DNA from: an uncultured Erysipelotrichaceae bacterium
GTDB lineage: Bacteria > Bacillota_I > Bacilli_A > RF39 > UBA660
Length of the DNA: 34,500 bases
Assembly: GCA_948439995.1 (NCBI GenBank)
Contig: CAOJNP010000010.1
Location: forward strand, 1-34,500
Direction of reading: 5' to 3'
The notes under the pieces were generated by a model that was given only the letters and a program-made list of their open reading frames with translations, made no database searches and was not told the origin of the DNA. A program made the translations under genes and the position numbers. Below, in pieces: positions 1 through 34,500 of the stretch (positions within the stretch are counted from its first letter, which is position 1; every line of letters starts with the position of its first letter).

Positions 1-18
1 TAGTGTCTTATAACACTA
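1..18. repeat. Short inverted repeat at window edge, possible terminator
   Basis: TAGTGT and ACACTA arms (positions 1-6 and 13-18) flank a six-base loop. It lies downstream of the P-type ATPase gene and at the cut edge of the window, so the tract that would follow it on the minus strand cannot be seen. It could be a terminator of the ATPase gene or of a gene outside the window. The remaining bases up to 90 are AT-rich and show nothing else. Confidence 0.3.
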
Positions 19-90
19 ATATTATCATATTTTCTTATTTAAATTAACAATTTATTACTATTTTTAACATCAATGCACATTTCGTTTTTT

Positions 91-2454
91 TTAATCAATA
101 TTGGAATCTAATTTATGGAATAAATAACGAATCAAAGAATTTAATTTATCAAAAATATACATGGAACAAATATATAAAACGATAAAAATTAATAATGTTT
201 CAGCTGTTAGTTCGGATATATTAAAAAATTCATAATGAAAAATAGAACAATAAATAAATCCAAATAATAAACAACAATAAAAAATTGTTCTTAAAAAGTG
301 AAAAGGCTTACAAATACGGTACAAAAAAATAAATCCAGTCGTTGCAGTTAAAAATACCGACAATGTGCTTGATAAAGCATAAGATAAATGAAATGTTTCT
401 TTAAAAGCAGTAATCAAAATAATATTAATAACTACAGTTAACGAAACTGGTAAAGATTTACTAATAATTTTTAGTAAAAAATTACCTGTTACTAAATCAT
501 GATTTGGCTCTAAGGCTAGAATAAAAGATGGAATTCCAATCGTAAACCCAGTAATTAATGTTAACTGAATTGGAACAAAAAAATATTTTGTAGAAACACC
601 AATACTAAATAAAATCAATAAAATTGTATAAATTGTTTTAACTAGTAATAAAGATGAAGATCTCTCAATATTATTAATGGTTCTACGACCCTCCGCAACC
701 ACTTTTGGTAAAGAATCAAAATTAGAATCTAAAAGAACCAATTGACTTACATTTCTTGCTGATTCACTGCCACTTGCTAAAGCAATTCCACAATCACTCG
801 TTTTCAAAGCTAAAACATCGTTTACACCATCTCCAGTCATTGCAACAGTATGTCCAAGTTCTTGTAAATAAGAAACAATTAATTTTTTTTGTTTTGGACT
901 CACTCTGCCAAATACATCATAATCACTAATCACATCATATAATTCTTCATCCGATAATTTTGAAACATCGATTCCTGCTACTTCAGATAAACCACATTTT
1001 TTAGCAATATTTAAAACCGTATCAACATTATCACCAGAAATGATTTTTACGTTTACTCCTTGATTTTGAAAATAAGTAATCGTACGATTAGCTTCTGGTC
1101 TGATCACATCTTCTATCAATAAATAAGCATAAGCTTCTAATTGTGGTATTTTTTTTGTCATTTTCGATTTTGTAAAACCTAGAATCAATACACGATATTC
1201 TTTTTGATAATCTTGAATTATTTCTTGAATAGATTGATCATTTGGAAATAAAATTTCAGGAGCCCCTAAATAGTAAGTTCCTTCTTGATCAAATTGCATT
1301 GCAGAAAACTTTCTAGAACTAGAAAAAGGAATGGCGCTCATAAGTTTCCAGTTACTTTCTTTTCCATAAAAATCCTTTAAAGATTGCATTGTTGAATTTT
1401 CATCTTTGGAATAACTGGCAATTGCTTTTAAAATAGTATCTATTTTCTTTTTCTTTTGTTTAGAAAAAGGAACTACTTTTTTTAATGCCATTTTTCCTTC
1501 TGTCAAAGTTCCAGTTTTATCTAAACAAATAACATCGACACGAGCAAGCGTTTCGATTGAATGAAGTTGTTGAACCAAAACTTTATACTTTCCAAGACGA
1601 ATCACACTTACAGCCATAACCGAACTAGTTAACAAAACCAATCCTTCTGGAATCATACCAATTAAGGCTGCTACCGTTGCAAAAATAGATTCTGTTACAT
1701 TGTAATTGGTTGCATTTAATTGACTAAAATACATGATTATTCCAATAGGAATAATAAAGAAAGAAATGATTCTTAACAATTTTTCAAAAGAATCCATAAT
1801 AATAGAATTTGCTTTTTTCATATACTTAGCACCATTAGAAATGGTAGAAACATAATTATCCTTTCCAATATGCTCTACTTGTGCATAAATTTCACCACTT
1901 ACAATAAAACTTCCACTTAAAATCATATCTCCTTTTTTTTTCGTTACAGCATCACTTTCTCCTGTAATAAAAGATTCATTTACTTCTACTTCTCCATCCA
2001 AAATAATAGAATCACAAACTACTTGATTTCCTGTACTGAAAAAAATAATATCATCTAATACTACATCTTCCATACTTACTTCTATTTTTTCAGATTCTCT
2101 TATTACTTTTACTTTTGTTTCAGATAATAAAGATAACCGATCAATTATTTTTTTTGAAATAATTTCCTCTACAATACTAATAATAGTATTAACAAAAATA
2201 ACTCCCATAAACAAACAATTTTTCAAACCTTGAAATAATTGTCCACTAATGATTCCAGCAGTAAAAACAGCTGCACCCAAACAAATATTTAAAAAATTAA
2301 AATAAGTAAAAAAATTGGAAACAATAATTTCTTTCATTGTTTTGGTTTTAGGTTGATCATCATAATTATTTAATCCTAATTCCAATCGATTCTTTACTTG
2401 TTCTTTTGTAAGCCCTACTTTCACTTCAGGTGTGAATCTTTTTATTTCTTTCAT
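91..2454 (-). CDS. Cation-transporting P-type ATPase, CtpE/CaxP-like
   Basis: This membrane pump probably exports Ca2+ or a related cation using ATP. The frame is open from 2508, but I prefer the ATG at 2454 (787 residues) because GGTGG lies just upstream, while the first Met has no ribosome site. From that start the protein shows the actuator motif ITGES near residues 163-167, the membrane motif IPEGL near 268-272, the phosphorylation motif DKTGTL at Asp312 and the hinge GDGVNDVLAL. Several hydrophobic segments surround these, with about six more in the C-terminal 200 residues. No N-terminal metal-binding CxxC domain of the copper or zinc type is present. The PEGL motif and overall pattern resemble the CtpE and CaxP Ca2+ pumps. 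A second pump of another subfamily lies at 3005-5623. Ion specificity is inferred. Confidence 0.88.
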   Translation of the reverse strand: MKEIKRFTPEVKVGLTKEQVKNRLELGLNNYDDQPKTKTMKEIIVSNFFTYFNFLNICLGAAVFTAGIISGQLFQGLKNCLFMGVIFVNTIISIVEEIISKKIIDRLSLLSETKVKVIRESEKIEVSMEDVVLDDIIFFSTGNQVVCDSIILDGEVEVNESFITGESDAVTKKKGDMILSGSFIVSGEIYAQVEHIGKDNYVSTISNGAKYMKKANSIIMDSFEKLLRIISFFIIPIGIIMYFSQLNATNYNVTESIFATVAALIGMIPEGLVLLTSSVMAVSVIRLGKYKVLVQQLHSIETLARVDVICLDKTGTLTEGKMALKKVVPFSKQKKKKIDTILKAIASYSKDENSTMQSLKDFYGKESNWKLMSAIPFSSSRKFSAMQFDQEGTYYLGAPEILFPNDQSIQEIIQDYQKEYRVLILGFTKSKMTKKIPQLEAYAYLLIEDVIRPEANRTITYFQNQGVNVKIISGDNVDTVLNIAKKCGLSEVAGIDVSKLSDEELYDVISDYDVFGRVSPKQKKLIVSYLQELGHTVAMTGDGVNDVLALKTSDCGIALASGSESARNVSQLVLLDSNFDSLPKVVAEGRRTINNIERSSSLLLVKTIYTILLILFSIGVSTKYFFVPIQLTLITGFTIGIPSFILALEPNHDLVTGNFLLKIISKSLPVSLTVVINIILITAFKETFHLSYALSSTLSVFLTATTGFIFLYRICKPFHFLRTIFYCCLLFGFIYCSIFHYEFFNISELTAETLLIFIVLYICSMYIFDKLNSLIRYLFHKLDSNID

Positions 2455-2526
2455 GTCCCACCAACTTTTATTTATTATATCATTATTACAACAAGATAAA
2501 CATGACATTTTTGTAAGATATGTAGA

Positions 2527-2547
2527 ATTATTTTTTCAAAAAATAAT
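2527..2547. repeat. Perfect A/T palindrome in divergent promoter region
   Basis: ATTATTTTTT and AAAAAATAAT are ten-base arms around a single C. The repeat lies in the 150 bases between the ATPase start and the start of the divergent small gene. A regulator operator is possible, but arms made only of A and T can arise by chance in DNA this AT-rich. Confidence 0.35.
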
Positions 2548-2565
2548 GTTATAAAACCCAATTTA

Positions 2566-2571
2566 TATAAT
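2566..2571 (+). promoter_or_regulatory. Candidate -10 box for the 2602 gene
   Basis: TATAAT lies about 30 bases ahead of the GGTGAT ribosome site of the plus-strand gene. No convincing -35 hexamer is visible 17 bases upstream. Confidence 0.4.
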
Positions 2572-2601
2572 TTTATTTTTACCATAACTTTGGTGATTAA
2601 A

Positions 2602-2997
2602 ATGAAGTATCTAACTCAATATCGAATGGTTTTTTTAAAAAAAGATGGTACTTTTATTCCTTATCCCATGGTACTTGGAGACAATCATTTTTTAATCATC
2701 ACAGATTATTGTCAAAAAGAGAAATATTTTTATCCAAGTATTGAAACCATCAACAAAAACAATGATATTATCTTTTATCATGCCAATAATGGAATTATCT
2801 TAGCTTACTTACCTTCTTCCCTTACGGAAGAACAATATTATGCATTAGATTTACTAACATTATATATGGATGATATAAAATACATGGAAGCTCGCATTAT
2901 GGGTCAAAAAAAGGATTTTCTAATTCAAGAAAACATTGGGGAAAATTTTTCGAAAGAAGTAATTCAATTTTATTTTGCCAAAAATAAAAAAAGATAA
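2602..2997 (+). CDS. Hypothetical protein, 131 residues
   Basis: I do not recognise this protein. The frame is open from a TTG at 2590, but the ATG at 2602 sits six bases after a GGTG ribosome site and is the likely start. The product is soluble, with no signal peptide or membrane helix. It has alternating hydrophobic stretches in the first 75 residues that suggest a small beta-rich fold, then a more helical, charged second half ending in Lys and Arg. It is one of only three plus-strand genes here. It points at the Ca2+ pump gene, whose stop lies 8 bases beyond its own, and it may share a divergent promoter region with the first pump. A role in cation transport is only suggested by position. 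Confidence 0.75.
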   Translation: MKYLTQYRMVFLKKDGTFIPYPMVLGDNHFLIITDYCQKEKYFYPSIETINKNNDIIFYHANNGIILAYLPSSLTEEQYYALDLLTLYMDDIKYMEARIMGQKKDFLIQENIGENFSKEVIQFYFAKNKKR

Positions 2998-3004
2998 ACA
3001 ATGG

Positions 3005-5623
3005 TTAAACTCCAATAGGATATCCTTTTTTCTTTAAAATTATTTTTCTAATAAAATCGATTGGAATTACACTCATAGATAACAAAAGAACTAAAAGAAA
3101 TTCAAAAGCTGTTAAACCATAAGTTCGGAAAAGATCTCCACCATGATAAATTAAATAACATTGTACTGTACAAATAAATATAATTGTAATAATAAAGACT
3201 ATATTTTTCTTTAAGTGTGCAAACAAATTAAGTCGATAGGTTCTTGCATTAAATGCATTACAAACTCCAATAAAAATAAAGAGTGCAAAATAAGCTGTCA
3301 TAAAATATCGATAATTTTCACCAATACGAACTAATTGTTTAAAAATAGGAGCTTTTAAAAAGAAAAGACATAGAAGTGCAGAATAAATTCCAGTAAATAC
3401 AATTTGGGTATACATATACTTATTCATAATTGGTTCATTCTTCGGCTTAGGACTTTCTTTCATTGTTTCCATTAAAGCAGGTTCAAAGGAAAAAGCAAGT
3501 CCTGCAAACGTATCCATAATCATATTAATCCATAACATTTGAATAATCGTAATGGGTGTATTTACACCAATAAAAGGACCTACAATTGATAAAAAAAGAG
3601 CACTCATATTACAAGTCAATTGATAAATAATAAATTTTCGAATACTTTTAAATATGGTTCTTCCATATAAAATCGCTTTACTAATCGATAAAATATTATC
3701 ATCTAAAATTACAATATCACTTGCTTCTTTACTAACTTCTGTTCCACTTCCCATTGCAAATCCAACATTAGCTTTCTTTAAAGCAGGTGCATCATTTACT
3801 CCATCTCCTGTCATTCCAACAATTTGATCCATATTTTGTAAAATTTTAACCAATCTACTTTTATCTTGAGGAAGAGCTCTTGCCACTACTCGAAGTCTTG
3901 GAATAAATGTTTCAATCTGTTCATTCGTATACATAGAAAGTTCATTGCTAGTTAAAACAAGTTCTTCTTTTTTAGTTAGCAATCCACATTCTTTGGCTAT
4001 ACTTCTTGCTGTATCTGGATGATCACCTGTAATCATAATAACACCAATGCCAGCATCTTTAATATGTCCAATTCCTTCTTTTGCTTCCTCTCTTAATTCA
4101 TCTTTAATACAAACAAGACCTATAAAAACCAAATCACGAAAATTCTCTTGAAATGTATCTTTTTGATAAGCAAGCAAAAGAAGACGATTTCCTGATTTTG
4201 TTAAACGATCAATCTCTTCTTCCATTCCTGTTTTATGAGCAAAATATCGTTCTTCTCCTAGTTCATTTAAATATCTTGTACACTTTGATAATAATTTTTC
4301 ACAAGCGCCCTTATAATAAGTAATGTTTCTCCCATTTTCATATGTCGTTACTGCCGAATATTTTACTTTACTATCAAAAGGAACTCTTTTAACGACTTCT
4401 AAAGTAAGTGGATGTTTTTTTACAAAAGATAACAAACTACGATCGGTTGAATTTCCACCGATTACTTCTTGTTTGTCATTATACATAGAAGAATTATTGA
4501 AAACAATGGAACGATAAAACACATCATAATATGTTTTATTTTTAGCAATTTCTTTTTCACAAGAATAGTGCTTTAAATTTGCATCAATAATATTTGTTAC
4601 TTCCAATTTTCCTTTTGTTAAAGTTCCAGTTTTATCTGTTAATAAATAATTTAAACTCCCTGTTGTTTCAATTCCAACCAGTTTTCTTACTAAAACATGA
4701 TCTTTTAACATTCTACGCATATTACTAGATAATACTAAAGTAATCATCATAGGAAGTCCTTCTGGAACTGCAACAACAATAATGGTTACACTAAGCGTTA
4801 AAGCATAAATAATATGATCCATCATAACTTGAAAATTAGTAATCGTTTCTATTATTTTTGTTCCATCAAAATGATTTTGCAAAACGATAACAGAAAAAAG
4901 ATAAGAACATGTTACAAAAAAAGCTCCAATATATCCTATCTTACTTATAATCCCTGCAAGACCACGTAATCTTAACTTTAAAGGACTCTCTGGCTCACTT
5001 TCTTGAACTTCTTTTGCTAAGTTTCCATAAAAAGTTTGATTTCCAACTTTAGTAACATGCATTTTTGCCTCTCCAGAATAAACAACTGTTCCTCGAAACA
5101 CTTCATTTTTATTTGTAATATGATTAGAAAAAGAAGCAAATTTTGATACTTCTTTACTTTCTCCATTCAATGATGATTCATCTACGCTTAAATTTCCTTC
5201 AATCAAATAACCATCTGCAGGGATTTTATCACCACTTAATAATAAAATAATATCGTTTACTACCACATCATCAATAGAAATTTCTTGAATTTTACCATCA
5301 CGCAATACTTTTACAACAATTTTAGAAGATTCCTCTTGAAGACGTTCAAAAGCTGCTTCACTACCATATTCACTAATCGTTGAAATAAAAGTAGCTAAAA
5401 AAACAGCAATTAAAATTCCTATGGTTTCAAACCAATCAAAATTTCGAAATAAAAAAACAACCTTAATTGCTAAAGCAATTAATAAAATTTTAATTATGGG
5501 ATCACCTAAAGATTCTAAAAGAAGTTTACCAAATCCACGACCTTTAACCTTACTAATTTCATTACTACCATATTGTTTACGATTAAGTACGACATCTTCA
5601 CTACTTAAACCATTTCGATTCAT
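3005..5623 (-). CDS. Calcium-translocating P-type ATPase, PMCA/SERCA type
   Basis: This P2-type pump most likely exports Ca2+ across the cytoplasmic membrane. The 872 residues match the full family layout: a cation-ATPase N-terminal segment, two helices, an actuator domain with SLNGES near 151-156 (the usual TGES Thr is Asn), VAVPEGLP at 284-291 in helix M4, DKTGTLTKG with Asp330 as the phosphorylated residue, a nucleotide-binding domain, and the hinge GDGVNDAPALK. Helix M6 carries the N-x3-D pair in WINMIMDTFAGLAF, as in PMCA-type pumps. About four further C-terminal helices complete the ten-helix bundle. The ATG at 5623 follows a strong GGAGG. It is transcribed away from the DUF6273-like gene remnant upstream and converges on the small gene at 2602. 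Calcium is inferred from family and motifs. Confidence 0.93.
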   Translation of the reverse strand: MNRNGLSSEDVVLNRKQYGSNEISKVKGRGFGKLLLESLGDPIIKILLIALAIKVVFLFRNFDWFETIGILIAVFLATFISTISEYGSEAAFERLQEESSKIVVKVLRDGKIQEISIDDVVVNDIILLLSGDKIPADGYLIEGNLSVDESSLNGESKEVSKFASFSNHITNKNEVFRGTVVYSGEAKMHVTKVGNQTFYGNLAKEVQESEPESPLKLRLRGLAGIISKIGYIGAFFVTCSYLFSVIVLQNHFDGTKIIETITNFQVMMDHIIYALTLSVTIIVVAVPEGLPMMITLVLSSNMRRMLKDHVLVRKLVGIETTGSLNYLLTDKTGTLTKGKLEVTNIIDANLKHYSCEKEIAKNKTYYDVFYRSIVFNNSSMYNDKQEVIGGNSTDRSLLSFVKKHPLTLEVVKRVPFDSKVKYSAVTTYENGRNITYYKGACEKLLSKCTRYLNELGEERYFAHKTGMEEEIDRLTKSGNRLLLLAYQKDTFQENFRDLVFIGLVCIKDELREEAKEGIGHIKDAGIGVIMITGDHPDTARSIAKECGLLTKKEELVLTSNELSMYTNEQIETFIPRLRVVARALPQDKSRLVKILQNMDQIVGMTGDGVNDAPALKKANVGFAMGSGTEVSKEASDIVILDDNILSISKAILYGRTIFKSIRKFIIYQLTCNMSALFLSIVGPFIGVNTPITIIQMLWINMIMDTFAGLAFSFEPALMETMKESPKPKNEPIMNKYMYTQIVFTGIYSALLCLFFLKAPIFKQLVRIGENYRYFMTAYFALFIFIGVCNAFNARTYRLNLFAHLKKNIVFIITIIFICTVQCYLIYHGGDLFRTYGLTAFEFLLVLLLSMSVIPIDFIRKIILKKKGYPIGV

Positions 5624-5713
5624 AAAGTTGTTTTTCCTCCTCGTTAAATTATATGAGAAGGAAAATCTTTTAGCACAAAAAGAAAAAGAGAAACAAGTAA
5701 TTATGTATGAATA

Positions 5714-7081
5714 TTATTCGTTACTAACAATAATAAATGGATTATCATAACTTCCACTTCCCCTTACAATTTTTAAATCTTTAGATAAATAAATGGTAGG
5801 ACGAACAGTATTAAAAGAGCAATCGGGTCCACATCCAGCATGTACACCTTGCACATATCCATCTTCTCCATATATATAAAATGCAAAGGTTGCTCGTTCT
5901 GAATTGGTAGCTGGATTCATTAGCCACTGACTCTGATTTGTATAAATCCAATTATTTTCATAACATTCTTTTTCTTCTTTCCATTGATATAAAGGAATAC
6001 TAAGACAAAAATTTCGATCACTATTTTCTCCACCAATGGTAGCATATCCATAATCACTTGGATGCATTAATCCAACCTTTCCTTGCCAAGTAAAAGTTCT
6101 TAAAACCGTATCATTACACCCTGTACTACTAGAACTACATATTTTTCCAGTATTTTTACTTCTTTCAAAAGAATAAAATTGACTTGTTGTAATCGAAGTG
6201 TTTGATACAGAACCATTTGAACCAGTATTCCATGTGATCAAATCAATCATATTTTTAGATGTTTCACTTAACCCTTTTTCAGAAAAATCACAAGCTTGTG
6301 TAACATTGCCTCTATCAATAAAACAAAAACCACTTGTTCGATGATAATAAGGACCTTCATTTAATAATTGCTTAACTTTAGATTGACTCCATTCATTAAC
6401 TCCAATCCCCCAATTTATTTCATTTCTCGTACTATCCCAAACATAATTTCCAATACTTTCATTACGAACTAATTTTACTCGTTTTCCTTCTGGAGTATTT
6501 AAAAGACCAATTATCCTCCATAATTCATCATTAAATAAAATATAATTATTGGGATTGGGACCAGCAAAACGTAATTCTGATTCTTTAAAAAGTTGAATCA
6601 TTGTCGGGTCATTTGTATAAGTAATATTTGCTTCATCATGAGTAACTTCATAAATACCACTACCATTCGTTACAATATCTATACTTTTCATTTTATCAAT
6701 CAATAAGATTGGTTTAGAAAACAAAAACATACATTTCGTGTTTATATTAGTTAAATTATAAATAACTGGCCCCCATGTTTCATAATCCCATGATCCACTA
6801 GCTCCATTATTACAACTGATACTTACTTCATAATTATGATCATTTGGTATCGTATTACTTTGAGTTCGATTTCCATTTTCATCTTCTACTTAAAAAGAAA
6901 GCATCAAATCATAATTTTGATTGGGCACAGATCCTTTAATCACATCAAATTCTTGCTTTTCTTCAAACAAGGCAAAACTTCGATATACTACAATTACTGT
7001 GATTAATATAAATAAAACAATACTTCCAATTATGATTCCTTTTTGTTTTGGATTTTTTTCTTGAAATTTCTCTAATTTCAT
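5714..7081 (-). pseudogene. Surface protein, DUF6273-like, interrupted by one in-frame TAA
   Basis: One reading frame runs from the ATG at 7081 (ribosome site AGAGGTG) to the stop at 5714, broken only by TAA at 6890-6892. The first 63 residues are a short basic cytoplasmic tail and one membrane anchor (GIIIGSIVLFILITVIVVY). After the stop the same frame continues VEDENGN and stays open for another 391 codons. There is no start signal near the first downstream Met (6730), so this is one gene with a nonsense change. A Tyr codon is the simplest ancestor. The ectodomain contains FNDELWRIIG, later LMHPSDYG, and near the end VRPTIYL, a pattern like DUF6273 lectin-like folds. It has several Cys residues. 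A sequencing error or stop read-through would make it an intact gene. Function is unknown. Confidence 0.8.
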
Positions 7082-7148
7082 ACATGACACCTCTTGGTTA
7101 TTATGGCTAGAATGAAAAGAATTATTTACACTCTAGTTTATAACATTA

Positions 7149-7157
7149 AGTATATCA
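7149..7157 (-). promoter_or_regulatory. Extended -10 promoter for the interrupted surface gene
   Basis: On the minus strand the sequence reads TGATATACT, a TG-n-TATACT extended -10 box. It gives a leader of about 60 bases to the start at 7081. The same TATGATATA pattern recurs at 7938 and 24913. Confidence 0.5.
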
Positions 7158-7213
7158 TATTTATTATTATAGATGAGAATTTCTTTTTATTTGCAATATT
7201 TAAAAATCAAAAA

Positions 7214-7232
7214 AAACTAGATAAACTAGTTT
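7214..7232 (-). terminator. Rho-independent terminator of the NPQTG wall-protein gene
   Basis: On the minus strand AAACTAG and CTAGTTT pair around TTTAT and run into a T tract. The hairpin begins 7 bases after the stop at 7239. Confidence 0.7.
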
Positions 7233-7238
7233 CTTATA

Positions 7239-7895
7239 CTAAACATGATATATTTTTGATTTTTTACGAGTTACTAAATAGAAAGCACCAGCGATTCCAA
7301 TACCTCCAAGAACAACTACATATGGAATGAAGCTTCCTGTTTGAGGATTTTCTGGAGTACATTCTTTGTCATATTGTTCTTTTGAACATTCTTCTGCATT
7401 TTTACAATAATACTTTCCATTATTTACAGTACAAACTGATGGTTCTTCTGTAGAAGAAGTATTTGTAAATTGAATACTACATTCTTGAGCTACATCATTA
7501 ACTTTATAAGTTATACCAGCAACCAATACAGTATTTCCAGCATTTACTCCATTACGTGTTGAAAATTCAAACGTAATATCATTACCACTTTGTGATGGTG
7601 ATTTCATACTCCATCCATTTAATTCTTCATAAGAATCATATGTCATGTTATTTAAAGTAGCATCTACTTTAAATGACTTTGCTGTTCCACTGGTAACACG
7701 AATACCAATATAACAAGTTGCATATTTTCCATCACTAGTTTTTGGACAAGTGATAGAAGCTCCATTTAGAGTTGTTTTACTCATGCTCTCATCTTCAGAA
7801 CCGAATACAGTTCCTGCAAAATCCGCTGCGCGTACGCTCATTGGAATCATAACAAGCATAAGTGCTACAGCCAAACTAAGCATTTTCTTTTTCAT
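7239..7895 (-). CDS. Secreted wall-anchored protein with NPQTG sortase signal
   Basis: This is a probable substrate of the sortase encoded by the divergent neighbour. The 218 residues start with a signal peptide (residues 1-23, cleavage after VRA). A Cys-containing beta-rich domain follows (about 25-150), with Ile/Thr/Val-rich strands reminiscent of cohesin or Ig-like folds, then a short Cys-rich stretch (155-180). The C-terminus is a classic sorting signal: NPQTG at 183-187, a hydrophobic segment, then RKKSK. NPQTN-like motifs with leading Asn-Pro are used by class B sortases rather than the LPxTG of class A. The gene has its own extended -10 promoter and terminator. What the domain binds is unknown. 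Confidence 0.87.
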   Translation of the reverse strand: MKKKMLSLAVALMLVMIPMSVRAADFAGTVFGSEDESMSKTTLNGASITCPKTSDGKYATCYIGIRVTSGTAKSFKVDATLNNMTYDSYEELNGWSMKSPSQSGNDITFEFSTRNGVNAGNTVLVAGITYKVNDVAQECSIQFTNTSSTEEPSVCTVNNGKYYCKNAEECSKEQYDKECTPENPQTGSFIPYVVVLGGIGIAGAFYLVTRKKSKIYHV

Positions 7896-7937
7896 AATAT
7901 AAACCTCTTTTCAATTTTCTAAACTTATTATGGACTC

Positions 7938-7946
7938 ATTATATCA
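7938..7946 (-). promoter_or_regulatory. Extended -10 promoter of the wall-protein gene
   Basis: The minus strand reads TGATATAAT, a TG-n-TATAAT extended -10 with a consensus hexamer. It lies about 43 bases before the start at 7895, which has its own AGAGG ribosome site. No strong -35 is seen. Confidence 0.65.
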
Positions 7947-8004
7947 TAAAAATACAACATTTCTACACTTTTTTTACTTTTTTTACATTTTAAGTATTAA
8001 TTTA

Positions 8005-8013
8005 TGATATGAT
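8005..8013 (+). promoter_or_regulatory. Candidate extended -10 promoter of the sortase gene
   Basis: TGATATGAT lies 35 bases ahead of the sortase start, inside the 152-base divergent region it shares with the wall-protein gene. The local ATGAT repeats make the exact box uncertain. A TTTACA lies further upstream at poor spacing. Confidence 0.45.
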
Positions 8014-8047
8014 ATGAATAATAAAAATGGAAAAAGGCTGGTGATTT

Positions 8048-9670
8048 ATGAAAAAAGTATTAATTAATATTGAAAATAATAATTTACAAATCTCTTTCAA
8101 AAATCACACCAAAATGCGAGAAGACCTAATCAACACCAACATTTTAAGTAACAGTGAACTTTTATTTGGAGTGGATTACCTTCATAACAATGAGAAAATC
8201 GTTTCTATTTTTTTAAAAGAACTTTGCGAAATAAAAAAGCTTACTTGCATAACCTTTGATAATAACGAACTAGCCTTGATTTTGTTACCTTTATTAAAAA
8301 ATAATAATATGATCAAAGAAGTTTATATTAAAAGTGACGAAACTCTTACCTATGCCATCTGTGAAAAATTAATGGAATCAAAATACATTGAATCTATCAA
8401 TTGTTATAATATTCCTGCATTTTTAATTGAAATGCTAGATCAAGATTATATAAAAGTAGAAACAAGAAGTGAATTTTTTTATATAAGTAATTTCATGCAA
8501 GAAAATGGATTAGTACAATATTCAAAAATGTATTATAAAACGACCGTGAGAATAAAAATACCTCTAACGGAAGAAGATAAAAGTGATTTTACAACATTTA
8601 CGAAAATTAATCGCTATTTAAAAAACATCAAAATAGAAAACTTCTCAAATAAAGATATTGAATTTATATTAAAAACAGTAAAAGAAAACCATTTGAAAAA
8701 TGTAACAATTCATATTCCAGGAAACAATATTAAAGAAAAACAAATAGAATTTTTAAAAAATGAAAATAAAAAATGGAATAAATTTCATTTAAAATGTAAA
8801 TTATCGTATTCCGATGATTATTTAAAAGAAAATATTTTTAAACAAATGATATTAAATACAATTAAGATTTGTGGATTAATTATTATTATTCTAGTCGGTT
8901 CGGTAATTGCTTTTGTAGGAACTAGAAATTATTTTTCCATGAAAAAAGTAGATTTAATTCAAGAAAATGTGCAAAATACGATTCATAAAGCAACTCAAAC
9001 AGGAGAATTAGAAATTATACCAGATAATGATTATATTATTAAAAATAATTACATCGCATCTTTATTATCTATTAATGAAGATGTAGTTGGTTGGTTAAAA
9101 GTAAATAATACTAATGTAGATTATCCAGTTGTAAAAGGCCCTGATAATGAATTTTATTTAAATAAAAATTTATATAAAGAAAAAGATGAAAATGGTTGGA
9201 TTTATATGGATTATCGAAATAGCGATAAAGAATTAAAACAAAATACCATTATTTATGGCCATAATATGTATTATAGTGGTGTCATGTTTGGTACCCTTAG
9301 TAAAGCATCTTATAAAAGTTGGTATACCAAAGAAGAAAATTTAACCATTTCTTTTAATACCATGTATGAAACGATGGATTGGCAAATATTCTCTATTTAT
9401 CATGTCAATAAAACCAATGATTATCTTGTCACCGATTTTGCCAATGAAACAGACTTTTTTAATTATATTACCATGGTGAAAAAAAGAAGCTTTCGCGACT
9501 TTGGAGTTGAGATCAAAGAAACGGATAAAATTTTAACATTGTCCACTTGTACTGGTGATAATGAAAGATTAGTAATTCATGCTAAGAAAAAAGAAACAGA
9601 AGAAGTTATCGATGAAATAAAAGAAAACAATGAGAATTTAGAACAAACAAAAGAAGAAAATCCAATTTAA
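8048..9670 (+). CDS. srtB: Class B sortase with large N-terminal extra domain
   Basis: This membrane transpeptidase should cleave NPQTG-type signals and join the protein to the cell wall. The sortase domain occupies about residues 335-515. It has WLKVNNTNVDYPVV, the catalytic His405 in IIYGHNM, Cys501 in LTLSTCTGD and Arg507 in ERLVIHA. One membrane helix lies at about 272-291. Before it are about 270 residues with no signal peptide, predicted cytoplasmic, which I do not recognise. They alternate short hydrophobic strands and charged helices and could be a repeat-type scaffold. Class B sortases are usually about 250 residues, so this protein is twice the normal length. A charged Glu/Lys/Asn tail follows the catalytic domain. 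The divergent NPQTG gene is the obvious partner. Its stop overlaps the stop of the opposing glycosyltransferase gene. Confidence 0.9.
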   Translation: MKKVLINIENNNLQISFKNHTKMREDLINTNILSNSELLFGVDYLHNNEKIVSIFLKELCEIKKLTCITFDNNELALILLPLLKNNNMIKEVYIKSDETLTYAICEKLMESKYIESINCYNIPAFLIEMLDQDYIKVETRSEFFYISNFMQENGLVQYSKMYYKTTVRIKIPLTEEDKSDFTTFTKINRYLKNIKIENFSNKDIEFILKTVKENHLKNVTIHIPGNNIKEKQIEFLKNENKKWNKFHLKCKLSYSDDYLKENIFKQMILNTIKICGLIIIILVGSVIAFVGTRNYFSMKKVDLIQENVQNTIHKATQTGELEIIPDNDYIIKNNYIASLLSINEDVVGWLKVNNTNVDYPVVKGPDNEFYLNKNLYKEKDENGWIYMDYRNSDKELKQNTIIYGHNMYYSGVMFGTLSKASYKSWYTKEENLTISFNTMYETMDWQIFSIYHVNKTNDYLVTDFANETDFFNYITMVKKRSFRDFGVEIKETDKILTLSTCTGDNERLVIHAKKKETEEVIDEIKENNENLEQTKEENPI

Positions 9671-10767
9671 GATTTTCTTTTTTTCTCATGCTCTTCAATA
9701 TAAAGTAAATTTTGTTTGATTCGATCATCTTTTGGATTCATTTTATTCGCTTGTTTGACATATAAATAAGACTCTTCATAGTACCCTAATTCAAACGAAA
9801 CAAGACTTAACAAATCATAAATATGTTCATTCCACGCAAATACTTCATTAATATAACTATCACTTTTTTCTTTAATACTTAACGCTTTTTTTAAAAGCTC
9901 ATAGCTTTCTAAAAAACGATGTTGTTCATAATAAAGTTCTGCTAGTTCCAAATAACCTTCTCGTAAATAAGGTGCTTCTGATATTGCTTTTTGATACCAC
10001 ATTTCACATTCTTGAAAATACATTTTAGCATAATAACTTCTAGCTATAAAACGCATCGAAGCACATCTTTCATCTTTCCAAGTAGCACGATTTAAATTCA
10101 AATGGTTATGAAGAGTCCTAATACAATCATCCCATTTTTGATAAAACATATATTCTCTACCTAAATAATGCATATTTCGATCATCTTCTGGATCTTCTTC
10201 CACACTCATTTCTAAAAGTGGCAAATAAGAGCCTCTGGATTTTGTTTCATCAGGATGATGATCTACTACAATTTCATTCGTAATCATTTCTTTTTCTTGA
10301 AAACCTTCTTCACAGATTAAAACTTCATGAACAGGATGCTTCCAAGTATAACCATATCGTGAATGAATTTTATTAATATGAAAAGTAGTAGCAGGATTAC
10401 CAAACTCATCAAAACTCCAATGATATAAATATTTTAAACGTGTTAAATGATTTTTCTGCCATAATTCTTCTAGTTTTTTACGCCAACCTTTTTGAAACAC
10501 TTCATCCAAATCAGCACAAATACAAATATCTGCATCGCTAGGAACCATTTCTAAAGATAAATTTCTTGCAACATCAAATCGCCATGGTTTTATTTCTTTC
10601 GTGGTGACATGAACTTGATTCTTTTTTAATAAAGAAACGGTATCATCACTAGAACCCGTATCTAAAACATATATTTCATCTGCTTCTTTCATTGCTTCTA
10701 CAAAACGATTTACAAATTTACTTTCATTTTTCGAAATAGCATAAACACAAACTTTTAACTTTTTCAT
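9667..10767 (-). CDS. Family 2 glycosyltransferase with TPR-like C-terminus
   Basis: This is a GT-A fold sugar transferase. The N-terminal 200 residues carry the family 2 signature: KVCVYAISKNES at the start, the nucleotide-binding loop LDTGSSDDT near residues 36-44, and a DxD-type ICADLDEVF near 83-91 for metal and sugar-nucleotide binding. From about residue 205 to the end, helical pairs with Tyr/Leu/Glu patterns (YLELAELYYEQ, YEESYLYVKQANKMNPKDD) look like tetratricopeptide repeats. This architecture occurs in Bacillota enzymes that glycosylate peptides or proteins (the SunS-like group). No membrane helix is seen, so it is cytoplasmic. The acceptor is unknown. It converges on the sortase gene with stop codons sharing TTAA. 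Confidence 0.85.
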   Translation of the reverse strand: MKKLKVCVYAISKNESKFVNRFVEAMKEADEIYVLDTGSSDDTVSLLKKNQVHVTTKEIKPWRFDVARNLSLEMVPSDADICICADLDEVFQKGWRKKLEELWQKNHLTRLKYLYHWSFDEFGNPATTFHINKIHSRYGYTWKHPVHEVLICEEGFQEKEMITNEIVVDHHPDETKSRGSYLPLLEMSVEEDPEDDRNMHYLGREYMFYQKWDDCIRTLHNHLNLNRATWKDERCASMRFIARSYYAKMYFQECEMWYQKAISEAPYLREGYLELAELYYEQHRFLESYELLKKALSIKEKSDSYINEVFAWNEHIYDLLSLVSFELGYYEESYLYVKQANKMNPKDDRIKQNLLYIEEHEKKRKS

Positions 10768-10832
10768 GAATACCTCCTTCTCTATTTTATGAAAATGATA
10801 TAAATTGGAATAGAAAAGAATCCCAAAAAAAA

Positions 10833-10853
10833 AATTCTAGTTAAACTAGAATT
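10833..10853 (-). terminator. Rho-independent terminator of the Asn-rich membrane protein gene
   Basis: On the minus strand AATTCTAGTT pairs with AACTAGAATT around a two-base loop and is followed by about eight more T. It starts directly after the stop at 10854. Confidence 0.75.
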
Positions 10854-12545
10854 CTATCGATTTTTACATGTAAATCCTTGTTCTGATTGAAATTGTTTGA
10901 AATCCATATAATCTGTTGGAACAGATGAAACATTAAACTCTGTAGGTAAATCTTCTAAAATTTCTGTAATCGTGATGATATATTCTTGATCATCAAAAGA
11001 AACTTTTTGATTTTCATTTGTTTCATATTTGGATTTGGCATTCAAATAATCTTCTTCTACATCAAAAATATACTCTGATTTTTTTTCTGAAGTAACTAAT
11101 TCATCAAGATTATTTATTCCATAAGAATAAGTAACGTCCACATTTGCATGTAATTCTTCATCTGGTGTTGTAGCCTTTGTACAATACATATTTTTTACAG
11201 GGGCATTTAAATTCACAATTAATGTTAGTTCTACAATTTTTTGATTATCATAATCATCAGACACAACTAAATTTAATTTATGTTCCCCTTCTGAAGCAAC
11301 AAGAGTATCTAAATTAATAGAAGAATCCTCTAATTCATAAGAACAATTGGATACATCACTACAAGAAACAACAAAATCATCTAATGTTATTTTAACTCCA
11401 GGAAGCACTTTTAATTCTTTTACCACAATATTCGGAGCACTAGTATCTTTTATAATAACTTCTCCAGAACGAGTAGTACTTCCACAGGTGATTTGATATT
11501 GATAAGATCCAATTTGATTTGTGTCAACTTCAGAGACATCTATTTTACAAGAAGAAATATCAAACCCCTGTATCTTAGCATAATCATTTACATTATCAGA
11601 TAACTCTTTTCCTAATTCCATTACTAGTTCTTCTTTTGGAGTAATTGAACCAGAAGCCTTTTTATTGCCAGCAAGATTTAAAATAAAATAGATTCCCGCT
11701 CCAATAAGAGATATTAAAACGATAGCTATAATCAATATAGTTGTTTTAGATAAACCTTTTTTCTCTTTCTTATTAGAATCATTTGGTACAGAAAAATTAT
11801 TCATACTAGGAGGAGTTGGTACAGTTTGAATAATATGATTATTGCCAACATTATTCATATTTTCAGTAATATTCACTCCAGCAAAAAAATTAGAATTTGC
11901 ATTTTGATTATTAAAATTTTCCACATTGGGATTCATAGCACCAGGATTGGTTTCTTCAGATTGATTTAAAAATGGATTATCCATAACTGGGGTATTAAAA
12001 TTCATTTGTGGTGGAACAGAATGATTATTTTGTAAGTTTTCAACACCTTGTATAGAATTCATAAACGGATTGGAATTCATCTGATCTTCAGAAGAAAAAT
12101 TAGAATTCACAATCGAATTATTTCCTTCATTTTGAGGACGATTCATGTCGGAATCAGAATTAAAATCCATTCGATTAGAACTTTGAAAATTTGGACTTGT
12201 AGCATTCATTTGTGATGGATTCACTAAAAAAGGATTATCATTTTCTTGATTCATAGAAGAATCTTGAGAATGAAAAGGATTAGAAAAATCCAAATTCTCT
12301 TTATTGTCTAATTCTGTTGTAAGAAGAGAATCAATATTTTGATTTTGAGTTACTGAATCCATCACTTGATTATTAGTGTCTACAGTTGTCATTTCGGTGG
12401 AATTTAAATTTCCTAAACTCATCTCTTGTAAATTATCATTTACTGTAGAACTAGGTTCATTTTCACTTCCTAAATTAGGAGTTACTCCATTTTGATTTTG
12501 CAGTTCGTTATTTCCCCCATTTAAGCTTGTATCATTATTCTTCAT
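10854..12545 (-). CDS. Single-pass membrane protein with Asn-rich cytoplasmic region
   Basis: I do not recognise this protein. Residues 1-258 form a low-complexity segment rich in Asn, Ser, Gln, Met and Pro with no signal peptide, containing four NPF motifs (near 89, 104, 159 and 190). A basic stretch KKEKKGLSK precedes one membrane helix at about 268-292. The remaining 270 residues should be outside the cell. They contain two beta-rich parts: an Ig/cadherin-like or DUF5011-like segment (about 370-450, with LVVSDDYDNQKIVELTLIV) and a C-terminal domain with two Cys. The gene stands alone with a good terminator. Similar NPF motifs occur in the VirD4 tail at 18933-21164. The Asn-rich part could be a disordered interaction region. 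Confidence 0.8.
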   Translation of the reverse strand: MKNNDTSLNGGNNELQNQNGVTPNLGSENEPSSTVNDNLQEMSLGNLNSTEMTTVDTNNQVMDSVTQNQNIDSLLTTELDNKENLDFSNPFHSQDSSMNQENDNPFLVNPSQMNATSPNFQSSNRMDFNSDSDMNRPQNEGNNSIVNSNFSSEDQMNSNPFMNSIQGVENLQNNHSVPPQMNFNTPVMDNPFLNQSEETNPGAMNPNVENFNNQNANSNFFAGVNITENMNNVGNNHIIQTVPTPPSMNNFSVPNDSNKKEKKGLSKTTILIIAIVLISLIGAGIYFILNLAGNKKASGSITPKEELVMELGKELSDNVNDYAKIQGFDISSCKIDVSEVDTNQIGSYQYQITCGSTTRSGEVIIKDTSAPNIVVKELKVLPGVKITLDDFVVSCSDVSNCSYELEDSSINLDTLVASEGEHKLNLVVSDDYDNQKIVELTLIVNLNAPVKNMYCTKATTPDEELHANVDVTYSYGINNLDELVTSEKKSEYIFDVEEDYLNAKSKYETNENQKVSFDDQEYIITITEILEDLPTEFNVSSVPTDYMDFKQFQSEQGFTCKNR

Positions 12546-12610
12546 AATTCTACCCCTTTACTATAAAACATTATAACGAGAACTAAAAAAAAAGGCAAGA
12601 TAAAAAAGAA

Positions 12611-12628
12611 AAAAGCTTGACAGCTTTT
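12611..12628 (-). terminator. Rho-independent terminator of the glucosaminidase gene
   Basis: On the minus strand AAAAGCT pairs with AGCTTTT around GTCA and runs into further T residues. The hairpin lies 2 bases after the stop at 12631. Confidence 0.7.
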
Positions 12629-12630
12629 CT

Positions 12631-13296
12631 CTAATTTGCTTTTATTTTTAAAATATAATTATTTACTTTTGTAGCCCAAGTATTACTTTCCGCATATTTT
12701 TTTCCAATTTGTTCTACACTCGTAAGTCCTTTTTGATAATAATTAATAGACAAGTTTTCAATAAAAGCTCTAAGCCCCTCTTCTGGTGTTGCAAAACTTT
12801 GATAAGATCTGCCACCACAACCAGGACCACCTTTCATTCCCCCAAAATTATTACATTGACTCGCTAAAGCACTACATTTTCCAGAATAACATCCTGTTTC
12901 TAAGAAAACAATTGCCAATGCAATATATGGATCTACTTGATAATCGATAGCTAAAGAGGCAAATATTTGCCCATAGCCTACTAAAGTAGATTTTAAACTA
13001 CGTTCTAACTTCTCCCCTAACTCTTCCAAAGTAAGACCATCATAAACAACTTCTGAGACTACTTCATAAGCCAAAGGAACTTCTAATAGTTTTTGAGTTT
13101 CTGACCCTTCGTGTTTGTCTTCTTCCAAAGTTTCCACTAATTGATTAGAATTAGCTCGCAAATAGCTGCCCATATTATTTACTTCATTATGAAACTCTAA
13201 TTGCAAATACCCTCGAAAACAAGTAACGATTCCAAACACAAAGACTACTACGATTATGGCCCTACTAAGAGCCTTAACCGACGGTAATTTTTTCAT
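12631..13296 (-). CDS. Membrane-anchored glucosaminidase (GH73-like)
   Basis: This is a probable peptidoglycan hydrolase that cleaves glycan strands. The 221 residues begin with a basic tail and one membrane helix (about 12-30), then an acidic linker to about residue 100. The catalytic domain spans about 108-221. It has VDPYIALAIVFLETGC with Glu133 as the likely catalytic acid, then CNNFGGMKGGPGCGG and FATPEEGLRAFIENL, the order seen in GH73 and related lysozyme-like domains. The four Cys between 135 and 160 are unusual and may pair outside the cell. The gene has an extended -10 promoter with TTGACT upstream and its own terminator. A related domain is embedded in the large hydrolase at 22711-24888. 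Role in growth, spore release or transfer is unknown. Confidence 0.82.
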   Translation of the reverse strand: MKKLPSVKALSRAIIVVVFVFGIVTCFRGYLQLEFHNEVNNMGSYLRANSNQLVETLEEDKHEGSETQKLLEVPLAYEVVSEVVYDGLTLEELGEKLERSLKSTLVGYGQIFASLAIDYQVDPYIALAIVFLETGCYSGKCSALASQCNNFGGMKGGPGCGGRSYQSFATPEEGLRAFIENLSINYYQKGLTSVEQIGKKYAESNTWATKVNNYILKIKAN

Positions 13297-13331
13297 TTTC
13301 TCTCTACCTCATTTTTTGCGGAAACAATAAA

Positions 13332-13360
13332 ATACTAACATATTTAAAAAGCGGAGTCAA
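13332..13360 (-). promoter_or_regulatory. Promoter of the glucosaminidase gene
   Basis: On the minus strand TTGACT (13355-13360) is separated by about 17 bases from TAGTAT (13332-13337), which also has an upstream TG. It lies 35 bases before the gene start, which follows GAGGTAGAG. This is the best vegetative-type promoter in the window with both boxes. Confidence 0.65.
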
Positions 13361-13399
13361 TTTGACAAATTTAAAAAACTTGTTCCACCCTTTATTTTA

Positions 13400-13423
13400 G
13401 GGAAAAAATGATATTTTCTTCCC
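13400..13423 (-). terminator. Possible terminator after spmB
   Basis: GGGAA and TTCCC arms on the minus strand extend through an A/T stem of about nine pairs with one wobble. The following bases are AT-rich but not a clean T run, so termination is uncertain. The hairpin lies about 40 bases after the spmB stop. Confidence 0.4.
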
Positions 13424-13460
13424 TACTATAATTTATGAATGAAATCAAAATATATGACAC

Positions 13461-13982
13461 TCATCCAAAAAAGATCGAAACAATGACAAAACTAGCCAAG
13501 ATTCCCATTAAATCTGCAAATAAGCCAACACCCAAAGCATGTCCTGTTTTTGTAACCTTAATGCTTCCAAAATAAAGAGCCAATACATAAATAGTAGTAT
13601 CAGTACAACCTTGTAAAGTAGAAGCAAGTCTGCCTACAAAAGAATCTGGTCCATAAATCATTAAAATATTATTTAAAATAGCCAAAGAAGCAGTTCCACT
13701 AATGGGTCTAACAAATGCCATAGGTAAAATTTCGATGGGAATATGAATGGTTTGAAAAAGAGGATGCAAAAAACGAAAAAAATAATTAATAAAATCACTA
13801 TTTAAAAATAAGTTCGTTGCAAATACCATAGCAATAATAGAAGGCGCAATATGAAAAGTCATTACAAGTCCTTCTTTTGCACCGATCAAAAAAGATTCAT
13901 ATAAATTTACTTTTTTACGAAATCCATAAAGTGTGATTCCTAAAACAACGATGGGAATAATGATTTTTGACAATAAATTCAT
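13461..13982 (-). CDS. spmB: Spore maturation protein B
   Basis: SpmB is an integral membrane protein of sporulating Bacillota that acts with SpmA in the dehydration of the spore core. The 173 residues match the family length. They contain the nucleoside-recognition (gate) type fold, seen as KEGLVMTFHIAPSIIAMVFA and RPISGTASLAILNNIL, followed by GCTDTTIYVLALYFGS and a final hydrophobic segment. Its start codon overlaps the stop of spmA by four bases (ATGA), so translation is probably coupled. The gene is last in dacB-spmA-spmB, the same order as in Bacillus subtilis. Presence of this operon argues that the organism makes, or recently made, endospores. Confidence 0.95.
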   Translation of the reverse strand: MNLLSKIIIPIVVLGITLYGFRKKVNLYESFLIGAKEGLVMTFHIAPSIIAMVFATNLFLNSDFINYFFRFLHPLFQTIHIPIEILPMAFVRPISGTASLAILNNILMIYGPDSFVGRLASTLQGCTDTTIYVLALYFGSIKVTKTGHALGVGLFADLMGILASFVIVSIFFG

Positions 13983-14560
13983 CTTTGTTTTTTCCTCCTT
14001 AAAAGATAATCAAGAAGTAATCCAAAAAAACTAGAACAAAATGTTGCTAAAATAGATGTAATAATAATTTCAGAAGGATTGGCACTTACATGACTCATAC
14101 GAAGAGCCAAAACAGTAGTAGGAATAATCGTTACTCCTCCTGTATTCAAAATCAAAAAAGTAACCATTGCTTCTGTAGCAGTATCTTTTTTGGGATTCTT
14201 TTTTTGTAATTCTTCCATTGCTTTTAATCCAAATGGAGTCGCTGCAGAACCCAAACCCAAAGCATTAGCAGCAATATTAGAAGCAATGTAGCCTAGAGCT
14301 TTATCGTCTCGATGTAAACTAGGAAATAACTTATGTAAAACTGGTAATACTAATTTTGAAAACTTTTGTAAAATCCCAGCATCTTCAGCAATTTTCATCA
14401 CCCCAGTCCATAATACAAGAAGAGGCATCATTTCTAAAATCAGATTAATCCCTGCTCCAGCACCTTCTAGCATTTGATTATTTAGAGATTCCATTTGTCC
14501 TGTAAAAAAAGAAAAGCAAACTCCTATTACAATAAAACATCCCCAAATAACATTTACCAT
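13979..14560 (-). CDS. spmA: Spore maturation protein A
   Basis: SpmA is the membrane partner of SpmB in spore maturation. I place the start at the ATG at 14560, eight bases after GGTGG, rather than the upstream GTG at 14572. This gives 193 residues, usual for the family. Visible family features are MMPLLVLWTGVMKIAEDAG, then NIAANALGLGSAATPFGLKAMEELQ and LNTGGVTIIPTTVLALR. There are about four to five membrane segments and a basic tail RRKKQR. It overlaps the end of dacB by seven bases, and its ribosome site lies inside the dacB coding sequence, so the three genes form one tightly coupled operon. Product assignment is firm. Confidence 0.95.
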   Translation of the reverse strand: MVNVIWGCFIVIGVCFSFFTGQMESLNNQMLEGAGAGINLILEMMPLLVLWTGVMKIAEDAGILQKFSKLVLPVLHKLFPSLHRDDKALGYIASNIAANALGLGSAATPFGLKAMEELQKKNPKKDTATEAMVTFLILNTGGVTIIPTTVLALRMSHVSANPSEIIITSILATFCSSFFGLLLDYLLRRKKQR

Positions 14561-15636
14561 CTTTTTAACCACCCAAAAATTTTAGCAAAAAAACCATGTT
14601 TTTCTTTGACACTTTTTTCTACATAAATTCTTACTTGTATCAAATCATTATCATTCAGTAAAATATGGGCTACACCCACTTGATCTCCAGAAGAATAATT
14701 TTCTAAATCAAACATTTCATAATTAATTTGAATTTGATCTTTTTCTTCTTTGGAACATAAAATATCAACATCTTTTTCGATATACAAAGTCTCATTTTGA
14801 TAATTCTTTAAATCAGGAACAGAAAACTCGTCTTTTTTTAAGACATTCACCAATTCCATTTTAGAAAATAATACTTCATATAAGTTTTTATGATCTTGAA
14901 AATCATTTCCGTCATTTAATGTCACGATTGCAATTTTCCTCCCACTATTTAATGCTGAAGAAACTAACGTTCTTCTTGCTTTTTCAGTAAAACCCGTCTT
15001 ACCTCCTATCGTAAACTCATAGGTTTGTAATAATTTGTTTTTATTTGTCCAATGATATGTTTTTTTATCACTTTTTCCTACATAATTCTTAGTACCTGTA
15101 ATGGTTTTAAAATCTTCGTTTTTCATGGCATAACTCATAAGTAGTGCCATATCATAAGCAGTCGATGTATTTCCTTTTCCATCACTCTCTTCTAGTCCAT
15201 GAGAATTATAAAAGATCGTGTGACTCATTCCAATTTGATATGCTTTTTCATTCATTAAATTTGCAAATCCTTCCATACTACCACCAACAGCATTCGCAAT
15301 CACAATCGCCGCATCATTTCCACTACGAAGCATAAGACCATATAATAAATCTCGCAAACTCATTGTTTCTCCAACTTCAATATATATTCCACTTCCATAT
15401 GCCTTTAAGACTCGTTCGTCAACTGTAATCAAAGTATCTAAATTCATTTGTTCAATTGCAATAATGGTTGTCATAATCTTTGTTGTGCTAGCAATTAATT
15501 TTTCTTCATAAGCATTTTGTTCATATAATACTCGCTTAGAGTCCATATCCATTGCAATCATACTTTCTGCACTATATGCTTTAACAATAAGTGGTAAAAA
15601 AAAGAAAGCAAGGAAAAAAAGAAAAAATCGTTTCAT
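14554..15636 (-). CDS. dacB: D-alanyl-D-alanine carboxypeptidase, DacB type
   Basis: This penicillin-binding protein removes the terminal D-Ala from peptidoglycan stems. Next to spmA and spmB it is expected to trim the spore cortex. I start it at the ATG at 15636, preceded by AGGTGG, not the TTG at 15672 that lies in the terminator of the previous gene. The protein has a signal peptide (about 1-20), the SxxK motif STTK at Ser50-Lys53, SGN at 105-107 and KTG at 213-215. A beta-rich C-terminal domain and an amphipathic end, HGFFAKIFGWLKRW, suggest membrane attachment. The mature domain order is that of peptidase family S11. No obvious promoter lies in the 30 bases between the preceding terminator and the ribosome site, so read-through or a promoter in the upstream gene is likely. 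Confidence 0.93.
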   Translation of the reverse strand: MKRFFLFFLAFFFLPLIVKAYSAESMIAMDMDSKRVLYEQNAYEEKLIASTTKIMTTIIAIEQMNLDTLITVDERVLKAYGSGIYIEVGETMSLRDLLYGLMLRSGNDAAIVIANAVGGSMEGFANLMNEKAYQIGMSHTIFYNSHGLEESDGKGNTSTAYDMALLMSYAMKNEDFKTITGTKNYVGKSDKKTYHWTNKNKLLQTYEFTIGGKTGFTEKARRTLVSSALNSGRKIAIVTLNDGNDFQDHKNLYEVLFSKMELVNVLKKDEFSVPDLKNYQNETLYIEKDVDILCSKEEKDQIQINYEMFDLENYSSGDQVGVAHILLNDNDLIQVRIYVEKSVKEKHGFFAKIFGWLKRW

Positions 15637-15664
15637 CAAACCACCTAAAAAAATATATGAAAAA

Positions 15665-15683
15665 AAGGACAAAATAAGTCCTT
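15665..15683 (-). terminator. Rho-independent terminator overlapping the upstream stop codon
   Basis: On the minus strand AAGGAC pairs with GTCCTT around TTATTTT, then five or more T. The left arm includes two bases of the TAA stop of the frameshifted gene. It lies only about 30 bases before the dacB start. Confidence 0.8.
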
Positions 15684-16519
15684 AAACTTGATGATAAGAA
15701 AGTCGAATAAAATAAGATATCTTTTCTAATGTTTCATAATCAATACTTTGTAAAGAACTTTGCATTTCTTGATACATGGTTGTAAAGTCATTTTCATCCT
15801 GTCCAAACCATTCATAATATAAATATTTTAATTTATTCAGATTCTGTTCTTTTTTTATAGTTGACAACTCAATTTGAATCATTTGACTCAATTTTTCTTT
15901 TTGACGTAATTCATGAGTTAAATTTCTTTTTTCCAAACATTCATAAGAAAGAGTACGTTCTTTTAATGTATACATAAATTCATTGATGTTATTATCATCG
16001 GAAATTAATACAGAACTAAGAGCAATTACCTTACCCTCTTCATTTAATAAAACTGCTAAAGAGTTTTTTGCATCACTGATTAAAAATGCATATTCAAGTG
16101 ACTCATCCTGATTTTTAACAATCGTTTTATGGGCAATTTCGGAAACAAAAGAAGAATCTAATTTTACTTGATAAAGTAAAAAATCTTTCATCGTCTCAAA
16201 ATCTATTCGAAACAAAGGTATTTTTTTGACATAAGTCAAAAAATCTGACTTTTCCCATTCATAAAAATGCCAGAGATGATCCAAATCAAAATTTAGTACG
16301 AGATCGTAATAATAATTCACAAATAACTGCCCCTTTCCAAGAAATAATAATAATGAAGATGCCAAAAAAGAATAGCAAACATTCTCCTCTACTAATAATA
16401 AAATGAACGAAATTTGAAAAACTATACTCTAGTGTTAATAAATTAAGATATAAAATGAAAAACATAAGTCCAACACTAGAACAAAGTATCCCAAGAATTA
16501 ATAATATAATACGTAACAT
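15682..16519 (-). pseudogene. Two-helix membrane protein gene with frameshift at a G run
   Basis: I do not recognise the family. The gene starts at the ATG at 16519 behind a strong GGTGGTGAA. The first frame encodes two membrane helices (about residues 4-27 and 47-62) and stops at 16286. A second frame, open to 15682, has no ribosome site and only a TTG to start. At the GGGG run (16330-16333) skipping one G joins ISWKG to QLFVNYYYDLVLNFDLDHLW, giving one continuous protein of about 278 residues with a roughly 215-residue charged, largely helical cytoplasmic part. A single extra G by mutation or sequencing error, or programmed +1 frameshifting, would explain it. The soluble part includes AYAFL-like and GKVIALSS strands that might form a small PAS- or roadblock-like sensor fold, but this is speculation. 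Confidence 0.65.
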
Positions 16520-16558
16520 TTCACCACCATTAAATTCTATTTCTTAAACTGAAAATTT

Positions 16559-16568
16559 ATTATATAAT
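16559..16568. promoter_or_regulatory. Overlapping divergent -10 boxes between the frameshifted gene and uppP
   Basis: A TATAAT on the minus strand (16559-16564) and one on the plus strand (16563-16568) share bases in the 65-base gap. The minus-strand box is well placed, about 40 bases before its start. The plus-strand box would leave uppP almost no leader, so its real promoter may be elsewhere. Confidence 0.35.
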
Positions 16569-16584
16569 ATAATAAGGTGATAAA

Positions 16585-17397
16585 ATGAATTTACTAGAAT
16601 ATATTATTTTTGGAATTATACAAGGGCTTACTGAACCTTTACCAATCTCATCAAGCGGGCATCTGGTCTTAATAAGAAATATTTTTAATACCAACTTATT
16701 TCAAGATTTAAATTTTGAAATTGTAGTAAATTTTGGTTCTTTTTTAGCAATTTTACTGATTTTTTGGAAAGATATTATAAAATTAATTAAAGGCTTTTTT
16801 GGTTATTTATTTAACAAAAAAGAAAAAGAAACCTTTCAAAATGATTTCAAATATTGTCTTTTGGTTTTAATCGGTTCGATTCCCGTAGGAATTGCTGGCA
16901 TTCTTTTAAAAGATAAAATTGAGTCCATCTTAAGTGGACCAAGACTTTTGGGAATTTCCTTTTTAATCACAGCAATTGCTCTATTTTTAGTGCGAAATGC
17001 CAAAGGAGACAAAGAAGACAAAGACATCACTTATAAAGATGCAATAATAATTGGCTTATTACAAATGGTTGCTCTATTTCCAGGTATTAGTCGAAGTGGA
17101 ACCGTTCTAGTTGGATGTCTACTATGTGGTCTATCTAGAAATTCTTCTTTAAAGTATACTTTTATGTTGTATTTTCCAGTATCCATTGCATCTATGGGAT
17201 TAGGTGCACTTGATTTAATAGAAAGTGGAAATTTAAGTAATGTCTTCATTCCCTATTTTGTTGGATTAGTAGCTTCCGGAATTGTTACTTATTTTTCTTA
17301 TCAATGGTTAAGTAATTGGGTAAAAAAAGGAAGACTTTGGAAATTTTCCATTTATTGCTTCTTATTGAGTATTTTTATTTTCATATATTTTCGATAA
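16585..17397 (+). CDS. uppP: Undecaprenyl-diphosphate phosphatase
   Basis: UppP (BacA) is a membrane enzyme that converts undecaprenyl diphosphate to the monophosphate, recycling the lipid carrier for peptidoglycan and other wall polymers and giving some bacitracin tolerance. The 270 residues match the family. Motif one is GLTEPLPISSSGHL near residues 14-27 (Pro where most members have Phe), with the catalytic Glu and Ser-rich loop. Motif two is PGISRSGTVLVG near 171-182, with the conserved Arg. About seven to eight hydrophobic helices are present. AGGTGAT lies six bases ahead of the ATG. The gene stands alone on the plus strand and ends in a perfect 12-bp hairpin. Confidence 0.96.
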   Translation: MNLLEYIIFGIIQGLTEPLPISSSGHLVLIRNIFNTNLFQDLNFEIVVNFGSFLAILLIFWKDIIKLIKGFFGYLFNKKEKETFQNDFKYCLLVLIGSIPVGIAGILLKDKIESILSGPRLLGISFLITAIALFLVRNAKGDKEDKDITYKDAIIIGLLQMVALFPGISRSGTVLVGCLLCGLSRNSSLKYTFMLYFPVSIASMGLGALDLIESGNLSNVFIPYFVGLVASGIVTYFSYQWLSNWVKKGRLWKFSIYCFLLSIFIFIYFR

Positions 17398-17427
17398 AAA
17401 ATGTGAATCAATAGTTCACATTTTTTT
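17396..17427 (+). terminator. Rho-independent terminator of uppP, likely bidirectional
   Basis: AAAAAATGTGAA and TTCACATTTTTT pair perfectly over 12 bases around a seven-base loop. The left arm begins inside the uppP stop codon. The A and T tracts allow termination in either direction, though rmuC ends about 50 bases further on. Confidence 0.85.
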
Positions 17428-17477
17428 CAACACTATATTAATTTCAATCTTTTAATCTTTTAATCTTGTATATCATT

Positions 17478-18560
17478 TTACGAATTAGAAATATATTTTG
17501 TTTCATTTTGATCAATTTCTACATTATGAATTGAGTCAAATCGTTTGGAAATTTTATCACTGGTAATATTAAGTTCTTTTACATCTTTGTGTACAGACTC
17601 AATACTTTTAGATAAATTATTCCATCTTGAACGATATCGTTCAAATTCAATACTAAGTTTATTTAATTCGTCTTGTATTACTTTTGCATACTTATCTCGT
17701 TCCATATTTTTTATAATCATATGAATGGTTGTTAAAGTACTCATCAGTGTTGTAGGAGATGTAAGCCATACTTTTTTTTGATAAGCATAATGTAATAAAT
17801 CTTGATGATAAGCATTAATTTCTGCAAAAATGGCTTCAGCGGGTAAAAATAATATTGCTTCATTTGCAGTAACACCTGAAATAATATATTTATCATGAAT
17901 CGCATCAATATGTTTTTTCAAATCACCTTTAAATAATTTTAAAGCTTGATCTCTTTCTTCTTTTGATAAACTACGATTGGTCATTCTTTCATAGTTTTCC
18001 AAAGGAAACTTTGAATCAATACAGATAGTTCCCATTGGTGCAGGAGCAAACAAAACAGCATCACTAATAGCACCATTTACTAATTTATATTGAGTTTGAT
18101 AAATATGTTCATTATTTTCTCCGAATACATTACTCAAAATATAATTCAAATTTACTTCTCCAAAAATTCCTCTGGTTTTTTTATCTGTTAAAACACTTTG
18201 TAAGGAAACAATTTCGGTAGACAAGCCATCTATTTTTTTCTGAGCTTCATCTATTTTTGATAATCGTTCTAAGACATGATTAAACGTTTTATTGGTTTTA
18301 TTAAAATTTTCATCTAATTGCTGATTGACACGTTCATAAATTTCCAATAATTTTCGTTCTACTTGTTCATTTAATTTATTAAAATCATTTCGAAGATTAT
18401 TGGAAAAATCTAATTTAAAATCTCCAATTTCTTTGGTAATATTGGTTTCAAATTTTCCAAGACGTTCTGTAGTATCTGTACTACCATTATTATTTTTTAA
18501 AAGAATTGCAATAAGCAACAATAAATTGACTCCCAAAAGAGCTAAAATTCCGTATTCCAT
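17478..18560 (-). CDS. rmuC: DNA recombination protein RmuC
   Basis: RmuC proteins have a nuclease-like core and limit inversions at short repeats in Escherichia coli. The 360 residues show an N-terminal membrane anchor (about 4-21), a long coiled coil (about 30-130), then the conserved core: LTDKKTRGIFGEVNLNYIL, IDSKFPLENYERM and a segment including TSPTTLMSTLTTIHMII. The core contains the Glu/Asp/Lys pattern of the restriction-endonuclease-like fold. A second coiled coil follows to the end. The ATG follows AGGAAGTGACTT. The C-terminal tail is shorter than in proteobacterial members. Its exact role in Bacillota is poorly known. Confidence 0.93.
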   Translation of the reverse strand: MEYGILALLGVNLLLLIAILLKNNNGSTDTTERLGKFETNITKEIGDFKLDFSNNLRNDFNKLNEQVERKLLEIYERVNQQLDENFNKTNKTFNHVLERLSKIDEAQKKIDGLSTEIVSLQSVLTDKKTRGIFGEVNLNYILSNVFGENNEHIYQTQYKLVNGAISDAVLFAPAPMGTICIDSKFPLENYERMTNRSLSKEERDQALKLFKGDLKKHIDAIHDKYIISGVTANEAILFLPAEAIFAEINAYHQDLLHYAYQKKVWLTSPTTLMSTLTTIHMIIKNMERDKYAKVIQDELNKLSIEFERYRSRWNNLSKSIESVHKDVKELNITSDKISKRFDSIHNVEIDQNETKYISNS

Positions 18561-18605
18561 AAGTCACTTCCTAAAAAAATTATACCGCAAGAAGAAAAAG
18601 AAAAA

Positions 18606-18624
18606 AAGAAGAATTATTCTTCTT
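18606..18624 (-). terminator. Terminator formed by the end of the rhodanese gene
   Basis: On the minus strand AAGAAGAA, which includes the last Glu codons, pairs with TTCTTCTT around the stop codon and leads into a T-rich tract. Confidence 0.65.
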
Positions 18625-18877
18625 CAAAATATACTTGTGTAACATCATATCCATAATATTCTAAAATAGAAACTGCTCTTTTGCTATGGATTCCTTTGGT
18701 ACATAAAATATAATAAGATTGATCCTTTTTTAAATATTCTTGATAGTGAAGCATGAGCTTATCATAAGTCATATTAATACTTCCAGGAACTCTTCTTTTT
18801 TCATATACATCTGGTGTACTAAGATCAATTAAAGTACCCATACTTTCATGATAATCACGAAATCGGATTCTCTTCAT
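18614..18877 (-). CDS. Single-domain rhodanese-like protein
   Basis: This small cytoplasmic protein probably carries sulfur as a Cys persulfide. The open frame extends back to 18970, but the ATG at 18877, six bases after GGTG, is clearly the start and gives 87 residues. It has the rhodanese order: an acidic IDLSTPDVYEKRRVPGSIN, then the active loop YILCTKGIHSKRA with Cys59, and YYGYDVTQVYF at the end. The loop C-T-K-G-I-H-S keeps the catalytic Cys and fits sulfurtransferases such as the GlpE/PspE type. It lies between virD4 and rmuC, is separated from virD4 by a terminator, and is not an evident part of the secretion system. Confidence 0.88.
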   Translation of the reverse strand: MKRIRFRDYHESMGTLIDLSTPDVYEKRRVPGSINMTYDKLMLHYQEYLKKDQSYYILCTKGIHSKRAVSILEYYGYDVTQVYFEEE

Positions 18878-18921
18878 TTTAATCACCAATATAGCATATG
18901 AAAAAAAGAAAAAAGAAAAGA

Positions 18922-18942
18922 GGACAACTGTCTTAGTCATCC
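18922..18942 (-). terminator. Terminator overlapping the virD4 stop codon
   Basis: On the minus strand GGATGAC pairs with GTTGTCC over seven bases (two wobble pairs), with the TAA stop in the loop, followed by a T-rich tract. Confidence 0.6.
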
Positions 18943-21164
18943 CCAAAGAAATCGTCAAAAAATTCATCATCTGTAATTACATTATCATTCATAATGATAC
19001 TATCTGCATCAATATTTATTTTTGGTTTTTCGACTTGCGTTTTTTCCTCGGCTTTATTCACTGAAATAGAATTTGAAGTCGTTTTTATAGAATCAGGAGT
19101 AGAAGAAGGATTTGGAACTATTTCTTCTTCTTTTTCTTCTATTTCTTGCTTTTTAGCAAGTTCTTTTTGTTTTGCTTCTTCTTCATCCAATTCCTTTAAT
19201 TTCTTATCAATATCTGCAATCATTTTATCTATCTCATCATTGGATAAATTACTTGGATTCATTCCTGATAAAGAACCTCCAAAAGGATTGGCATTGGGAT
19301 TTGATCCAAATGGATTATTCGGCATCATATTTCCAAACGATGGCATAGAAGGCCCCATTGGATTTCCTCCCACTGGTGGCATACCAGGCATAAATGGATT
19401 AAATCCAGAATTATTTGTTCCATTGTTTGCTGGATTATTCATATCTTCCATCATTTTTTTTCGTTTTTCTTCTGAAACGTATTTTTTTAAATCAAATAAA
19501 TCAATTGGCTTTTTTTCACGAATTGGTAAATCAGCCATCGTTCTTTTGATTCCCCAATCCATTTTAAAATCTGGTTCTAATTTCGTTCGAAAAGGATTCA
19601 TTCTCAAACGTTTAATAATAACTTCAAACAATTTCATTTTTTGCAAATCTGTAACGGTTACAAGTGGTGTACTAGCCGTTTTATCTTTTTCTTTACTCTT
19701 CACTTCTCCACACATTTTACTGATTTCTTCCAAAGCAGACATTTCAGTACTAATTAAATATACTAAATTACCACAGTTTCCTTTGATAATTTCTGCTACT
19801 TCTTTTCCATAAACATCATTTAACTGAGAAAAATTTTGAATAATAAAGGTAAATCTTATATCACGACTTCGCGCAGCTGATACCATTGATGCAACATCCT
19901 TTAAAGCTGGCATATTAGCAAACTCATCTAAAATAAAATTGGTTCGATATGGCAATTTTCCACCTTGTTCTTTCGCCACATCAATTAAGGTTTCATAACA
20001 TTGTTTAATAAAAATAGTCATTAAACTATGATAAGTTGTTTTTTCATCATGAATAATCATAAAAATAGCGGTTTTTTCCATACCAATAGAACGCATGTCA
20101 AAATCACTATATGAAAGCATTTCTGATAAACTTTCACGAGTAGCAAATTGACGTACTTTCTGACGGAAAGTGGAAGTAATACCACCTTTGGTATCATTTG
20201 GCGCATTAATTGTATTATTCGCAAAGATATAAGGACTAGAAGATTCACCTTTTAAATGAAAATATTCTTTAATATAATTACTAGTTGCAAATCTTTCTTC
20301 TCCAACTGTATCCATAAAATTTACAGAATTTAAATTAATTTCACTTTCTTTTGCATCTAAAAATAATCCAAGTGCAAGTCCAGAAAAATAATCTGATGCA
20401 CTTTTCTCCCAGAATGGATCTTTACTTTTCGCATCACTTAAAATGTTCAAAGCAACATCTTCTAAAAGTTCTGTTGATTTATCAATATCACCTTTTTTAT
20501 GATATTGATAAGGAAGGGTAAGAGGGTTCCAAGCGTTTCCATTTTGAGGATCACGGAAATTTAAAATGATAATATTATATCCTTGTTCTTTTAAATATTC
20601 ACCACAATAACGATAAAGTTCTCCTTTAGGGTCTGTAATAATCATACTTTCGCCTTTTTTGGCTAGTAAATTAACCATCGGTTTAACAATTGTTTCTGAT
20701 TTACCTGAACCAGTAGAACCAATAACTAAATTATGATACTCTCCGTTATCTACCCAAATATCTGTCCCATTATTAATAAGAGGAATACCTGCTGCTTCTA
20801 CTTTATTATCTCCAGGCTTTACATGTCCAACTCCTTTATCTTCTTTAATTTCTTTTTCCTTAGCCCATCTAGAATATCCTTTTTCTTCTTTTTCTCCAAC
20901 ATTCAAAAAATGCTTTCCACTTTTATCTTTGTCAAAAATATAAGATGAAACACTAGAAAAAATAATGATTAAAGCGATAAAAAACATCACTAAAGTAAGG
21001 GCTATTTTATCAGGCGCAAAAGCTGGAAATGGATTGAGTCCAAAAAAAGATCCATCAAGTGAAAATGAGGAAAAATTTAAAACAGCAATTGCACATAAAT
21101 AAAGTAAAAAAATACAAAATGCAATAAAAATAATAAAATCCTTTGGTGCAACACGAAACTTCAT
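18933..21164 (-). CDS. virD4: T4SS coupling ATPase, VirD4/TraG type
   Basis: This inner-membrane ATPase recruits substrates to the secretion channel. The 743 residues start with two membrane helices (about 9-30 and 55-76). The Walker A motif is GSTGSGKSE at 149-157, followed by TDPKGELYR. Walker B is NFILDEF at 409-415, followed by the characteristic ANMPALKDVASMVSAARSRD. After the core (to about 565) comes a Met/Pro/Gly/Asn-rich linker with three NPF motifs (near 589, 617 and 626), a Lys/Glu coiled coil (about 642-690) and an acidic end DDEFFDDFFGDD. Such acidic tails in coupling proteins often bind accessory factors or substrates. It has its own -10 box and GGAGGAG ribosome site, and lies downstream of the rest of the T4SS. 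No relaxase gene is adjacent. Confidence 0.94.
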   Translation of the reverse strand: MKFRVAPKDFIIFIAFCIFLLYLCAIAVLNFSSFSLDGSFFGLNPFPAFAPDKIALTLVMFFIALIIIFSSVSSYIFDKDKSGKHFLNVGEKEEKGYSRWAKEKEIKEDKGVGHVKPGDNKVEAAGIPLINNGTDIWVDNGEYHNLVIGSTGSGKSETIVKPMVNLLAKKGESMIITDPKGELYRYCGEYLKEQGYNIIILNFRDPQNGNAWNPLTLPYQYHKKGDIDKSTELLEDVALNILSDAKSKDPFWEKSASDYFSGLALGLFLDAKESEINLNSVNFMDTVGEERFATSNYIKEYFHLKGESSSPYIFANNTINAPNDTKGGITSTFRQKVRQFATRESLSEMLSYSDFDMRSIGMEKTAIFMIIHDEKTTYHSLMTIFIKQCYETLIDVAKEQGGKLPYRTNFILDEFANMPALKDVASMVSAARSRDIRFTFIIQNFSQLNDVYGKEVAEIIKGNCGNLVYLISTEMSALEEISKMCGEVKSKEKDKTASTPLVTVTDLQKMKLFEVIIKRLRMNPFRTKLEPDFKMDWGIKRTMADLPIREKKPIDLFDLKKYVSEEKRKKMMEDMNNPANNGTNNSGFNPFMPGMPPVGGNPMGPSMPSFGNMMPNNPFGSNPNANPFGGSLSGMNPSNLSNDEIDKMIADIDKKLKELDEEEAKQKELAKKQEIEEKEEEIVPNPSSTPDSIKTTSNSISVNKAEEKTQVEKPKINIDADSIIMNDNVITDDEFFDDFFGDD

Positions 21165-21190
21165 AGTAAACTCCTCCGTAATCTTGTTTT

Positions 21191-21196
21191 ATTATA
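21191..21196 (-). promoter_or_regulatory. -10 box for virD4
   Basis: TATAAT on the minus strand lies about 27 bases before the virD4 ATG and just ahead of a strong GGAGGAG ribosome site (about 21171-21177). No clear -35 is seen. Confidence 0.45.
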
Positions 21197-21253
21197 CTAC
21201 ATCAACCTAAAAAAAAGAATACCAAATTTTGATAACTTCTTCAAAAAGAAAAA

Positions 21254-21270
21254 GAAAATTAATCATTTTC
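21254..21270 (-). terminator. Terminator formed by the end of the DUF5131 gene
   Basis: On the minus strand GAAAAT and ATTTTC pair around GATTA, which contains part of the stop codon, and lead into T-rich sequence. Confidence 0.55.
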
Positions 21271-21993
21271 TTCTAAATATTTCATAGCCTTCTTAGCTTG
21301 GCTATATTCTTCCCGATGACTTATTTTATAATGCTTTTGATTTTTCACAAAATGATGTCCTGTTTGATGAAAATCAAAAGGGATATCATTTTGATCACAT
21401 TCTTTTTTGATAATTTTAATCCAATCAAAATTACATTCTCGAGCATTGGGATATGATTCACCACCCACTGAGACCAAATCAATTTGTCCAGACTTTAAAA
21501 AAGAGCCAAAATGAACTTCTTCTAAAATAGGAGAAACAAAGACATACTTTTTTTGAACTGGAATGGACAAAAGAATCGGTAAGCGCTTTTCAATCTTTTC
21601 TTGATTTTCACATGTAACTGCTAGTATCACATTAGAATAACCATCATTCCAATCACTTGGAATACAATCTAAAAAACGCTCTACTCGTTTGGTACAAATA
21701 AGAAAGGTCACATCACTTCTTTGCTTTATAATACTCCAAGCTTCATCTCTCCAAACATCTGCTTCTTCTAAAAAAAAGTCCGAAGTAAAACAAGTGGCAA
21801 CTTCACTTCCAGAAGGAATTTTATAATCACCATTTCTTGTTTTTTTAAGAGGTAAAGTAAAATTTGTTTTTGACTTTGTAACAATACTAGCATCTTTATT
21901 ATGTAATTGATCCAAATAATAAACATAACAATTTTGACAACCTGGACTACACTTATGACATCCATGCCAAGGACTCCAAAGTATGCGATTCAT
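21259..21993 (-). CDS. DUF5131 (phage Gp37/Gp68-like) family protein
   Basis: The family is widespread in phages and bacteria and its reaction is not established. The ATG at 21993 lies two bases after the TGA of the lipoprotein gene, with AGGAAAAGAG as ribosome site, giving 244 residues. The N-terminus has the family signature WSPWHGCHKCSPGCQNCYVY, with Cys at 12, 15, 19 and 22. The last three form C-x3-C-x2-C, the spacing used by radical-SAM enzymes to hold a 4Fe-4S cluster. Family members often have another residue in place of Cys15. Later parts (FLICTKRVERF, VILAVTCENQ, LVSVGGES) alternate like a TIM barrel. No membrane segment is present. It is the last gene of the hydrolase-lipoprotein unit. 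Confidence 0.85.
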   Translation of the reverse strand: MNRILWSPWHGCHKCSPGCQNCYVYYLDQLHNKDASIVTKSKTNFTLPLKKTRNGDYKIPSGSEVATCFTSDFFLEEADVWRDEAWSIIKQRSDVTFLICTKRVERFLDCIPSDWNDGYSNVILAVTCENQEKIEKRLPILLSIPVQKKYVFVSPILEEVHFGSFLKSGQIDLVSVGGESYPNARECNFDWIKIIKKECDQNDIPFDFHQTGHHFVKNQKHYKISHREEYSQAKKAMKYLEEND

Positions 21994-21995
21994 AA

Positions 21996-22685
21996 TCACT
22001 CTTTTCCTGTTTTTATTTTATATCCAATTACACAAAAAATAAATAGAAAAAAAAGAATCATAATTCCCAAAGCAAAATAAAGTTTAGAACCCATTTCTTC
22101 TGGTACGTTTGGTATTTTATATGTAGATGGAAAAGTAAGAATGATTCCACTTTCTTGAATATTGTTTGAAGTAATATTCCACTCATAAATATGATCATGA
22201 ACAACAGCTGCATTATGAACTATGACAGGTCGATCTATCTCAATTTGAATATTTATTTGAGATATTTCAGGAAATTTTTCCATACATAAAAATTCAGAAC
22301 TCGTAGATATTGTAATGGTTTTTTCTTTTTTATCCTCTGTGACATAAAAATGTTCATAACATGATTGAATGGAATTTGCATTAACAAAATTTTCTTTTGA
22401 AAATGTATTTGTTAATTTTCTATGATAGTAATTATGTTCTAGAAAAAGTTCTTCAGCATAATAAGTAACTCCTTCTATTTTTTCTGGATTTTCCCCTAAA
22501 TCTGGATCATAATAGTAAAGTTTCACTGGCCATGATTTTTCTTGAAATTGATTACTTTCTTCTTTAGATTCAGACCTTACAATAATTGTTTCTTGAAATT
22601 CATTCTGTTCGTTTATTGTTAATTGATAATCTACACTGCATCCACTTAAAATAAACGTAATTAAAACTAAAATAATATACTTCAT
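21996..22685 (-). CDS. Lipoprotein with C-terminal membrane anchor
   Basis: This is a predicted surface lipoprotein of 229 residues. Its signal peptide ends in a lipobox LSGC with Cys16 as the lipid-modified residue. The ectodomain (about 17-185) starts VDYQLTINEQNEFQETIIV, a beta pattern seen in LppM-type domains. It has two further Cys and repeated Thr/Ile strands. A second hydrophobic helix (about 202-222) and a basic tail follow, so the mature protein would be tethered at both ends. It lies 25 bases after the wall hydrolase gene and is probably co-transcribed with it. A role in assembling or stabilising the T4SS at the membrane is inferred from position only. Confidence 0.82.
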   Translation of the reverse strand: MKYIILVLITFILSGCSVDYQLTINEQNEFQETIIVRSESKEESNQFQEKSWPVKLYYYDPDLGENPEKIEGVTYYAEELFLEHNYYHRKLTNTFSKENFVNANSIQSCYEHFYVTEDKKEKTITISTSSEFLCMEKFPEISQINIQIEIDRPVIVHNAAVVHDHIYEWNITSNNIQESGIILTFPSTYKIPNVPEEMGSKLYFALGIMILFFLFIFCVIGYKIKTGKE

Positions 22686-22710
22686 AAAAAATCACTTCCT
22701 TATTTAAATT

Positions 22711-24888
22711 TTAATGATTTGTATAAGTAAAATGCATTGGATCATAATACTTACTTGACCAATCTCCACCCCAATAAAAGCCATGATTTTTCCAAATAGA
22801 AACAACTCGACTATTAATATAATATGGACTATCACGATTGATATTCGTACTTTGATATATAGCAGGATTTGCAGAAGCATTAATATCAATTGCTACTCCA
22901 TAAGAGTGATGAGAAAGACTACCAGTCCCTGAAGCCATGACTCTATAATTATATCCTCCTGCTGATGCAATTGGAAAACCAATGTTAACCATCTCTTCAA
23001 AGATAGCTTTAATTTCATTAGCTAATTTAGAATGTACAGTCAAAGAAATAGTAGACTTAGTTCCTGATACATTTACAACAGGAACTTGAATTGTAGTTAA
23101 ATATGCATTAATTTGCTCTTTTGATTTTGGAATACCATTTGGAAACAACCACTTCATTCGATCTGATGAATTTACACTTCCTGCTTCTCCTAAAGCAACA
23201 TTTGTTCCATATATTGAGGTACAATTTTCACTATCTAAATGAAAAATATTTTTCCGATAAGTTAATATTTTTTTTGATTGCCAATCAATATAAGCCTGTT
23301 TTTCTGTTTCTGTCGTCTTGACACAACCAGGTCCACCTTTTGAACTTTTACATTGATAAGAAGAATTACATCTAGAATAATTTTTTCCATAAATATCATT
23401 TAAAGTTAAATAATAACAACCTCCATCACCTTCACTACCTGGATTAGCTAGATAGGTTCCAAGATAAGAATAAACTTTGGTAAAAGACGATAAATTTCCT
23501 TTTCTTTTTACATAATTTAAAATATCAATTACTCCATCTTCAAAACTATTGTAACATTTTCCTGTTGAAGTTCCATTTGTCACTCCCATACCATAATAAT
23601 TATTACATCGCAATGTAAAATCAGTATCTTTCCAACCCTGTTCTTTTTCAGCAATAATATAAACCATTTCTGGATTTGCACCAATTTCATTTCCTAAATC
23701 ATAAATTCTACCTGCATTTTCTCGAAAAAGTTTAGCAGTTTTAGAAGTACGTTTTAGTAAATAAGATTCCACTAATGAAATAAATTCATCTCGAGTTAGA
23801 TTTGTTTTAAAAAAATCAATATAAGAACATTGGACGGAATTTTCTAATATGTTATTGTCTTTTGAATTTTCTTTTATAACAGTTTTATATTCCCATTTAC
23901 TTGGATAGAAAAAACGAATAATTTGATCATCATTGTATCCGGGTAAATCAGATAAATAATACGCAGTATAAACACTAAATCCAGTTCCAGAATCTCCACC
24001 ATCTACATAACGATACCAAGTAATTTTATTTCCATCTTCATCCTCATCATCACCATAAGAAAACTTTTCTTCAACCCAACAACTATTTTCTTGCTTTTTA
24101 CTTCTTTTTTTTCCTGGCACACATGGGCAATTACGAAAAAGAGATTCATCAATTTCATCTTTTACCCAACTGGTTGGAATATTACTACCACTATAATCAT
24201 TATAAATCGTATATTCTTCCTCATTTTTTGTTTTATAACAAAAAGAATCAAAATCAACATTCATAATTTGATTATTATCTACCATTACAAGACCTGGTAC
24301 ATATTCATCTACCACTCTAGATATTTCTATATATCTCGAATTACTAGACGTTAATATTTCAAAATCATAAAATTCATCGACTTCATCTGTAATATTTAAT
24401 GTACAATTATTTAAAGATTGGGCATTTGTTCTAACAATAACTGCAATTGCTTGATATAAAACACGTTCAGGATGATTCATATCTTTTGTTAAAGAATAAA
24501 CCATTGATTTAACATATTCTTCTAATTTTAGATTTAAATCTTCATTTTCTCGATGTTCAAAATGAATATTAACTTCGGTACATTTTGGGGGTAAATATTC
24601 ATATTTTACTTTCAATTCATCTGACATTAAAATAGAAAAAAAGAGTAATGCAATAAGTGCTAAGACAAAAACACCTATCACGATCTTAGTCTTAAGAGAA
24701 AAAAGTTTTTTTAACGCTTTTAAATCCGCTATTCCAATTCCTTTTCCAGGAGAAACCATTTCAATTGGTTGTTCTTCGATTTCCTGTTCTGATCCACTTT
24801 CAAAAGCCGATTCGTTAGATGGTTCTTCTGATATTTCTTGATCATTTTCTAAATCTTCATTTTCTAATATTTCTTCTCTGTCATTCAA
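22711..24888 (-). CDS. T4SS-associated multidomain cell-wall hydrolase (VirB1 analogue)
   Basis: This protein probably opens the peptidoglycan for the secretion channel. I start it at the TTG at 24888, placed after AGGTGGTGAT, giving 725 residues. The GTG at 24900 would lie inside that ribosome site. Residues 1-60 are acidic and cytoplasmic, and a membrane helix follows at about 67-88. A stretch near 121-160 (LEEYVKSMVY and ERVLYQAIAVIVRTNAQSL) resembles the start of SpoIID/LytB domains. A glucosaminidase or lysozyme-like domain (about 385-500) has MVYIIAEKEQGW and CNNYYGMGV. The last 120 residues are an M15-type peptidase: SHHSYGVAIDIN and DPMHF supply the zinc ligands His, Asp and His. Thus glycan and peptide cleavage may both be encoded. 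It has its own promoter and follows the virB4 terminator. Confidence 0.88.
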   Translation of the reverse strand: MNDREEILENEDLENDQEISEEPSNESAFESGSEQEIEEQPIEMVSPGKGIGIADLKALKKLFSLKTKIVIGVFVLALIALLFFSILMSDELKVKYEYLPPKCTEVNIHFEHRENEDLNLKLEEYVKSMVYSLTKDMNHPERVLYQAIAVIVRTNAQSLNNCTLNITDEVDEFYDFEILTSSNSRYIEISRVVDEYVPGLVMVDNNQIMNVDFDSFCYKTKNEEEYTIYNDYSGSNIPTSWVKDEIDESLFRNCPCVPGKKRSKKQENSCWVEEKFSYGDDEDEDGNKITWYRYVDGGDSGTGFSVYTAYYLSDLPGYNDDQIIRFFYPSKWEYKTVIKENSKDNNILENSVQCSYIDFFKTNLTRDEFISLVESYLLKRTSKTAKLFRENAGRIYDLGNEIGANPEMVYIIAEKEQGWKDTDFTLRCNNYYGMGVTNGTSTGKCYNSFEDGVIDILNYVKRKGNLSSFTKVYSYLGTYLANPGSEGDGGCYYLTLNDIYGKNYSRCNSSYQCKSSKGGPGCVKTTETEKQAYIDWQSKKILTYRKNIFHLDSENCTSIYGTNVALGEAGSVNSSDRMKWLFPNGIPKSKEQINAYLTTIQVPVVNVSGTKSTISLTVHSKLANEIKAIFEEMVNIGFPIASAGGYNYRVMASGTGSLSHHSYGVAIDINASANPAIYQSTNINRDSPYYINSRVVSIWKNHGFYWGGDWSSKYYDPMHFTYTNH

Positions 24889-24912
24889 GAATATCACCAC
24901 CTAATTATCATG

Positions 24913-24921
24913 ATTATATCA
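24913..24921 (-). promoter_or_regulatory. Extended -10 promoter of the hydrolase unit
   Basis: The minus strand reads TGATATAAT, identical to the extended -10 at 7938-7946. It lies 25 bases before the TTG start and just after the terminator of the preceding operon, so the hydrolase, lipoprotein and DUF5131 genes form a separate unit. Confidence 0.65.
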
Positions 24922-24947
24922 TAAAAAAAAAGAAGAAAGAAATGAAA

Positions 24948-24978
24948 AAGACAAATAATATATATAATTATTTATCTT
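24948..24978 (-). terminator. Rho-independent terminator of the main T4SS operon
   Basis: On the minus strand AAGATAAATAAT pairs with ATTATTTGTCTT over 12 bases (one wobble) around a seven-base loop, followed by T residues. It lies about 10 bases after the virB4 stop. Confidence 0.8.
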
Positions 24979-24988
24979 AAATTGAAAA

Positions 24989-26776
24989 TTATAATCCTCC
25001 ACCAGAACCAAATGAATCAAGCTCTTCTTGTGTCACTATAACTCGAATTTGCATTCTTCTATTACCACAAACAAATAAGGCTTCACCTTGATTATAATAT
25101 TTAATCATATCTTTTTCACTATCATTTAAATCGATCAATCGCGCTAAATCATCAACCGCTTGTTTCTTTAAATTCATTACCATATAATAAGCAGCATTGT
25201 CAAATATTGCTTTACCATGTGTTATAACATTTGGAGCAGCAAAATCGGTTGGTTGTTGTGTAATGATAATAGTTCCAGTATTGTATTTTCTACTTCTTCG
25301 TTGTATCTGTGCTAAGAATTCAGCACCTAATTCATTTCTTGTAGCCAAAAGAACATGGGCTTCATCTACATATAACACAGTATTAACTGTGGAATCTAAA
25401 CATAAACCCCAAGCGTATTTTAAAATATTAAAGAATAGTGCATTTTTAATATTATCATCTGAATTCATCAATTCTCGAATATTAAAAACAATAAAATCAC
25501 TTTCAATATGTAAAGTTGTATGTCCAGTAAAATAATATCGTAATTCTTTGACTAAAGGTCTAATTTTTAATTCCAAACGCTCCATGACATCACGTTCATG
25601 TGTTTTTTCTGTCATAGAAAGAAGTCTACCTTTAATCGTTGCATATACATCGTCAAAAGTTGGATAATCTTCGGATGTAAATTGAGTGTAATCAGTATCA
25701 AAATCAATTTTATATCGTTTGTATGTATCTTGTACAACTTCTGTAAATAAAGTTAAAACATCTTCTTCAATACTAGGAGAATAATATTTCATAAACGCCT
25801 TTAAGTTTTGTAAAGTACGTGTTAAAATTGTATATCCAAGTCCTTGAGAAATTTCGTTTTCATCAGCATCAATGACAATTTCCAGTGGATTGATCATACC
25901 AAATTCTCCACCTTTACCAAGATCAAGAAAATCTCCTCCCATTGTGCGAGCCATGTCTTCTAATTCACCCTCTGGATCAATACAAACTACTTTGGATTCA
26001 TTTCGTAAATGATTTCGAAGTAATAACTTTGCACTCGTTGATTTACCACTACCAGAAGTTCCTAAAATAATAATATTTGCATTATTTCGATTGCTTTCTT
26101 TTTTAATTTGATATAAGAATTGATTAAACAATATAACTCCACCAGAGGAATCAACACCAAAAAGTGCACTATTTCCAGGATCTTTAATACTATCAAAAAC
26201 AAATGGATACATTGCTGCGATCGTAACAGATGGAATTGGAGTTCCAATACGGTTTTCCACATCTTGTTTTGGAAAAATTGGAATCATAGATTTGATTACT
26301 TTTTCTTGTTCAAACATAAGAGGTATTCCTCTCATTCCTAAAGCATCAAGATAATTTCGTACTTGAATCTTTTTTAAATCCAATTCGTCTTTCGTATCAG
26401 CAGCAATCATAATATGTAATTGATAATCAAAAATGCGAGCTTGCGTTGCTACCAGCATTTGAATAAATTGTTCTAATGACTCATAATCTTGACGAATTCG
26501 TTCTTGAATAGTTTTATCATGTTCTGATTGATATCTAGTTTTTAAATCTGCTATTTCTTTATTAATCATACTTTGTAATGTAGATAACTCAATTGGAATG
26601 TGTTTCACAGCCACTTTAATTCCAGTCATCATATTTGTTAAATTAGCTAAATAACCAACTTGAATATATTTTGGATAACTAACAATTGTTAATATCGTAC
26701 AATATTTTCCACTCATCATAAAATCCATTGGTTTAAAATCTATTCCCTTTGGAGCTAATTGTGCTTTAATATTCAT
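24989..26776 (-). CDS. virB4: VirB4 ATPase, motor part
   Basis: VirB4 is the hexameric ATPase that powers assembly and substrate transfer in T4SSs. The 595 residues include the second half of the VirB4 N-terminal domain with a coiled coil (about 60-105), then the RecA-like motor. Walker A is GTSGSGKST at 239-247, followed by VVCIDPEGELEDMA. Walker B is VLYVDEAHVLL at about 467-477, and IIITQQPTDF near 505 is the sensor. The normal family length is about 800 residues. Here the first part is a separate gene (26776-27342), and the two genes overlap by one base (TAATG). The sum, 783 residues, equals a standard VirB4. The C-terminus ends in a flexible SFGSGGGL tail. It is the last gene of the main T4SS operon. 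Confidence 0.93.
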   Translation of the reverse strand: MNIKAQLAPKGIDFKPMDFMMSGKYCTILTIVSYPKYIQVGYLANLTNMMTGIKVAVKHIPIELSTLQSMINKEIADLKTRYQSEHDKTIQERIRQDYESLEQFIQMLVATQARIFDYQLHIMIAADTKDELDLKKIQVRNYLDALGMRGIPLMFEQEKVIKSMIPIFPKQDVENRIGTPIPSVTIAAMYPFVFDSIKDPGNSALFGVDSSGGVILFNQFLYQIKKESNRNNANIIILGTSGSGKSTSAKLLLRNHLRNESKVVCIDPEGELEDMARTMGGDFLDLGKGGEFGMINPLEIVIDADENEISQGLGYTILTRTLQNLKAFMKYYSPSIEEDVLTLFTEVVQDTYKRYKIDFDTDYTQFTSEDYPTFDDVYATIKGRLLSMTEKTHERDVMERLELKIRPLVKELRYYFTGHTTLHIESDFIVFNIRELMNSDDNIKNALFFNILKYAWGLCLDSTVNTVLYVDEAHVLLATRNELGAEFLAQIQRRSRKYNTGTIIITQQPTDFAAPNVITHGKAIFDNAAYYMVMNLKKQAVDDLARLIDLNDSEKDMIKYYNQGEALFVCGNRRMQIRVIVTQEELDSFGSGGGL

Positions 26777-27342
26777 TATGGACTCACCATCCCACTAAAT
26801 GTTGCTGCATTTCCCCCATTAAAGAAATTATCGATAATTACTCTTAAGTCATTATTGGAAGTTTGTGTTGAATTAAGACCACATAATGCTAAATTACTAA
26901 TTAAATTATTAATTCGTTTTTGAATGATTTCCATTTTCTTTTCTTTAAATAAAATATAATATTCGGTATCAACCACATTGTAAGCAGCACTCATAAACAT
27001 ATTTGCTTTATTAATATCTTCTTGAATTAATTTTCGACTTACATTTGATTGTGCTTTATTAAAAAGAATTTGTAATTGAGATAAATAAACGTTAATATCT
27101 ACAGGACGATCTGCTACAATAAGCCAAAATTCATAATCCACTGCATTGTAAAAATTTCTTAAATTATAAATAATATTGTCTCTTTCCGATTGATCCATAA
27201 TAAAAATGTTTCTTGGCATTACTTTAATACCTGTAACATATTCTCCATTATCTAATTGAATCATTCCATTCATGATCCCTCGAATTGGAATCCAATCTTC
27301 TGTCCATTTCGAAGTCATTTCTTGTGCTTTATTTTTTGCCAT
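26776..27342 (-). CDS. VirB4 N-terminal domain encoded separately
   Basis: These 188 residues look like the first part of the VirB4 N-terminal domain. The opening, DWIPIRGIMNGMIQLDNGEYVTGIKV, matches the usual start of Gram-positive VirB4/TraE-like proteins, followed by RNFYNAVDYEFWLIVADRPVD and a helical part that ends at the join with the motor gene. There is no ATPase motif. The stop overlaps the motor gene start by one base, and the start overlaps the PrgI-like gene by 14 bases. Both overlaps point to coupled translation and equal amounts of the two parts. The second half of the same domain begins the next protein, so the two chains should associate. A simple frameshift artefact is less likely, because the downstream ATG is well formed and the reading change is at a clean TAATG. 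Confidence 0.85.
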   Translation of the reverse strand: MAKNKAQEMTSKWTEDWIPIRGIMNGMIQLDNGEYVTGIKVMPRNIFIMDQSERDNIIYNLRNFYNAVDYEFWLIVADRPVDINVYLSQLQILFNKAQSNVSRKLIQEDINKANMFMSAAYNVVDTEYYILFKEKKMEIIQKRINNLISNLALCGLNSTQTSNNDLRVIIDNFFNGGNAATFSGMVSP

Positions 27343-27637
27343 CGTAAATACACCAACCTTTCCAATAATACCTCTTTCGATTTATAATAAATAAAATAAT
27401 ATTTGTTAATAATTGCATTACATTATGATAATTAGGAACTGGTGCCACTAAAAACGCAGCAATAATGGCTGGAAGAAGTACCAATAAAGCCATTTGTAAT
27501 GTCATCGACTGAAAAACAAATAACATAGCAATAGTTAGTGTACAACCAACTCCAAAAACTACTAAATCGATTGGTGTAAAAAATCCTAATATTAATTTGG
27601 ATTTTTTCGTATTTGCTGGTATCAAAAAATTATTCAT
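27329..27637 (-). CDS. prgI: PrgI/VirB3-like T4SS membrane protein
   Basis: PrgI-family proteins occupy the VirB3 position in Gram-positive T4SSs and lie directly before virB4. The 102 residues start with a short soluble part (NNFLIPANTKKSKLILGFFTP), then two closely spaced hydrophobic segments (about 24-42 and 46-66). A short segment ends in IINRKRYYWKGWCIYDGKK. Length, topology and gene order all fit. A ribosome site GGGTGATG precedes the ATG. The gene is 23 bases after the VirB6-like gene and overlaps the next one by 14 bases. Confidence 0.85.
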   Translation of the reverse strand: MNNFLIPANTKKSKLILGFFTPIDLVVFGVGCTLTIAMLFVFQSMTLQMALLVLLPAIIAAFLVAPVPNYHNVMQLLTNIILFIINRKRYYWKGWCIYDGKK

Positions 27638-27660
27638 AGTTCATCACCCTTTTATTCATT

Positions 27661-29787
27661 TTAATTATTATTATTGCTATTATTCGCTTGAGTTCGGAAT
27701 AATTCACGTCGTTCTACATCTGAAATTGCATTCGATGCATTCCCTTTAATACTTCCTAACATTCCATATAAAGTATCTAAGTCATCACCACTTAAATCTG
27801 AAATATTAACATTAGCTAAATCAATTCGATCCAATAAGCTAGTTTGAGAAGAATTTAACCCTTTTAAAACTTCTACTTTTAAATCTGCATATTTATCCAT
27901 GTTTGCACCTAACGTACGTAAAACTCCTTGTAATTGACTTTGTTTATTAGGTTGCGATTGAATTGCTCTTTCAATTCCTTTGATATCAGCATCAGCTCTG
28001 TTAAATCCACGTAAAGCACTTATAAAATTAGTTGCATCACTAATTCCTGCAGCTCTTGCAATATCTGAGTGATCCATTGCGTTCCACTCATCATCCGTTC
28101 CTGAAAAACTTGCTCTTGCCTGTGCTAATTTTTCATTATATGCATCCCACTGTACTTGATTAGTATATTTAAATAAATTACCACGTGCTCTTGTAAGTCT
28201 TTCATCCGCCTTTTTCCAAGCATCCGAATCTTTCCATACATTTTGAATACCTGAAGTTGAATTTTTAATTGCATTCATGGCTTCTTTTAAACGATTATCT
28301 GTAATTGCAGATTCTCCCCAACCAACAGTACTTCTTGCAGTATTACCAAAATCTTTTATATGACCAAGACCACTACCAAAAGCTGTTCCAATAAAAGGAA
28401 TGTCCATACGATGGGAAGCACGATAAGCTTCTAGTTTATTACGTTTGGCTTCTTGTTCTTCCACTCCAGATTTTCTTGCCTTATTCATATCTGCTAAATT
28501 TTTAGCACTCATTCCTTTAATTCCTGCACGTGTACCAGCTGAAAAAGCACTTTTAATCCCAGAAGATAAAAATCCTCCACTTACTCCCCAGATGCCGCTT
28601 GCGATAGCCGCAGCTTTTTTAGCTCCTGTTAAATTCTGGTCTTTTACACTTCGAAAACTTCTTAATCCACCTTGAATACTATGTGTAATTCCACGAGTTA
28701 AGCCAAGAGCACTTGCTCCAAGAAAAGCTCCAGCACCTAAAGCTCCACCAGCTCCAAGTTTTCCCATGAAATCTTTTAAACCAAGTTTAATATTTCCAGA
28801 ATCAATTCCCGTAATATCCGATAATAATTTTGGAAATTCTTTGGCAAACATTAAAATTCCCATAATAATTAAAACATTCGCAATAATACCTGTAAGCCCT
28901 GCACCACTCGCCCAATTAAGTTCAAAATTAGAAATAAAATAAACGACTAAGTACATTATAAAAACTCGTACAAACACTTCTGTAAAACAGGCTATGGTCT
29001 TTTTTAACCATTTTTTAAATACTTCATTTTTTGTAGGCATTACCCGCATTAAAACCGGAATCGGTGCAATGAGTTGTAAAAATGCAAGACGGGCTGCTCG
29101 AACTGCTAAATCCAAAGAAAAAGTAGCAAGTACATAAATCAAAAAGATGCCAACGGCTGTTGAAAAGCCAAAATGATAAGTAACCTTTCCATCGACAATA
29201 GCATCGGCCATATTACCGATTAATACAAAATTAGAGGATGATTCTTGTATTGCTTTTTCTATTGAATCACAAGTATACTCGCCAAAATTACACTCCTTTT
29301 TCTCCGCATTTAAAAATGCACTCAAAGAAGTATAAGCAAGCCTTACACCAAACTCATTTTGAACATTTGTTTGTTCATTATTTGCAACGCCAGTACCTAA
29401 AACTAAAATACCAATTGTATTCTTCTCTAAAATAAAATTTTGAATATTATAAGCAAAGTCAAAAATAGAAGGAAGTAAACCACAAATAACCAAAGAAGTT
29501 ACAAAAGTAGGAACCATTTTAGAAATTCCTTTTTCTCCTTTGGTCAACTGTTCTGGATCTACCAAAGCTTTTAAAAGGGCATAAGCCAAAACAAATAACA
29601 TGATAACACCTAAAACAGAATAAATTCGTTGGGAAAAATTACGATAAAAATCATCTTTAAAAATATTAGTTCGAGCAAGTAAAACAAAAATATCATACAT
29701 AATAGCTACAAATTGGTAAATAATAGCATCTAACCACAATAAAATACTATGAAATCCAACGCTTAAAGCATGTTTCCAACCCATCAT
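27661..29787 (-). CDS. VirB6/TrbL-like polytopic channel protein with long soluble tail
   Basis: This is the probable inner-membrane channel core of the T4SS. In 708 residues, about six to seven hydrophobic helices fill the first 340 (for example GVIMLFVLAYALLKALV, AVGIFLIYVLATFSLDLAV, VLIIMGILMFAKEFPKLL). A loop near 125-190, with two Cys (ECNFGEYTCDS), is probably outside the cell. LQLIAPIPVLMRVMP is a feature common in Gram-positive VirB6-type proteins. A Gly/Ala-rich segment (GKLGAGGALGAGAFLGASAL) follows, then about 300 hydrophilic, basic and helical residues that should be cytoplasmic and end in an Asn run. Two adjacent ATG codons follow AAGGAGGTG, and either may be used. The tail is unknown and may contact VirB4 or substrate. 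Confidence 0.88.
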   Translation of the reverse strand: MMGWKHALSVGFHSILLWLDAIIYQFVAIMYDIFVLLARTNIFKDDFYRNFSQRIYSVLGVIMLFVLAYALLKALVDPEQLTKGEKGISKMVPTFVTSLVICGLLPSIFDFAYNIQNFILEKNTIGILVLGTGVANNEQTNVQNEFGVRLAYTSLSAFLNAEKKECNFGEYTCDSIEKAIQESSSNFVLIGNMADAIVDGKVTYHFGFSTAVGIFLIYVLATFSLDLAVRAARLAFLQLIAPIPVLMRVMPTKNEVFKKWLKKTIACFTEVFVRVFIMYLVVYFISNFELNWASGAGLTGIIANVLIIMGILMFAKEFPKLLSDITGIDSGNIKLGLKDFMGKLGAGGALGAGAFLGASALGLTRGITHSIQGGLRSFRSVKDQNLTGAKKAAAIASGIWGVSGGFLSSGIKSAFSAGTRAGIKGMSAKNLADMNKARKSGVEEQEAKRNKLEAYRASHRMDIPFIGTAFGSGLGHIKDFGNTARSTVGWGESAITDNRLKEAMNAIKNSTSGIQNVWKDSDAWKKADERLTRARGNLFKYTNQVQWDAYNEKLAQARASFSGTDDEWNAMDHSDIARAAGISDATNFISALRGFNRADADIKGIERAIQSQPNKQSQLQGVLRTLGANMDKYADLKVEVLKGLNSSQTSLLDRIDLANVNISDLSGDDLDTLYGMLGSIKGNASNAISDVERRELFRTQANNSNNNN

Positions 29788-29797
29788 TGCACCTCCT

Positions 29798-30241
29798 TTA
29801 CTGACCTATTCCACATGTTTCTAAATCATAAATCCCAAAAGTTTCAAATAAGAAATCTAATAGAAAAGGTAATAGGAAAATTAAAATCCCAATAATTAAT
29901 CTTTTTACAAACTTTCCATTTGCTTTTTTTAATCCTTCAGCATCATGAGAAGTAATTGCTTTTACATAATCAATAGTGGATAAAATGATAACTAAAATAG
30001 GAGCTGCAAATTTCATAATTTTAAAACCATCTTGTAACGCATAATAAAGAGAATTATATTCCCCATCAGACTTAAAAATAGATTCACAATTAATGGATTC
30101 ACTTTCAATAGGTTCTAATTCCAAAGCACAAGTTAGCGAAATATCATCTAATAATGATATTTCTTGTGCACTTACAATAATTGGTAGAACACAAAAAAAA
30201 GCAATCATAAAAAATGCAAAGATACGATTCGATTTCTTCAT
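29798..30241 (-). CDS. VirB2/TrbC-like pilin-type protein
   Basis: This small exported protein is the simplest member of a family repeated in this operon. It has a signal peptide (about 1-25, ending VSA), a short acidic mature region with three Cys, and two hydrophobic helices (about 74-93 and 112-132). The helices are separated by a charged loop SHDAEGLKKANGKFVKR, the topology of VirB2 and TrbC pilins. The tail DLETCGIGQ has one Cys. Its helices align by eye with the C-terminal modules of the three longer proteins upstream (30342-33500). It has a GAGGTG ribosome site and an extended -10 in the 100-base gap before it. Polymer formation is inferred from family, not shown. Confidence 0.8.
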   Translation of the reverse strand: MKKSNRIFAFFMIAFFCVLPIIVSAQEISLLDDISLTCALELEPIESESINCESIFKSDGEYNSLYYALQDGFKIMKFAAPILVIILSTIDYVKAITSHDAEGLKKANGKFVKRLIIGILIFLLPFLLDFLFETFGIYDLETCGIGQ

Positions 30242-30280
30242 TTTTGCTTCACCTCGAAACCTTTTTATTTTCTATAAACT

Positions 30281-30289
30281 ATTTTACCA
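30281..30289 (-). promoter_or_regulatory. Internal extended -10 promoter in the T4SS operon
   Basis: The minus strand reads TGGTAAAAT, a TG-n-TAAAAT box about 40 bases before the small pilin-like gene. It may give that gene and those downstream extra transcription. Confidence 0.4.
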
Positions 30290-30341
30290 GTTTTTTAAAA
30301 AGATTGCTACATTTTCTTGCATTTAATTTTAAAATATTGCT

Positions 30342-31223
30342 TTAACAATTATATGGACTAACTAAACATTTACTACAATTTCGATAATCAGTAGAATACT
30401 GATTCCAATCATCCACAAGAGAAAAAATTAAATTAATAATTGTTGGGATGAAGAAAATCACTACTCCAGAAATGACGCGAAAAACCAAACTACGAGCTGA
30501 TTTTTTAATTTCATCGTCTTTATTTGCAATCAAAGCCCTAAAAAAATCAAATGAACCAAATCCAATAATTAATATTGGAATTAAAATTTTAAAAATAGTA
30601 AAAATTTTACCAACAAATCGAAATGGTTTTAAAAAATCTCCAGAACAATAAGATGTTCCAGCATCTTTAACACTATTTTGTGATCCATTATTATTTTTCT
30701 TTGTTACTTTTACAAATCGCACAGAACTGATTGCAGTGCCATTTGGAATATTTCTACATTGATCCAAACCTTCGATAATATGGCCAACAATTGGAAATTT
30801 AGCAATAGCATTTTCATAAAAAAAATAAAGGCGAGAAGTATAAACAAGAGAAGTATCTTCATTTTCTACAAAAGCCGTGACATCTCCCTTTTCTGGTATT
30901 TTATATTTATTTTTTTTACCTTCATATGTACTATCTTGAGATTGATAAACAAAAACAAAACCCAATCCTTCATTTAATGACGTAGAAACATCAAAATTTT
31001 GATCTTTAATTTGATCTTTAATTTTCTTAACGAGAGTTGCATCGGAAGAGGAATCAAATTCCATTAGCAAAATAGTACCATTGGTAAATTCTAATTTTGC
31101 ATAATTTGTTTTCGTATCCGTTTCCTTAAAAGTATAATTTCCTAAATCACCAGATTCCATGGCATTCACTTGAGTACAAATAGAAATCAATATAACTAAG
31201 AAAATAACATAAAATTTTTTCAT
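30342..31223 (-). CDS. Pilin-module chimera with cyclophilin-like ectodomain
   Basis: This exported protein of 293 residues joins two parts. A signal peptide ends at VNA (about residue 20). The ectodomain (about 35-180) reads like a divergent cyclophilin: AKLEFTNGTILLMEF at the start, GKVIEG-like FPIVGHIIEGLDQCRNIPNG and a last strand ISSVRFVKV in the right order. The usual catalytic Arg, Phe and His residues are not evident, so it may bind rather than isomerise prolyl peptides. A linker with Cys leads to two helices (about 206-225 and 245-264) around NKDDEIKKSARS, the VirB2/TrbC-like module, and a tail ending CSKCLVSPYNC. The module matches the proteins at 31236 and 32289. The gene lies 12 bases after the 324-residue paralogue. 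Cyclophilin relationship is inferred from pattern only. Confidence 0.75.
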   Translation of the reverse strand: MKKFYVIFLVILISICTQVNAMESGDLGNYTFKETDTKTNYAKLEFTNGTILLMEFDSSSDATLVKKIKDQIKDQNFDVSTSLNEGLGFVFVYQSQDSTYEGKKNKYKIPEKGDVTAFVENEDTSLVYTSRLYFFYENAIAKFPIVGHIIEGLDQCRNIPNGTAISSVRFVKVTKKNNNGSQNSVKDAGTSYCSGDFLKPFRFVGKIFTIFKILIPILIIGFGSFDFFRALIANKDDEIKKSARSLVFRVISGVVIFFIPTIINLIFSLVDDWNQYSTDYRNCSKCLVSPYNC

Positions 31224-31235
31224 TTTGAAAACCTC

Positions 31236-32210
31236 CTAACATGATTTTGGATCATACAAACATTTTGTACACTCTGAATAATTTGACTGATAATCATTCC
31301 AATCATCTATAAGTGCAAATAAGAAATGAATCATAGCTGGGATAAAGAAAATAACAACTCCAGCTATTACTCTAAATACCAAAGCCTGAATCGCTTTTGG
31401 AATTTCGTCTGATTTATTAGAAATCATAACCTTAAAAAAATCAATTGCTCCAAAAATAATGATTAAAATTGGAATAATAACTTTTGCAGCAGTAAGAATC
31501 CAACCAACATATTTTAGTGGGACTTTTAAATTATTACTTTTACATAATTGATTGATTTCTGTATCTGTAATAGGAATAGGATCTACTTCAATATCTGGTT
31601 TTGGTTTTTCAGTAGATTCAGACTCATCTGAGCCATCTGAACCATCTTCGTACATTCCACCTGAATTATCTAGATCTGCTGCATTTGTAAGAGATATTAC
31701 AAATGTTTTTCCAGCACCTGATCCAGTTTCTAACACATATATTTTTTTGGGACAAGTTTTAACATTTTTCACATTATCATTTATGGAAAGAGTAGCACTT
31801 TGATTGCTTTTTATTTTCCAAGAATCTCCTGATTTAGTCATAGTAATTGTCATTCCATTTTTAGATGTATAAGAACAACCTTCCGTTTGCTCAATTAATT
31901 TTCTACTATTATTTGTTTCTTGCTCTGCAAACCCAACAGAACAATTACATGTTCCCATCGGACAAGATGCCATTACATTCATAAAAGCTGGGCAAACACT
32001 CTTTACATAATTATAATTTACTTTACAAGTTGCATTGATTGCATTGGGTGCAGCAAAAGACCCAGTAATTGTTCCATTTCGATTAATAACAGAATAACCA
32101 CCATTATAAACACAAGCTGTATTTGTATAACCAGTCAATTCTTCTGCATTAACATTCGATACAGAAAAAACAAGTAAAATAAGAAATAGCCAAAATAATT
32201 TTTTTCTCAT
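31236..32210 (-). CDS. Pilin-module chimera with Cys-rich ectodomain
   Basis: This is an exported protein of 324 residues. After a signal peptide (ending VNA at about residue 22), a Cys-rich ectodomain runs to about residue 180, with CPAFMNVMASCPMGTCNCS near 74-92 and a later unit from EGCSYTSKNG to TCPKKIYVLE. That unit resembles the one found twice in the 403-residue protein. An acidic Ser/Asp/Pro linker follows (about 190-218). The C-terminus is the VirB2/TrbC-like module: a conserved Cys, helix VIIPILIIIFGAIDFFKV, loop NKSDEIPK, helix VFRVIAGVVIFFIPAMIHF, then a tail with CTKCLYDPKSC. An extended -10 lies in the 78-base gap upstream, and GAGGAATTG is the ribosome site. Whether the ectodomain is cut off or carried on a pilus is unknown. 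Confidence 0.78.
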   Translation of the reverse strand: MRKKLFWLFLILLVFSVSNVNAEELTGYTNTACVYNGGYSVINRNGTITGSFAAPNAINATCKVNYNYVKSVCPAFMNVMASCPMGTCNCSVGFAEQETNNSRKLIEQTEGCSYTSKNGMTITMTKSGDSWKIKSNQSATLSINDNVKNVKTCPKKIYVLETGSGAGKTFVISLTNAADLDNSGGMYEDGSDGSDESESTEKPKPDIEVDPIPITDTEINQLCKSNNLKVPLKYVGWILTAAKVIIPILIIIFGAIDFFKVMISNKSDEIPKAIQALVFRVIAGVVIFFIPAMIHFLFALIDDWNDYQSNYSECTKCLYDPKSC

Positions 32211-32232
32211 TTCAATTCCTCAATTCTTTTAT

Positions 32233-32241
32233 AGTATAACA
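32233..32241 (-). promoter_or_regulatory. Internal extended -10 promoter before the 324-residue gene
   Basis: The minus strand reads TGTTATACT, a TG-n-TATACT box about 23 bases upstream of the start. A weaker T4SS-internal promoter is plausible. Confidence 0.4.
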
Positions 32242-32288
32242 AAAATACAATTAGAAAACTACCTCAAGACTTAATAGAACGTCAAATA

Positions 32289-33500
32289 CTATGGGATATT
32301 GCATTGATCTGGATTTAAAATGCAAGTATAACAATTATCATACTCTTTTATCGTATCAGAATATCCTTGCACAGCATCAAACATAAAATTAATGATAGTA
32401 GGAATAAAGAAAACAATCACACCCGCAATAAAACGTTTTATAAAAATAGGGACTTTTTTCTTAATTTCATCATCTTTTCCAGCAAGTATAGCTTTTCCAA
32501 AATCAATACTACCAAAAATGATAATTAAAGCTGGCACGAAAATTTTAGCGATATAGAGCAAAATGCCAAGAAATTTAAGTGTTCTAGCAACTCCTGCATC
32601 TTTACAATATTTTTTTAAATCCAGCTTATCTTTATCATAAGTAATAGATGGCTTTTCTTCTTTTTTATTATCATCTTTCTCTTCTTCTTTTTCTTTATAG
32701 GATTCTCCATCATCTTTCCCAGAAAAATCTGCTGCATTATTTAAGGGATCAGGTTTTTTTGAAGTAATATAAAACCGTTTTGAATCTCCATCTGGAGTAT
32801 ATAAAAAAATTTTTGATGAACTACATTTATCAGACCAAAAAGAAGCAATATTTTTCCATTCTTTATCCATAAAAACAGTATAACTAACACTTCCAACTGA
32901 CAAAGAAGTAACCCCATTATATACTGCTCGGCTTTGAACATTCTTATTATTATAAGAAGAAACCTCAAACATATGCTTGCCATCAATATCATCATAAAAT
33001 CGTACAGAAATGGGAGAATTAGTTGCAAGAGACTTCGACAAAGTACAATATTCTTTTTCTTTTCTAGTATCTACGTTAACTGAATTATTTAATACCTTTA
33101 AATTTCCGGATAAAGATTGAACTTCTAAATAATCCATTTCCTCAAGGGAAGAACTTTCTCGTCCATAATAAATCCAAATAACATTTTGATTATCTCTTCC
33201 CACAGATAGTCTTGGACATGTAGAAGCTAATTTTCCATCTTTATATAATGCATCTGAATAACTATTAAAATTTTTATAATTAACGAAATAATCATTTTTA
33301 TTTTTAGCTGTAAAATAAGCACTTGGTGGCAATGAATAAAATAGCTCACCACTATCATCAATTGAAATGGTAAATGATTCAGATATTCCAGTCAAACTCA
33401 TGTTATAAGTACACTCAGCTATCTTAGTAGCAGCTTCAACAACAGTTATACTAAAAAAACAAACAAGAAAGAACAAAAAACTTTTATATATTTTTCTCAT
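32289..33500 (-). CDS. Pilin-module chimera with two-repeat ectodomain
   Basis: This is the first gene of the T4SS operon, 403 residues. A signal peptide ends at VEA (about 23). The ectodomain (about 25-260) seems to hold two related beta-rich units. The first runs from AECTYNM to STCPRLSVGRDN. The second begins at EKEYCTL and runs to DKCSSSKIFLYTPDG, with NNAADF after it, close to the SLTNAADL of the 324-residue protein. A Lys/Glu/Asp linker (about 265-290) leads to a conserved Cys, then helices IFVPALIIIFGSIDFGKAIL and FIAGVIVFFIPTIINFMF around GKDDEIKKK, and a tail containing CYTCILNPDQC. This matches the VirB2/TrbC-like module of its two neighbours. It has AGGAAAGTAGGT as ribosome site and a good -10. 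Ligand unknown. Confidence 0.78.
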   Translation of the reverse strand: MRKIYKSFLFFLVCFFSITVVEAATKIAECTYNMSLTGISESFTISIDDSGELFYSLPPSAYFTAKNKNDYFVNYKNFNSYSDALYKDGKLASTCPRLSVGRDNQNVIWIYYGRESSSLEEMDYLEVQSLSGNLKVLNNSVNVDTRKEKEYCTLSKSLATNSPISVRFYDDIDGKHMFEVSSYNNKNVQSRAVYNGVTSLSVGSVSYTVFMDKEWKNIASFWSDKCSSSKIFLYTPDGDSKRFYITSKKPDPLNNAADFSGKDDGESYKEKEEEKDDNKKEEKPSITYDKDKLDLKKYCKDAGVARTLKFLGILLYIAKIFVPALIIIFGSIDFGKAILAGKDDEIKKKVPIFIKRFIAGVIVFFIPTIINFMFDAVQGYSDTIKEYDNCYTCILNPDQCNIP

Positions 33501-33522
33501 TTATATACCTACTTTCCTATTT

Positions 33523-33531
33523 ATTATAACA
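33523..33531 (-). promoter_or_regulatory. Main promoter of the T4SS operon
   Basis: The minus strand reads TGTTATAAT, a TG-n-TATAAT extended -10 with a perfect hexamer, 22 bases before the start at 33500. No strong -35 is visible. Confidence 0.55.
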
Positions 33532-33565
33532 GATAAGAAGAACAGTTGCTATTACTAAATAATAA

Positions 33566-33708
33566 TTAAAAAACTTTTTTATTTATAAAGAAAAGTAAAT
33601 TACTTGTATCATATTCATGCCAAGAAACAACTTGTCTAGTTTGTGAATCATATATTTTTTAGCAAATGACTCCGCTTCATCATTTGCAACTCCTAAAATA
33701 CGATGTTT
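33566..33708 (-). pseudogene. Decayed C-terminal fragment of an FGE-like surface protein
   Basis: On the minus strand one frame gives HRILGVANDEAESFA (33705 onward). After a frame change at an A run (33655-33660) another gives IYDSQTRQVVSWHEYDTSN, ending at a TAA at 33566. The intact neighbour has RRILGDATGETGPFES, then VIYESQVSQINSWHNDEAW, in the same order and spacing. This is therefore the remnant of a second copy, missing its front and its last part. It begins right after the stop of the intact gene. It fills most of the 206-base gap between genes. No function is expected. Confidence 0.75.
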
Positions 33709-34500
33709 AAATTGTTATAACAATTCGATAACTAACTCCTGAATCAATGGAACCACTATGAGCACCAAAAGCAAACACTCCAGCATTTATAGCACGAGCA
33801 TAATATGAACTTCGAATCGACCAGGGAGAAAAATAAACTGGAAACCAAGCCTCATCATTATGCCAAGAATTAATTTGGCTTACTTGTGATTCATAAATAA
33901 CACTTTCAAAAGGACCTGTCTCTCCTGTTGCATCTCCTAAGATTCTCCTGTTATAATGTTCATCATCAATTCCATATAAATAAATATCATAATATTTCTT
34001 CTCTGGAAAAGAAGTACCAGAAGCCGTTCCACTTGTATAACAATATGGACCTGTAAATCCACTAGTGTAAGTTGCATCTCTTCCAGCACATGGCTGTCCA
34101 TTTGTATGAAGCATGACTCCCATCATATATTCCCATGATCCTCCACTCATATCATAGATTCCAGAAATATTATTTGTTGTACTTGCTAAATATCCTATTT
34201 CACTATTATATCTTTTTGTATATGTTCCATCTGTATTTAACGAAGTTCCTTCCTGTTTATTACATTCTCGGTTATCTGCTGTATATCCACACGTTGGTTC
34301 TGCTGTAGCACTATATCCAGTAATAAAACTAGAATTATTATTGATTCTTATTTTTTTTCTGGATCCATAGATACTATGTTGTAGATAAGCTACTGCTCCC
34401 CATTCAGTATTCTTCATCATATGACTATCATATTCTCTTTTATAATTGTAACTATTTAAATGAGCATTTGCTACATTGATGTTTCTCCAACTATATACAT
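33707..34500 (-). CDS. Surface protein with FGE/C-type-lectin-like domain, partial
   Basis: The gene enters from beyond the window, so its start, and any signal or anchor, are not seen. 263 residues are visible, and the frame is open to the edge without a stop. Motifs include SWRNINVANAHLNSYNYKRE and MKNTEWGAVAYLQHSIYG, then ISGIYDMSGGSWEYMMG. The end is AINAGVFAFGAHSGSIDSG followed by SYRIVI. The order, with NTEWGA, a Gly-x-Trp-Glu segment and a final GVF-(G)-YR-like strand, is that of formylglycine-generating-enzyme and sulfatase-modifying folds (C-type lectin related). Such folds are common in surface proteins and in the variable proteins of diversity-generating retroelements. No reverse transcriptase lies in the window. 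Four or more Cys are present. The catalytic Cys pair of true FGE is not evident. Confidence 0.72.
   Translation of the reverse strand, partial: VYSWRNINVANAHLNSYNYKREYDSHMMKNTEWGAVAYLQHSIYGSRKKIRINNNSSFITGYSATAEPTCGYTADNRECNKQEGTSLNTDGTYTKRYNSEIGYLASTTNNISGIYDMSGGSWEYMMGVMLHTNGQPCAGRDATYTSGFTGPYCYTSGTASGTSFPEKKYYDIYLYGIDDEHYNRRILGDATGETGPFESVIYESQVSQINSWHNDEAWFPVYFSPWSIRSSYYARAINAGVFAFGAHSGSIDSGVSYRIVITI

Follow-up and report, generated by a model that had tools for sequence, protein, structure and literature searches.

The window, which is the whole stretch of 34,500 nucleotides analysed here and the entire contig C10 of draft genome G000 (1.14 Mb), carries four consecutive genes whose products share a VirB2-like C-terminal module, in three of them behind long and different extracellular domains. 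The genes lie in a type IV secretion system (T4SS) locus that is conserved in a single family of reduced, RF39-type Bacilli, gut bacteria related to the mycoplasmas, and fusions of VirB2-like modules to ectodomains appear to be new. We give about even chances to the reading that this is a chromosomal, relaxase-less monoderm T4SS in which the VirB2-like subunits also serve to carry extracellular domains that can be exchanged.

All four genes are on the minus strand. CH3 (positions 32289-33500, 403 aa) encodes a signal peptide, an ectodomain of about 285 residues, a figure that takes in a charged linker, a type A module at residues 310-380 and a CxxC...C tail. CH2 (31236-32210, 324 aa) has a signal peptide, a Cys-containing ectodomain of about 205 residues and a type A module at residues 234-304. 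CH1 (30342-31223, 293 aa) has a signal peptide, a cyclophilin-fold ectodomain and a type A module at residues 203-273. SHORT (29798-30241, 147 aa) has a signal peptide, only about 40 residues of ectodomain, a type B module at residues 69-138 and a short tail. These gene boundaries are exact. An earlier note on this DNA had placed the four genes at 29798-33500 and had proposed a two-helix C-terminal module common to all of them. The motifs that it named are present in the first helix (GSFDFF, GAIDFF and GSIDFG), in the loop (NKDDEIKK, NKSDEIPK and GKDDEIKK) and at the end of the second helix (IFFIPT, IFFIPA and VFFIPT). Its three different ectodomains are also confirmed, with the lengths of 150-240 residues corrected to about 175, 205 and 285.

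The C-terminal 70-100 residues of the four products align as two hydrophobic helices and a charged loop. A module HMM trained on 159 modules, all from other genera, scores CH3, CH2, CH1 and SHORT at 89-102 bits (101.8, 97.8, 91.7 and 89.4 for the four genes); the best remaining ORF of the window reaches 8.6 bits. The maximum was 9.3 bits on full shuffles and 28.6 bits on shuffles that kept the hydrophobic layout. The independent HMM and the shuffles together rule out a chance likeness of hydrophobic helices. The modules form two subfamilies, type A with a DDEIKK-like loop and a CxxC...C tail, and type B, to which SHORT belongs, with a short tail. The two are homologous (hhalign 99%, E 8.6e-18), so that SHORT belongs to a distinct subfamily and is still related to the other three. 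All four regions are thus joined by profile, and none was drawn away to an unrelated membrane family.

The module had been taken for a VirB2/TrbC pilin. The VirB2/TrbC profile PF04956 has no match among the window proteins at E up to 1, and the relationship that stands is to T4SS_pilin (PF18895). Against a curated cut-off of 26.6 bits, this profile scores 20.1, 11.7 and 11.2 bits on three of the window proteins, does not match the fourth, and scores 22.4 bits on a further copy on contig C31, but it passes the cut-off in modules of relatives (28.3 bits in L064 and 39.1 bits in L214, the latter fused to a C39-like peptidase). The module is predicted to be a hairpin of two hydrophobic helices (AlphaFold2, AF2) with a cytoplasmic charged loop and both termini outside, which fits what is expected of a VirB2-like conjugative pilin; a positive-inside count finds more Lys and Arg in the loop than in the tail in 230 of 233 modules. 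Weak matches to the VirB6-like mycoplasma profiles Mbov_0396 and MMCAP2_0566 were also found (E 0.0008-0.004). Comparison of the module with the family's own VirB6 was not significant (hhalign, 8% probability), and a fragment of VirB6 or of Tad pilins was rejected as its origin on the hhalign results. As judged by these profiles, the module is VirB2-like and related to T4SS_pilin. Foldseek with the two-helix model matched no solved conjugative pilin (best E 2.6), although a hairpin holds little signal; because of this lack of a fold match, pilus formation by the module is something that we infer.

The genes that follow the array, all on the minus strand, identify the locus as a T4SS. SHORT is followed by a polytopic VirB6/TrbL-like protein of 708 aa (27661-29787; PF19597 27.7 bits, cut-off 27; NF045848 E 7e-10), a PrgI/VirB3-like protein of 102 aa (27329-27637; PF12666 E 2e-4, under the cut-off), and VirB4, encoded as a separate N-terminal part of 188 aa (26776-27342; NF045975 E 8e-15, profile positions 94-276) and an ATPase part of 595 aa that is well conserved across the family (24989-26776; NF045975 E 7e-103, profile positions 294-891). 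Next come a membrane-anchored wall hydrolase with an M15 D,D-carboxypeptidase domain (22711-24900; PF13539 5.6e-18), which may have a VirB1-like role, a lipoprotein of a family here called w10 (21996-22685), which also occurs beside scattered module-CHAP genes in a relative, and the VirD4/TraG coupling ATPase (18933-21164; PF02534 3.9e-55; NF045973 290.6 bits, cut-off 250). The proposal of one T4SS operon is borne out, with VirB6/TrbL, PrgI, VirB4 and VirD4 all present as in systems of the monoderm type.

Some features of these neighbours are recorded for their own sake. In the window (188 + 595 aa, 24989-27342) and in every locus examined, two separate genes encode VirB4. VirB6 (27661-29787) is highly divergent, with 49-53% identity between species of the same genus against 93-97% for VirB4, as if it were under diversifying pressure like the heads, and in L065 (G033:C4:30000-49999) three VirB6-like genes stand in tandem ahead of a single module gene. 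By eye only, a protein at 8048-9670 has a sortase-like C-terminal domain after an N-terminal repeat-like region, and the C-terminal domains of two surface proteins, at 33707-34498 upstream of the array and at 5714-6730, look alike.

The four-gene array is real but incomplete, since the array runs onto contig C31, where a Tad/Flp-like cluster forms part of the same locus. A fifth module gene, without a signal peptide, lies at the end of C31. In two genomes of the same genus (G003 and G006) the order is unbroken: a TadZ-like gene, the C31-type module gene, four more type A genes, most of them long-headed, one long-headed type B gene and VirB6. From this order, C31 can be placed with high probability immediately upstream of the window. 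The surface protein at 33707-34498 (minus strand), of which the contig end leaves the C-terminal part, would then have the C31 module gene on one side and CH3 on the other; it has 570 aa in a close relative. The C31 cluster encodes CpaB/RcpC (TIGR03177, E 1.3e-7 on C31 and 9.5e-12 in a relative), a VirB11/TadA-class ATPase equidistant from VirB11 and TadA, two TadB/TadC-like proteins, a TadZ-like protein and small pilin-like proteins. The TadZ-like name is based on position and the TadB/TadC-like names on position and topology, the latter proteins having no profile match. The small pilin-like proteins (L005/L007) begin MKEATGELN or MREAIGG, seemingly without a prepilin leader, and the genome has a prepilin peptidase gene (PF01478) at another place (G000:C13). 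VirB6 comes immediately after the last module gene in 56 of 58 contig loci and 26 of 28 genome loci. The array is preceded by the TadZ-like gene in 19 of the 58 and 20 of the 28, many of the others stopping short of that position.

Within the family the locus comprises the Tad/Flp-like genes, the array, VirB6, PrgI, split VirB4, the hydrolase, the lipoprotein and VirD4. The VirB4 of the module locus was found in 31 of 37 genomes of the family, G000 included, mostly at 65-97% identity, and the module profile matches 36 of 38. Elsewhere in the class, 258 genomes outside this family gave the profile no match, and its matches in a sample of 392 genomes from the phylum are confined to the same family. 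Named relatives are uncultured Bacilli or Tenericutes, chiefly from animal guts; Candidatus Coprovivens has been assigned to the order RF39 (PMC8035907). The relaxase profile PF03432, the MOB family covered by the search, is not above its cut-off in G000 and has no match in 20 of 27 relatives; in the others, its matches mostly share a contig with a different VirB4 gene. Protein P0002 has no match in plasmid records. A conjugative element was rejected on these two results, and since no PF03432 relaxase is tied to the locus and its presence is family-wide, the locus looks vertically kept and not conjugative.

The heads of the window's chimeras differ from one another. An AF2 model of the CH1 head (about residues 24-175, 30699-31154, minus strand), made from an alignment that held no cyclophilin, has cyclophilins as its top Foldseek matches in the PDB (the best at E 2.7e-5, prob 1.00). 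A profile built on five CH1 heads matches a relative's cyclophilin lipoprotein, L110 (PF00160 1.7e-46), at E 1.4e-7; PF00160 itself gives no match to CH1. Aligned with the L110 cyclophilin, the CH1 head lacks the catalytic His-Arg and Gln of the cyclophilin peptidyl-prolyl isomerase, and for this reason it is probably a binding domain. Among the loci searched, the CH2 head has no relative and the CH3 head has its sole close relative in G005. The idea that CH2 and CH3 have one ectodomain fold in common was considered and dropped, as profile searches with their parts gave no joint family. Between G000 and G005, identity is 67% in the CH1 head and 90% in its module, 72% in the CH3 head and 83% in its module, and 97% in VirB4. 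The sister-species modules nearest to CH2 (52-60% identity) bear unrelated heads. The heads, judged from these identities, are both fast-evolving and exchanged, because they are less conserved than the modules and because unrelated heads stand on CH2-like modules.

The fusion of varied extracellular domains to one module extends to the whole family, as far as the relatives surveyed go. A set of 80 loci contains 181 module genes; in 111 of these, about 100 residues or more precede the module, and tandem runs reach eight genes. A signal-like hydrophobic start is present in 101 of 107 long-headed chimeras by a crude measure. The 134 heads form 60 sequence clusters; these were obtained with a stricter linkage, loose linkage having merged unrelated heads, and the matches between clusters are mostly signal peptides. 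The earlier note was right about the variety of ectodomains and overlooked both the cyclophilin fold and the wall-hydrolase heads that are frequent in relatives. Pfam searches of 113 chimeras, in categories that are not exclusive, found Amidase_3 in nine, NlpC/P60 in six, Peptidase_C39_2 in five, M15_4 in two, a VgrG3-like C-terminal (lysozyme-like) domain in two and Amidase_5 in one. In L090, from the same genus, the counterpart of SHORT (L090:4965-6215) joins an Amidase_3 head (E 2.5e-12) to the module, a head that is missing in the window; type B modules at 57-65% identity occur with or without the amidase head. Scattered copies in the genomes of other family members carry their cargo (CHAP, C39-like, YkuD-like or GDSL-like) C-terminal to the module. 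Since the prediction puts both module ends outside, a fused domain would be exposed whichever end it is attached to.

The reading to which we give about even chances draws its data from homology, gene order, conservation, the fusions, the domain identities and the head swaps. The signal peptide would export each chimera, and the helices would lie in the membrane, the positively charged loop on the cytoplasmic side and both ends outside. At VirB6 and VirB4, modules may gather into a short fibre, ring or base that would consist mostly of plain modules, with the chimeras as minor, co-assembled subunits that place their heads at the machine. Hydrolase heads may open the peptidoglycan there, and the cyclophilin-like and other Cys-containing heads may bind partners. 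Between species the heads are swapped and the module is kept. A tentative version, in which we have distinctly less confidence, has the T4SS built with the Tad-like pilus, and the hydrolase and binding heads, swapped on the pilin-like module, displayed or even delivered at the tip, to give a species-specific contact organelle.

The main rival is that the module is a mere two-helix membrane anchor of T4SS origin, which holds domains at the surface or the channel, makes no fibre and has no structural role. We consider this possible, though on balance unlikely. It is consistent with hydrolases fused at either end of the module, with copies scattered far from T4SS genes and with the lack of a fold match to solved pilins. 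In Gram-positive T4SSs, moreover, the known VirB1-type proteins (PrgK, TraG, Orf14) are membrane-anchored extracellular wall hydrolases (PMC12857230); the RF39 loci differ in that the VirB2-like module itself anchors many hydrolases, with a separate M15 hydrolase as well. The anchor explanation does not account for the headless modules, the C31 gene and its counterparts, that stand between the TadZ-like and VirB6 genes in most loci, and a mere anchor would not need the loop and helix residues that are conserved in the tandem arrays.

That the chimeras are contact-dependent effectors sent into neighbouring cells, with the w10-type lipoprotein as immunity protein, is weaker than the anchor explanation and improbable in our view. 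Genome G116 has 16 matches to the module, as one of the places where divergent copies are many, and in it w10-family lipoproteins come after module-CHAP-type genes at three loci (L200:6848-7483, L201:5270-5941 and L204:5651-6244; E 1e-23 to 1e-26); the window's w10 gene likewise comes after a wall hydrolase. Yet w10 is also a core gene of the locus, most chimeras have no such partner, and the heads in the window are no recognisable enzymes. Least probable of the explanations considered is a module unrelated to VirB2, taken from an unrelated membrane family or a VirB6-like part, to which the weak mycoplasma matches and the sub-threshold PF18895 scores in the window would point and against which stand the PF18895 scores over cut-off in relatives, the insignificant alignment with the family's own VirB6 and the constant position of the module in the T4SS operon.

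Several known systems resemble the one described here in part. FimH is a two-domain tip adhesin made of a pilin domain and an exposed functional domain; the module chimeras are like it in joining a pilin to a head, and unrelated to it in fold and assembly pathway. The VirB2/TrwL paralogues of Bartonella and Anaplasma are tandemly amplified, diversified T4SS pilins, but those systems are Gram-negative and we know of no folded domains added to them. The nearest named relatives of the VirB4 are in the Mycoplasma ICE proteins Mbov_0395/0396/0397 (NF045849, NF045889, NF045975), which have pilin-like and VirB6-like neighbours; these are on mobile elements, whereas the RF39 locus is family-wide and has a split VirB4, a Tad-like cluster and chimeras. 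The tandem Bartonella and Anaplasma genes are thought to vary surface contacts (PMC12102498).

The earlier note knew of no described system like this one. That appears to hold for the fusions and does not hold for the arrays, since relaxase-less monoderm T4SSs with arrays of 2-11 VirB2-like genes are described in Patescibacteria (PMC12102498). The likeness extends to reduced genomes and a pilus system alongside (PMC12102498; Wang et al. 2023 via PMC12857230), and to tandem divergent VirB2-like genes matched by PF18895 near VirB4, VirB6 and PrgI. Compared with what these papers describe, the RF39 array differs in being in Bacillota and in having many members with ectodomains of 100-550 aa, wall hydrolases included. 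According to a 2025 review, Gram-positive T4SSs have no VirB2 subunits, Patescibacteria excepted (PMC12857230). Module-ectodomain fusions are not mentioned in the available portions of either paper, our search of the open-licence literature found no report of such modules fused to folded ectodomains, and no literature was found on a T4SS with Tad in RF39.

VirB2-like arrays are thus present in a second monoderm lineage, one that is common in animal guts. The part that is unreported in the literature found is that pilin-like modules are joined to wall hydrolases, to a cyclophilin fold and to many unassigned domains. The locus suggests a way for a T4SS to cross a thick wall and to alter its contact surface, and the machine may swap the tools that it shows on the cell surface. 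Because the T4SS appears not to be conjugative, the chimeras offer a first handle on the role of this family-wide system in RF39-type bacteria.
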